Notes under the pieces: generated by a model | Databases searched by the model: none | What the model was told of the DNA's origin: nothing | Seen by the model: only the letters and a program-made list of their open reading frames with translations | Program-made: the position numbers and the translations under genes | Shown here: positions 1-64,000 of the stretch, piece after piece | Numbering within the stretch: position 1 is the stretch's first letter | Layout of the letters: every line of letters begins with the position of its first letter | NCBI GenBank assembly: GCA_950295325.1 | Contig: OX485807.1 | Location: 13,233,001-13,297,000, forward strand | DNA length: 64,000 bases | Reading direction: 5' to 3' | Source of the DNA: Polytrichum commune | Taxonomy: Eukaryota; Streptophyta; Polytrichopsida; Polytrichales; Polytrichaceae

Positions 1-2
1 TC

Positions 3-2321
3 ATTAAGTGCCGCGAAAATGGAGTAAGCCTAAATCTAGAGAAGTGTTTTTTCTGCGTTAATTCAGGGAGACTCTTAGGGCACGTGGTATGCAAAGAAGG
101 ATTGTTGGTGGATCCGAAGAAGGTGGAAGTTATCAAAGGATTACCTCCACCAACCACCGTACGAGGAATTCGGAGTTTTCTAGGCCAAGCTACATACCAT
201 CGGAAATTCATATGGATGTATGCTGAGATCACTCGGCCTTTGTACTTACTACTCAAGAAAGGAGAGAAGTACATTTGGACAAAATCTTGTCAAGAGGCCT
301 TCGAAGAAGTGAAGAAAATGTTAACAACTACACCCATTTTGGTAACTCCCAATTGGACCATGGAATTCCACGTACACTGCGATGCCTCGAACATCGCAAT
401 TGGAGCCGTTTTGGCTCAGAACATACACAGGGATAGAGATTCCCCAATTCATTACGCTAGTCGACTCTTAAACAGTGCGGAGAAGAACTATAGTACGACG
501 GAGCGTGAAGCCCTAGCAATGATCTACTCAGTGGGCAAATTCAGACACTATTTGCTAGCAAACCATTTCGTATTCTACGTGGACCATCAAGCCCTGCTAT
601 ACTTGGTCAATCGACCAGTGGTGTCCGGGCGAATCGCGAGATGGATGTTGTTACTTCAAGAGTACGATTTTGAAGTAGTTTATAAGCCTGGTAGGAGCCA
701 TGTAATGGCTGACCACCTATCAAGGATAGAAAGCGGAGAAGACCCCTCAGGGGTACAAGACCAGTTTCCGGACGCAAGTTTATTCATGGTTCACGTGCAA
801 CCATTCGAAGACTGGCGAGCACCTTTCATTGAGTACCTTACCCACGGAAGATTGTTGTCAGCTCTAGCTACCCCACGAGAACAAAACAAGATCAGGCAAC
901 TGAGTGAGCCCTTCGTCCTAGACGACGCAAAGCTCAAGCGAGTCAGTATCTCCGGCAAGATACATGAGTGTATAGCCGGGGACATCATTGAAGAAGTCAT
1001 AAGCGAAGCCCATGAGCAAGATGGGATACATTACAATCTAACTTCAACATGGCATTACATACTACGCACCCCATATTGGTGGCCTACTCGACGAAGAGAC
1101 GTACTGGAATACTGTCAAGAATGTCCGGTATGTAAGGTTGTTGACCAAGGAAACGAAACCGGGAATATTACCCCACAAGATTCAGAGGACGACGACGATC
1201 CACTCCCTGTACAACCTTTGGAAGCGCAAGAAGACATGACAGGAAAAGCAGAATCGGATTGGACAACACCATATGTCCAATACCTAACTTGTCTAACACA
1301 CGGAACCCCCTGGGTGAGTTCCCTACCCAAAGAAGAAAGAAGATTGGTAGTGTACCGAAGCAAATTTTTCATACTCATTGAAGGGGAGTTACATCGCATG
1401 TTTCATAACGGCATTACCAAGAAATGTATGCCTGGAAGATATGTGAGGAGTTACATCAAGACCCTCCATATACGAGAAAATCAACATCTTTCAGTAAATG
1501 CCACCAGGAAATTAGTTCTACAAGGGCCGTATTGGTGGCCAACTATCACGGAAGATGTCTCACTACTCATCACACTATGCATCGAGTGCGAAGAGCATGG
1601 AGAAGAGTTACACACAGAAGCAAGCTCTTCGGAACCGGGTAACGGGGCGGACATTATACCATACAAAGAAACTTTTAACGATTGGAGAACACCTCTAGTC
1701 GAATATCTGGCGCATGGAAGACTCAAAATGGACATGGAAACTCAAAGAGGGCAGCGGGAAACCATACGAGAGAGCGAAATTTTCACTTTGGAAAAGGGAA
1801 AACTTCGAAAACTGGAGAAGAATGGAATGGCTGAAATTTGCATCGCTGGTTACCAAATAAAGCATTGGATAGGGAAAATGCACGTACACCAGCAGAGACA
1901 CTTAGACGACCAACAAACTTGGCTTCGATGCTTGCAAGGGAATCGGTGGTGGCCCACGATGGGGCTGTGTGACATACAAATCTACATTATGTACGACTGC
2001 CCGTCTTGTCGAAGAAGATTTCGAGGCCCGCTCCATAACATAATTTGCGGGTCCGTCATCGTACAAACACCTGACAACAAGGATTGGAGGAGGTTGTTAA
2101 TAGAATACCTCACATACGGGTACTTGAAAGGACCCCACATCTCGAAGAATCAATACAAAAGGATAACTCGACAAAGCCAAAAATATTTCATTGAAGAAGG
2201 AAAACTAAAGAGGATATTCTCGGATGGAGACGTGAAGATATGTATTGCGGGACGGGAAATCAACAAATCCTGCAAGAATTACATGTTACGGAATCCGGGG
2301 AACATCTTAGCGAAGAGATAA
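3..2321 (+). CDS. Gypsy pol, part 1: RT end, RNase H, H2C2 modules 1-4
   Basis: The frame is open from base 3 and continues leftward, so no start is assigned. It begins in the RT thumb (FLGQATYHRKF-like connection). RNase H follows, with the acidic residues in HCDAS, TEREALA, YVDHQAL and MADHLSR contexts (roughly 370-730). From base 810 come four tandem modules of about 135-150 aa. Each starts with DW(R/T) and ends in H-x5/6-H, a WWPT core and C-x2-C; the fourth loses frame. The frame stops at 2319-2321, while the same module continues in the -1 frame in the next ORF. The break sits between the ICIAG motif and the histidine pair of module 4 (about 2255-2280). A one-base loss is the simplest reading, since I see no canonical slippery heptamer. 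Confidence 0.9.
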   Translation: MKCRENGVSLNLEKCFFCVNSGRLLGHVVCKEGLLVDPKKVEVIKGLPPPTTVRGIRSFLGQATYHRKFIWMYAEITRPLYLLLKKGEKYIWTKSCQEAFEEVKKMLTTTPILVTPNWTMEFHVHCDASNIAIGAVLAQNIHRDRDSPIHYASRLLNSAEKNYSTTEREALAMIYSVGKFRHYLLANHFVFYVDHQALLYLVNRPVVSGRIARWMLLLQEYDFEVVYKPGRSHVMADHLSRIESGEDPSGVQDQFPDASLFMVHVQPFEDWRAPFIEYLTHGRLLSALATPREQNKIRQLSEPFVLDDAKLKRVSISGKIHECIAGDIIEEVISEAHEQDGIHYNLTSTWHYILRTPYWWPTRRRDVLEYCQECPVCKVVDQGNETGNITPQDSEDDDDPLPVQPLEAQEDMTGKAESDWTTPYVQYLTCLTHGTPWVSSLPKEERRLVVYRSKFFILIEGELHRMFHNGITKKCMPGRYVRSYIKTLHIRENQHLSVNATRKLVLQGPYWWPTITEDVSLLITLCIECEEHGEELHTEASSSEPGNGADIIPYKETFNDWRTPLVEYLAHGRLKMDMETQRGQRETIRESEIFTLEKGKLRKLEKNGMAEICIAGYQIKHWIGKMHVHQQRHLDDQQTWLRCLQGNRWWPTMGLCDIQIYIMYDCPSCRRRFRGPLHNIICGSVIVQTPDNKDWRRLLIEYLTYGYLKGPHISKNQYKRITRQSQKYFIEEGKLKRIFSDGDVKICIAGREINKSCKNYMLRNPGNILAKR

Positions 2322-4020
2322 TGTGGCACCTAATCATGTTTGGGCCATATTGGTGGCCCACATGCGGAGCCGACATTAACAGCTTATGCCGTCGGAAATG
2401 TACGGTATGCAGCAACCAAGCAGAGTTTTCAAAAGACCCGAAGACACCATCACCTCTGGACCGGAAAGACCTACTAAGAGGGGTTGCTGCAGATTGGAGA
2501 CGTCCTTACATGGAGTACCTAACATGCAAGGAGATCTTCGACCAAACCCTACCACCAGAGGTAAAAAGGACGGTAACACAAAGCCAGAAGTACTTTGTGT
2601 TCAGCAACGGCACGTTACAACGGATACGCAAAGGAGGAAAAGGTAACCAAGTTTGTATCCCCGACACTCAAGTTCCCAGGTACCTAGCCAAGGTACATGG
2701 GGAAAGCGAACCCCACTTGGCTGCCATAGAAACATGGAAGGCCGTGGCCACAGGAGCGTACTGGTGGCCGACATGGGGAAATGACGTGTGCAACCATTTA
2801 AGATACTGCAAAACTTGCAGAGGAACGGAGACACCGAAGGAATGCCCCAGGGAAAATCAAAACTCATCTTCACCAAAACCAACACCTAAGCCAGATTGGA
2901 GACAACCAATCACACAACGACTAAAGAGCTTTGAGGAGTTAAACCACGTTGGTACACATGAAGAGTTGGGATTACTCAGCCTTAACACCGAGACGTATTT
3001 CATAGCCGAAGATGGGTTGAAATATCGATTACCAAATGGGGAAGTTAAGATGTGCGTGGCCAAAGAAGACGCCAAGGATTGGGTGAAGAGGATACATGAA
3101 TATCAAATACCGCATCTAACGAGAAAAGAAGTACTCGCACAAGTACACAAAGGCCCGTATTGGTGGCCCACCATTTCTTCAGATATAAACCACTTAATTG
3201 ACGAATGTAAACCATGTCAGATCACTGCAACGTCAGGCCTTAAAATCGAGAACTACGGGACTATCTTCCTCCAGAATCAGAAGACACATGATTGGAGAGA
3301 ACCAATCATTCAATACCTCAAAAACCCAATGGAACTAAGCGACTTCGCCTTTCATGAAGAGTTGGGTACCTTACGGACGGAATTACCTCATTACTTTCTA
3401 AAGAAAGGAAAGTTAAAGCGAAGTTTTGCAAATGGGCAAACGAGACTGTGCATCTCTCAAGAAAGAGGAATCGAATGGTTGACAACCATTCACAATCAAC
3501 GGTACCCTCATCTTTCAATGGATGAAATGATTTTACAAGTCACCCAAGGGCCTTATTGGTGGCCCACAATTCCTCCAGACATTGACCATCTATGCAAGAA
3601 GTGTAGAGTTTGTTGGCCCAATGAAACCCCGGAGCATGTTGTTGACTGCAAAACTGTCACGATCAAGGACAAAGAAGAACCGGACTGGAGAACATCTTTC
3701 ATCGATTACTTAACCCACGGGAGGCTGACCACGGAAGCCTCAAGCACGCAGCGACAACAAATCGCCATACGAAGTCGTCCATACATGCTAAACCACAACG
3801 GGACTCTGATAAAAGAAGGGCCCGATGGTATACGAAGGATATGCGTAGCTGGACCGATAACTACAGCCATTATCGCAGAAGCTCATGAAGGAATAGCTGG
3901 AGGGCACTTTTCAGCCAACATCACCTTACACAAGGTTTTAACTGCCTTGTATTGGTGGCCCTCCATGAAGAAAGATGTCCATCTTTATTGCACTCAATGT
4001 GATATCTGTCAAAGGGTTGG
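810..4020 (+). repeat. Eight tandem H2C2 zinc-binding modules inside pol
   Basis: DW(R/T) module starts lie at 810, 1257, 1680, 2082, 2492, 2894, 3290 and 3683. The (Y/R)WWP cores lie at 1074, 1530, 1944, 2348, 2759, 3158, 3554 and 3950. Spacing is about 393-456 nt. Every copy keeps the His pair, the WWP core and the closing C-x2-C. Each unit corresponds to the whole region that normally occurs once before a Gypsy integrase core: a DWR-x-P-x2-x-YL linker, a short strand region, then H2C2. The copies differ heavily in the linker, so the duplications are not recent. Module 8 is the one directly joined to the catalytic core and looks most like an ordinary integrase N-terminus. Confidence 0.92.
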
Positions 4021-5629
4021 CCCAAAAATCTCAACCAATCTCCAACCCTTACATCCCACAATGCCCACAGAGGTATTTCAGAAATGGGGTTTGGACTTCA
4101 TCGGACCGGTCAACCCGCCAGCTAAAGGTACCAAGAATCGGTACATTATCACGGCTACCGACTACACCACTAAATGGGTGGAAGCCAGAGCCTTAAAGGA
4201 TAACACGGCAAAATCCACAGCCAAATTCCTTTTTGAGGAAATTATTACAAAATTTGGTTGTCCATTGGAGTTCGTGAGCGACCAAGGAAGTCACTTTATC
4301 AATGACACTATCAAAGTGCTTACTCAAGAGTTCATGATTTTACATCGGAAGTCAACCACTTACTACCCACAAGCAAACGGGCAAGCAGAGAGTACCAACA
4401 AGGTAATTAAGATTGCCTTGACCAAAATGGTTAACGCCAATCGAACAGATTGGGACACCAAGTTACATGCAGCACTTTGGGCCTATAGGACAGCCTATAA
4501 GGTTACTACCAAGCACACTCCGTTCTCATTAGTGTTCGGGACGGAAGCCTTGTTACCTATGGCTTACCTTCACCCCGACGTCTATCAGAAACGGAATCAA
4601 GAGTTTCATCCCATACTCGAGAAGAGAATGGAACAGCTCAGAACTATGGATTTAACCAGACATGAAGCCGAAGAAAACATGACACATATGCAGCTATTAC
4701 GAAAGGAAAGACATGACAAACCTCGGGCGAAGAGACAATGTCAACATTGTGACCTTGGGATAACCAAGCCACCACGAAAGGAGGCTAAGAAACACGACAC
4801 TTTGAAAGAGGATCCTACTCGAGCTATGGAGAAAAGTCAAAACTTTCGAAGTAACGAAGATGGGGAGCAAAATACTACACCCAAAACACACTTTTATCCG
4901 GGCCAACGAATCTTATGGCACTTGCGCCATAAAATACCCGGGCCGGGCAAGTTCAAAATACGATGGGCAGGACCTTACCTAATTCAACAAGTCTATGATA
5001 ATGGATCAGTGGATGTTACCACCCTACAAGGAGACAGCTTGGGACGAGTCAACATGAACAAGTTAAAACCATACCAAGAGCCGGAAACTACGCAAGCCTA
5101 TGCCTTACAAATTTTAGCATGCCACCTTTTGGAAACGGAAATACGAGCAAAACAAAATCCTTTATACAAAGGGACTGGTACTACACCAATTCCCATCACC
5201 ACATCTTCTCAATCAAATAAGGAAACCATTTCACATACTGGTTCCACCTCTTACCAAAGTCAAGAAACCTTAGATGCTGAAGATTTGGAAATGCATAGGG
5301 TCATGCTAGAAGTATACCACATACATCCCTCAAAACAAGAGAATGTCCATCCAAAAGATACCTTAAACCTCCTAAGGTATGACCAAATGGATGAAAAAGA
5401 AACCAACCTACATACCATACAATTACAACAAGAGAGAGATACCTTTAAACTCATAAGGTATGACCAAAAGGATGAAAAAGAAACCAACCTACAATCCGTA
5501 TCCCAATGGGAACTACCACCAAGCTCGGGAGAAAATTCAGGAACCACAACACCTATGAGGAATACAACCCATGCCTACCCCACCTTACCTGGCTTGGAGC
5601 CAACGGGGGTGGAGCCAACTCACATATAA
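2240..5629 (+). CDS. Gypsy pol, part 2: H2C2 modules 4-8 and integrase
   Basis: This 1129-codon frame overlaps part 1 by 82 bases and continues pol in the -1 frame. The listed start is only the first ATG, not a real translation start. It holds the rest of module 4, modules 5-8, then the integrase catalytic core: D in GLDFIGP, D in VSDQGSHF and E in GQAESTNK, the D,D,E triad of Gypsy integrases. After the core comes a lysine/arginine-rich insertion containing a CQHC pair, then a GPY/F-like region (IRWAGPYLI, about 4955-5090). The C-terminal tail is hydrophilic and carries a duplicated RYDQ-x-DEKETNL block (about 5373-5493). No chromodomain is visible. The stop is TAA at 5627-5629. Confidence 0.9.
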   Translation: MYCGTGNQQILQELHVTESGEHLSEEIMWHLIMFGPYWWPTCGADINSLCRRKCTVCSNQAEFSKDPKTPSPLDRKDLLRGVAADWRRPYMEYLTCKEIFDQTLPPEVKRTVTQSQKYFVFSNGTLQRIRKGGKGNQVCIPDTQVPRYLAKVHGESEPHLAAIETWKAVATGAYWWPTWGNDVCNHLRYCKTCRGTETPKECPRENQNSSSPKPTPKPDWRQPITQRLKSFEELNHVGTHEELGLLSLNTETYFIAEDGLKYRLPNGEVKMCVAKEDAKDWVKRIHEYQIPHLTRKEVLAQVHKGPYWWPTISSDINHLIDECKPCQITATSGLKIENYGTIFLQNQKTHDWREPIIQYLKNPMELSDFAFHEELGTLRTELPHYFLKKGKLKRSFANGQTRLCISQERGIEWLTTIHNQRYPHLSMDEMILQVTQGPYWWPTIPPDIDHLCKKCRVCWPNETPEHVVDCKTVTIKDKEEPDWRTSFIDYLTHGRLTTEASSTQRQQIAIRSRPYMLNHNGTLIKEGPDGIRRICVAGPITTAIIAEAHEGIAGGHFSANITLHKVLTALYWWPSMKKDVHLYCTQCDICQRVGPKISTNLQPLHPTMPTEVFQKWGLDFIGPVNPPAKGTKNRYIITATDYTTKWVEARALKDNTAKSTAKFLFEEIITKFGCPLEFVSDQGSHFINDTIKVLTQEFMILHRKSTTYYPQANGQAESTNKVIKIALTKMVNANRTDWDTKLHAALWAYRTAYKVTTKHTPFSLVFGTEALLPMAYLHPDVYQKRNQEFHPILEKRMEQLRTMDLTRHEAEENMTHMQLLRKERHDKPRAKRQCQHCDLGITKPPRKEAKKHDTLKEDPTRAMEKSQNFRSNEDGEQNTTPKTHFYPGQRILWHLRHKIPGPGKFKIRWAGPYLIQQVYDNGSVDVTTLQGDSLGRVNMNKLKPYQEPETTQAYALQILACHLLETEIRAKQNPLYKGTGTTPIPITTSSQSNKETISHTGSTSYQSQETLDAEDLEMHRVMLEVYHIHPSKQENVHPKDTLNLLRYDQMDEKETNLHTIQLQQERDTFKLIRYDQKDEKETNLQSVSQWELPPSSGENSGTTTPMRNTTHAYPTLPGLEPTGVEPTHI

Positions 5630-6639
5630 AATTTTGAGAAATAAAACCTAGGTAAAGACTCACCTGGGGTAACCCACTGGCGTAGTAAACCAGTTAGAGC
5701 CCTATTGCCCCACTGAAAGAGGAAAGAAGTCAATAGGAAATGTATTTACCCAAGCAAACACAAAAGGGATGTAGCCAAAATAGATTTAACGTAGGATCAG
5801 TAGAAGTCAATAGCAACCAAGTAAAGAAGAGAGAAGATTCCCAAGTGACATGGGGACGTGTCACCACCCACCTTAATGAGCGACGACCAACTAAGAAGAC
5901 ATGTCTTTGTGAGCATATATTCCCATGGAGTGATATCATAGAAGGAGACTAAGTTACAACCTTGATTAATGGAGTTAGATAAAGATGGAGGACACCATCT
6001 TAATTAAAATCAATTACCAAACAGTTGGAATGGAAAAAGGAAACTACCATCTGGTTCGTAAAATGGATGGCACTAAGGGCCTACTCAACTGTGCCTCATT
6101 TCGGACAAGGATTAGTATTACATTTTACCAAGGACAGTTTGACCTGCATTCGTGAATGGGAACGTGAGTTGATGTAATGAATGGATAAAGGCTTGCGTGC
6201 AAGACTGTTTACGACGACAGACTTATCAGTTGGAAAAGTTGCTGAGGTGAATGGGATTAACGTTACCACCAGATGAAGATCGGTGAACACTATTGGTTTC
6301 TGCAAAACGGGTTATGGAAGAAGGATTGCTGAGTTACAAGTGGACGGATAACGAGTCAAAATATGGCGACGAATACAATTTCAATATCTTCATACAAAAG
6401 AAAATTGTTGACCTCGGATGGATGAAAATAATCCCCTGTAGCAGTGTATTCACAGAATTCTAATTCATTCACGCATAAAAATTCATTCAAGACAAGTTCA
6501 GGAGAACCAATAGAGGTTGTCACTCACAGGCTAAGGAACAACCAATACAACATGGCCAAACATCCACGAGTTTGAAAAAAAAATTTAATTAATTAATAAA
6601 AAAAAATAACCAGAACTTATACACAACCAGCTTTCAGGG
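5630..6639 (+). other. Spacer between pol and the 3' ORF, with splice-acceptor-like end
   Basis: About 1 kb has no long frame. An A/T-rich tract (about 6575-6610) is followed by CCAGCTTTCAG at 6627-6637, which looks like a 3' splice site two bases before the ATG of the next ORF. This would fit expression of that ORF from a spliced subgenomic RNA, which is an inference. Confidence 0.5.
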
Positions 6640-7860
6640 ATGCAAGAAGAGACTGACCGACTGAAGAAGGAAATTCAGATCCTCACTCACACAAATCAAG
6701 AACAACTGACTACAATCCAGGACTTGGAAAATGCTAACTCGCAGCAGTTCAGAACCCATGAAACAGAGTTGGCGGCAATGCGAGCACAGATCCGAAATCT
6801 CACCGAAGCATCTGGGGCTCACAACCTGCACGCAGATCAACCAACAGACGCATTCCCCAACCGACAACACCGAGAGAGGATCGAGATTACCAGTTTGCAA
6901 GCAGAAAATCGGGAGCTCAGGGCGGCCCTGGCAGCCAAGACGCCAATCTCGGCCACCAAAACAGACTCCGCCTTCGGCACACGTCTGCACCGACCCATTA
7001 ATCGTGCGGAGAGGCAGGCTCTGACGGAAGGAGCAGCAGAACAGCTGCTTAGCGACCTGCAACAAGAACTCCACACCATTAAACACGAAAAGGAAGAACT
7101 CCAGCATCAACTTCAAAAGGGGCAGATCGCAATTGGGGCCTTGGGTTTACCTCAAACTTGCACTCACCCTAAATCTGAAGTTTTCCGAAGGCTGCTGAAC
7201 CACACTGAGCCTTTCAAATCAATTATGCAAGGTTATCACGCACATGCGGCGATCACTTTACTTACCAGCAGTTTACCCATACTCAGAAAAGGTACTTCAC
7301 TCACTCAAGACCAATTCGGCGACATATGGGCGCATGCTGATTCCAAGGCAAAAGATACCCTGGCTTTCATGTGGGCATTAGGCGATATCAAGTTGCCATT
7401 AGGTTGCATTGAAGTAGTGACTGGGTCCCCTCCATTTTTTATCAGAAGATACATATTGCGGAGTATCGCATCCATGGGACAGCATCAGGCTAACCAGATC
7501 AGGGGTTACCACATTGACCATGCATTACCCTCACTGCGGCCTTATACACACAGCCAGAAAATCGAGATTGCAAAATTACAACACCAACATAAAGAAATTT
7601 TTCAACAAGCAATCAACGCTTTGCGGGGCGAGGACACGGCCATATGTTTTGAAGCAGCCCGACGCCACCAGTGGCTCCTGGAACATTACCCCACTCACTC
7701 CACCCAGGTGACTTTGATTCAACTCAAGGATTATGTTAATCAGACATTGGAGGAACAACAAATCACGGTTACCACCGGACGTTTCGGAACCATCAACCAT
7801 GGGACTATTCTTCGAGTCGGGTTACCAGATCGGTCTGCTCCCACTCATCACGAAATGTAA
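6640..7860 (+). CDS. Accessory ORF in env position, coiled-coil protein, 406 aa
   Basis: The product is not recognised. It is a sense-strand ORF between pol and the polypurine tract, the place of env in retroviruses and Athila-type elements. Residues 1-60 and about 75-165 are rich in E, Q, K and L with heptad-like spacing (MQEETDRLKKEIQIL; LQAENRELRAAL), suggesting two coiled-coil stretches. Residues about 180-400 look globular, with many H, Q and L and a motif pair GYHAHAAITLL and GYHIDHALPSL. I see no signal peptide, transmembrane helix or furin-like site, so it does not look like an envelope glycoprotein. The ATG at 6640 is preferred because it is the first after the acceptor-like CTTTCAG. 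The intact frame in a copy whose pol is broken suggests recent constraint or recent insertion. Confidence 0.7.
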   Translation: MQEETDRLKKEIQILTHTNQEQLTTIQDLENANSQQFRTHETELAAMRAQIRNLTEASGAHNLHADQPTDAFPNRQHRERIEITSLQAENRELRAALAAKTPISATKTDSAFGTRLHRPINRAERQALTEGAAEQLLSDLQQELHTIKHEKEELQHQLQKGQIAIGALGLPQTCTHPKSEVFRRLLNHTEPFKSIMQGYHAHAAITLLTSSLPILRKGTSLTQDQFGDIWAHADSKAKDTLAFMWALGDIKLPLGCIEVVTGSPPFFIRRYILRSIASMGQHQANQIRGYHIDHALPSLRPYTHSQKIEIAKLQHQHKEIFQQAINALRGEDTAICFEAARRHQWLLEHYPTHSTQVTLIQLKDYVNQTLEEQQITVTTGRFGTINHGTILRVGLPDRSAPTHHEM

Positions 7861-7885
7861 GAAGCATGGGGACATGCTTCTTTCC

Positions 7886-7901
7886 AGGGGAAGGGGTAAA
7901 A
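7886..7901 (+). other. Polypurine tract of the plus-strand element
   Basis: AGGGGAAGGGGTAAAA is a purine-rich run broken only by one T, directly before TGTG at 7902. A polypurine tract next to a TG is the expected primer site for plus-strand DNA synthesis and fixes the start of the 3' LTR. Confidence 0.85.
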
Positions 7902-8127
7902 TGTGTAGCCACAAGGGAATCAGAGTGCCAGAAGGAAGCAGATCAAGGAGCAGGATGCCAATGAAGAACAGTGTGCAGAGAAGGATTGAGAGCGGCCGAG
8001 GACCGGAGCACCGAGGGGCCAGCAATCGACAAGGGAGCGCGAAGGGAAGCCAACGATCGAGGAAGAGAGGACAGATGGCAAGAAGGCCTTGAAGACCGGA
8101 TGAGGACCGGCCACCGGTTATGTAACG

Positions 8128-8310
8128 CACCGGGAACGAGGGGAACGCCCGGGAACGAAGGAGCCGGCGGGAACGTACCCGGGAGCCTCCATGAGAATGT
8201 TGGGAACGCGGGAACGTATCGGGCACAAGGAGCTTCATCGAGGGAACGGCCGGGAACGAGAAGGCATACCGGGAGCACACCGGGAACGCCACCATAGTTC
8301 CGAGAACGGA
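8128..8310 (+). repeat. U3 array of GGGAACG motifs
   Basis: About ten copies of GGGAACG or close variants occur within 180 bp, some with CCGGGAACG context. The U3 of the minus-strand LTR has the same motif repeatedly (seen as CGTTCCC at about 15595-15745). A shared short-motif cluster some 400-550 bp upstream of the TATA box suggests a transcription-factor binding array; the factor is unknown. Confidence 0.65.
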
Positions 8311-8688
8311 CAAGTTAGTGAGATAGGATAGTTAGTAGTCTAGTAAACACCTAAGCAAGGGTAGATGAAAGACATGCCTAAAAGGATGAAAGTCCTTTTT
8401 AGATGAACATAAACTATTCCCTTTAAATGAATAGTTGCATTCCGGATGAAGGAGGCCCATGGATGATAACCGAACCACGAGGCACATCTAGGTTAAGCCA
8501 AGAAATCCAACGAATGAAACCTCACAAGTACATTTTACATTCGGACATTGTAATTGCTGTAAATAGATCCGGACAGCCTAAAATTAGACTGTAACTGGAT
8601 CCAGGGCTAAAATAGCCGAAAGTATACATTTGGCATTAGGGGCATTAGGCCTAACCGCCACATCTAATTAAAGATAGATTTTGAACAC

Positions 8689-8696
8689 TATATAAG
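8689..8696 (+). promoter_or_regulatory. LTR TATA box
   Basis: TATATAAG lies in a context shared with the minus-strand LTR (TATATAAAG at 15113-15121 in reverse). Transcription would start about 30 bp downstream, near 8720, placing the repeat array in the 5' leader of the genomic RNA. Confidence 0.75.
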
Positions 8697-8790
8697 AGGC
8701 CAAACTTAAGGCACCTAATACACTTCATTTGAACACGCAAACTCTACATGAGTGTCGGAGCCTCTAGCACTCTCTCAAGCTAGTACATTT

Positions 8791-9105
8791 AGCCGAGGTT
8801 TTCGTGCCCTAACTCGGAGGGCAATCGAGCTAGCATCGCAATTAGCCGAGGCATTCGAGCCCTAACTCGGAGGGCATTGGAATACTAATACGATTAGCCG
8901 AGGCATTCGAGCCCTAACTCGGAGGGCATTGGAATATTAATGCGAGTAGCCGAGGCATACTTAAGCCCTAACTCGGAGGGCATTGGAGACAATCATGCAC
9001 GAAGATAGCTAGCCGAGGCAAATACATACCCTAACTCGGAGGGCATTCTAAAGTGTTAAAATATTTAGCCGAGGTTCTCAAATCCTAACTCGGAGGATAT
9101 TAGCA
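8791..9105 (+). repeat. Six tandem units with pseudoknot potential in the LTR leader
   Basis: Units start at 8791, 8844, 8896, 8948, 9011 and 9067 (period 52-63 bp). Each contains, in order, CCGAG, a spacer of about 8-12 nt, GCCCT, AA, CTCGG, AGGGC. CCGAG can pair with CTCGG, and GCCCT with AGGGC; the interleaved order is that of an H-type pseudoknot. In unit 6 the second stem is ATCCT/AGGAT, two compensatory changes. Unit 5 has ACCCT/AGGGC, losing one terminal pair. Spacers between units vary more than the stems. Lying downstream of the TATA box, the array should be transcribed. Confidence 0.8.
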
Positions 9106-10201
9106 CATGTTACTACACTAAGGCAAATTGGTCAAAGCTTCGGATTAAGTTTGCTCCGGTAACTAAGACCTTTGACGAAGGAGAATTTCGAGCCGAAGGG
9201 CCCGAAGGGAAATAATTACAGAGAGGAGGAAATCTCATTCGGCGGTACACTCGAGTTAATCCCCGACCTCAAGCCGGCCAAGTAAGATAAATTATTACAG
9301 TAAAAGCACAAGTCACTCATATTTGAGGAAGGTAAGTTGTGGGCTTACCGGCTTACCATCACGTCATACCGGGTATGACTAGATACTAAATTATTACGCG
9401 GTGCCAAATCCAATTCAAAGGGAATTAGCCTAAGGGGATTTCAAAGCATCTAAGGGGAACACTTGGGGAAATTTAGGCCATGAGTTTAATACCTCATAAA
9501 TGAGGGTGATAGTAATCAAACATCTTTAAGTGGAAATCGGTTTACCATATACATTAGAATCAACAAGGATTCTAATCCCTCAAATATTCTCAAGTGAATT
9601 TGGAATGTTGAAGGACCAAGGATACCATCAGAACAATATAATCAAGGTTAAAGAGGCAAGATGATTCTCAAGATTTTCATAATGTTAAAGAATATGTTTT
9701 GAACTAGAAACTCTTTATGAAGACATTCTCGGAATATTCTTAGAAAGTAATGAAGATTAGATGCATTCGAACCATGAAAGATATTGTTTGCAACATTTAG
9801 AGTTTCCCTTGAAACACTTAACCTCGACATTAGGATTTCGGGGAACATAATCTCGAAAACCTAAGGCACTTTCTCCTTGGAGATTTATAAAAAGGGATCT
9901 TCAAATACAACATTCCGGAATTGAAGAAATAAGATTATCTTGCGAGATCTTTCAAACCATGAAAGATGCAAGAGCGAATAGATGATTAAGAACTAAGGAA
10001 AGTAGTTTCTTAGAGAGCACTTTAATATTAGATTTCGGGGAACATAAACTTGTAACCTCAGGTCAACGATTCCAAGAGGATTTCAAAAGCAATAAATTAA
10101 AGATCACAAGAATTAGTCAACAAAGAGTTAACGGACACCTTCACAAGTTTTGGAAACTAAGAGAATCTAATTTTGGTGGGAGTAACTTCCATGTAAACCG
10201 G

Positions 10202-12892
10202 TCAGCAGCGGGTTACACCGTCTAAGTTTGCTGAGGGTTTGAAGGTGACCTCGACATTCATCACATTCTCTAGAATCTCATCTACCCTTGCCTGGGTAGT
10301 CTTTGGGGCGCCTCCTTTCTCGGGGCTCCGTTCTTTAGGCTTCCTTGCCTCTTCTTCTTCTGGGTACCAAGGTGCGAACTCCTCTGGCGTGGGTAGAGCT
10401 TCGCCATGTTCCTCCTGTATGTCTTTGATAGTTTTACTCACCTCCCGGTGGACTTCCATATCAGCTTTCCATTCCTTGTTGTTGGCTCCTATCGGCCTTT
10501 CATTTTTCTCCTTATCATCAACGTGTTCATCTTGCTCGAACACCTCCTCTTTGTCTTCATCGGGGTGTGCGTCCGGCTCGCGCACAACATCTCTCTCTTC
10601 ATCAGAGTTCTCATCTCTTTGTTGGTGGTCTTCCTGCTCCTCAGAGCTGCCACTGCTCGAATCGTCGTCATCATCACTATCGTCACTTTCGCTATCTTCC
10701 TTGCCTCCCTCGGCCGCAGCCCGTTGGGCTCTTGTCATCACACACACAGCAGGGGACACCACGTTGGCTCCCACGGCTAGCTTAGCATTCCTGAATCCAC
10801 TCAACTCCTGTTGGTGTTTGATAAAGTGCGGACAGTCCGTCTTCCGGTGTCCCTTTTGATGACAATAAAAACACTCGTCGGGGTTGCCATCTCGCTGAGG
10901 TACGCCAGTGTACCCAGTTCTCGGCGCTGCCTTGGTGTTGGTACTGTCCATCAAGCTTCGGTTGTATTCATGATTGATAGGTCCTCTGGGACCTCCTCGG
11001 TAGGGGTATCCATCTTCCCTCCGGTAATCTTGGCTCTTGTAGGGGTAGTAGCCTTCCCTCCTGAAGTCATCTCTGTAGTTGTCGTTGGGCCTAAAATAGG
11101 GCCGTTCATCTCTGCGATATTCATTTCCCCGGTAGGGGCCTCCCGCCTCCCGCCGGTAATCGCCTTCCCTGAATGGGGACCTTTCATCTCTTATGAATTC
11201 TATCCTTGGTTCAAACCGAACCCTTCTGTCATTCGTTTCTCGCCTAGGAGTGATCGCTCCTGGCCTTCGATTGGATTGGGGTTGTATTTGATTTACCCCA
11301 TATCTTCTATCCCGGGGTCTCCGAGATTCATGCCGTTCGTAAACACACTCGCTAGTGTTGTGGGTTAAGCTGTTACAATTCGTACATTGTTTCATTTGAC
11401 ACTCTTGCACGTAGTGCCCTTCATTTCGGCATCGCCGACAAATTATGCCTGTTCTGAATTTCCGGCTTCCCAAAGCCAGTCCTTCTATCTCTTCTCTGAG
11501 AGTCTTGATGTCATCTTTGGTTGAGTTATTTCTTCTACTCTTTGTCTTCTTTTTCTTCTTTCGCCGTTCTTCCTCTGAGTCATCACTTGACTCCTCACTG
11601 TCACTCTCATCGAGGAACCTCCCTTTCCTCATCTGTCCTAATTCCAACTTCCGTGCCGATGCTTTTGCTTCATCCAAGTCATCGGTCGGCATTAAATCAA
11701 TGTGCTTAGCGTATTCCTTTTTCAACCCATTAAGGAACCATGCTTTCTTGAATTGATTACTAGGTTGAGGGTGAATCTTTGATGATTCCACCATAACCCT
11801 TTCATAAAACTCTTCGACGGTCTCGTCTTTCTTCTGTTTGAGGGAGCCTAGGCTTTCAATGACTTCTCCCTCTGATTTCTTTGATCTGAATCTCATAAGG
11901 AAGGCAGTTCCTAAACTTGGCCAGTCCGGAAAATGGTTTGGGCCAAATTGGGAGTACCATTCCAAGGCTCGTTTCTTTAAGGTAACAGGGAATAGTTGTA
12001 ATTTGATCGCGTCTGTGTCTTCTTGATTTGCGAGACACACGTTGTTGAACTCTTGCATATACGTATCGGGATCCGTCTTACCCTTGTAGGTTGGTAAGGG
12101 AACCTTCGTTCTTCGGGGTTGTGCGGCCATGTTGACTGGGTTGGGTAAGTTGCTTCCAACACCAGGTGGGTTGTTGCTCTTGGCTGGTGGTGGGCTGACT
12201 CCGGTGTTAATTCCAAGGTTTTGGAATTGCTTAAGTTTCTCTTCAAACTTCCTCCGTAGGTCGTCAAACTCTTCTTGACTGATGGGTCTTTTTACTCCTT
12301 GGTCCGTGTTATCTTGTGTGCTTTCTCCGGAGAAGCCGGAGTCTTCAAAGCTAAATTGTTCTTCAAAATTTCTTTTCAATTTCTCCCAACTCCTTGGGTT
12401 GAAAAGATTTTCCTCAGCCGTGTTTCCTTGATGGGTGTTGTCCTGCGCTTTATCTACTGGGGTATGTGTACCCGTGTTTTTACCTGTACCTTTCGTTCTC
12501 AACACATAGGTTCCAAGAGGGGTGCCTATTATCAGATCATCCTCATCTTCCTCGTTTTCTCCCTGATTCAAGTTCTCTTCATCCAAGTCTTCATGTCCTT
12601 TGCTTGTCTCACCATTATCTCCTCCTTCACTTTGACTTCTATGGTGGCTGGGCTTAGGGGTGTGGGAACCTACTGCCGGTGGTTCAGAAGCGTATCGGCT
12701 CTCTTCACTTCCTGTAGTTCGTTGTCTTGTACGCCTAGCGTACCTCTCTTCTCTTTCTCTTTTGAGTTGTTCAGTCCGCCTTATGCGGTCCTCTCTGGAA
12801 TGCATGCGCTCCACATGCTTCTTCTCTGCCTCCTGTTCTCTAGGAGTTGGTGATGTACTTCTCGTACTAGATGTATCCTCATGATCAACCAT
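10202..12892 (-). CDS. gag: Gag polyprotein with three CCHC zinc knuckles
   Basis: The 896-codon frame has a charged N-terminal third and a retrotransposon gag capsid-like domain (KKRALEWYSQF, EEFYERV, FLNGLKKEY contexts, roughly residues 260-420). Two adjacent CCHC knuckles start near residue 485 (CRRCRNEGHYVQEC, CTNCNSLTHNTSEC) and a third lies near 674 (CFYCHQKGHRKTDC). An R/Y-rich repeat region lies between them. After MTRAQRAAA comes a very acidic D/E stretch. The last 18 codons and stop are read antisense from the inserted LTR (10202-10256), so the natural C-terminus and any gag-pol junction are lost here. The ATG at 12890-12892 is the first in the open frame. Confidence 0.92.
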   Translation of the reverse strand: MVDHEDTSSTRSTSPTPREQEAEKKHVERMHSREDRIRRTEQLKREREERYARRTRQRTTGSEESRYASEPPAVGSHTPKPSHHRSQSEGGDNGETSKGHEDLDEENLNQGENEEDEDDLIIGTPLGTYVLRTKGTGKNTGTHTPVDKAQDNTHQGNTAEENLFNPRSWEKLKRNFEEQFSFEDSGFSGESTQDNTDQGVKRPISQEEFDDLRRKFEEKLKQFQNLGINTGVSPPPAKSNNPPGVGSNLPNPVNMAAQPRRTKVPLPTYKGKTDPDTYMQEFNNVCLANQEDTDAIKLQLFPVTLKKRALEWYSQFGPNHFPDWPSLGTAFLMRFRSKKSEGEVIESLGSLKQKKDETVEEFYERVMVESSKIHPQPSNQFKKAWFLNGLKKEYAKHIDLMPTDDLDEAKASARKLELGQMRKGRFLDESDSEESSDDSEEERRKKKKKTKSRRNNSTKDDIKTLREEIEGLALGSRKFRTGIICRRCRNEGHYVQECQMKQCTNCNSLTHNTSECVYERHESRRPRDRRYGVNQIQPQSNRRPGAITPRRETNDRRVRFEPRIEFIRDERSPFREGDYRREAGGPYRGNEYRRDERPYFRPNDNYRDDFRREGYYPYKSQDYRREDGYPYRGGPRGPINHEYNRSLMDSTNTKAAPRTGYTGVPQRDGNPDECFYCHQKGHRKTDCPHFIKHQQELSGFRNAKLAVGANVVSPAVCVMTRAQRAAAEGGKEDSESDDSDDDDDSSSGSSEEQEDHQQRDENSDEERDVVREPDAHPDEDKEEVFEQDEHVDDKEKNERPIGANNKEWKADMEVHREVSKTIKDIQEEHGEALPTPEEFAPWYPEEEEARKPKERSPEKGGAPKTTQARVDEILENVMNVEVTFKPSANLDGVTRC

Positions 12893-13007
12893 GTACGCTA
12901 CTGAGAGTGTTTCGGGGTCATGGTCTTGGCCGGCTCTCTCAGCTCTGACGCCTCAATGCACCCGTACTTCACATGTTTGCCTATGGATGATTACTTGGAC
13001 ACTTGGT

Positions 13008-13646
13008 TTAAGTTCTTGTTTCTTGTTCCTGCTCCTGCCCCAAATTCAAGTTCCCCACACTACCATGCAAACCACCATACAGAGGTAAGAATATCTTTCT
13101 AACATACAAATCGTACAACAAACCTTCTTGCTTGTAATGGTAACCTCGATGTCGCGTTGCTCCTAACACATAGGCGCTAATTCCTTCTCTTCCGTCATTC
13201 CACACCTTAGAGAAAATTACTGCCTGCAGCTCCTCTGGTAACTCAGCAATGTTTCTCTCAAATTGTGACCGGTACGTGAATCCTATTTCTCTTTCTTGGT
13301 GTAATTGCCAGACCTTGTCTTCATACATCTTCTGCATATCCCACATGAGATCGTGGAATCTCCTGGTTCCTTCCCATTTCTTCAAGGTTGTTCGACTGGT
13401 ATCATACTTTGGATAATCCCATGGCCACTTACCCAAAGCCAAGACTTCTTGTTGCTTTGAGTTCTCTTCTTCTCCTCCTTCGCTTCCCTGCACGTAGAAT
13501 CCTCGGAGATTAAACTGTTCGAGTCTCCGTTGCACTGCTCTCTCTATACGATCTTGCTTCCGTGGTCCAAATGTTTCTTCCCATTTGCGTTTCTCATTCA
13601 TCTCCTGTTGGAGTCTTCCACAATATAGGTAGTACATGTTCTCCAT
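13008..13646 (-). CDS. ORF ahead of gag, 212 aa, unknown function
   Basis: The product is not recognised. It lies on the element's sense strand between the primer-binding site and gag, 115 bp before the gag ATG. It is charged, with basic/acidic helices at the N-terminus (KRKWEETFGPRKQDRIERAV), a central WPWDYPKYD motif and a tyrosine-rich C-terminal region (RGYHYKQEGLLYDLYVRK). No membrane segment, zinc finger or signal peptide is visible. Ogre elements also carry an ORF of unknown function before gag, so position suggests an equivalent, but no sequence kinship can be claimed. The intact frame suggests it is a real element gene. Confidence 0.7.
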   Translation of the reverse strand: MENMYYLYCGRLQQEMNEKRKWEETFGPRKQDRIERAVQRRLEQFNLRGFYVQGSEGGEEENSKQQEVLALGKWPWDYPKYDTSRTTLKKWEGTRRFHDLMWDMQKMYEDKVWQLHQEREIGFTYRSQFERNIAELPEELQAVIFSKVWNDGREGISAYVLGATRHRGYHYKQEGLLYDLYVRKIFLPLYGGLHGSVGNLNLGQEQEQETRT

Positions 13647-13734
13647 TGACGCCTGCCATCCAACTTACTCCCAAATATTGTATGTTGTAAATTTTATCTT
13701 CTAATCTAGGTAAGTGTAACGTCCATGTGGCGAA

Positions 13735-13752
13735 TCCCCAGCATGGTCGCCA
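13735..13752 (-). other. tRNA primer-binding site of the minus-strand element
   Basis: On the minus strand TGGCGACCATGCTGGGGA starts three bases after the LTR end. It is complementary to a tRNA 3' end ...GGUCGCCA. TGG next to an LTR end is the standard primer-binding layout. An arginine tRNA is my best guess, unverified. Confidence 0.85.
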
Positions 13753-13755
13753 AAA

Positions 13756-16050
13756 TGTCGAGGTCACCTTCAAACCCTCAGCAAACTTAGACGGTGTAAC
13801 CCGCTGCTGACCGGTTTACATGGACACTACACTTATCTAAATTAACTTTTGAAGGTGTTTCCTCTTGGATAAATCTTTAAGGAGAAAGTAGCCTAAGCTT
13901 TTAAGCTTATGTTCCCCGAAATCCTAATGTCGAGGTTAAGTGTTGTGAATATAAGGAGTGTTTTCGCAATCAATGTAATGGTATCAAAACATTCTTCAAT
14001 TTCATTTCTAATTCTAAATCCTCAATCAAAGTTCACAATCACATTACTTTGAGTGTTTTTATTAACAATCCATTGCAATGCCTTTAAGGTGAAAGTTGGC
14101 TACTGGATGGTCTTCAAAGTCTTTTATTCTTGAATGATGGTTTGAAGATCTTCTTAATGTCTTCATTCTTCTAAAGTTCCCTTTTGTCTGGTTTTCCTTT
14201 GTATTCTCTACTCATGAGAGTTTAGTTCTTCATTCTTGAATATCTCTAAATTCCTAGGAAGGATCTTCTCTAATCTTCCTATTCTCTTGAGTGCTTCGGT
14301 CTTGGATTCCTTACGCAATCTTCTTTGTCTTCACGATGAGCTTCGGATTTTGTCAATCTCTTAGCCTCTTCACTTTTGATATCTTGACATCTCCTTAGAC
14401 CCAAAAGGTATCTTAGATCTTGGTTAGAAAGTTCGTTTAAACCTTTAGTCCTCAAAGGGCTTCAAACTTGCGGTCTTGGTCTCGGGCTTGCGGTCCTCCA
14501 GTCCCATGGCCCTCAGTCTCCAAATCTTGAAACAAGGCCTTTTGTGTCTTCAAGTCTTTATTGTAGCCTCTGATTTGAAAACATCTCGGAAAGTCCTTCA
14601 AGTTCTCGAGTCTCCTCGAACACTGATACCACGGTCCCACAGTCACACGGGCCCTCAGTCGTACGGTCCTTTTATGGCCTCTCGGCTAAGACTAGGTGCT
14701 CTTGAGAAAGTCTTCAAGTTCTCGTTCCCAAGGTCTCGCGGTCTCTCAGCACCTCGGGCCCTCAATCTTCAAGGTACACCCAAAAGGGGTCTTCATATCT
14801 TCGAGTCTTCGGATTCGTTAAGAATCAGTCTTCAAGTCTCGGAAACTCGCCATCCGGTTCCGCGGTCCTCCAGTCGCGGTCTCCAGTCCGCGGGCCTTCA
14901 ATGTCGTGGGCTCTCAGCTCCAAATTCGGTCTTCAAACTCGAAAAGATCTTCGATTCCTCGGGTAAAATTTCGAAGCTCCGATTGTCGTCAAATCGCTCC
15001 CGATAATGCTCCAAATAGGTCTTCGTTAAAACGCTCCCGATAATGCTCCTCTTGACGCTCACGTTGGATTGTTGAAATGAATAATGAAGTGCTATAGGGG
15101 TCCGTAGTGCCCCTTTATATAGGCTTTGAAATCTTAAAATTGGTTGAACTAGCGGTTAGGTATGGCCTCCTAATGCCAAATGTCTAATTAGGCTAATTTT
15201 AGTCTGAATTAAGGCTGCAGTCTAAATTTAGGTCTGCCGGATCTATTTACAGAACCCACACGTGCTAAATATAGATGTTCGTGAGAAATGGATTGGTTGC
15301 AATTCCTTCTATTTCCTAGATGTGCCTAGGTGTGTTCGGTTACCATTCATGAGTCAATCATCCAAGATCTCATCCTTTCATTGCTTAGATGGTTAAAGCG
15401 GTTAATGTCATCCAAGGGATGGAAACCCCTTGGCATTGTCTTTCATCCACACGCGTTAGTAAGTACGTGTCCACTCATTGTTGGTTAACTACTAAGTGGT
15501 CACTTCCTATAGTCACTAAGCGCTTGTCTCTCATCCAAAAAGTGACTACACCATCACTAATCTCTAACCTAGCCTACTAATGTCTTCATCCGTTCCCCAA
15601 CGGTCTTCAATCGTTCCCGCCGGCTAGCTCCGTTCCCAACGGGTGTGCTCCCGTTCCCGCCGGCTCAACCTCGTTCCCATCGGTTTAGGCTTGTTCCCGC
15701 CGGCCTAATCATCCGTTCTCGTTGTCTAAGCTCGTTCCCCAACGGCTCTTAGTCCGTCCACGTGGCCGACTCCCACGCGATATCCCTTCTTCCGTTGGCC
15801 CAGCTGTCCGGTTCCCAACCCGGACCCGTTCTCGTCCTGGCCCCCTACAAATACCCGGCCGTGATACCCACATGTCATTTTCTGCCCGGGCTTCTTCCCC
15901 GCTCCCGGTCCTCCAGCTGTCTGCTCCCTTCGCCGCTCGTCACCGTGTCACGACCTCGGACCTCGCCTTGAGAGCTTCCCCGACGCTCTCTCTCCTTTTC
16001 TCTCAGCACTCTGCATTTGGCGATGCCTTTGATGGATCATCCAGTTGTGT
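13756..16050 (-). repeat. 5' LTR of the minus-strand element (outer end approximate)
   Basis: On the minus strand it ends ...CCTCGACA at 13756, directly before the primer site. Reverse-complement homology to the plus-strand LTR is seen in the U3 (15150-15250 against 8560-8680), at the TATA box and at 13880-13945 against 9815-9900. The terminal 69 bases are identical. R/U5 (about 14400-15000) carries its own repeated GACTGGAGGACCGCG-like motifs instead of the pseudoknot units. I could not see a clean TG start, so 16050 rests on the expected length. Confidence 0.75.
15113..15121 (-). promoter_or_regulatory. TATA box of the minus-strand LTR
   Basis: TATATAAAG on the minus strand lies in a segment homologous to the TATA region of the plus-strand LTR. 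It drives leftward transcription toward the 212-aa ORF and gag. Confidence 0.7.
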
Positions 16051-16422
16051 AGAGTATTAGAGGATGACATTGTAGGCACCACACGTGCACTTCTTTTCCG
16101 ACTCCAATGGTGAAGATAACTATGCCCGTGTTGGAAGGAACTTGCAACACTATATTTTGGCCATGACCATTCTAAGAGGATGAGTGAAACCGCGCCAAAT
16201 TAATGGATTCAAAAGCGGAACACAATGCCCACATGTCCACAAAGATAAGAGTACCTTACGTGTGTACAATTGTTTACCATGTTGTTGTGGGATTCACTTT
16301 GTGTAGGTCAACCTTTGAAATCGGGGTGAAAAGAAATGGGTGGTGGGTTTCACAAGTGAGGTGACGATTGGTGGAGGCCCACAACCACATGGACCCCCCC
16401 AAGAAACCCTAAAGTGATCTCA
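16051..16422. other. Intergenic, no gene seen
   Basis: No credible coding frame or family match between the LTR and the first MITE. Confidence 0.5.
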
Positions 16423-16922
16423 AGGCCACTTCACACACGAGCCGAGAGTCGTGACCATGAAATTGTGAGAGCCCAAAAGAAAGTGTTCAAAAGGCGGTCC
16501 CAAGGCACCTCCAAAATCATGTAGTGTGGTCACAGACCCCCAAGTGTAGTGTGAAGTCATATGTGACCGGGTCCTCAACTAAATGTTATTTCAATGGATT
16601 TTGATTCATGCGGGTCCTCACGCATGATATAATAGAATAAATCAACAGTTGTGAGCATTTGGCGTGCCATGGTCTCTTGGTTTTGTGTTAGGCCTACCTC
16701 CAAGAGGTGGTTTTTGAAAATAGTCCAAGTGACCATGAAACATGATCCATTCGATGCCATGTAGGAATCCATGTAGACTTTACATCCATCTTGCATTCAC
16801 ATGCTCCGCTAGTCCCTCAAGGGTGGTGTGAAGCAAACTTGGACCGGCTCCGCCTTTTCCACCAATGAGAATGCTTGAAGTGTAATGGTCACGGGCTCTC
16901 AGTCTCGTGTGTGAAGTGGCCC
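16423..16922 (+). mobile_element. MITE family 1, copy 1 (about 500 bp)
   Basis: Terminal inverted repeats are GGCCACTTCACACACGAG at the left and its complement at the right (16903-16920, followed by CC). The flanks share TCA, a 3-bp target duplication as in PIF/Harbinger MITEs. Subterminal GTGACC/GGTCAC blocks are also inverted. No transposase is encoded. Confidence 0.85.
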
Positions 16923-16954
16923 TCATTATTCATTCTAACAATTGGGGGGAATTG

Positions 16955-17455
16955 AGGTCCACTTCACACACGAGATTGAGGGCATGTGACCAATGAGAGT
17001 GCTTGAATATTTGCACTTCAAGCACTCTCATTGGTGGAAAAGGCGGAGCCAGTCCAAGTTCGCTTCACTCTACGCTTGAGGGACTGATGGAGTAAGTGAA
17101 TGCAAGATGGATGTAAGTGAATGCAAATGGATCATGTTTCATAGTCACTTGAACCACCTTCAAAAACCACCTTTTTGGAGGTACGCCTAACACAAAACTA
17201 TGAGACCGTGGCACTCCGAAATCTCACAATCATTGATTTATTACACTTTATCATGCTCGAGGACCCATGTGAATAGAAATTCATTGAAATAGCATTCGGT
17301 TGAGAGCTCGATCACATATGACTTCACATTACACTTAAAGGTCCGTGACCACACTTTATGATTTTGGAAGTGTCTTGGGACGGCCTTTGGACACTTCTTT
17401 TGGGCTCTCACAATTCATGGTCATTGCTCTTGGCTCATGTGCGAATTGGCAACTC
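16955..17455 (-). mobile_element. MITE family 1, copy 2, inverted to copy 1
   Basis: It is a diverged reverse-complement copy of 16423-16922, sharing the ACCAATGAGAGTGCTTGAA and AGGCGGAGCC blocks and the CACTTCACACACGAG end. The left end is well kept, the right end (GGCTCATGTGCGAATTGG) degraded. Only about 30 bp separate the two copies. Confidence 0.8.
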
Positions 17456-19339
17456 CACATGACCTCTCTCTCAAAACCCTAGAGGAAGCTCATTTGTAGA
17501 TGACCTTTGAGGAGGAGGTAGAAGAAGGGGAGGTGGACTAAATGGAGGAGGAAATGGGAGCGGGAGCAACATTGCATGCAAGTTTAGGGTTTGCAAGGGT
17601 TCACATGTATGTATGTATATAAGTATTCATGCATGCATCACAATACTCACGATCAAACATTCGGCCAACGCGCTCATATTCATACCGGTACTTACATACG
17701 AGCGTTCTTTTTATTTTTATTTTTATGTATGCATGTATGTATGTATGTGTGCATGTATGTTCACCTCCCCCCTTGAGATAAACCATATGAGGCTTAGAGG
17801 TTGGATTAATGGACTCCTTCATCCGTACACCCACATGGAAAGGTTTGCAAAATGAGGCAAACCATGAAAAAATCGCACACAAATACATGCAAAGAAAATT
17901 TGAAACTTTGAATTGGTTGTCTCGACACCGAGAGTAGTCAATGTGTGATTAAGGAAGTGGAAATCCCATTTGAAGTTGAATTATATCATGTGCCACATCA
18001 TTGGATAGATGATTTTTCATAAAAATCACGAGTAAAATCAACCTTTCCTCATGTATATTTACCATCTTATTTATCTCTTTTTTTCCTACAAAATTTTGCC
18101 TTTAATATTTTGATATGTTTTCCTTTATATACATTGTGTTGTTGAAAACTCTAGAAACTCCCGAGACAATAAAAGATGTGCAACTATCAGTTGATACTGT
18201 GCAAATATTAATCCCTAGGTACACATAAAGTCTACGTGTGCCAAAAGCATGACTTTGTTTTGTGGAATAATCAAATTATATTAAATTATTCTTTTTGCTT
18301 GCTTAGTGTGTTTGGTGCTACAAGAATCGGACTCCATACATGAATTTTTTATGCAAATCATGCCATTTATAATATAAGGGAATATTCTCCAAACTTTCAC
18401 TAGTTGAGAGTTCTAGTGTACTTGATCCCCTAACTGCTTGGTTTAGGGAGTTTCGGGTGTTGAATGTTGGGGCCCATATCTCCCTCTGGTTTATACACCA
18501 ATTTGTTATTATAAATGTTGGTCATATTATGTATGCCACATATATTGTTGGGAATTTGGATTATGAGGTTCACATGTACCTTTATCAAAATATTGACATT
18601 TGATATGACAATGTCCAATTTCCATAGTGAGGCATGTGGAATTATCAAAGTGTGGCCATTTGGTCATCTAAAAGTCTAGGGTTTCAATAAATTTCATTAG
18701 CTTTCCGATAGTGTATTGCTTGTTTGCTTTGGATTTACAAGTCATGAAAATTTGATAAGGAATCATGGTCTAAATTCCTCGCATTTAGGGACACCTCTTC
18801 ATTGTTGCCTAATACATCCCAACTATAAATACTTGGATGGCTAATAATTTTCAAGGTACAAGTATCCTACGAGGTGTCATCATCTATACAATCAAAGTTG
18901 TTATTTGCCCATTGGATGTGGAGAAGTAAATTGCCAAAGTCTATTGTGTCGTACATGGCATGTCAAAGTTATTTAATGGCCTCCGATGGGTGGGCATTTA
19001 GGGGCTCTGTGAGGTGAATGTGTTCTCTACCTATTATTGAAAATAATATTAGTTGGATGCAAAGCGCATGTTGCATGAACTTGATTCAAATTCTATATGA
19101 GTTTAGAGATAGAGAGAAAGAGAAAAAGAAAGAGAAAGGAAGAAACCTAATTTTAGGTGTGGAAATTCAAATATGATGTTGGAATCTATAAATTTAAATT
19201 GTATAAATTGTTTAAAAATATTCCCAATGTGAGTTGAAATGTAGTACACATGCCTTAGTCCACGTGCATCGGTTGCAATTAAGTCTTTTGGCTCTCCTGC
19301 AATGTGAAGGCATGAGCATACTTTTATATTCATCGTTTG
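17456..19339. other. Intergenic with TGTA microsatellite
   Basis: The segment contains a purine-rich stretch (17505-17570) and a TATG/TGTA simple repeat (about 17723-17762). No gene or recognisable transposon was seen in 17.8-19.3 kb. Confidence 0.5.
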
Positions 19340-19686
19340 TATATGTAGAACTTTGACTGGAGGTTGTGGGTTCTATTCCCCATGCCGGCGTGGTGCTCAC
19401 CACCTTAGTCCACCCAACTATGGTGGGGGGTCCTTGGACCTTGTTGTATGGGTACCTCAAAGCCCTTTGGGGGGATATCATGTCCGGTATCTTCAAGGCA
19501 CTAGTGGCTAGCTAGGAACTTGTATTGTGTGTCACTATAGTGTCCATCCTCGAAAGGGGAGAGTAGTATTTGTCCCAATGTCCCCTTGTCCAGTGGGCAT
19601 CGGGTCATTGGCATTATGAACGGACACTTTATTCACGCCGCCCCCTTGCTAAAAAGGGACTAGAGTTTCTATCTATCTATCTAGAA
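19340..19686 (+). mobile_element. Possible SINE with (ATCT)n tail
   Basis: A box-B-like GGGTTCTATTCC at about 19367 (consensus GGTTCGANTCC) is near the left side. The segment ends in an ATCTATCTATCTAG tail (about 19671-19686). Size and tail suit a tRNA-derived SINE, but box A is unclear and no second copy was seen here. Confidence 0.4.
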
Positions 19687-20199
19687 CTTTGACAAGGTCA
19701 TTAAATTATCATTCACCCTACTATTGATTCTCCAAAATCTAAACATGCTCCCAAGAGAGTTCCCAAATGCCTCTATACGAAGAGAGAGAGAGAGAGAGAA
19801 CAAACTTCATGAGACAGGTAATGTTGTGTCAAGAAATACTACACTGACATCCTTGATCATCCAAAGCATCCTCAAATGAATACCAATGATCATGTTATAT
19901 CCAAGAAATGTGCACATGACCTAATAGGTCCATACTCCACTTGTCCTAGACGTATCCTAGCCTTATCTCTAGAAGCTTCCATACCCCTTATTGCCCTTGC
20001 TCTCATTGGTTGATGCTATTTAGTAACTTTATATTTTTGATGGACACTAATTGCCGCTCAACTTATACATGAAACATGGCCCAATGCCTCTCCAATGCAC
20101 ACACGAACTATTGTCATTAGGACATAGCCTCTCATGGCAACTTGAGCATTGCTTGTATTGAACCCCCATTTGATATTTGACCCAAAAACCATTGAAATG

Positions 20200-21542
20200 A
20201 GGGTCACTTCACACACTAGTCAAGAGCCATGACCATGAAATTATGAGAGCCCAAAAGAAATGTCCAAAGGTTGTCCCAAGACACTTTCAAAAGCATGTAA
20301 GGTAGACAAACCGTTTTTGTTACCCATAAGCAAATTCACATACGTGTAGTATAAGTGTGATACTACAATGATTTTCCATAGCTCTCGAAATTGATACCAC
20401 AACAATTTATTTTCAAGTTTTAAAATTAACTTAAATTTTCAAAGGCAACATTCTCTCCCAACCCATATTCATAGCATAGTTCAACCTATCTCCGATAAAT
20501 AAGAAACAAACAAACTTGAGTACAATTAGTAGCCTTTTCAAGGAGCCCAAATCCATGCCCTTTTAACTTGCATTCTCCCATCATTTAGAAAATGACAACT
20601 ACATGTGTAGAACTTCATGGGTTTACATGACTCTATGGGCCAATTCACATGGGGTCCCAAGTCCTAAGTCCCAAGTCACTTGAGATCAATCCGTGCAATC
20701 TCAACCGTTGAGGGCATGAACATTGGGATTTACCACTTTATATGGGTCCCAAGTCCTAAGTCCCAACAATGACATGAATGCCTACATGGCAACACTTTTT
20801 GGAGGTGAGGCTTGGGACTTGTGTTGTGAGTTGGGTCTAGCTTTTAGCTTGACCCAACTCCCAAACCAAGTCTTGAGAATATTTTGCATAAAATTAATAT
20901 GATCCAACTTTAATGATAATTAACCATATTTTTGTGGTTATTTGAGGCTCACAAGGTGGAACTTTGCCTCCATGTTGGGACCCGCTAATATGAGTGGGAG
21001 TTGGTACATGTGTGAGCTAGCCCTATGTATCAAGACCGGGGAATCTCATAAACGAGTATGTCTACCATAGTGTGGTCACGGGCCTTCAAGTATAGTGTGA
21101 AGTCATATGTGTATGGGCCCCCACTAGTTATTAATTCAATGAATTTCTATTCATGTGGGGTACCCACACATGATAAAATATGATAAAATATTCGAACCCT
21201 AACCCTAGAAAATGACGTGGCCGCCTCAGAGGATGGCATTTTAGGAAAGGCCTATAAACCTCCTCCTTGATCAATAGCTATGAGATTTCAGAGTGCCATG
21301 GTCTCTTGATTTTGTGTTAGGCCTTCCTCCAAGAGGTGGTTTTTAAAAATAGTCCAAGTTACCATGAATTATGGTCCATTTGATGTCATGTAGACTTTAC
21401 ATCCATCTTGCATTCACTTACTCCGTTGGTCCCTCAAGTGTAGTGTGAAGCGAACTTAGACCGGCTCCGCCTTTTCCACCAATGAGAGTGCTTGAAATGA
21501 TATGGTCACGGGCCTTCAGTCTCGTGTGTGAAGTGGCCCTGA
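20200..21542 (+). mobile_element. MITE family 1, copy 3, split by nested insertions
   Basis: The left end has GGTCACTTCACACACTAG and the same GAGAGCCCAAAAGAAA block as copy 1. The right end has CTCGTGTGTGAAGTGGCCC. The element is interrupted between about 20300 and 21063 by unrelated DNA that itself contains a family 2 MITE. Confidence 0.78.
20637..21023 (+). mobile_element. MITE family 2, copy 1
   Basis: Inverted ends are GGGCCAATTCACATGGGG and its degraded complement ending GCTAGCCC. TAT is duplicated on both flanks. It is homologous to 55015-55369, including the TGGCAACACTTTTTGGAG and AGAATATTTTGCATAAAAT blocks. Confidence 0.85.
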
Positions 21543-22133
21543 AAGACCACGTGGCCATGTACACACTTATTTCGTGTTGAATAAAATTTAAAGAGTAAGT
21601 AAACTATGGTTTGAATGGTTTGAGCGGGCTCTGACACAGGGCTTTCTAAAGTGTCTTCATCGGACCCGAGAGTTTAGGGTTTAGCGCTAGGGTTTGAAAT
21701 TCTTGCGATATCGCAGCAGAATATCTGCGTGTGGAGCAAGCTGGAAGCTCCGGCGATGTCGGATTTGATTGTTCCTTGATCAGCGAGGCGCAATTGTACA
21801 GATCGCAGAGCGGCTGAAGAAAATTTGGTCAGTGAGCCATGTGTCTGTTTGTGGTTTGAAACATTGAGGTTCTTGTAGGGTTTCGATTACCGGGAGTTTC
21901 AAGGAAGATTTCTCTCCGGGGTTGAGGACGAGAAGGTAGTGTGACAAAGGTTTTGGAGGTTTGATTGATCGATCGATACAGGTCAATCGTCATCAACATT
22001 GACGGGCATTGTTCGACAGTTATTCGGAAGCTCTATGGTGGATTCTTTAGCATTTTGGTATGTTGGCTATTATCCGGCATGTGTATGAGACACGCGAATG
22101 CAGATGGCAAGACTCCCGTGAGTTTATTGATAT
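21543..22133 (+). promoter_or_regulatory. Likely promoter and 5' UTR of the ARC3-like gene
   Basis: The stretch between the MITE and the proposed ATG contains two GAGTTTAGGGTTTAGCGCTAGGG-type telo-box motifs near 21672, common in promoters of plant growth-related genes. No TATA box was fixed. The frame of the first exon has stops just upstream of the ATG (22119, 22128). Confidence 0.5.
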
Positions 22134-25100
22134 ATGAGGAGCCTTGCAAGTATGGTTCCCATGGTCATATGCCCTGCCTATGCACCACACTGCTTATTAG
22201 TGGAGCTCAATTCCCAAAGAAACTGCTCAGCCTCGATATGGTACGTTCAGGAGAAAAATGTCAGGTCAGATGGTAGGTATTCAAAGGGCAAATTAACATC
22301 AACATCGTTTTTACTACGTCAAGACACTGTTATTTCTTTCTTCCCTCTGTCTGCTCTTCCCTATTATGGCATAATTCGTGGAGGTGGAGGTCTTGTTGCG
22401 AAAGGACGGGAGTTTTGGAGCTGTGAGGCGTCTGTGGCTAAAGACCTTGTGTTGGGCAGTCCACTCACTTCATACTGGTCTGCTGCCCCCAAAGTCCAAG
22501 GTCGGAGCCTTATCAGTGGCGCAGGGGATCAAGATGGCAATATACAAAACAACAGTCACGTCAGAGGAGGAGAAGAAGTGGCTGCTGCTGCTGTTCAAGT
22601 TGTCGGTGTCGGAAGTAAAGTTTCTGCCATTTTTAATTTCTGTCACGGCTCTGCCCTTCTCCCTGGAGCTGGATTCTGGTAAGTGTGTTTATTGTCAGGT
22701 CCAATTCGTACAGGTCATGCTTTGATCCATGTAAACCCTTCTGTCTCGATGAGCTCACGTCATGTGCCGATGAGCCTTGTGTCATGTGTATCACAAGATT
22801 GATACACATGACTTTTCTTGAAATGTCGATGTGGACATTTTATCTTCTGGCACGCTGTGTTCATTTCTAAGATCCCCTTAGTACGGGTCATGCTTTGATC
22901 CATTGAAACCCTTCTGTCTCAATGAGCTGATGTCATGAGTCTCGATAAACCTTTAAGTTTATGTCATGTGTATCACAGGACTGATAATCATGAGATTTCT
23001 TGAAATGTCGAGGTGGCACACTGTATTGTGCTTCTGTGAATTACATCTCTGGGCCAATTTTTAAAACGTCACTGAGCGGAGAACTTATATTGGGTCTTAA
23101 TTCACTCTAATTATATGGTCTTCATTGTTAACGTCATCTTCCAAATTTAGATGTCGACAGCTCGTCTACACTGAAGAGAAATTGGACAGTGGAACCTCAT
23201 CTATTTCCTCTGTATACTGGACACTGAGAATCTCAGCGATGGACAGGCTTGTAGAATCCAGAATTAATCAAACGGGAAATGAGTCTGACTTGAGAAGTGG
23301 ACACCTTTATGTATCCCATTCCTAGATATTCTAGGATACTTTGTGTTGCTGTAGGTTACAAATGGCAATGTGGTACAGGCTGTCGTGGATGGGATAACCA
23401 GTCACTCGAACCATTGTTCACAAAATAGCAAAGAAGTTTACAGTCATGTGAAGTGCTCGAGCAAATTTATTAAGACTATTATCCGGTTGGGCAGGGTGAT
23501 TCCACAGGATTCCTCTGAAATTCAGCAGTTTGATCAATCGCTGATGCATCAAGGTATTCCTCATGTACACTATTTGCAATGGATTGAAAGTAGTAAGAGC
23601 TACTTGTTGTCACAACTGTCTAGGGCATTGGTTATTTCATGAGAAGACTTGTTGTACTTCCAAGCTATTCAATCACGGAATAGAATGTTTTGTTGTGACT
23701 GGAACGTAGGAGAAATCAGTCTAGTGTAGCTGCAATATGATTGGCTTCAATCTTGTAGCTGCAGTGATGATAATAGGGTATTCTGAGATGTCATTCACTC
23801 GGGTGGGTTATGCCGAATCCTTGCTTGAAAACCTAAAAGATGGTATTCAAACCTCTCAGGCTAGAGTGTGCAACTACTAGAGATGTTGAATTTGACATTG
23901 GGAATCAGGTGCACCAGGCGAGAAGAGTGGCACTATCTTCAGCAGACACAGATGTACTTCTCAAAGGGCTTCCAAGAGCAATGGCTGCTTCTTTCTTGTA
24001 CAAGTTCTCACCTGTCTGTTGTATCTTGTTCTGGAAGTGTCAGTCATGGTTGATGATGAGTTAAGACTTACCTGGTTTTACAGTTTCTGTTAAACAATTT
24101 GTTTTTATTTATTTATTTTTTGTGTTAGATGAAAACCCAAGTTAATAAACTTTTGGAGTGAGGTATTGAGCTATCTTATGTGACATGTTGGCAGGTTGCG
24201 GCTGGAAGTATGGTGAATTTGGAGACTGCCACTAGCCTTCTCCAGGAGTCACAGAAGCAAAACCAATTGGCTGTGAGCATAGTGGTCCTGCCTTTCAAAT
24301 TTGAGGGCCAGAAATGTCAAAAGGAAGTAAGTAATTCCATAAATTTTTTCTTACAGAAGTCTTACTGATAAGGATGTCTGGCACAATAGCTCATATTTCA
24401 TCCACGATGTTTGCTGCATCTGAGATTTTGGAGCTGAGTGTGATGCATCTCTTTTGTAGGCTCTGTGAGTGGAAGATATGATTCTCATGCGATGTTACCT
24501 TTGCTGGATGCTTTAACTCTACACCCATGAAGGATCTACACCTCTGATCCTAGTTGGAATATGTGTTTGTGGCAGGCAGAGGGAACAATGTCTGTTCTCA
24601 GAAGATCATCGGATATCCTTCTTGGTAAGTCATTAACATAACAGCAACCTTCAATTCTATTCAGAGTCTAGCATGTCAATTTGGGGTTTCCTGGTCAAGA
24701 TGAGGTATCTGTGCCTGAGGTTGTGAGATTGAGATTTACTCTTGATCCTAGAAAGACTGACTGTTGGTTTTCTTGTTACTTTTCAATCTCTTGTGTGCAG
24801 TTGTTGAGCAGGATGCTTTACTGCAACAGGAGATGGTTACAGTCAGTGAGGCAGGCACCCTTGCTTGTACTGCCGTTCTTCAAGGCATTCGAGCGATTTC
24901 AGATCTGCTCTTGGTGCGCTCCGAAGTCTTTCATTGTGAATTTGGGTGGATCTTAATCATATTATTTGGAGAGGGTCCAAGTTTATAGATTTTAATGTCT
25001 TTTTGTGCCAAAAGATAGCTGCACACCTTCTATTGTTATTGTGAGTCCAAATTATGCCCAATTTGGAACTTTCAATTAGGTTAAAATTTTCTTGCTACTT

Positions 25101-28100
25101 GCTACTGGGTTAGAAGCCTTATGTGTAATCTGGGTAATCTATGGCATGCATGTGGATGTAGGTTCCTGAAAAGGCCAAGTTGGATGGAAGGCCAAAGGGC
25201 AGGCTGAATATGAAGAGTTCTCAGGTGTACCAGGTAAGTCTAGAGCAACCAAAATAAGGTGTGTTGAGTTATTTTCTTCTTTAAAATGGTTAAGCAAGAT
25301 CTGCTTTTGTTTGGTAAGATCAAAGAAGATCTCTTGATCCACTGATGTCACCATGCTTGTGTCTCAATTCGGTTGGATGCAGATGTTGCTGCAAGGAGGC
25401 CAGTCCTATGTGGGGTTTGGAAGAGGTGAAAGTATTAAGATTGCTTTAGAGGCTGCTTCTTTAAAGTCACCATTTTTACAAGGCTGGCTTGCGGTAAGTT
25501 TTCTGTCAACCTATGCTGGTGATTCAGTGTCAATGTGATGCACGGCACTATTTCAGAGAATATTAAAGTTACAAGTTATTGCTTAATGGTATTACTCCTT
25601 CGACAACATTGTTTGGGATGAGGGAACACCCTTTCTCAGTGCACTTATGCAATTCTACACCTAGAGCACATGAAGGGACAATGTCCCCTTTGTCCTATTC
25701 TTGCCTATGTATTGTTTTGCTGAAGTGCTATTCCTAACATTCTGAAAAAGTTTCTTTGCTGTGTACAAAAAATCAAATTTTCTTCTTGATGTGTGCTTTA
25801 TAGTGTGCATTACGGTGTTTATGCATTGAATATTCATGACCATTGTCTTCTTGCAGCATATATAGCAAGCCTTGTATCAAACATAATTCATCTACAATTT
25901 CGGGTTTGCCTTGTCTCATGTGTGTCTATGGCAAGGGAGGGTGAGCAGGAAGAGCATGGCCCTGTTCTCTGCACATTGGCTAGTGTGGTTCAAATGACTG
26001 CCCTAGAGTTTGAAGAATCTCTTTGCTTGCTTCGAAGCCTTGTTGGTCCTAAGGTGGAGGTAGTGTGCATGCCTATCATGGAACCCAGCCTAGGCCCCGG
26101 TGTAATCTCTGCAACAATCATCATAACTGGGTATTCTTCTGGCAGTAAAGTTGGTCTTCAGTCATTGCGTGTTCACTTTCAGGTCACATTGCAAGCAGGT
26201 CTTTCTCAGAAGGCAGCAGTTTTGGAAAGTGAATATCCTTGTATTTTTTTCTTCAATTACCTAATCTCGAATTGGACTAGGAGAACAATTTTTTTTGGTT
26301 TCCTGATACATTGTGCTTGAAGATCACTTCAATGAACAATGCTTCTGAGGAATATCTTGATCAGCATTCTATACTAGTAGAATCACTTGAGCAGGGTATA
26401 GATGCAGGCTGAAATTTATGGATAGGTGTAATCCAGAAACAAATATCTCAATGTTGGATTGTTTTCTATTTGTTTAGTCTAAGCTGAATACTTTTGACTC
26501 ACCAAGCTTATCTGTGTATGCACAGCATCAACACATCCTCCCAGGCACTTCCCAGCCAGCCAAAGGATCTGGTACAAGGATCCTCTGCCTTGAAGAAACA
26601 TGGCACACCTGAAAATTTGTGGACTCTGAACACACTTCAACTGCCCTGGTCATTGGGAATGCTTGACAAGAGGCATGTTGAGATTTCCTCAGATGTTGGA
26701 ATGAGTGCACACAGCCCTCTTCTTCCAGTAGAAGAAGGAACTGAAGTATCAACTACTGTTGTCTCGAAAGAGCATCAAGGTCCGTCGATATTATCAAGCT
26801 TGAGTGAGGGGACAATGGAGAGCAATGAAGTCTTGCCTTCAGAGACCAAGGGCTGGTCATTGGCATCAAAAGATACAGAGCTGACCACTAACGGTAAATT
26901 GAATCAACATTCTCTAAAGTTTTATCAATTCAGTTGTTGTTAATAGAATGGATAAGACTGTCGATAGTGCCTCTAATGATGAGATGATATTGACAGGTTT
27001 GGCTTTGGAGGGTTCCATACGTAATGAGAACAATATTCGAGAGTCTCTACAAGATCCAACTGTCAAAGAGAATAAGCACAATTCTCACAAGAGCAAGACT
27101 CTTGAAAGGTTGAGTACGAAAGTATCAAAGGAGTTGGAATCAAGATCTATTGAGAAGGGCCATTGCTCAGATGTGACAGGGAAGAAGTTGAACTCTTTCA
27201 GTAGTGACACGACTGTGAAACCAAATGCAAAGTTGAACACAAAGCATGCTAAGCCATCCAGCATTATACAGAAAATGAACTACACAAGGTCTGAAGACAT
27301 CCCTTGGCGAGCCGGTCCAAGCTCAGCTGCAGCAGAAGCCTGGGCAAAGAGCCGAGAAGAGGCTCGGAAGAAATTGGTAACTGAAAATTCTGCGGGAACT
27401 ATGGAACCTCTGAATGGTGAGGGAGCCCTTGGTATCCACATGGGTATATGGCCCCAAAGTGAGAAGCAAAGAGTAGTGATACCAAAACATCCTTCAATGG
27501 AAGTACTACCTGTTGATCCAGCTGCTGTACCAAGAAGTGGGATTGGCTTCCTGCTTGATGTCTACAGATCCATGCTACAGGGTGACAACAAACACAAAGC
27601 TGGGGGTGTTGAGGAGACCCTTGTACAAGAATTATCACTCTCACAGCGCGCTGCGTCAATGCTGGTGTGCACTTAAGATTCCTTTCATTTTCTATGACCT
27701 TCTCTGATGCATTGTGATTTTCATGATTTATATTTAGAGATGTTTCAGTATCTAGAGATGTTGTATTTGAGGGTGATGGCAGCCCTACAGGACATGCCAA
27801 TATGAAATCAACTCAGGGCTTGCTAGCTAAGAATGACTTGTGTGTTTGTGTGTTGTAACGTCTTGCACATTGCTTTGCTAAACACTTGTGGCATGCAGGA
27901 AAGTGAGAGGAGTCGCAAAAAGCTGACTCCAGTCATGGAGTTGAAACTTGAACAGGGTCTCTACAAGGGACGATGTCTAGCAGGCCTGCCTGATGGCAAG
28001 GTGAGGAATTTTTTTATCCCTTCATCTTTTGTTTTTGGGAAAATCTGCGAAGGGTATTATAAAATCTGTTCTTCGAAAATTGATTTCCTTTGTTCGCATA

Positions 28101-29019
28101 GAAAGGATGGAGGCAATTTATACTTGTAGATGCTGTGCAGTTTTAATCACTGATGTGTTGTTCAGGGTCGTTTGGCTTACAAAGATGGAAGCTTCTATGA
28201 AGGGCAGTGGAAGCAAGGGAAGCGAGAAGGAAATGGAACCTTATATTACACTAATGGTGATGTTTTTCAAGGATTTTGGAAGGATGATCTGAAGCATGGA
28301 AAGGTAAGCTCCATATACCAAGAGGACCTTTTCCTAAAATTTGAGGATTCAAAATCTTTTGATTTTAAGTTGCGTGCTTCCATTACTAATCTTACACACC
28401 AATGTGATAACAGTTGCACAGAAGTTTGTAGCTTATAACACTTGAGAGTCACTGCATACACTATTTAAGTCATCCTTTCCTTCTAAAGTAAAGTGTGTGC
28501 ATATATGTCATCAGTCATGTATCATGTCTTATTTTGATTTCTTACAGGGATGGCTTTACTTCTTTAATGGAGACCGGCTGTATGCTGACTACCTCAATGG
28601 AAGGGCAAATGGAGAAGGTCGATTATACTTCATTGAAGGGGATGTCTTCTTTGGCCATTTTATAGACAATTGGAGGCATGGCGACTGCCTCTACATTGAG
28701 GCATCTGGAGTGCGGTCAGTCTTCTGTTCTTTGGAGCTTGATTCATAACTCCAAACAGTGGCCTGTGACATAATTTGCAAGTGATTGTGGTGAATGAATT
28801 GTACTACGTGTTTCACTTTTTTCTGAATTTGGTGGACACCAATATTACTATTTCTTTGAAGGGATACATGGCTTTCATCCTTGCTGTTCTCCACACTTTT
28901 TCTTTCTTTCTGATACGGTATTTGATTCTTATTTCAGGTGGCGGGAGATGTGGGATTATGGAAAGTTGTTATCAAAAACTTTAAGTGGCAGAGATTCTTC
29001 CCAAAGAGCTGGCTCATGA
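22134..29019 (+). CDS. ARC3: ARC3-like plastid-division protein (FtsZ-like plus MORN), 17 exons
   Basis: Exons by splice sites and phase: 22134-22678, 23247-23310, 23355-23553, 23881-24020, 24195-24326, 24576-24624, 24801-24913, 25162-25233, 25383-25493, 25949-26182, 26323-26395, 26507-26893, 26997-27664, 27899-28000, 28166-28303, 28548-28714, 28938-29019. Phases join throughout (about 1091 aa). FtsZ-like parts: VQVVGVGS, LPFKFEGQ, ISDLLL, YVGFGRGES...SPFL and MEPSLGPGVISATIIITGY. The GGGTGTG GTP-binding loop is replaced (AAGSMVNLETA), as expected for ARC3, an FtsZ-ring regulator without a standard GTPase site. Exons 14-16 encode MORN repeats (YKDGSFYEGQWKQGKREGNG). A hydrophilic linker of about 350 aa joins the domains. 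The first exon and exon 11 are least certain; the N-terminus should hold a plastid transit peptide. Confidence 0.85.
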
Positions 29020-30052
29020 CTAGGAGAAGTTGATGTCCATCTAGCAGCTGCAGCTATCACTCATTGGCTGATATGCTGGGTCTTCTGTTGTCTCCAAACA
29101 ATTGTGCCAATCATGACCTTTGTAGAGCAATTTCGCAATAATGTACAACACTGAATTTACCGTCTATTTACCTGTGGACGCTTTCTAGTTTCAGAAACCA
29201 TTTTTATATCAATGGAGGATTAAGGCCAGATGAATCTGTTTAATTGATGAGTGGGGCACTTGGACGACTCTCACCTGTAGTTTATTTTTCTGCACCCACC
29301 ATCACTGGTGATGGGGTGATGTGGACCATTGTGGAATGTCACAATGACTTCTGATATAGTGAAGGATTTACTCTATCTTGTATCTTCTACGAGTATTGAG
29401 TGATGTCAGTTGGAAATCTTTGATTTCTATGTGGGAGTTGGCTTGTTTATGAGAAAGTATTTTTTAACTCATTGAGATTGTTTGACTCAAGAATATGAAA
29501 TATAGCAAGGAACATGGGCACATAGTGGGGGTACATGTTCATCAGAGAGGGTGGAAGAACTGATTCCTATATAGCGTCTGGGGCTTTCTTTTCAATGCCA
29601 ATAGCACACTGAAATTGAGGTCCGTTTGATATACCTAAATATTATGAGAGATATGTGAATCCTTTCTGATTACTTGAATATTGTGCTATCAAAATATGAT
29701 GATTTTTAAATCTTTTGATTTTAAATATATATAAATAAAACTAGAAAATAGTGAATATACAATCAAAACAACTGCTATGATATAATATACATTGCAATTC
29801 TACTGGAGGATCTTACCATGCAATCTTATCATAGAATTTAACATATTCTAATTTTATAAGAATATTAGTTACTTGAAGCTCGAGTATGGTGGCATTTGAT
29901 GTGAACTACTCCAAGGAATGTAAGATTGCCTCCGACCCACTATCATCTACTGGGCGCACAGCCTGGGAACTCACCCTAACTCATCCAAAGGCCATATCAT
30001 GGAGTGACATTGAATTTTATGTGGTCTCAAACCTTCAAGTGCAGGGCTTGGG
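29020..30052. other. ARC3 3' flank and intergenic DNA
   Basis: The first 150-200 bp are probably 3' UTR. The remainder is AT-rich (especially 29650-29860) with no credible gene. Confidence 0.5.
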
Positions 30053-30255
30053 AAGAACCGGCAGTTAATTACAGATGAACCGGTTGAGTTGAGAAATAAC
30101 CAGTTGAAGTTGGAGACTTCAGGAGAATTACCAATCATTTTAGAGGAATCTATAGAATATACTTCAGATGAAGAAAGCAAAACCGGAAGATTTCAACATG
30201 TAACCGGCTGGATTTAGAATCACTAGGATCTTGACCAACTATGCTCAAAAACTTC
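30053..30255 (+). repeat. AACCGG-rich dispersed repeat, copy 1
   Basis: It is homologous to 48547-48765: both start with GAACCGGCAGTT and share GAGAAATAACC, ATCATTTTAGAGGAAT, ATAGAATATAC and CATGTAACCGG blocks in the same order. The nature of the element is unknown. Confidence 0.7.
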
Positions 30256-30615
30256 CCGGGCACTAGTGTAAAGACATACACGATCGGGCTCTCAACTGAA
30301 TGATATTTCATTCCCATCCAACTCATGTGGGTCCTTGTACACAATAAATTATTACAAATCGAGAGTTGTGAGGACATGAACATGGTCCTTTAGACCCACC
30401 CATTTGAGGTGGGCATTTGTGCAAAAACCCAGTAGGCCATGAGACCCTACCTATTGCATGCTATGTAAGACTCCATGGAGGATTTCATGTAGTTTTTCCA
30501 TCCATTTGACCGTAAGTGGTGCTTGAGGCTCTCAAGCTCTAGTGTAAAGTGAAGTGAGACAGTCTCAGCATTTCCCACCAATAAAAGCCTTTAGATTTCA
30601 GTGGTCATGTGGCCT
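30256..30615. mobile_element. Diverged MITE related to family 1
   Basis: Order and wording match family 1 internally: GGGCTCTCAACT, ATGTGGGTCC, CTCAAGC..AGTGTAAAGTGAAGT, CCACCAAT and GTGGTCA near the right end. The terminal repeats are too worn to fix boundaries. Confidence 0.5.
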
Positions 30616-31314
30616 CAAGTACTGGAATAAAGTTCCCAAGTCTTCCAAAATAACAAGGACTCCACAATGCTCAGCTATAATCATTCATTCAAACACTGCT
30701 GTTTGTCACAAACAGAACAGCACTGTCAAGTTTCCATGAAATTATTTACATGATGGCCCTTAACACTAAACACCCCTAGTGATCACAATCACCAGATCAT
30801 GTTGTCAAACTACGTAAACGCCAGCACAACCCAGTTCCTATCCTTCATAAGCAATGAATGGTTTACTCTCTCAAATTTGTCAAAATTTTGAAAACTTACT
30901 CCTACAGACTCACTTTAGTGAGGCTTCTCAACTGTTAGGGTTTAGGGTTTAAGGCGAACTCATCTTAATTGCTGCATACAGAGCAGCACCCAGCCTGAGT
31001 GATCCAGCTATAGCACTATAATAAAACAACAATGGTTAACATCCTCAAGATTCTTGTATATTTTTGGAGGAGTTCCAAATAGCACACGAATATGTGCCTC
31101 TATCACTTAAAATTTACGAACAGCTTGTCTACACACTAACCTGGAGTAATTTGGTTAACATCAACATGACTTGTGTGGACAATTGGCCCGCCGAAAGTCC
31201 AACTCTCTCAGTATGAAGTTTAGATATCTTGAGCGCAATAGAACCCAACCTTCCAATACCCATAACCAGGGGAGAGCAAGGCATATGCATGTTGAATTGA
31301 TTATTGGTCCCTCC
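30616..31314. other. Intergenic, probable 3' flank of the DUF3537 gene
   Basis: Contains one TTAGGGTTTAGGGTTTA motif near 30938. No other feature seen. Confidence 0.45.
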
Positions 31315-34300
31315 TCAGATGATGGTTTTCCCAAGTATGAAAAGTGTTGACGAAAACGCAACTCCAAATATCATGTAGAGGAATCCTCGATCCAGCACAA
31401 ATCCATACAAGGATACTCCAGCACGCGCATGCTGAAGATACGTAACTGCATCAATCCAAAAACACATGTTAAGTTAACCTACAAAGTTTTCTACGTAATA
31501 AAGGAACTCAGGAAGCAAAATACCTAGAATAGGATCCCATGGGCTTTTGCTCCGTTTGGTCATTTGTTTGGGGAGCCCCAAAAACATCTAGATATTAGAT
31601 AGCGCCAACCAGTGAGAGAAAGGGGGAATGAAGGGTATGGAAGCTAGGGATACAGCAAGGAGAATCGGGGTAGAGACCTATTGGGTCATGTGTGCATACC
31701 TTGCACAATCATGACCATTGAATCTAAGTTGGATATGTAGGCAATGTTGTATATCTTGTGTTCAAACTAGGAGATGCATGTATTTGGTTTCCTTCACTGC
31801 TTACATTTTCCTTGAAACACATGGTCATAATCTTGGAACTTACTAGCACATACTTGAACATAATGTATATGAGGACAAGGGAAGACCTTAGAATTGCTAT
31901 AACCCTACAACCCTATACCCTAACATTCAAGGCATGCATAAGGTAGGTAGGAAGAGAAGAGGAGAGAATTACAAAGTTGAGGAGAGGGAGAGAAGGCATA
32001 TTTCGCTTGTTTTTGTCAAAATACATGTTTACCGGGTTCACTCTTAGAAGCGAAGCTGAGACTGAACGGAATCTCAAACTCACTACAACACTCTATCAAA
32101 TTTTTCTCAAAGATCGATTCAAAATGTCTGAAAGCCAATCGATCCGCATTAGCAACAAGAAAGTCCCCTTCCTGAGGATTTGTGTGAAAGAAATCTGATG
32201 TACAAAAGTTCCGTGGTATGTATGCTTTGACGTTCCTTGGGATGTTACTACGCAACGCTCACAGTGCCAGATTCCACCAACCTTACGCACCTATCAATTT
32301 CGTACATAATCGATCCTAAACATGACCACCTAATTTTATAAGTTCCGTGTGACATGTTATCATTAGTTAAGAGACAGTGTTATCAAATCCTACATGGCAC
32401 ATTGAAAATCAACACACAAAGGTTCCCGGAACCGACCGAAACTTTTGCAATAACCCACCCTTGAAGGACATTAATATAAGAATAAGAAATTACCCAATGC
32501 CTGCCGTTTCTGGTAAGCTTCCAAGTCATGAGCCAGCTCCTCCTCCAATGAGTTCCACTCACGACCAGACGCTTCCAGATCCTCCGAAGATGAGCCTCGG
32601 TTCAAGTGAGGGTGAGCAGGACCATAAGTGAGTCCACTTCCTTGCGAGGAGCGGTCGTTCAAAGCGCTCGGACTACAGGTTGCGAGAGCGTGCCATTTGC
32701 TCACGATTGCCACAATTCGTTGTGCCTTGTGTGTGATCTTCGCAGCTCCCTTGAGACAGAGCACCAGGCCTGTCAGCTGCACCAAAGAGCAGACCTGCAT
32801 ACGTATATACAATTTCTCTTACGAGGTTACTTGTCTTGGTCGAATAACATCCAGATTGTTGGAGCCTCCAATGTGCACATTCACACGAAGAATTTGATGA
32901 AAGAACATAAGAAAGTTGCAAATATGACAAGTGACAATACGGTTACTGCAAATAACCATTTGGGTGTGCAGAAGGTGTGTATGGGGGAACCCCAGAGAGG
33001 TGCCAGGCTTGGAGCCAAGGGCATGATGGGTGATGGGGGATAATGAGGGGCTTATGAACATGGGCATGGGCATACATGCATATGATGGCCCATGGGCACG
33101 CACATGCATGGGGCATATGGGCATGGGCATTGGACATATGGTTGCATGGGGGTTGGGTTGAGCCAGGATATTAAATCATATGCATGAGTGCTATAGGCAG
33201 GGACCGCATGGCTAGTTATGCTACAGAAGGTCACTCAATCTAGGAAATGTTCCTGTAGTTCTTTAGGATAGAATATTAGTTGCGAACACAATGAAAATGA
33301 GTGACAATACGGCAGTGTGATAAATCATAGTGGCTGCGTTGCCAATCCCTGGGGTTTAACTAAGTGTTAAATCTCACACTTTGGATTAAGTTTCCGTCGG
33401 CTGGTTAAAATCTGTCAAGGTTTGAGAGCGAAAAACTGCAGCATCAGAAATTCCAGGTATAACACAGTAAACGGTATGAAGCAGAGGGTGAAGGAATGAT
33501 CACCGCTAAGTCTCCGGCCCGGAAGAAGTTGATTGTTTTGGCAAACAAGAGGATCTGGAAGAGCGAAGTGAGCTGGCTGAAGACGATGGAAAATAGGGCC
33601 AACACCATGAAGAAACGGAAGCGATGACTGATGGTCGTGAGTTGGCTGCGGATCTTCATGTGCTCTTTGAGGATGATAGACACCTCGGAGGTGACCTCCA
33701 GCAGCTTGTTGTAGCCCTCCAGTCGCAACACTTGGAGTGAGCACATGAGCCGAAAGAGGACACACATGAAGAGGAAGACGCTCGTTCTATAGAACCACGA
33801 CAACGCCGCCGCTGTGCACAGCACCATGTTGATCTTTGGGATTTCCGCAACAGAGGGGATCGACACGGTGACGTATGCGTACCACCAGCCTCGGTGCAGC
33901 ACTTCCACCACAAATGTTGGCAATAGGATCCATCCTAGTAGAGAGAAGGCGCTCTGTCACCACATCAAATATGTGGAAAGGGAACAGATTATTGAGAAGC
34001 CAATCTGATGTCAAATATGGATTAGCTAACCGTGAAAGACACCACTAATTTTTTTTTTAAACCTAATTGAATTCATATGGGTCACTACAATCACTACCAT
34101 CACTACAATCAAGAATTGATCAGTGAGCAGACTCCTGATTAACATTCGAAGCAAGAGAACAGATTATCAAAAAGCACATGAAAGACACCACTGCTTTCAA
34201 AAACCTGATTGAATTTGTGGTGGCCACTATTATCAGCCATGATCACTATAATCACTACTATCAACAACAATTGATCAGTGAGGAGGCTCCTCATGGGACA

Positions 34301-34915
34301 TTCGAATCAACCAAGAGTGTAAATGTAATGTGCGGTTCATTTGGCGAGTGCAATTTTTCTTTACAAAACCATTTAGAGATTCCAGGTCTAGGGATTTGAA
34401 GAACTCACACGTAGCTCCGATTCATAACCTTGTTGGACTTGAATGGGCTCCTTCACAATCTTGTCCAAGAGAAGAGTCCTTCGAAGCCCAAACGTGTGCA
34501 AGATGTGGGAGAGGCAGAGGAACGAGATGGCGGCAAGAAGGGACTCGGAGATTTGCACCAACTTCTCGAACGGATGTTGGTGCCCTTCGTCGCAGTCTTT
34601 GCAGTAAACATAGGTGTAATTGAACATGGGTACCATAAATGTGAACACAAGGAAGAGTATTCTGGACCAAATGACTTTAGGAATGGTCGACTGGTCAAGG
34701 CCAAGCCAGGATAAACCGGAGCGAAATTGCCTGAGCTCGTCCCTCGGGTTCGACATCATCCTCTTGTACATGATCTTGGCTCTGGCCCTTTTGTCATCCT
34801 TCACAGGATCCTCCACATCCTCCACTTCATCCTCTGGGCTCTCTGCAAACTGCACTTTCGTCTCTCTTCGAATCAGAGGCGCTTCCACGTCTTGTTCTTG
34901 CGTATCGCCATTCAT
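31315..34915 (-). CDS. DUF3537 family multi-pass membrane protein, 4 exons
   Basis: Exons on the minus strand: 34409-34915, 33504-33953, 32494-32794, 31315-31445. All have GT..AG borders and joining phases, giving 462 aa and a TGA at 31315-31317. Family markers of the plant DUF3537 proteins are present: SGLSWLGLDQS, FRSG, CLSH..LRRTLLLDK, ALSWFYRTSVFL, CVLFRLMCSLQVLRL, KITHKAQ, and a C-terminal YLQHARAGVSLYGFVLDR. About seven hydrophobic segments fit an integral membrane protein. The N-terminal 90 residues are acidic and probably cytosolic. Some databases label the family extracellular ligand-gated ion channel; I know of no firm evidence and assign no activity. An acceptor-like TTTTAATTTCAG at about 34952 (minus) suggests a 5' UTR intron. 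Confidence 0.85.
33056..33140. repeat. CATGGG-rich low-complexity tract in intron 2
   Basis: Repeated CATGGGCAT and ATGCATG words lie within intron 2 of the DUF3537 gene. It also creates spurious histidine/proline-rich frames. Confidence 0.6.
33965..34315. repeat. Tandem duplication in intron 1 of the DUF3537 gene
   Basis: Two diverged copies (about 33975-34150 and 34155-34315) share AACAGATTAT, GAAAGACACCACT, CCTGATTGAATT-like and AATTGATCAGTGAG blocks in order. Confidence 0.7.
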
Positions 34916-34975
34916 GGCGATCGACCTTCAACCCTGATGGTGATGCCCCTGAAATTAAAATTGCATTGGAAACAT

Positions 34976-35157
34976 TGAGTAAATCTCGCCATATAGTGCA
35001 CCAACAGAGCGCACCATGATGCATTTAAATTGAAATGGAGCAGAATTCACACTACCAAGCCAGTAGGGTGAAGTATGCACACAAGCTCTATTGAGCCAAT
35101 CAAACGAAGAACAACACCATCACAAAAAACACGGAGGAGCGAATTGGACAGACACAG

Positions 35158-35205
<48 letters not shown>

Positions 35206-35835
35206 GGGGAAGGCAAGATCACACAGGCACCATTTCGAAGACAATGAGGAAGACATCATTCTTTCAATGTATAAATCTCGCCATATAGTGCACCTACATA
35301 CCACAACCATGATGCATTCAAATTGGAACGGGGCAGAATTCAGACTACCAAGCCAGTATGGTGAAGGATGCACAGAAGCTCTGCCCAGCCAGTCAAATGA
35401 AGGTGATCACAGAAACACAAAGGAGGAGCGGATTGGAGAGGAAGGAAAAGGCAGATCACACGGACACCATTTCCAAGACATTGAGGAAATTAAAGCAAGG
35501 GAGGGTCAGGCATGTGCGTTGCTGATAACACTAAAACCATTCTTTCCAAAGTGTGCAAAGATATGCAAAGACGATCTGCCCACTGTCTCTAAAACCAAGA
35601 TCGCAACATAAACCGTTTGATGAATTTCTCCACCGACACACTGAAACCATTCGCTCAAATTGGAATAAAGAAGAATTTACACTGCCGAGTCTGCAAGCTC
35701 TACCCAGCCAGTTAACCGAAGCACATCATCACAAAAACACAAAGGAGGAGCGAATTGGACAGACAAAGAGAGAAAGAATAAAAAAAAAAGGGGGCAGATC
35801 ACACGGGCATCATTCCGATGGATGTCAAAATCTGC
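34976..35835. repeat. Triplicated segment upstream of the DUF3537 gene
   Basis: Copies begin near 34978, 35271 and 35640 (the third is partial). They share AAATCTCGCCATATAGTGCA, ATGATGCATT, AATTGGAA..GG..CAGAATT, AAGCTCT and GGAGGAGCGAATTGGA blocks. The first copy carries a GA microsatellite running into a G homopolymer (35163-35209). Confidence 0.8.
35163..35209. repeat. (GA)n microsatellite followed by a poly-G run
   Basis: About 16 GA units are followed by roughly 15 G, broken by no other base. It is likely length-polymorphic. Confidence 0.9.
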
Positions 35836-35999
35836 GCACCTGCTAACAAATGGAGGGCCAGAAAGTTCAACAATGTAGGTTGATGAAAGGAAGGCCACGA
35901 CTCTTATTTCAATCAAAATATCGAGTGGAACTCCAACCCATTGCCCATCAGATCACCAAACTCCAAATCAAATCCTAACCCAAAATCCTTCACACATGA

Positions 36000-36480
36000 G
36001 GCTCCTCACCAAACCAGCCGTCCACCATCACAACAAACCAGGAACCTCTAAGAGGGCTAAAACCCCTCAAAAAACCTCGAATGCTGAACAACACCAACCT
36101 TATCTCGCCCTCGAGGCAAAGGTTCGACGCAAACTTCAACCAGAATCAGCATCCCCATCTGCAAAGCTCCATCGTCTTCAGCGCATTCACAAATGCACCA
36201 AAGGCGAAAGATCACGATATGATGATCTTTTGCGAGCTCTTGGAATCGGATCAAGACAGGTTGAGATTCTTGAATGGACTGAGACTCGAAAATCCAACAG
36301 CGATCCTGCGTTTCCGTTGCAAATTGCAACGACACCCGCACTCCACTGCCCACTTCTCGAGCGGCGCGGGTCCGCCCGCCGGGGCCCGGGCCGGGGAGCT
36401 CTTCCTCCCGAGACCGACCCGGCCCACTGACCCAGCGACCCCCGGATCGAATCTCGCCTCCCGCACGAGCATTTATACGA
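36000..36480 (-). promoter_or_regulatory. Candidate distal promoter and 5' UTR exon for the DUF3537 gene
   Basis: A GC-rich CpG-dense block (36340-36440) lies beside a minus-strand TATAAAT at about 36471-36477. Frames run open on both strands because of composition, and none looks like a conserved protein. With a 5' UTR acceptor near 34952, the best reading is a first non-coding exon here, spliced to the coding exon 1.1-1.5 kb away. This is inference. Confidence 0.4.
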
Positions 36481-37218
36481 TACTTGTATATCGGACCACT
36501 CCGCTCATGCCACGTGGATATATATAGCATAATTTTGGCCCCAAGTCCCGCTGACAGAAATGCCCATTCCTGGACCTTACTTGTAATTACACCGTTTATG
36601 GTATTTAATGTCGATTACTGTATTATATTTTTACTCAGTTGGCCCCAAAACCCTAAATGCCCATGGAGGATTGTTTTGCGACCATGTTAACTTTGTGAGA
36701 TATGGATAGGAGAGTTGGTGGAACGAGACAAGATGTGGACCGTGTATGGAGAAGGACTTCTTTAATCTATCATGGAATGGAAGTAGAATGGAGAAAGGAG
36801 CTTGGGCCCGCAAAAAGGAGCTCTAGATTTATCTAGAATTATGTATGATAACCATGTCTTCTTCTTCTTTTTTTGGTTCTTTTTTTGGTTTTGTCCATAA
36901 GACAGAGACTATGCATCGACTTCGTTGTTCAAGAGGGAATTTCCTAACCACTTTGCGTTCACACTTGGACGTTGCTTATTCCTGCTTTTTTTTTGATCCA
37001 GTTGATTTAATGTGGATGTTAACTATAGTTATGTATATCTAGTTAACTATAGTTGCTCCCTAAAATGTATTGGAAAAAAAAACCAGTTAGCTAAAGTTAT
37101 GTTGGCAGTTGTTAATTACTTATTTTAAAAAAATTAGGTGATAAATGAGTAGCTTCAATCCTTGACCCACGTTTGAGAAGAAGGTGCACAAAATCCAAGA
37201 AAGGTTTGCTCATAGGTA

Positions 37219-37914
37219 CAGTAACCTCCCGCTTAAGTACGCAACTTGAACTTGCGCAGTTTGTGCGTACTTAGCTGGTAGGTGCGTACTTTAGGGTTTA
37301 GGGTTTCCCTAATTGCTTGTGTTTTGCTATGGCTGGTAGGTGCGTACTTTAGGGTTTAAATTTTCCCAAATCGCTATCGCTATCACTTCTGTTTCGCTAT
37401 AGCCGGTAGGTGTGTACTTTAGGGTTTAGGGTTTCCCAAATCGCTTGTGTTTGGCTACAATGTCGAAGAAACCAAACGGAAAGCGTCTCAATGAGCATCA
37501 ACGCTGCAAAATCATCTCGAAGCTTAGTAGATGAATGCTCCGAGTACATCATTAGTGAAGGAGATGTTAACACTTAGGAATTGAATGTCGGTTTAGAAAA
37601 CGGAGTTATAATCCATGGTTTTGACTCTCTTTATAAGCAGGTTCTTGACATCGAGGATTAGCTGCTTTGCCCTGAAGTTCAAGCAGAAGCAGAGGAAATA
37701 TTCGATGACCTTAAAAAATCGTTTGAATCATTTCAGAGCAAGATCCGAGCGGTCGGCCTCAAAGCCAAACGCAAAAAACTTCAAAACTTACGCCAAATGA
37801 CGATTCACGACATGTTCAACTAATAAATCTTGAACCCTAATTTGTTTGCCAAAAACAACGTACTTAACTGGGATGCGTACTTAAATGGGTGCGTACGTAA
37901 GCGGGAGGTTACTG
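37219..37914 (+). mobile_element. Pogo-type (Tc1/mariner) transposon, internally deleted, 696 bp
   Basis: Ends are CAGTAACCTCCCGCTTAAGT at the left and its near-complement ending GGGAGGTTACTG at the right, flanked by TA on both sides. CAGT ends with a TA duplication are typical of pogo and plant Emigrant/Lemi elements. The second copy of the host repeat lacks the insertion (about 41585), giving an empty site. Remnants of a transposase gene are inside. A tandem of three units of about 60-70 bp, each with GGTAGGTGCGTACTTTAGGG, precedes the ATG (37277-37455). Confidence 0.85.
37460..37823 (+). pseudogene. Pogo-like transposase remnant
   Basis: A 24-codon start (KRLNEHQRCKIISKLS) resembles the helix-turn-helix DNA-binding start of CENP-B/pogo transposases. 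A stop at 37532-37534 and further stops follow. A basic C-terminal tail frame ends at 37821-37823 (KAKRKKLQNLRQMTIHDMFN). The catalytic DDE/D domain between them is deleted, so it cannot be active. Confidence 0.6.
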
Positions 37915-38499
37915 TATAGTAAATAGCCATGGACTGGTATGAGCAAAGTGGACGACTATAGTTGTAGTCTTTCATAAACGACAAAGCCTCACGGTTCTAT
38001 TGTTTTCTTGTTTTATTTTACATGTCAAACCTTTGCATAACATAATTCAAAACCATTATAATGTTTTGTGGGATTGACAATATTTCACATAATAATCAAG
38101 AATAATCCCCACATTCATGCTCAATGTGGGAATATCCCCCAATATTCTATGGAATTTTATCAGTCCCACAAAACATTGTTATGGATTTGAATAATGTTAT
38201 GTGCATCTTCTCTTTTTACTTTTTTTATATAATATGTTTTTTTGTCCATAATTCCATGAAAAATGTCCTCTTTTCATCAACTACTTTTCACAAAAAGTTA
38301 AACCGAATTTAACTTTGTACAAAATCCTATTATAATGTGCATGTGTGCATGGCATGAGATTTTTCTTTGACAACACTTTAGATAACTATAGAGTAATGTC
38401 ATATATAACTGTTGGTTGAGTTTTTTTCCTCTTTGTTAAGTGTATAATCATAAAATAGAATGAATGAATTTTGTTACAACTCCCACCTATGATTAATTT

Positions 38500-39835
38500 T
38501 CATTGAAGCACAATAGAACTAGAGATCAAATTGCATCAACAAATACACATACACAAAGGCATATGAACAATGTTTGAAGTGAGGTGGTCACCTCCACCCT
38601 TTGCCTTGTCTTTTATTGCATTTTTCTTTTTTGGCGCATACAATGCATATGGGACATCTCAACTCCCACCTCCCACATTTCATATGGATTTATTCAAACC
38701 TTATTCACTCTCAAACCTCTAACAAACATCATCCTATGACTACAAGTAACCTAATGTTCTACCTTCGACACTTTCACTTTGCGAGTAGTCAAAAGATTAC
38801 ACTTTCATTGCCGTTGATAACGAGAGTTGCATATCATTTGCAAATATCGTATTTTGAATGGCATAGGTAAATAAAACTTCAAATAATCATCCAAACATGT
38901 CTCATTTGCCCTTTCTTCACCACGTTGGGGTAATGTGTGATTCTTCTACCATTCTCCAAACACCCTTGAGGGGGTATCTTCGCTCTTCTAAAGGTTGTCC
39001 CTCTTCATCAACATGTAAATTGGCTGCATTCCATCAATGCAATTGTCTTGAGGCAGTGGTGTTGAAGAACATCCTTTGCTTGTTGATCTTTCTTTGGTTC
39101 TTAAAATGCAACTAGTTTATTTCCCACTTTGCTCTTCACGCTCCTTTGAAAATCGATCAAAAGTAATTTGGAGGATTTGGCCACCCTAACCACTATAGGA
39201 GCATCATTTCTTCCACTTAGACACATTTTCAAATCACTCCCACCACTCATAGTATCATTTATCGATACAACATCTCGTGTGCACCAAACACCTCTAAATG
39301 TGTTATATCCAACAACTTACTTGTTTGCCTTTCCCTATCGTTGGGAAACATTGGGTTAAGGTGTTCCCTCTCAATGCATGTTTCACAAATCATCGAAGAC
39401 ATGGGCCAAGGAATTTCACTAACACTCATCATGCTTTGAAGTACATGAACACCTTTCCCAAAGGCTCCTCCAAATTCTAAAACCTCTCAAGATTCACTCC
39501 CTAACCAACTAGCATTCAAATCTCTAACTTTAGAATTTGCATAAGTGGGTCATAACCCAATGAAGCACGATAAAACCAGAGATCAGATCACATGAGCAAA
39601 TACACATACACAAAGACATATGACACAATGCTTGTAGTAAGATGGTCACCTCCACCCCTTGCCTTGCCCATTATTGCATTTTTCCTCCTTGATTCATACA
39701 ATGCATATGGGATATTTCAACTCCCGCTTCCCACAAACCATATGGGTTTATCCAAATCTTACTCACTCGTAAACCTCTAACAAACATCATCCTATGACTA
39801 CAAACAACCTAATGTTCTACCTTCAACAATTTTGT
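38500..39835. repeat. Two direct repeats of about 285 bp, 1.05 kb apart
   Basis: 38500-38785 and 39548-39835 share long blocks in the same orientation, including ACATACACAAAG, ATGGTCACCTCCACCC, ATACAATGCATATGGGA, and AACATCATCCTATGACTACA. The intervening 760 bp has no credible ORF. A TRIM-like element with short LTRs or two independent insertions are both possible. Confidence 0.65.
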
Positions 39836-40975
39836 CTAGAGAAAATCCATAGCCTGAAAACGTTATATAAAATTGTGATGCCTTTGAAGGAAAACAAGCC
39901 CTTTATTATATTTGTATGATTGTCTTATGAATTTTTAAAGTCAAAATCTAGTAGATTGGATGTATGAAGTTTGTGAAAACTTTGAACATTAGATTTGCAT
40001 TCATCTTATTTTATTATAACCATAAACAAATATGTAGAAACGTGAAATGTCTTTGAAACCAATAAATCTAAGTACTTAATCAATGAAAGAAAAATAAAAA
40101 AACAATGATTGGGCATTTAGGGCTTAACTTGGATTAACTATACATTTTCTAGATGCCCCCCACATTAGCAATGGCAACAAATTGCTTTCTTTTATTTGTT
40201 GATTTTGCAATTCAAGCATATTATGGTCCAAATTTGGAATCTTATATCTCAAATTGCCAACCAAGAGGTTCAACAAGAAGGGGGGGGGGCGATGGTTTAA
40301 TGGTGGGCCCTCTACCTCCTCTTTTGCATGCCACCTCCAATGTGCGGGCTAAAGGGCTAGGATTTGGCTTAGGATTCATGGCGACAATGTTATTATTGAG
40401 GATTTTGGAAAAAAAACCTACCTCTTTTATATTCTTGGTTGATTCATCTTAACTTCATCTCACAATATGAAATCATGGAACAAATGGGATTAAAAAAGTG
40501 ATATCCAAGCTACAAGAAGTTCCCAACATTTTACACCTTCATCTTACAAGGTTGCCACACATCTTTGGCTCTAAGGTATCTAAATTGTTCGCACTATTTG
40601 CTTTCTCTTCCCAACATTTGTGTCATGTGTCATCATCATGTTGGTCGTGAATGGTAAAAAAGAAAGAACGTCACATGGCATGAGAATGTTAAATCCTTTT
40701 GGCACGGACTAATAACTAGCATGGTATCTAATCTCTCACTATAAGTGTTTCCCAACCATAACCACTTGATGGATAAACTTTTGTGACACCTACTATGGAA
40801 AAATAACATATCGATACAATTTACAACCCATGTATTGTTATTTTAAGCACCAATGCTCTCTAAATCGAGATCAAAGACCCCAAATCAATCCAATGGAATC
40901 CAATTGTAATAAATTAACAACAAAATTGGGAGAGCCAAGCTTTTACCCTACCTCCCATGATTATTATTATTGTCA
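39836..40975. other. Intergenic, no gene seen
   Basis: AT-rich, with a short poly-G run near 40280. A 99-codon frame at 40153-40452 shows no recognisable domain and is not called. Confidence 0.5.
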
Positions 40976-41118
40976 TTATTTTTTTGAACATGACCACCTG
41001 GCTAGTTTTCCGTCAAGCATAGAGACAATTTCACGGCCGGGAATCGAACCATCAACCACTCTGTTCAGTTCGGGTACCTACCTTTCCACTACCGTCCAAC
41101 AGTTTAGGATCATCTTGG
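40976..41118 (-). mobile_element. SINE family S, copy 1
   Basis: On the minus strand: GGTAGTGGAAAGG (box A-like), GGTTCGATTCC (exact box B, 41050-41040), CTTGACGGAAAACTAGCCAG near the 3' side, then an A-rich tail. It matches 59131-59326 over about 130 bp. The RNA polymerase III boxes and tail support a tRNA-derived SINE. Confidence 0.75.
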
Positions 41119-41487
41119 ACCACTCCCCAGATTATGGTCATGAACCAAAAACCCTAAATGCTTCCTATTGGTTGTTTGAAATGTTCAAATGTTGGGACTT
41201 GGGACGCATTCTAGTTTCAAATACCTAGCCTTACACGAGTCTAAGTTTGCATGGCCCCACTAAGAACAAATACCGTGTTGGTATGTATACTCCAATTATA
41301 CAAAAAAACAAAATGTGAATTGTTGTTTCCAAATATACACAAGTTGATGACTTGGAGAAGGATCCACTCGGATATTTTTAGAGAGATGACTTGATTCTGT
41401 GTATTATGGGAAGGGCATGCATATTGCTTGTAAAATGTTTAATTGGATCACACCTTTGACAGGTTACTCGCTCACAAAATGCTACTT

Positions 41488-41930
41488 AAACAAGAAAATA
41501 GTAGAACCGTGAGGCTCTGTCCTCTTATGAAAGAATATAATTGTAGTTGTACACTTTGCTCATGCTAGTCCATGGCTATTTGTTGTACCTATAAGCAACT
41601 ATAGTCAATTAGATTTTTTTTCAATACATTTTAGGGAACAACTATAGTTAACTAGATATATAACTATAATTAACTACATTTTTTTGGCAGGTTCAATCAC
41701 GATCAACTATAGTTACGAAAGGCAACTAGTTAACTAATAATTGAATCGGTTGCTTAGTTGCCCAAGGTATGCAAGCTTGCATCATCCATGTTAAATCAAC
41801 TGGACCAAAAATAGCAGGGACATGTAACGTCCAAGTGTGAACATAAAGTAGTTAGGAAATTTGCTCTTAAAACATAGAAGTTGATGCATAGTCTGTGTCC
41901 TATAGACAGAGCCAACAAAACGAGATGATA
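41488..41930 (-). repeat. Dispersed repeat R1, copy B (uninterrupted)
   Basis: It is the reverse-complement partner of copy A. At the place where copy A holds the pogo element, this copy reads straight through (CTTATAGGTA then GCCATGGACT on the minus strand). Confidence 0.75.
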
Positions 41931-42062
41931 AGGTTTGGTTAAGGTGAGTGCAATGGTGCACCTTTAATGGACATTGTTTGGAGTTCAACATTACTCTATC
42001 ATGGAGAGGTTTGATGGATAAAAAAAAACATGAAATAGCATTTGAGGATAGTAGCAAATATA

Positions 42063-42360
42063 AGGGCCGCTTCACATTATGGCCGTGCAAGTCGAGAGGC
42101 CGTGGGATTGAATGGCCAAACTTTGTCGAGAGTTCAAAGAAATGGGCTGAAAATAATAGCCAGTAAAATATAGGAATTGGAGCCCTTTGGCCAAGCATAG
42201 TGTGAAGCTTGCAAAGGCCAAGCCCAAAGTCCAAAGGAAGAAGGAGCATCCCACTTTATTGCTTGCCCAAAACAACCCCTCCAATCTAATGGCCAAAGTT
42301 TTGTTAGTTTTTTTATTCTTTTTAATGAAAAAAAAAAATTGACCGCCTCTCAACCATAGT
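42063..42360 (-). mobile_element. MITE family 3, copy 1
   Basis: It starts GGGCCGCTTCACATTATGGCC after TAA. Internally it is the reverse complement of 52572-52868 (AAGTCCAAAGGAAGAAGGAG; CCACTTTATT). The right end is worn and holds an A-rich insertion. Confidence 0.75.
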
Positions 42361-42959
42361 TTGCGTTTCCAATCCTGTCCAACCCAAACTTCCTTCGAGA
42401 GTCCGTCGCCTTGGTCAAAAAGTATTGCAGGCCTTGGACAACTAACCAACTAATTCAACTATTAATTGACTAGTTGCCTTTTGTAACTATAGTTGTTCGC
42501 GATTTGACATGCCAAAAAATGTAGTTAACTATAGTTGTTTTAAATTATGTTTGCCAAAAGCTAATTAATTATAGTTATATCTAGTTAATCAAATATGTAT
42601 TTAACTAAAGTTGAGCGTAGCCTATTCACGGAATTATGTTGTAGTGTTGTAATGTCACCAATGTGTTATTTGTGTTGATGGTGTACATGGAGGTCATTCC
42701 AAAGCCCAACATTGTGAGTGATCATATGAAGGCGTTTCTTGATGATCCTCAGTGGCCCGAGCATATTAAAGACCCTCAACCGAAGCAAATCAAGAGGTGA
42801 ACTTCTTCCAATATACAATAATAATTGGAATTTTTCTAGTTAACTATAGTTGTTCTTCAAATTGGTTTGAATTTTTTTAGTTAATTATAGTTGTTCCCTA
42901 AAATGTATTGAAAAAAATATAGTTAATTATATTTATTTTGGTAGTTGTCCAAGGTTTGA
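42361..42959. other. Intergenic with TAACTATAGTTAACT palindromes
   Basis: The TTAACTATAGTTG word recurs at 42480-42600 and 42835-42935, as in repeat R1. Partial R1-like sequence is probable. Confidence 0.45.
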
Positions 42960-43115
42960 TGTATTGCCATGTAGGCAGTTTGGAGAGCAACGGCCTTTGG
43001 ACTTTGGCCTCTAGTGTGAAGGGTTGAGAGGCCAATTTCTTGATTTCTTGATTTCTTGCAATATGATTGATGAAAATCAACGGCCTCTTGACCTTCGGCC
43101 ATAGTGTGAAGTGGC
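42960..43115. repeat. Family 3 MITE fragment
   Basis: GGCCTCTAGTGTGAAG...GAGAGGCC and a terminal GGCCATAGTGTGAAGTGGCCC match the ends of family 3, but the middle is short and scrambled. Confidence 0.55.
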
Positions 43116-46100
43116 CCTACTTGAGGAATATGAGTGTTGAGCTTGTTGCTTATGGAAGCAAAGTGAAAAAAAGAAAAGTATTAATCATAAAAATAAACAA
43201 CTCCAATGTTGTCACTACATGAATTTTGGGTCTTGCTTCATTTTTGAGTTGGTATAAGTCCTTATGTAATTCCAAATTGAGCATTAAGAGGATTAGAGGT
43301 CCTGAAGATTCTTGTCTCCTTTCAAGACGAACACATTGAACAAATGCATACAAGCCAATTGGGTTTACACAGGGTTCGTTGAAAATATCCAATTCACCCA
43401 TATACCACCACTATGATTGGGTGGACCATAGGTGGTGTAGTGCACTTGGAGGTGGAGTGCTAGGATGGTCACCATTTGAGTCCTACTATGACCTTAGGCA
43501 ACTTAAGCTATGATTTCCCATGAGGTTTAGGTTAAGGCCTTGGGTTTAAGCCACCACTGTGAGGTGAACATTATATAGGTTTGTGAATTAAAAGTCACAT
43601 ATGACCTATGATGTGTTTTTCTTGTTTATATTTACATCTCATAATTGGATATGTACTATACATAACAATTCACTATAGGTCATAGTTATGATAGGCACAC
43701 TTACCTTACTCTCCTAAAAAACCACGATCTATTATCCAACTATAATACAATGGTTGTAACTTATTAGTGCTTTTTCCAAGACAATTTAATTAAAGTGACA
43801 TTGTCTTATGTATGGGGCTTGGGCAAGAGGGAATAATTGGACACAAGTGTACCCTCTTATTCATCCAACGGGTAAAACTATGAAATAACATTTTGTTGTG
43901 ATTTACCTATATTATCTAAATTGGCACCAAAATTTGAAATATTTCAAACTATTCTAGCAAGACATGTGTGAATTGAATCGACCCCAAAACTAGAATGGAT
44001 TTGATGAAGGGTGTGTGAGAGGTACGCTAGCATGGAAGATACCTCTCACCTTTGGTGCCTTGAGTACCTCACAAGCTTCGTGCTTTTGGCCTCCTATTGT
44101 GGAATCAAACTTGCCCACCTATGGTCCAAAGTAAAGTCTAATTTATCAGGTCAAGGTTTGAGTTTGTTATGGCACTACACTAAATATAAAATTAGTGTGG
44201 TCTTATTGAACCATGTTTATTGTCTTGCAATCACGAGAGGACAACTCGAGGGGACAATTACAGAGGGTGTCATATGACATTCGGTGCTAGATGACAAGTT
44301 GTGAAGACCACTCTAATTGATATAACACATCAATCCTTAATGATGCTCGGAATCAAATGAGGGTATCTCCCTACTTGGCAAAAAGATCCCAAGCATTGGC
44401 AGGTGTTAATAATAATAATAATAATAATAATTTATCCTCAAAGTTTCTTGAAGGCCATCACTTAATGTTCCATAATCTCATGATGGGCGCAAACACGGGA
44501 AAGTGGACGGCTCCTGATCCCTGACTAGTGTTCAGTGAAAGTGATTCAAAACTATGCACTAACTTTGAATTTTGTGAAGGAAAAATTCACAAACATTTTA
44601 AAAACATATTGATCTACAAAGCCAAGCAAATTATGATGAATTTTTTTTCCAAAAAAAGTCTACATTTTTTAGAAGATGGTGCAAGTGCAAGTGGGTGATA
44701 TTGAACAAGTGATTATCTAAAATTTGTTTAAAGTACGATAAATTTACATTAAATTGATGGTTTTCCACAAAATTTTGTGATGATGCCCTCAAGTAGACAG
44801 TAAATCCAAGGAATATGAAAGAAAATCCCAACTTCAAAATAGTTAAGGTCATGAAATCTACATCCGAAACCAGACTCGATCATTTGTTTTTGAGCATCAA
44901 TTTTGATGATAAGGATTGAAGATCTCAAATTCATATTCTACATTTGAGTATTCAACACAACAATAGAGGTCATCATGTTAAAAAAGTCCAATTTAAAACA
45001 CACTTTGCTACTACTTTTAGGCCTTTGACCCCCAAAAAATGGTTTTAGTATATCGGAGCATTCTTTTGGTCCATTTTACCATGCTTGCACTTTGATGTGT
45101 ATGGTGGCCAAGGATGTGTGATGTCCAAGCCACCTAAACTCATGCATTTGGAAGGTAAAAACATTGCGAGCTATTCTACAACACGCGGCAGTATGGCACA
45201 ACTCCAAAACTGGCATGACGAACCCCAAATCAATATAGTGAAGTTTATTTGGAATGAATTGGCTTTCAACATGTTGAGGACCCGTTTTTACTGGAGGCCC
45301 TTCATCACCGATGGATGAGTTTACAAAGAATGCCACAAACCCAACTAAATGTTTGTGGTGTCTACAAAAACTCATCCATTACAAAGGTGAAAAACTAGTG
45401 CAGTATTCTATAGCCTAAAATTGTTTTTTTTTAAAGAGAGGATATGACCATACAAATAGCATCATAGTCTCCAAATTAGTCACATAGGACTCAATTGGAA
45501 TGTATCAACCTTCAACATGTAGGGGACTTGTTTTCTATTAGAGCCCCTTTATCCATGATATATGATTTAACATTACATATGTTTATCTTATATGGTGCAA
45601 TCCAATAATTCCAATGATTTAAATCACTTGTACACAATTGTGAACATGGTTAATTCTACTGTAAGCACCATTTTCAATCTTTTAGAGTTGTGGAAAATAT
45701 TGAGCTAGAAAGTATGCACATCAACGTGGTGTGGGTTTGGACAAAAACTTTCACAACGGAGAAACTTAAATCCTAGAATTCGTGACAATCATGTTAAGAG
45801 GTTTGGTGAAAACCTATCCTTAAAGGATTTATATATTACTCCCCCCAACTTAATCTCACTAGTAATTTGGAATATTTGTGTCATTAACATGTCAAATATG
45901 CTTTGAAACCTTCCCAAAATTGTACCTTCAACGTACATGGTTGTCTCAAAGCAGTGGTCCATCAAAGCTACCTAGTCGATGCCCCAATACCTTGAGAATT
46001 TTGATAAAATTTGGGCTACAAGAGGCATCATTTGCACTTGTAGCGCGGCTAATATTGCATGGCTTCCTAACTCATTTCAAGTTTGAACGAGGGGTGTGTT

Positions 46101-47931
46101 AAGTTGTGTTTGGAGTGAGGCATTGGCATGTGCTTGTGATGCGAACTTGAGCATTTATGCTTGCAATCCACTTGTGGAACTTGTGATCATTGCCAATGTG
46201 GCAATATTGACTCCTTTGTAAATAGTTTATAGTTGATCCGAATCTCCGATGCAACTCAATATTGAGTTTGTATTTGTAGTTAGTGTCTTCCTTATGGTCA
46301 CCCTCTTGAACCCACTTAGATTAATATTTGGTGTGTTTTCACTCTTTTAAGGAATCACTTCCATTTGACTTGTAGATACCATTCTAATTATGAAAATTAA
46401 TTTTAATAAACTTGAACATCACATATGATACAAAAAGACTCTATGGTTTCAAGCTCAATTTTATGTCAAGTGTGTGTTGACTTAGGGCATGTTTATACGA
46501 AAGTCATTAGATCATAGCTCTTGAGAATTCTTGAATTCTTATTGGTTGAGAGTGTTACGGGTTTCGCTTTAGGTTTACATGAGAATAGTTTTGGACCATA
46601 ACCCATAACATTTTCAGTGGATGAAAAATCTACATGGAATCCCACATGGCAAGTATGGACAATGTTGACCGAGATTGTAGGGAATTTTTTCGGGACAACT
46701 CTTGAAGGTAGGCCAGGTAGGAAGTGCCCATGACAACTTACCAGAAAATACATATTCTAATGCTATTCATGTTAAATTTAGACATGAGTGTTGGAAGTAC
46801 TGCAAAAAGTTGCTTAATGTTCATTGTCCAAAACCTAACCTTTGTGTTCAAGACAATGACATTTAAATGAAGTCATGTTACCCGGGGGTGGACACTTCAT
46901 TGGAAACCTAAATGATGTATGTGGGTGACTATGAAATAAAACCCCCCTATATATGGGAAATTTATAGAGAAAACAACGTATATGTACTAATAGTAGGCTA
47001 AAGAGTAAATTCATGTATTTATACCAAGCTCTCAATTAAATATAATAATTGCCTCCACTATATACTCAAAATATAAATCATGAAATAAATAGACCTCTAT
47101 TACATATATAATCCACTTTCCATTTCCAATGAGAAAACCACTAAACATATATATTTTTTCTCCATAGGATATAACTCATAATAATCTAACCCTAAAACAC
47201 ACATCAGTTCAATATAATAAGGTAAATTGGATGAAACAAACACATTGATTGTCATTTTTCCTCTAACCTGTAGGCTCCCCTTTTAAACATCTACCTCTAC
47301 TTCAAAAATATAACAATTTTTTTCTTCTATAAACACACTAGAGAAAAGAAAGCCTCCCCAAGGTATGTCATGTACGCTAGTACCTCAAATAGTACCCCTT
47401 TCTACACTCACGTTAGTTCGTCCATGGTATGGAGAGTCCACCTCCCATGGGGCCGGGTAAATGCCTTGTGTTCACATGCATCACCCTCCCATCACTTATG
47501 TTCTCTTTCTTCTTGAATTCTTTGCACCACTGTGGGTTGTGGATTTGGCTCTCGATCATGCACTCTACATCAAATTCTAGGAGGAGTGTGGAACGAACTA
47601 ATGAACTTGGTGTGTGGAAGAATCTGTCATGCTGGCTTACTTGGAATCTTGATCTTGTGTTCAGACATGTGTAAAGAGAATGCCAGGGTCATTCACTCAT
47701 GCTTTTGTTCAGCATAAGTTAGAATTACATACAATAAGTTGGCAGAAATCAAGCAATCTATGCATACCTGAACCTTTGATATGTTTTTGAACTTTGTCAT
47801 TAATTTCCACTTTGACAGCAGCTAGGTGGCATGTAGCTTCAGACGGGTTAATGTCTTTGTGGTTCCAGGCGTCTCAACCTAGCCTAGTTGTTACAGAAGG
47901 AGAGAGATACTGCAGGCTCGGGTTTTAAATT
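43116..47931. other. Intergenic, AT-rich, no gene seen
   Basis: It contains an (AAT)8 microsatellite at about 44408-44431. A dispersed motif near GAGCCCCTTCATCCA..GATGGATGA appears at 45290 and 45538 and again near 54278. No reading frame here has a recognisable domain or an intron/exon pattern. Confidence 0.5.
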
Positions 47932-48896
47932 GTGGACTTGGAGCTTCAGCACAGTATTACGATTTGCATAATGAATTCTGGGCTTGACAATTTGAGTAAG
48001 TGGATCCTGCAATTGGATGAACTGAATGTATGCGACAGTCGTCCTAAGTACTATTTGAGCAAGGAACCCGAAACTTTGACAGAAATATGGACCGTTTCTA
48101 GACAGAACTATGATATTGTTAGTTCTGAAATACATGCACCAACTTGGACAGACATTCGAGTGTGGTGCTTGAAAATCAAGAGCTTCAGAAAAGTACCATA
48201 CTCAAATGTCTGTCTGAGTATGTCGATGCATATATTTCAATACGAGCATTATCACTTTTCTGCCAACACTTTGTACAGTCTTGGGTCAAATTGTGGAGAT
48301 GGACCTTCACTTTAAGTAGTTATTCTGGACTTACAACTGGGTAATGAAATCCTGCAATTGGGATCAACTTTGCATATAACAGCCGCGTGCAGGATTGTTG
48401 TTATGCAATCTATCCATAACCCTCGTTTCACGCTTTGTCGTTAATTAATCCCTCACATCGACAGCAGCGACGCGCAGGAACCTACACTAATTTAGAGTCT
48501 CCGCAATTGCAGGTTTCTCGACATAACGAGAAACAATGATAGGGGAGAACCGGCAGTTCGTTACAAATGAACCAGTTGAGTTTGAGAAATAACCGGTTGA
48601 GTTTCAAGACTGCAGGAAAAGTTACCGATCATTTTAGAGGAATGTATAGAATATACCCCAATTTAATAAACGAAAACCGGAGGATGTCATCAACATGTAA
48701 CCGGTTGGACTTGCAAACACTCGGATCTTAACCGATCATGCCCAAAAAACTCCCCGATCACTGATGAGAAAGGTAAGTTGGGTTCGATCGAATGTGGACT
48801 TGGAGCTTGCTTCAGCACAACATTACGATGTGCATACTTAATTCTGGACTTGCAATTTGCGGTAATTCGACCCTGCAATTGGATCAGCTGCATGTA
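47932..48896. repeat. About 100-bp direct repeats flanking an AACCGG repeat
   Basis: 47930-48028 and 48792-48896 share TGTGGACTTGGAGCTT, ATTCTGGACTTG-like and CTGCAATTGGATCAGCTG-like blocks. Between them, 48547-48765 is copy 2 of the AACCGG repeat found at 30053-30255. Confidence 0.65.
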
Positions 48897-49482
48897 ACAG
48901 CCCGCGTTGCATCGTTCCTAATGTCCCCTGCGTCTTGTGGGTAGTATGTGGAACCAACATAGGTATACATGCAATTCAACACTTTGGTGCCAAAAATGCT
49001 ATTTAATTCTTGTTGAGGTGATACATGGAGTCTTGCAGAGGTCCCGATTATGAGTACAGTGACACCTTTGCTCAACAATTTGGAAACTAATTTGTGCTGA
49101 ACCTGCTTATCACCCATGTGCAGAAGTCGAGCACATTGATGGAGTCTTTAGAGACGTATTTGTCATAGGATGATGTTTCAATAATCTGGACAACGATTTG
49201 TATTATTAAATAAATCTGTGATGTCACAGTCTGAGATTGATGTTCTGGGTATTGTAATAGGTGATTTGAAATATTGATTTATACCTGTCCTTACTAGAAG
49301 ATCATTCACCAGCAGATTTCAAGTCGTGATTACAATGAGAGATGCTGCAAACATCCATTGGATTTGTGTTGTTTAATGGACTTGATGGTGATTACCATCC
49401 TTAATCTTGGCATATTAGGGTGTCAAGTGTCACCATCTTTGGCAATACTAAATTGCACAAATGCCAAGCCAAGCTTGTTAAC
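48897..49482. other. Intergenic, no gene seen
   Basis: No domain-bearing frame or repeat pair recognised. Confidence 0.45.
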
Positions 49483-50315
49483 CGACATCCTGAGGTCTAG
49501 CGGACATTGAGCCTCCTCCTACAAACTTTAAGGGGAGGTGGATAGGGGTTGGGGCCCAGATCTGGACAACCCAAAAATAAAAAATAAATAAAAATAAATA
49601 AAAAATCATATCTCGACCGAAAATTGTTGCTTGCTCTGCCCGACTTCGGAAAATAAAATTGCCCTTGCATTTTTGAAGGTTGCTTGTCCATATAACCGAT
49701 ATTGAGTGCACTTCATCTTCAAGGTCCAATTAATAACCATATTAGGAGGTAATTGAGTGCAAGGCCTAGGTTTCTACAAGTATTCATAGACATTCAAACT
49801 AATTAAGCCTGATTAAGTGCAAGTAAGTGCATTTAGCCTAATTAAGAGTAATGAAGCCTAAACAAGTGTATTCAAGCACATCATTCCTTCTACTTTCACA
49901 AAGCACTCATACACATGCAAAACATATTAAACATACTAAAATAAAACACTAATTTTAGTTCTATTTTAGAATGAAAAAGACCCTTTCAATGGTAAGTCAC
50001 AAAAATTATAACCTCGGTGCTAATGAGGATTTTGTAATATTTTTGACTTTCAAATTAATTACATGCTTTATTGACAATTTCACTTCAAAAATGAAATTAT
50101 ATGGGTTATATGGACAAGCGGCCTTCAAGGGTGTAAGGGCAATTTTATTTTTCAAAGTCGGGCGGATCGGGGAGCAGTTTTCGGTCGGGATTGAAAATTT
50201 TAGATTTATTTTATGGGGGCTACCCAGAGATGCCGGATCGTAGGCCCCGGCCCCTATCCACCTCCCCTCGAAGGTCGTAGGGGGAGGTTTAGCGTCTGCC
50301 TTGGGGTCTTGGGAC
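49483..50315. mobile_element. Fold-back element with arms of about 210 bp
   Basis: 49483-49695 and 50102-50315 are inverted to each other (GGGGAGGTGGATAGGGG against CCCCTATCCACCTCCCC; AAAATTGCCCTT..AAGG against its complement). A 400-bp AT-rich centre lies between. The arms are diverged, with indels. No transposase is present. Confidence 0.78.
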
Positions 50316-51094
50316 ACATGTATTTTCAGGTGTGGCCAAGAAATGTGATTGATCCTCACTTCAAGTTATTATGCCAAGCCATCATGCAAGTCTCGACAAT
50401 TTCACTTAAAGATAGATGGATCTTAAATGGTCATTTTTTTTCTTCAATTAGCCCACTTCTTTCAGGATACGACACATGTGATTGGTACAAGATGGTTAGC
50501 AAATCCAAATTGAGGTCATAGCCACTATCCTCATAAATTTGGGAGCTCCGATGAATCTCGTAGTCATTAACAAAGTGAAGATTCTCATGCTCATTGTGTT
50601 CAGGCTAGCTTTTGGCATCAAAAATTTACTGTAATTTCAATTTAAGGAATAAAATTGCCAAAAAAAATTATAGTCCTCCTTATTTTTATCTTCCTAAATT
50701 GCAAGTTTTTACACCGCCTTATACTTCTCCAGATTGGTGCAAAATCTCTTAAGTGATTAGTGATGGACGCCTCCACTCTATTAAGTCTAGATTGATTATC
50801 ATATTTTGAACACATCGTCCAATCTCTATTGAACACATATCCTTTTGGTAGATGTTCTTTGAGCCACACCTGACCACATACGACTCAAATATAGGTGTCC
50901 AATTAAGAAAGGTAACCGAATTAGGCACGTCTACCTTACACTTGCAACGGGCGGTCTAGGAAGCTAGACCCCTGGCCTACTATGATGTGGGTACCAGTCA
51001 TGGTATGCAGTAGTTTCCGTGAGATAGAGGCTAATGTCAACTTGATGGTCCAATTGAAAGATACACTTGAGGCTCTCCGATACTACATTCTCAA
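50316..51094. other. Intergenic, possible LINE-derived flank
   Basis: No clear feature apart from proximity to the LINE-like remnant on the minus strand. Confidence 0.4.
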
Positions 51095-51300
51095 CTAGTG
51101 ATGGAAATTTATCTCTATTGGGTTATATAGAGGGTATTCTAACACAATGTGTGCCTCGTTTTCAATTGCATTATGGGAGCAAAAGTGACATAATTTATTA
51201 TCTCTAGAGATAGGGATAGTCAACCATCGATTGGTTTCAATGGTAAGTCTATGGTTCAAGGTGCAGTCAACGAGGTTAATGATTCTCCGTTTCATGTTTT
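51095..51300 (-). pseudogene. LINE-type ORF2 C-terminal remnant
   Basis: A 66-codon frame has the pattern NHRLTIETNRW, IPISRDNKLCHFC, then AIENEAHIVLEYPLYN. This is like the zinc-binding region found at the end of non-LTR retrotransposon ORF2 proteins (IETGRW..R.C..C..EDE.HF..CP.Y). The expected last cysteine is replaced (EYPLY). No reverse transcriptase domain is visible nearby. Confidence 0.6.
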
Positions 51301-51880
51301 TGTTCCATGATAAGAATTACATCTCCTTCATAGACAAGTTACATCTCCTTTTCAACCCACTGCACCTCATTGTAGTCTTCTTCTTTTTCTTTTTCTTCAA
51401 CTTTTTCTTTTTCATTTTTTTTCTTCTTGTTTTGGAGGGGGAGGGGTGTCATAGATGTGTCCATAAATTAGGTCAACTATGTACATCGTGTGATATTCAA
51501 GAATCTTAGTGCTAGTTCTCTTCCACTAAATGTATATAAATCTATGAATTTGTATATTAAAATCTACCATCTTTGTATATTGTAGATTTATGGTCTACCC
51601 ATCTACAATGAAATGTATTGTGGACCAAATGAAAGTCATTCATGTCGGAGGTGAGGGGAGGAAAAAAGAAAGATAAAGAAAATGGGATTCAAATAGTCTT
51701 GAATTGCTTAAATGCAAAGAACATCATATATTTCGAAGCACAAATAACACAATATTCATTCAAATGAGAGTTTTCCAGTCAATTAAGAGTACATAAAGTA
51801 AACTATTAATCCAAGAATGAAATGAAAACCACTGGAAAGTTGTAGAGTACGAGTAAAAAAATAACATTTGATTTTCCGCC

Positions 51881-52329
51881 GTAGTTTCCATTAAAATGAG
51901 AGTATGTTAAGCTGGGAAATCGACTCATTTAGGTCGACTCAACCTAAATTAACAACATATTGTCCTCATTTAAGTCGACTCAACCTAAATTGACTAACAT
52001 ATAATCCTCATTTAGGTCGACTCAACCTAAATTGACTAACATAATTGTCCTCATTTAGGTCAACTCAACCTAAATTGACAACATAATGTCCTCATTTAGG
52101 TCGACCCAACCTAAATTGACAAAATATTGTCCTCATTTAGGTCGACTCAACCTAAATTGACGAACATATTGTCCTCATTTAGGTCGACTCAACTTAAATT
52201 GACTAACATAATTGTCCTCATTTAGGTCGACTCAACCTAAATTGACAACATAATGTCCTCATTTAGGTCGACTCAACCTAAATGAGTCAATTTCCCAACT
52301 TAACATACTCTCATTTTAATGGAAACTAC
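51881..52329. mobile_element. Fold-back element holding a nine-unit hairpin array
   Basis: The ends, GTAGTTTCCATTAAAATGAG and its exact complement, extend inward to about 60 bp of inverted repeat. Between them are about nine units of 41-45 bp, each with ATTTAGGT-CGACTCA-ACCTAAAT, an 8-bp stem that can form a hairpin. Unit spacers (TTGAC(T)AACATA(A)T) are also conserved. No ORF is present. Confidence 0.85.
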
Positions 52330-52571
52330 ACGTCTGAAGTATAATCTAGTATTTATCAACCTAACATGACTTTTAGGTGTCCAAATGGCCAATATTATTT
52401 TGAGAGGATCCCACCCTCTCAAAATATTGAATATCGTGTTAAATCATTAATAGGGGGGGAGGCGCCTCATCCCATTAGCAAACCGCATGAGAAAATCATA
52501 GGGTCCATTTAAAAGATTTGAGGTGAGTTTTATGATACTACCAGTTTTATCATAGCCCCCAAGATATGTTT

Positions 52572-52868
52572 GGGCCGCTTCTCACTATGGCCAAAGGTCG
52601 AGAGGTTGTCGATTTCGACCCTAAACCCTAAACTGACAAGATCTTGGCCGTTAGATTGGAGGGGTTATTTTTGACAAGGAATAAAGTGGGATGCTCCTTC
52701 TTTCTTTGGACTTTGGGACTGGCCTTTGGAGGCTTCACACTTTGCCCGCCCAAAGGCTCCAATTCTTATATTTCATTGGCTATTTTCAACTCATTTCTTT
52801 GTACTCTCAACAAACTTTGGTCATTCAATCCCACAGCCTCTCAACTTGGATGGCCATAGTGTGAAGCA
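52572..52868 (+). mobile_element. MITE family 3, copy 2
   Basis: Ends are GGGCCGCTTCTCACTATGGCC and GGCCATAGTGTGAAGCAACCC. Internal sequence matches 42063-42360 in reverse. Flanking TTT/TTA suggests a 3-bp target duplication. Confidence 0.85.
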
Positions 52869-54055
52869 ACCCTTATACTAGGTACACCCTAAACTCTATA
52901 ATATCAACCTCCATAATGTCACACACTCTCTAGTATCCCAAAATCCTAGGGAACGGATGTTCGTAGTTCAAATCTCACTTCTTATTGTCACATTTATCTC
53001 CCTTATATCACGAAATTTGTTATTAATGCAAACCACCCAAGAAGTCAACCCACACCCTCGCATTACACCATGTGTCAACATGTGGAGTGTCACCACCTTA
53101 TTCTTATTCTTCTTCTTATGCCACTTGTTGAATGTTGGTGCATGTGTCCGCCACATCGCGTAGGATAGCCAAGTGGAGTGGACCACACTAGTGTAGATCA
53201 TGGGAGAATGAATTCAAATTGTCCTCACATCTCCTTTTGTGTTATTCCAAAATATCACATGCTACAATAATTTGATAATATAACGCATCCATGTTAGCAC
53301 TACAAAACTCCGTAATATCACGTGCACATTGGTTGCCACATGAGTGATACTATGGAGTTTAGAGTGTATTTGAAAAAACATAGGGCTCCTTCAAAAGGTG
53401 AATTTTAGAAAAACCATATGTTATATACCATTGGAAACTTGAATGATGGTGTTGGCTTATGATAATATCAAGTTTTTAAAAGTAACAAAGGATGCTTACG
53501 TGAACAACCCGTACACCATTCTAATTGAAAACGTGTCTAGTTAGATGAAGATGTAGGTGGTGGGAAGATGGTGCGGACTCTAAACAATAACATTGTTATT
53601 TTGTTTGAAACATATAGGTGCGCTTATTAGCACATTACATGTGTAGCTTTGATTTTACGTGAGGGTCCTCTTCCAAGTTTGTATTTCTATATATAGTTCA
53701 TTTATAAAAGCCCAAATGCCCCAATATTTCATTCCACTTATAAATATTCTTATAATGGAAGAATATAATATAATAAATGGATCAATTTTAAGTCTGGGTC
53801 ACTTTTGACATTTTCGCCTCAAAAAGGATGAATTCATTTCAAACATCTCCTTATGATGTCCATAGTGGGGGCTAGGGATTCGTGATGTCTACATCATCTC
53901 GTCCATTAGCAAGGTGAAAGCATAACAAACTATTTTATAGTCCAAAATACAAGTATTTTAAGGTCATTTGACTTCAAAAGTGCCATTAAAGATCCATAAT
54001 TATTTTTGTAGACTCCTACTAAAATTGAAACAACCTTGTAGGCAACTTGTTTTTA
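52869..54055. other. Intergenic, no gene seen
   Basis: AT-rich, with only short meaningless frames. Confidence 0.45.
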
Positions 54056-54860
54056 CTCCATTGCTTATCCCAATTAGTGCATGTTATTGTTCGGAGTTAC
54101 GCAATGCCAATCATCTTACTTATAAGATCAATTGTGCTAATGAAAGTTCAATAGGTTTGTTCTGACATTGTAGGACATTAATTATTTTGCTTGGGAGAAA
54201 ATTACAATCTCATTAAATAGTTATAGCACTTTTTATCTCTAAATAGTAACACACACTAATCGGGATAATGTGTGTAGAGCCCCTTCATCCACAATGGATG
54301 ATTTTTACATAGACGCCACAAACCTCAAGCCCATAATGGGCCTATTGAAACATTGACTACATAATTTAAATATGAAGAATGGGGGGGGGGATCGTATAAA
54401 ACACTACATTGACTATCCCAATTAGTGCATGTTAATATTCGTAATTACATGATGCTAAAACTATTCAATGAGAATGTTACATGTTACCAAGGAAAGTCAT
54501 TTATGTTCTATAATGTCCAAACAACCCATTGAACTTTTCATTAGTAGAAATTGAACTCCTAAGCAAGGCATTATTGCACTACGTACCTGCAAATAGTAGC
54601 ACACACTTATTGAGATATCAATGTAGTATTGACTACACTACATCATTTATGACATTTAGTGTCACTTGCTATTCGGAGTTGCACAACACCATAACCATTT
54701 ACCGAGAATGCAAAACTTTACCAAGCAAAGTCGTTTACGATCTATAATGTCCGAACAACCTATTCAACTTGTGTTAGTAAAAATCAAAGTCAAGAGTAAG
54801 AAGTTATTGCACTCCGTAATTCCATATAGTAAGTGACACTAAATACCATAAATGGTGTAG
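54056..54860 (+). mobile_element. Three 223-bp MITEs in a row (family 4)
   Basis: Copies are at 54056-54278, 54404-54626 and 54638-54860. Interiors share GGAGTTACGCAATGCC-like, CCAAGCAAAGTCGTTTA-like, ATAATGTCCAAACAACC and ATTGCACT blocks. The first two have ends of the type CTACATTGACTATCCCAATT. The third has CTACATCATTTATGACATTT ending GTGTAG, and matches 60595-60817 in length and ends. Confidence 0.75.
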
Positions 54861-55014
54861 GTAGTCTTGGATGGTTATAAACACTTGGGTTTGTATTCAA
54901 GCATGATGAAATGTAACTTTCATATTAGAGCTAAATAAGATTGTTTAAAGACACAACCCGCAAGACTACTCTACAAATTCATATATTATTTTATCTTGAC
55001 TCCAAGATGCATAA

Positions 55015-55369
55015 GGGCCGGTTTACATGGGGTCCCAACTCCCAAATCACTTGAGGTCAATTTGTGCAATTCAGAGCATGGAAGTTGGGACTTACCTCTT
55101 CACACATGGTCCCAAGTCCCAAGTATGACATGGATGCCTACATGGCAACACTTTTTGGAGATGAGGCTTGGGACTTGTGTTGAGAGTTGGGTCCAGCTCT
55201 TTGCTCGACCCAACTCTCAACACAAGTCCCAAGAATATTTTGCATAAAATAATAAAGATCTGCCTTTTATGATAATTAACAATATTTTAGTGGTTTCTCG
55301 AGGCTTGAAAGTTGGGACTTGCTAACATTAGTGGGTACCATGGAGTTGGGACCCCATGTGTACCAGCCC
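55015..55369 (+). mobile_element. MITE family 2, copy 2
   Basis: Ends are GGGCCGGTTTACATGGGGTC and its complement GACCCCATGTGTACCAGCCC-type. TAA flanks both sides, which is the PIF/Harbinger (Tourist) signature. It is homologous to 20637-21023. Confidence 0.9.
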
Positions 55370-56790
55370 TAACCCCAACACTTCAATTTGTGATGTGTTT
55401 ATATAGTTTTTTATTCTTTGTACAACCCATGCATATAGAGGCCAACTCACATGTCGAAAAGAACAAATATAAATCATGAAATAGGTGAGAATAGTCTTCA
55501 AATTATTTCAACTATTCCACACTCAATAGCGATTGTAACTGGGAAGACTTATGTATTCGATAAAAAGATCAACAAACATGCATTTCTAATAACCATAACT
55601 AAAACAAAGGGAAGTTCGATTTCCAATCTAGTTTTTTTCATGATGTTTCATCATAGACTTGTTAATGCAACACAAGCCCCGTTGTGTAAATCTAACCGGT
55701 AAAAGTCGGAGAACAAGTCCAAAAAACTCGCCCAACACCCACATACCCTAAGTACCTTGTAAGGGAGCTTAACCTTTGTGCTCCACAAAGAACATTTCAT
55801 CAATGTAAAAGGAACCCATTATACTCAAAGTATACGGTGCTTTTTCTTATTCAAATCACATTTAACTAGAGAGGTTGCCTAAAACTCGTATGTACCTCGG
55901 GCGTTCATGATAGTGCATCAATCATTCTTCGTCGTTATACATCATGGTCGCCTTTCCCGCCCTCTAATCTCGAATCTCTCCCTTTGGTGTCTTCATCATA
56001 TGATGCATCAATGTACATTCGCCATCATCACACCACATTGCACTTAAGAAGGCTCCCTCTCACTCCATCTTACGTAAGCTAGTACAATAGAGGGCACTCT
56101 ATTCCTATTTCACCTTCACTAGGGTCGTAATTAATGAATGTATTTTCGTGTTAGATTCAAGTTGGCCACAACCAACATATGAATGACGCATGGTAACTTC
56201 CGTGGAGAGTATAATCAATTTGGGGTTGGAAGAGATCTAACTTAGAATGCCCCTTTCTACTAATGAAACCCATTCTTGCTCCTCCCATCGCCTTTTGGTG
56301 TTTTACCCTCGAGGTGTGGGGGATTGACCTTGTGTCAAAGTAGCTTTATAAAGTGCACTTTGACCTAATTTAGAGATGGCTTCTAAAGAGGAGCTACATA
56401 ACATTACTAAGCTACATGATGGTTTTTTTTTTTTTAAAAGGTTGTGATTATAGAAAAAAACTTTAATGGTTTACGATTGCTTGTCGAGAAGTTTGTAGTA
56501 CACAACATGAGTACCCTTCATGATGGAGAATTCTGAAATTAAAGGAGAGTTATGCTTATATGATACTTGGTCCCATGGACCACAACCGAGCATTTGTGTA
56601 TTGTTATGTGTGGAGAATGCATTCAGGTTTAGATTTTTATGAGTGGAATAAGTAATGTTGGCATTGATTGTCGCCATATCATTTTTCTTAACCTCTTCTT
56701 TCAAATTTTGAAAAGAATTCCAATAAGATTTGAAATCATTTGAACTTTGGGCTGTGGGCGGGGGGTTGTGTGCTTCATTGCATGTTGAAA
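55370..56790. other. Intergenic, no gene seen
   Basis: No domain-bearing frame, array or inverted repeat recognised. Confidence 0.45.
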
Positions 56791-57172
56791 CTACACTAAA
56801 ATATGATATTTAGTGTCACCAATTCTAATTGTCTTGCTCAATACTAATTGTAAACTGCGGTGTAGTGTCGCCAACACTAAATGTTAACCCAACATTATTT
56901 GTCATTCCTTGTAAAAAAATTTCAAGGATTATAGATTTATAGTGTTGCAATTACTGTCACTCACCGAGTGATTTTTCATCCAAATTTCAATCACCCATGA
57001 CAATATGTCATCACAAGTTGTTGACAAGAGAAGGTAGGGTTTTGGCCAATGGATGAACTCATCCATCATCCATGACAATTTTGTGTTCACTTATTCATAA
57101 GAAGTGTCATTCAAAAAGTTACCATAGTGACATAAAAAAAACCATATGACACTAAATATCATATTTAATGTA
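56791..57172 (+). mobile_element. MITE family 5, copy 1
   Basis: Its ends are self-palindromic (CTACACTAAAATATGATATT; TAGTGTCAC) and match 60068-60442 in inverted orientation across the whole length, including GTTAACCCAACATTATTTGT and AGAGAAGGTAGGGTTTTGGC. Confidence 0.85.
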
Positions 57173-57480
57173 CCATTTAGATAAATATGGACTTTTCGGC
57201 CAATTTTGCACTACACTACCATCGCATGTTCACTACCGGTATAATATCTCCATTACGATGTCAAAGGTCTATGCACATCATGTCCATTGCCTTTTAATAC
57301 ACCTTCACCTACATTATGGCTACATGACAAAATAAATACGTTGGTGCATAGGAAGAGTACTTTCTTGAGCAAGGACCATCAATATTTAGTGGGAAAGTGA
57401 TGCCACTTCATTTCTTCATGCCTTAAACCCGGATTATAGTGTAAACTCCTTAACCTCATTTTTTTTGCTTTCAACCACTA

Positions 57481-57639
57481 ATAGCCCACCACACTTACTG
57501 GTGCGGTCCACCAGTGAATGGTGAGTACCAACACTAGTTACATCAAGTGGCTCTCATTGGCTAAACCCACTCTAAAAGTGGGCCTTGCTAGTAGGAACCG
57601 TTCACTAGTGGTTTGCATTAGTAAGTGTGGGTGGGCTAT
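57481..57639. mobile_element. Small MITE, 159 bp
   Basis: Inverted ends are ATAGCCCACC.CACTTACT and AGTAAGTGTGGGTGGGCTAT, and an inner pair is CCACCAGTGAA/TTCACTAGTGG. No TSD was resolved. Confidence 0.75.
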
Positions 57640-59130
57640 GAGATTGCTTAGATTTGGAGTTTCTCTGGTCTTGAACCCTACTAAGCCACCATTGGTCTCA
57701 ACGTACCATATTAGCTCAATGTTTTTGAATGGAAGATATCAACAATTAACATCAATCAAATGATCTACTTGTGAGACTGTGGGTATCAAAATTGTAATAA
57801 CGGTCAAATATTGATATTTTTGGTGGGTGTGTCAAGGTGAGTGAAACTTTGCATATCCAAGTTATTATTTGGATCAATATCAATCTAAACCATATTGATA
57901 CTAGAGTAATGTTGCCTAGAAAGTTCTTACAATGGTATATACTACCTTAGTCCCATGGCAATTTCCATTTTTTACTAAATTATTATAGGATTTGTAATTT
58001 TTTGAATTATTCTTTTAAAAAAATCCATTTTGTAATAAAAAATGAGAATCTATATAATCTTCCGCTTATCAAAATGGAATCTTTGAAAAAAATTTAACTA
58101 CTATGTATTTGACAAAGATTTGTTAAAATTGTCCTAGGTTCTAGGACTACAATATAAGTACCCACATGATATCGAAAACAAAAATACCATCAAAATACCC
58201 ACACCCACTTGGTATCAAAAGGTGTGAAATCTTCATAATAGATACCCAAATGTTATCAAAAGTAGAGTATACCATACCAACATTGATATGACAAATCCAC
58301 CCCTGACAAGTACTCCACTACATTGATTATTCCAATTAGTGCATGTGGTACTAATTTCCGAAACATGCACTATTTGCCAAGTCTCAAAAAGAGTGAGGGA
58401 TGAGATTTTTATTCAGTGATACTAAATTCATGAATATATGCTCATTCACCATACATTTACCATACATTGTTTATGGTATTTAGTGTCACGTGCGTAATAA
58501 TGCCACTTACTCTAGTTTGAGGCATATGCTAGGTGACACTAATAACCAACAACTTCATCATTAGTGTCATCTCGTACCACTCGGTGTTCAAGTTAATTTA
58601 CTAATATCTTGGCATGAGTATGTTTAATAATGCTACGAGGTCTATGCTTATGTTACGCAATGATCTACATGTTGACTAAAGTGTACACAAATGACAGTTG
58701 GCATTAGTATGCTCAATAATAACTTCCCCATACATAATAGAACGTAAAACTATCATCTCAAGTATCTCAATGTGCTATGCTAAAATGGCCTTATTTTCCA
58801 CTTGAAAAAGTTACTTATGTTGACGAATAGTATCATATTGACATTCAATGGACACGACGCTTTTAGACCTCTAGGCATCTAGTTTAGGCCTTTTGCAAAT
58901 AGTGTGCGTGACACTGAATACCATAATTGGTGTAGTGCGTGCTCCGAGGTGTTTGTAGAGCGATAATTATCAATTTATGCAAACACATGCTTGTCAATGA
59001 CTAGTGCCATGATGAATAGTGCATGTACTTTGAATGAATAGTTTTGTTATGTATAGTTGTTTTAGTGAATAGTGTTGGGATGAATAATGCTTCCTAGATA
59101 TTTTGGTGGCACTAATTTCATAGTGTAAAG
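57640..59130. other. Intergenic with MITE family 4/5 end fragments
   Basis: Isolated ends of families 4/5 occur at about 58317 (CTACATTGATTATTCCAATT), 58470 (GGTATTTAGTGTCAC) and 58913-58948 (ATTGGTGTAGT). Full elements could not be closed with confidence. Confidence 0.5.
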
Positions 59131-59326
59131 GGTCCGAGATGACCCTAAACTACTAGATGATGGTGGAGAGATACCCAAATCTCAAGGAAGAGGTCGGCAA
59201 TTCGATTTCCAGTTGTGAAATCTCCTCTCTACTTGACGGAAAACTTGCCAAGTGGTCAACTGCCTCTTGTGCTTTGGCGCTGGCATGTCGGCCTTCTGTC
59301 TCAAAAAAAAAATGAAAAATGAAAAA
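59131..59326 (+). mobile_element. SINE family S, copy 2
   Basis: GATGGTGGAGAGATACCC (box A side), GGCAATTCGATTTCC (worn box B, about 59196), CTTGACGGAAAACTTGCCA and an A-rich tail at 59302. It is homologous to 40976-41118 in the opposite orientation. Confidence 0.75.
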
Positions 59327-60067
59327 CCATAGCATAAAGATTTTTTGTACCACCTTCACTAACTTCCCACACAAACTATTCGCCCTCCCTCACCAAGGGT
59401 CCAACCGCACATCCCAATGAAGGCTCTAGTTAGAGTAAGTAACCACTTAAATAAGTCATGTTGTGGTTGCGTTGCCTACTTAAGAGAGTTAGCTATTTTA
59501 TGAGGTTGCTAACCTATGTGAGAGCTAATCTATCTCATGGCTGCACAACTTAGTTAAAATTAAGGTTCATATAAATGTTATCAAAATAAAAGTTAGTTAA
59601 CTTTTGGCATCTTGCTTTTGTGAAGAAATCTCAACTCATCAGTACCCCTAAATGCGTACCAACTTTTACAAATGAGTAGCCCAAACTTTTTGTTTTCAAT
59701 CCCAGACTTTCATTTTCCCCATCTCTTATCCGTTCTGCTCCGAGGTGGACCACACTGTCTCTTCCATCATCCTAAATTAGGATAAATTTAATTCATAAAA
59801 TATAATAACATAATTTCAATGTTGAAATTAGGATATAATAATAACACTTGATTATAACCATATCTTTAATTATAATGTATCATGGTTAGTGTAAGGCTCA
59901 AAACTTGGGCAAGTTGAGCAAAACTTTGGTTGATAAACCTTAACTCCTCTCTTAAATTGCTCAACCTTTGGTTAGTGGTAATTGGGATGTGTGACTATAC
60001 AATCAAGTAGCTTGCTTAGAAATTAACGTAGAGGGCTCCATATTTCATCTTTACATGTGCCAAAATG

Positions 60068-60442
60068 TACACTAAATATGGTATTTAGTGTCATATGGTA
60101 TTTTATGTCACTATGGTAGCTTTTTGGATGACACTTCTTATTAATAAGTGAACAAAACATTGTCATGGATGATAGATGAGTTCATCCAATGGCCAAAACC
60201 CTACCTTCTCTTGTTAGCAACTTGTCATGAATGATTGAAATTTGGATGAAAATTTACTTAATAAGTGACAGTAATTGCAACACTGTAAATCTATAATCTC
60301 CCAATTTTTTTAAATTTTTTTTACAAGGGATGACAAATAATGTTGGGTTAACATTTGGTGTTGGTGACACTACACCACAATAAACAATCAGTATTGAGCA
60401 AGACAACTAGAACCGGTGACACTAAATATCATATTTAGTGTA
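60068..60442 (-). mobile_element. MITE family 5, copy 2, inverted to copy 1
   Basis: It is the reverse complement of 56791-57172 with the same palindromic ends (ACACTAAATATGGTATTTAG; GTGTAG). Confidence 0.85.
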
Positions 60443-60594
60443 GTTTCCACATGGGACACAAGTGGGTTGTGGCGAATGTGAGCATGACACGTGGCTAATT
60501 TTGAGGGGAAAATAATTGTTTAAAGAGAGTCCCCTAATGTAGTTGACTTCACTAACTCACATTATTAGCTAATCCTCACTAACTCGTAAGTTAC

Positions 60595-60817
60595 CTACAC
60601 TAAATATCATATTTAGAGTCACTTACTATTTGGATTTACACAATGCCATATCCTTTTACTATTACTATACTTTTTTACCAAGTGAAGTGGTTGATGTTCT
60701 ATAACGTCCAAACTACCAATTCTACATTTGTTAATAAAAATGCGAGACATTCAGTAAATAGATATAGCATTGCGTAATCCCAGATAGTAAGTGACACTGT
60801 ATATCATATTTAGTGTA
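60595..60817 (+). mobile_element. MITE family 4, further 223-bp copy
   Basis: Ends are CTACACTAAATATCATATTT and ATATCATATTTAGTGTAA. The interior matches 54638-54860 (CAATGCCAT, CAAGTGAAGT, GTCCAAAC, ATTGCGTAATC, AGATAGTAAGTGACACT). Confidence 0.8.
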
Positions 60818-62055
60818 ATTCTCTTAGTTAGTCGATGCGGCTGGATCCTAATTGGGATAATCAGTGTAGTTGGTAATCTTAATTAAACTTGAGCTTAATT
60901 AACTACATCCGTGTAGAATTGATTGTTTCACGCACCATCAATGCAAGGGCAAGCAACTTTACCTTTTAATATATTATTACCTTTGGGCGTCACTCTCAGG
61001 AGTCAGGATCATCGCTTGAAGGTTCCGCTACATTTCACTTCACTTATTTACTTAACACCTTCGATCTGTGTCACTTCTGGTCGTCACCGTCTTCTTGCGT
61101 TGATGGTGCGTGAAACAGTCACTTTCTTCACTCGTTCTCGAATGGGTTGCCAGGAATCTATCTGTGTAAGGAAGCATAGTAAAAGTAAAGTAAAATAAAA
61201 GTAAGAAGGTAGGTCACTAGATGCGAGGTTATGTTTATTGAAAGTTAACTTACTTACATTTTTGTTAGTTCTTCAAGGTCCGAGAGAGTGTGTGATGGAC
61301 TCACTTCTTCGGTGTAAGTTTTGAAGTTTATCCTCACCTGTGGCAGCAGTGCTGTGTAGGTAGTAATACACTTACTTGATTACTTACTTTGGTGTAAAGA
61401 GTGTACTTTGACTCTTGGTTTTTTGGGGGGTTTTACTGTTCCGGCGGGGTTTTTTTTTGGATGGGAAGGGAAGTCGTCGCTCGCAGGACGAGGTTCTTGA
61501 TCCGGTGAGTCGTGCCCGTATCTGTAGCGCTTTTTTTTGTTTTTATTTCTGTTTTTGTTTTGTTTTTTCATTGTTCGTTCTAAATCAAATCTTTGACTTC
61601 GAAGTTTGCCAGTGGGTTAAGTTCGGAGCTGGGCCTTTTGTGCAGGGATGATTGGGGGGCCCTCGTGTGTTGAAGGGAAATAAGTTACCGGGGTTTGGTT
61701 TGCTTGGGTTCGGTATTGTTGGGTTTCGTTGGGTTTCGTTGGATTTGTTGGGTTTGGTTTCCTGCGAATGGGATCGGAGCGGTTGGGTATCATCTAGGAG
61801 ACGAGGAAGCGTAAAATTTGACCTCAGAAGGTTTTGTGGGTCGGTGGTGATTTGTTGGGATTTGTTTCCTTCGCGTGGGATCTCCGAGGAGGAGGAGTTA
61901 GCGTGGAATTTGAGCTCAGAAGAGTTTTGTGGGATTCGAGGATGCGTAACTCATCATCCTCTGCCACGATCATCATCGAGGAGGTTTTGGGCGCCAATTA
62001 TGACGGGACCAGCACATATGATTATTTGCGAAGGGAATAATTGATCATCATCAAA
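60818..62055 (+). promoter_or_regulatory. Upstream region and 5' UTR of the fucosyltransferase-like gene
   Basis: A TG-rich stretch (61400-61760) with GTTGGGTTTCGTTGGG words precedes a purine-rich leader. A family 4/5 end lies near 60850. The transcription start was not fixed. Frames here, including 61652-62044, look like UTR composition rather than protein. Confidence 0.45.
61942..62040 (+). CDS. Upstream ORF of 32 codons
   Basis: ATG at 61942, stop at 62038-62040, 15 bp before the main ATG and in a different frame. The peptide is Ser/Ile-rich at first, then has GANYDGTSTYDYLRRE. It could lower translation of the main ORF if it lies on the mRNA. Conservation is unknown. Confidence 0.45.
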   Translation: MRNSSSSATIIIEEVLGANYDGTSTYDYLRRE

Positions 62056-62592
62056 ATGAAGGGAGGAGGAGGAGGAGGAAGTGGTAACCGAGCGGGCGAG
62101 AGGATCTTTCGAGACGTGGAAGAATTGGGGAACTCCGAAATCACCCGCGCATCATCATCAAGCCCCTCTCGAGACCCTCGAGGATTTCCTGTTCGTCGAG
62201 GAGGAAGCGGAATCCGGTGGTGGCATGTTGGAGTGGCCCTTATAGTTCTGGTCAACTGCGGGTTCATTGTGAAATGGGATCTGCTGAACGCCTCCTACTC
62301 CGCCGCTACTATGGGCATGAAGGGATCGTGGACGATGATGCCGGAGGTCAATTTCACCATCACCAAAGCATCATCAGCATATGGAGGAAGCCATCATCAT
62401 CGTAAGGGTGACCATTGGTACGACACTCTGGGGGGAGGAGATTCTTCTTCTTCGGAGCAATTGGGGAGCAGTAAGGGCGAGAGTAAGGGGATGGAGTGCA
62501 CGGAGGAGTGGCTGGAGGAAGCGGATGCAGTCACCTGGGCTCATCGTGATTTCAAAGCGCATCCCGTGTTCATTATTGACCATGACATTATG
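62056..62592 (+). CDS. Probable core alpha-1,3-fucosyltransferase, first exon
   Basis: The 179-codon exon ends at ATG|GTGAGA (donor at 62593). It has a glycine/serine-rich cytosolic tail, one hydrophobic segment (HVGVALIVLVNCGFIVKW, about residues 56-73), a histidine/serine-rich stem, then ECTEEWLEEADAVTW and RDFKAHPVFI. The TM-stem layout and the C-x-EWLE-x2-D-(S/A)-VT-x3-RDF-x2-xPxFI pattern match the start of plant GT10 enzymes that add alpha-1,3-fucose to the N-glycan core in the Golgi (FUT11/FUT12 type). The catalytic GT10 motifs must be in later exons beyond 64000, so this rests on the N-terminal pattern alone. The ATG is chosen because the frame upstream of it is short and follows the uORF stop. 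Confidence 0.6.
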
Positions 62593-64000
62593 GTGAGAAT
62601 CACTCTCTCCCTGAATTCGTAATTCGTAACCCCTGAATGATTTTTGTGTAGTTTGAAAGTACTGGATGACGATGACAATGATTGTTAGTCAGTATGTGGA
62701 TGATCAGCTTGCACATGCGTATGAGTCATCGGAGGAGTCATGGGGGTTTGACGAGTCGTGGGTGCCTAAAGAAACTGAAACTTTGAATTAGTGTCAATTA
62801 TTGTTGGAGAGCTTGGGCTCAGGATGTCAATGCGAACTTGTGCTCATTGTTTCAAATGAGAATCAGGCGCGGCCCATGAATTCGTAACCCCTGGATTTTG
62901 TGGAGTTTTGGAAAGCACTGGATGGGTGATGACGACGATTAGCTATAATTAAATAGTCATTATATTGATGGAGGCCTGCTTTAATTAGCTTGCACATGTT
63001 TAGGAGTCATCGAAGGAGTTGGGGTTTGATGAGTCATGGGTGCATCCAGAAACTGGAATTTTGAATCAGTGTCATTTGTTGTTGGAGAGCTTGACTCCTT
63101 GAATTTGTAACCCCTGAATGAATTTTGTGGAGTTTGGAAAGCACTGGATGATGATGATTCCCTATCATTAATTAGTCAGTGTGTCGATAGTTGCATGCAT
63201 TGATCAGCTTGCAAATGTCTAGGAGTTAAGGTGTCATCGGGGTTTGATGAGTCGTGGGTGCATCCAGTACCTGAAATTTTGAATTAGAGTCAATCAATTG
63301 TTAGAGAGCTTCACTCTTCGAATTTGTAACCCCTGAATTTTGTGGAGTTCGGAAAGCACTGGATGATGATAATTACCTATCATTAAGTAGTCAGTGAGTC
63401 AATGATGCATGCCTGCATTGTTCAGCTTGCAAATATTTAGGAGTCAGAGGAGGAGTCAGGGTTTGATGAGTCATGGAGGCATACAGAAACTGAAATTTTG
63501 AAGTAGTGTCAATAATTGTTCAACTCCTCACTTCATGGCCCATGATAGCTTGAGCAATAGAGAATTGTGAGGCGGGTTTAAGGCATGGGTGCATTCAGAA
63601 ACTGAAATTTCTATTTGTGTCAATTATTGTTGGAGAGCTTGAGTCCTCGCTTTATGGCACACCATAGCCCTATGAGCAAGAGAGAATCGCAAGTTGGGGT
63701 TAAGTTACGGGTGCATCCAGAAACTGAAAATTCAATGAGTGTCACTTATTGCTGGAGAGCTTGGGCTTGTGATTTCAATGTGCAACTCAGGCTCATCATT
63801 TCCAATGAGAATCAAGCATGCTCCCTCCCCGAATTTGAAGCCCCTAAATTCAATTTTTGGGAGTATGGAAAGCACTGGATTATGATGCTATTATTAGTCA
63901 ATGTGTCAATGCCTGCATTGATCAGCTTGCAGATGTTTAGAAGTCATTGGAGGAGACGGGGTTTGATGATTCATGGATGCATACAGAAAATGAAAATATG
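62593..64000 (+). repeat. First intron, degenerate tandem array of about 215-270 bp units
   Basis: Anchors like GAATTTGTAACCCCTGAA...GGAAAGCACTGGATGATGATG start near 62612, 62877, 63100, 63317 and 63828. Each is followed by TTAGTCAGTGTGT, GATCAGCTTGCA, GGGTTTGATGAGTCATGG, GCATCCAGAAACTGAAA and GTCAATTATTGTTGGAGAGC blocks. Partial sub-units fill 63480-63780. The array runs past the window end. The acceptor site is not in the window. Confidence 0.75.

What the first reader, a model, noticed from the sequence alone, without database searches (positions are those of the whole stretch)
810..4020. Eight tandem H2C2 modules between RNase H and integrase core in one Gypsy pol
Seen: eight units of about 130-150 aa, each with a DW(R/T) start, a WWP core, an H-x5/6-H pair and C-x2-C, at near-constant spacing. 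Known: Ty3/Gypsy integrases carry a single H2C2 zinc-binding region. Units are strongly diverged from each other but all keep the four metal ligands, which argues for selection rather than a recent unstable duplication. I do not know of a described element with such an array. Possible roles (inference): multivalent binding to LTR ends or host chromatin, or a structural role in the pre-integration complex.
Basis: partly seen in the sequence, partly recalled or inferred. Interest (0 to 1): 0.92.

Follow-up and report, generated by a model that had tools for sequence, protein, structure and literature searches.

The report
Integrase with eight tandem N-terminal regions
A family of retrotransposons in what is probably a plant genome carries eight diverged, selection-maintained copies of the integrase's zinc-binding N-terminal region in a row, where most related elements carry one and a sister family carries five; what the extra copies do is not known.

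Summary
Between RNase H and the integrase core of a Ty3/Gypsy pol lie eight units of 116-149 aa, each a whole integrase N-terminal region (extension plus HHCC zinc domain). It is a family trait: in the window's own genome 28 of 30 fetched copies show eight modules, and a sister family shows five in 13 of 13 fetched. Of 12 database relatives, the ten with two or more modules have them in the same consecutive order. More distant elements have one, or two (a clade with the fern Adiantum). Array size is thus discrete: 1, 2, 5, 8. Across 23 copies dN/dS is 0.11-0.23 in modules 1-7, 0.05 in module 8, 0.02 in the core; linkers 3-4 to 6-7 drift (0.5-1.0). Only module 8 keeps the residues conserved in single-module integrases; modules 1-7 keep the fold and lose the rest. 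Corrections: this copy has a frame break in module 4; module 6 (in part of the copies) and module 3 of the five-module family lost zinc ligands yet remain under purifying selection. My paper searches found no description. Best reading: folded beads on a string that make integrase a multivalent binder; what they bind is inferred, not shown.

The parts
276..665 (+). RNase H of pol, directly upstream of the array
   Evidence: PF17919 and PF17917, residues 92-221 of frame 3-2321
810..1256 (+). module 1 with its linker (extension + HHCC domain); pairs with module 1 of the five-module family
   Evidence: PF17921 40.4 bits; DW, H-x5-H, WWP, C-x2-C; tree; dN/dS 0.11
1257..1679 (+). module 2 with its linker
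   Evidence: PF17921 28.9 bits; dN/dS 0.14
1680..2081 (+). module 3 with its linker
   Evidence: no Pfam match; own profile, left out, 98.3 bits; dN/dS 0.16
2082..2491 (+). module 4 with its linker; the reading frame changes inside it (the two frames overlap at 2240-2321), so this copy is broken here
   Evidence: N half 51.2 bits, C half 54.2 bits with own profile; frames; PF17921 24.7 bits in the C half
2492..2893 (+). module 5 with its linker
   Evidence: PF17921 27.9 bits; dN/dS 0.19
2894..3289 (+). module 6 with its linker; zinc ligands lost in part of the other copies
   Evidence: PF17921 29.0 bits; ligands in 13 of 23 copies, dN/dS 0.23
3290..3682 (+). module 7 with its linker; sister of module 6
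   Evidence: PF17921 22.0 bits, below cut-off; own profile, left out, 111.7 bits; tree
3683..4030 (+). module 8, next to the core; the canonical unit
   Evidence: PF17921 58.6 bits; keeps 26 of 32 columns conserved in single-module relatives; dN/dS 0.05
4067..4390 (+). integrase catalytic core; D 4160-4162, D 4280-4282, E 4388-4390, 35 residues between the last two
   Evidence: PF00665; spacing
4916..5134 (+). C-terminal SH3-like part of integrase (label by eye and from the predicted strands, no Pfam match)
   Evidence: strands in the model; 93 and 95% identical in two relatives
6640..7860 (+). extra frame of 406 aa between pol and the presumed 3' LTR; probably of the same element, role unknown
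   Evidence: weak coiled-coil type Pfam matches only
7886..7896 (+). polypurine-tract-like AGGGGAAGGGG, presumed start of the 3' LTR shortly after it
   Evidence: a repeat boundary lies at 7902

Best explanation
SHOWN: the pol of this element carries eight N-terminal regions of integrase (extension plus HHCC domain) in a row. The array arose by old internal duplication, is fixed at eight in its family and at five in a sister family, and is kept by purifying selection module by module while several linkers drift. Only module 8, next to the core, keeps the residues conserved in single-module integrases. INFERRED: module 8 does the ordinary work of the N-terminal region in the intasome. Modules 1-7 are folded beads on flexible linkers, freed from that work and specialised as binding units, so that integrase (or a processed piece of Pol) is a multivalent scaffold. 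The likeliest role is to hold the integrase-cDNA complex together, doing covalently what some retroviruses do with additional integrase subunits; gripping a host partner is the close second. Since two kinds of module lost zinc ligands and stayed under selection, the folded surface seems to matter more than zinc itself.
For: Fixed numbers and order: 28 of 30 and 13 of 13 fetched loci, 46 of 47 module pieces of relatives match best the module expected from their order, spacing classes 157-188, 283-286, 718-721 and 1,120 aa. Selection: dN/dS 0.11-0.23 in m1-m7 against 0.50-1.02 in linkers 3-4 to 6-7. Folded unit: profile match to PFV integrase 30-102 and Ty3 integrase; same order of two helices, three strands, three helices in modules 6, 7 and 8 of the model. 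Division of labour: w8 keeps 26 of 32 conserved columns, each of w1, w2, w3, w5, w6, w7 keeps 13; the G, F, D, Q, R columns lost upstream are also lost in the upstream module of two-module elements and kept in their core-proximal one. Zinc-free but selected modules. Precedent: in Ty3 the extension domain stabilises contact with the LTRs (PMC8632968, passages); the MVV intasome uses sixteen subunits for multivalent interactions (PMC9065133, abstract and outline).
Against: No binding, processing or oligomer state was measured. It is not known whether the array stays on integrase or is cut off. Modules differ in charge (-2.8 to +6.0), so they need not bind the same thing. dN/dS rests on non-independent pairs, high dS and poorly aligned linkers; linkers 1-2 and 2-3 (0.16 and 0.27) are not drifting. 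The model is weak (mean pLDDT 59.6; module 5 at 33-59; modules 1-3 failed at mean 30.4), and the fold comparison mostly matched the core.
Confidence: 0.6

Rival explanations
1. Targeting: the upstream modules read host factors or chromatin and steer integration.
For: The Ty3 extension domain is reported to interact with TFIIIC (PMC8632968, passage). In ZBTB11 an integrase-like HHCC domain serves a cellular function and each of its four ligands is needed (PMC5384227, passages). Modules of different charge and rate would fit several partners.
Against: No partner and no insertion-site preference was looked at; copies lie on all seven large contigs, which says nothing either way.
Confidence: 0.22
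2. Separate Pol product: the protease frees the array as its own protein that packages or condenses nucleic acid in the particle.
For: Long, poorly conserved linkers; some modules are basic (m5 +6.0, m3 +4.2, m2 +3.2).
Against: m1 and m6 are acidic (-2.8 and -2.7); no cleavage site was tested; module 8 and the core stay directly joined as in other integrases.
Confidence: 0.1
3. Ratchet: duplications that were tolerated became hard to lose because deletion would leave a misfolded piece; the extra modules only have to fold and do no harm.
For: Purifying selection on folding alone would also give low dN/dS with drifting linkers; zinc loss in some modules is tolerated.
Against: Exact, different numbers in two families of one genome with no intermediate among the loci that could be read in full; a wholly useless module should be removable by unequal recombination within frame.
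Confidence: 0.07
4. Artefact or lone rearrangement of this copy.
For: The locus lies in a large, nearly perfect inverted repeat that might be an assembly fold-back, and the frame is broken in module 4.
Against: The same array stands in 28 of 30 fetched loci on seven contigs and in pieces in 12 proteins of other records.
Confidence: 0.01

Closest known systems
Ty3 integrase (PDB 7q5b; PMC8632968, passages seen)
   Same: Extension domain, HHCC domain, core, SH3-like end; profile of the modules matches it at E 0.006
   Different: One N-terminal region, not eight; Ty3 has a chromodomain, for which Pfam gave no match here
Prototype foamy virus integrase (PDB 3l2q and others)
   Same: Module profile matches residues 30-102 at E 1.6e-7; module 8 plus core match 38-286 at 1.9e-27
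   Different: One N-terminal region; an animal retrovirus
Single-module Gypsy elements of land plants (Riccia, Adiantum, Pinus, Rosa and others; P0021-P0135)
   Same: Module 8 plus core 30-56% identical in the listed best hits; one canonical module
   Different: 157-188 aa between RNase H and core where both marks were found
Two-module Gypsy elements found here (P0022, P0023, P0024, P0030, P0050, P0063 of Adiantum nelumboides, P0078)
   Same: Tandem N-terminal regions with a canonical core-proximal one
   Different: Two modules that group with each other in the trees, on a separate branch of the core tree
Five-module family of the same genome (L033-L045)
   Same: Sister family; first, fourth and last modules correspond to m1, m6/m7 and m8
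   Different: Five modules in 13 of 13 fetched loci; third module without zinc site in the three copies read
ZBTB11, GIN1, NYNRIN (PMC5384227, passages)
   Same: Integrase-like HHCC domain used apart from integration (ZBTB11)
   Different: Single domain in a host protein, no array

Membership tests
Ty3/Gypsy LTR retrotransposon | Pol order protease, RT, RNase H, integrase | tested here: met
   Protease-like DGGSG and RT motifs upstream in L001 6317-7999 by eye; RNase H, H2C2, rve by Pfam
Ty3/Gypsy LTR retrotransposon | DDE integrase core, D-D-35-E | tested here: met
   35 residues between second D and E; PF00665
Ty3/Gypsy LTR retrotransposon | Two LTRs flanking the element | tested here: inconclusive
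   Purine tract and a TATA-like site at 8689 suggest the 3' LTR; the 5' end of this copy is lost in an inverted repeat
Integrase_H2C2 domain (PF17921) | Match above the curated cut-off | tested here: inconclusive
   Met for modules 1, 2, 5, 6, 8; below the cut-off for 4 (C half) and 7; not listed for 3; leave-one-out profile finds all seven unbroken ones
Integrase N-terminal region of the PFV/Ty3 type (extension + HHCC) | Sequence relation over extension and HHCC domain | tested here: met
   Profile of seven modules against PDB sequences: PFV 30-102 E 1.6e-7, Ty3 1072-1146 E 0.006
Integrase N-terminal region of the PFV/Ty3 type (extension + HHCC) | Zinc bound by the four ligands | not testable with these tools
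   Ligands present in all eight window modules; absent in some m6 and in f3 of three copies read; binding needs a bench test
Chromovirus | Chromodomain at the integrase C-terminus | tested here: inconclusive
   No chromodomain among Pfam matches of frame 2240-5629 at E up to 10; a diverged one could be missed
Tat/Ogre lineage | Additional archaeal-type RNase H (feature named in PMC6317226, passage) | tested here: inconclusive
   No second RNase H among Pfam matches of the two frames; pol upstream of the window was not scanned

The most novel reading that the evidence does not exclude
A class of retroelement integrases in which the N-terminal region was amplified into arrays of family-specific fixed size (2, 5, 8). 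The core-proximal copy keeps the intasome role, and the upstream copies, some without a zinc site, became a covalent scaffold that stands in for extra integrase subunits or reads host factors: another evolutionary route to a multivalent intasome than adding protomers.
Probability: 0.4. Interest if true: 0.9.

Novelty: new variant of a known kind. Interest (0 to 1): 0.82.

Why it matters
The N-terminal region of integrase is treated as one domain per protein. Here evolution has run a dosage series: 1, 2, 5 and 8 copies in related elements, with five and eight side by side in one genome. That makes it testable what this region does besides supporting catalysis, why intasomes of different viruses need different numbers of subunits, and whether the fold still works without zinc. 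Annotation pipelines that expect one H2C2 domain per pol may split or misname such elements, and Pfam alone under-calls three of the eight units.

Tried and rejected
Chance, artefact and lone rearrangement: rejected. Separate amplification of the middle modules in the five- and eight-module families: suspected from pairwise scores, but the tree pairs f1 with m1 (99/89) and f4 with m6/m7 (99/97) and rejects f2+f3+f4 as one clade (p-AU 0.018), so their ancestor already had several modules. Not settled: whether the two-module duplication is independent (A and B group together, but all upstream modules as one clade is not firmly rejected, p-AU 0.062); m8+f5 as one clade (not in the best tree, not rejected, p 0.376); m2-m7 as one clade (test did not finish). 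In the core tree the two-module label needs 4 changes, because five Adiantum rows inside that clade are labelled one-module; several of those are gene models that start inside a module or carry part of module A, so their labels are unsure.

Selection from the second copy at this locus: no use, it is identical to the window over 1-4521. Viral contigs: 5 stretches matched a pattern, none encodes a relative. Structure of modules 1-3: failed, mean pLDDT 30.4. Fold comparison of the other model mostly matched the core, so modules 5-7 are barely tested by fold. Per-module permutation tests of ligand conservation on the few protein relatives: p 0.02 to 0.09 for m2, m3, m4 (C half), m5, m7 and 0.50, 0.35, 0.21 for m1, m6, m8; pooled m1-m7 0.95 of ligand cells kept, reached by 0 of 20,000 permutations. 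Module counts in other elements cover only the 141 proteins shown; one search had 1,888 matches and listed 120. Two listed proteins with two modules far apart (P0029, P0094) are not tandem and were left out of the two-module group.

Papers: no tandem H2C2 array seen in the listings (open-licence PMC; listings only). Passages only: PMC8632968, PMC6317226, PMC11963269, PMC5384227. Abstract and outline: PMC9065133.
Full report
WHAT IS THERE. The window opens inside a Ty3/Gypsy pol. Frame 3-2321 (+) carries the RT tail, RNase H and the first modules; frame 2240-5629 (+) carries the rest and the rve core. Between RNase H and core lie eight units that start at 810, 1257, 1680, 2082, 2492, 2894, 3290 and 3683. 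The distance from the end of RNase H to the core is 1,120 aa. In 58 database proteins with both marks it is 157-188 aa in 52, 283-286 aa in 4, and 60 and 114 aa in 2; in three five-module loci it is 718-721 aa (a fourth had no mark). The frame breaks inside module 4, so this copy cannot make the array as one chain by ordinary reading. The 23 copies used for codon analysis have module 4 in one frame.

WHAT A MODULE IS. Each unit is the whole N-terminal region of an integrase: about 60 aa starting DW, then the HHCC domain with its WWP core. A profile of the seven unbroken modules finds PFV integrase 30-102 (E 1.6e-7) and Ty3 integrase (E 0.006) among PDB sequences. Pfam under-calls three of the eight. 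The seven modules are 22-43% identical to each other and share 14 invariant columns that include the four ligands. An AlphaFold2 model of modules 5-8 plus core and C-terminal part (mean pLDDT 59.6, pTM 0.27) shows the same order of two helices, three strands and three helices in modules 6, 7 and 8, whose HHCC halves stand at about 57-85; module 5 is poor (33-59). The model of modules 1-3 failed (mean 30.4).

IT IS A FAMILY TRAIT. Database: 12 proteins at 60-84% identity, eleven on ENA contigs and one from JGI, hosts not named. Of 47 module pieces in them, 46 match best the window module that their order predicts; the one exception has a higher single score to module 1 than to either half of the broken module 4. 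In the ten proteins with two or more modules the order is always consecutive. Own genome (407.8 Mb, 64 contigs, unnamed): a search with modules 4-8 plus core gave 91 matching stretches from 55 scored candidates, so counts are lower bounds. Of the 30 loci it returned, 28 show eight modules. These 30 include the window itself (L003) and its inverse copy (L004), where the script counted the two frames of module 4 twice, L011 and L015 with a module split over two frames, and L030 with a partial first module; L022 and L023 look like near-duplicates. L028 shows six and L029 five within the 1,500 bases upstream. A second family, 60-76% identical over the matched stretch, gave 15 places; I fetched 13, and 13 of 13 show five modules. 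Several matches lie in open frames of more than 3,000 aa, so a long Pol is not a rare accident.

SELECTION. In 23 eight-module copies with all modules whole (7 of 30 dropped), mean dN/dS for pairs with dS 0.05-1.2 is 0.11, 0.14, 0.16, 0.13, 0.19, 0.23, 0.14 for m1-m7, 0.05 for m8 and 0.02 for the core. For pairs with dS 0.02-0.4 it is 0.15, 0.15, 0.18, 0.16, 0.26, 0.32, 0.18, 0.10 and 0.05. Linkers (first range / second range): 1-2 0.16/0.12, 2-3 0.27/0.19, 3-4 0.50/0.96, 4-5 0.67/0.58, 5-6 1.02/1.51, 6-7 0.77/0.60 (14 and 2 pairs), 7-8 one pair only. Five-module family, 12 of 13 copies: 0.19, 0.13, 0.19, 0.21, 0.09, core 0.05; linkers 1-2 0.24, 2-3 0.44, the others not measurable (all). Pairs are not independent, dS is often high and linkers align poorly, so I trust the contrast more than the figures. 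In protein relatives the same pattern appears: RNase H 90%, core 95%, m8 89%, m1 84%, m2-m7 70-77%, linkers 30-63% identical on average.

ZINC LIGANDS. In the 23 copies the ligand columns of m1, m2, m7 and m8 are kept in 23 of 23, those of m3, m4 and m5 in at least 21 of 23 (which His or Cys column is the ligand is ambiguous in places). Module 6 keeps both His in 13 of 23, the first Cys in 19 and the second in 13; the protein relatives P0002 and P0005 show a like loss. The third module of the five-module family has no C-x2-C in the three copies read. Both kinds remain under purifying selection (0.23 and 0.19). So the fold appears worth keeping without zinc.

HISTORY. In the module trees m8 and f5 lie next to the single modules of other elements, m1 pairs with f1 (99/89) and f4 with m6/m7 (99/97), and f2+f3+f4 as one clade is rejected (p-AU 0.018). 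The ancestor of the two families therefore already had several modules, with the same first and last types. The core tree makes the eight-module family one clade (100), away from the two-module clade that includes Adiantum. That the two-module duplication is a separate event is favoured by the trees, not proved (p-AU 0.062).

DIVISION OF LABOUR. Among 76 single-module relatives 32 columns are at least 75% conserved. w8 keeps 26 of them; w1, w2, w3, w5, w6 and w7 keep 13 each (the broken module 4 was not used). Columns kept everywhere include the ligands, W, P, D, two Leu and the extra Cys. Lost in most upstream modules but kept in m8 and in module B of two-module elements are five: G and F around the second His, and D, Q, R around the last Cys; the upstream module A loses the same ones. 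Cells kept: A 101 of 192, B 136 of 192, w1-w7 78 of 192, w8 26 of 32; overlap of columns kept in A and in w1-w7, Fisher p 0.008.

MECHANISM. Shown: an ordered, fixed, selected array with several drifting linkers and a canonical last unit. Inferred: beads on a string that give integrase extra binding sites. I put a covalent scaffold for the integrase-cDNA complex first, because the duplicated unit contains the part that in Ty3 stabilises contact with the LTRs (PMC8632968, passage) and because the MVV intasome shows that many copies of integrase serve multivalent binding (PMC9065133, abstract and outline). Host-factor reading is second, with the reported Ty3-TFIIIC contact and the HHCC domain of ZBTB11 (PMC5384227, passages) as precedents. 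Nothing here measures binding.

NOVELTY. Seven paper searches showed no tandem H2C2 array in their listings; the library is open-licence PMC only. I call it a new variant of a known kind: a Gypsy integrase by the other tests made, with a domain architecture I could not find described.

THE LOCUS. Upstream of the window lies a second copy in inverse orientation: L001 1-679 is the exact inverse of window 1-679, and L002 5261-10000 is the inverse of window 680-5419 at 98.3%, with its 80 differences all at or beyond 4522. It shares the array and the frame break. The gag frame at 10202-12892 (-) lies in a stretch (10257-13824) 98.5% identical to the gag stretch beside that inverse copy, so it probably belongs to this family.

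Noticed in passing
window 1-5419 with L001 1-8000 and L002 5261-10000: Large, nearly perfect inverted repeat: a second copy of pol with the whole array stands upstream in inverse orientation, identical over window 1-4521. Real inverted duplication or assembly fold-back not decided.
   Followed up: partly
window 10202-12892 (-): Gag frame (PF03732, zinc knuckle) after the presumed LTR, on the other strand; 98.5% identical to the gag beside the inverse pol copy in L001, so probably this family's gag.
   Followed up: partly
window 6640-7860 (+): Extra 406-aa frame, probably coiled coil at its start, between pol and the purine tract; no clear Pfam family.
   Followed up: partly
L033-L045 (own genome): Sister family with exactly five modules; its third module has lost C-x2-C in the three copies read but has dN/dS 0.19.
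   Followed up: yes
window modules 1-3 and 5-8, Cys at column 54 of alignment A3: A fifth invariant Cys before the HHCC pair in all seven unbroken modules, also in 69 of 76 single-module relatives; role unknown.
   Followed up: no
window 33444-34915 (-): Exon-like frames of a DUF3537 (PF12056) gene.
   Followed up: no
window 8789-8987: Array of 3.8 copies of a 52-base unit inside the presumed 3' LTR or just after it.
   Followed up: no
window 51924-52283 and 62878-63520: Tandem arrays with units of about 41 and 219 bases; the first also matches itself in inverse orientation.
   Followed up: no
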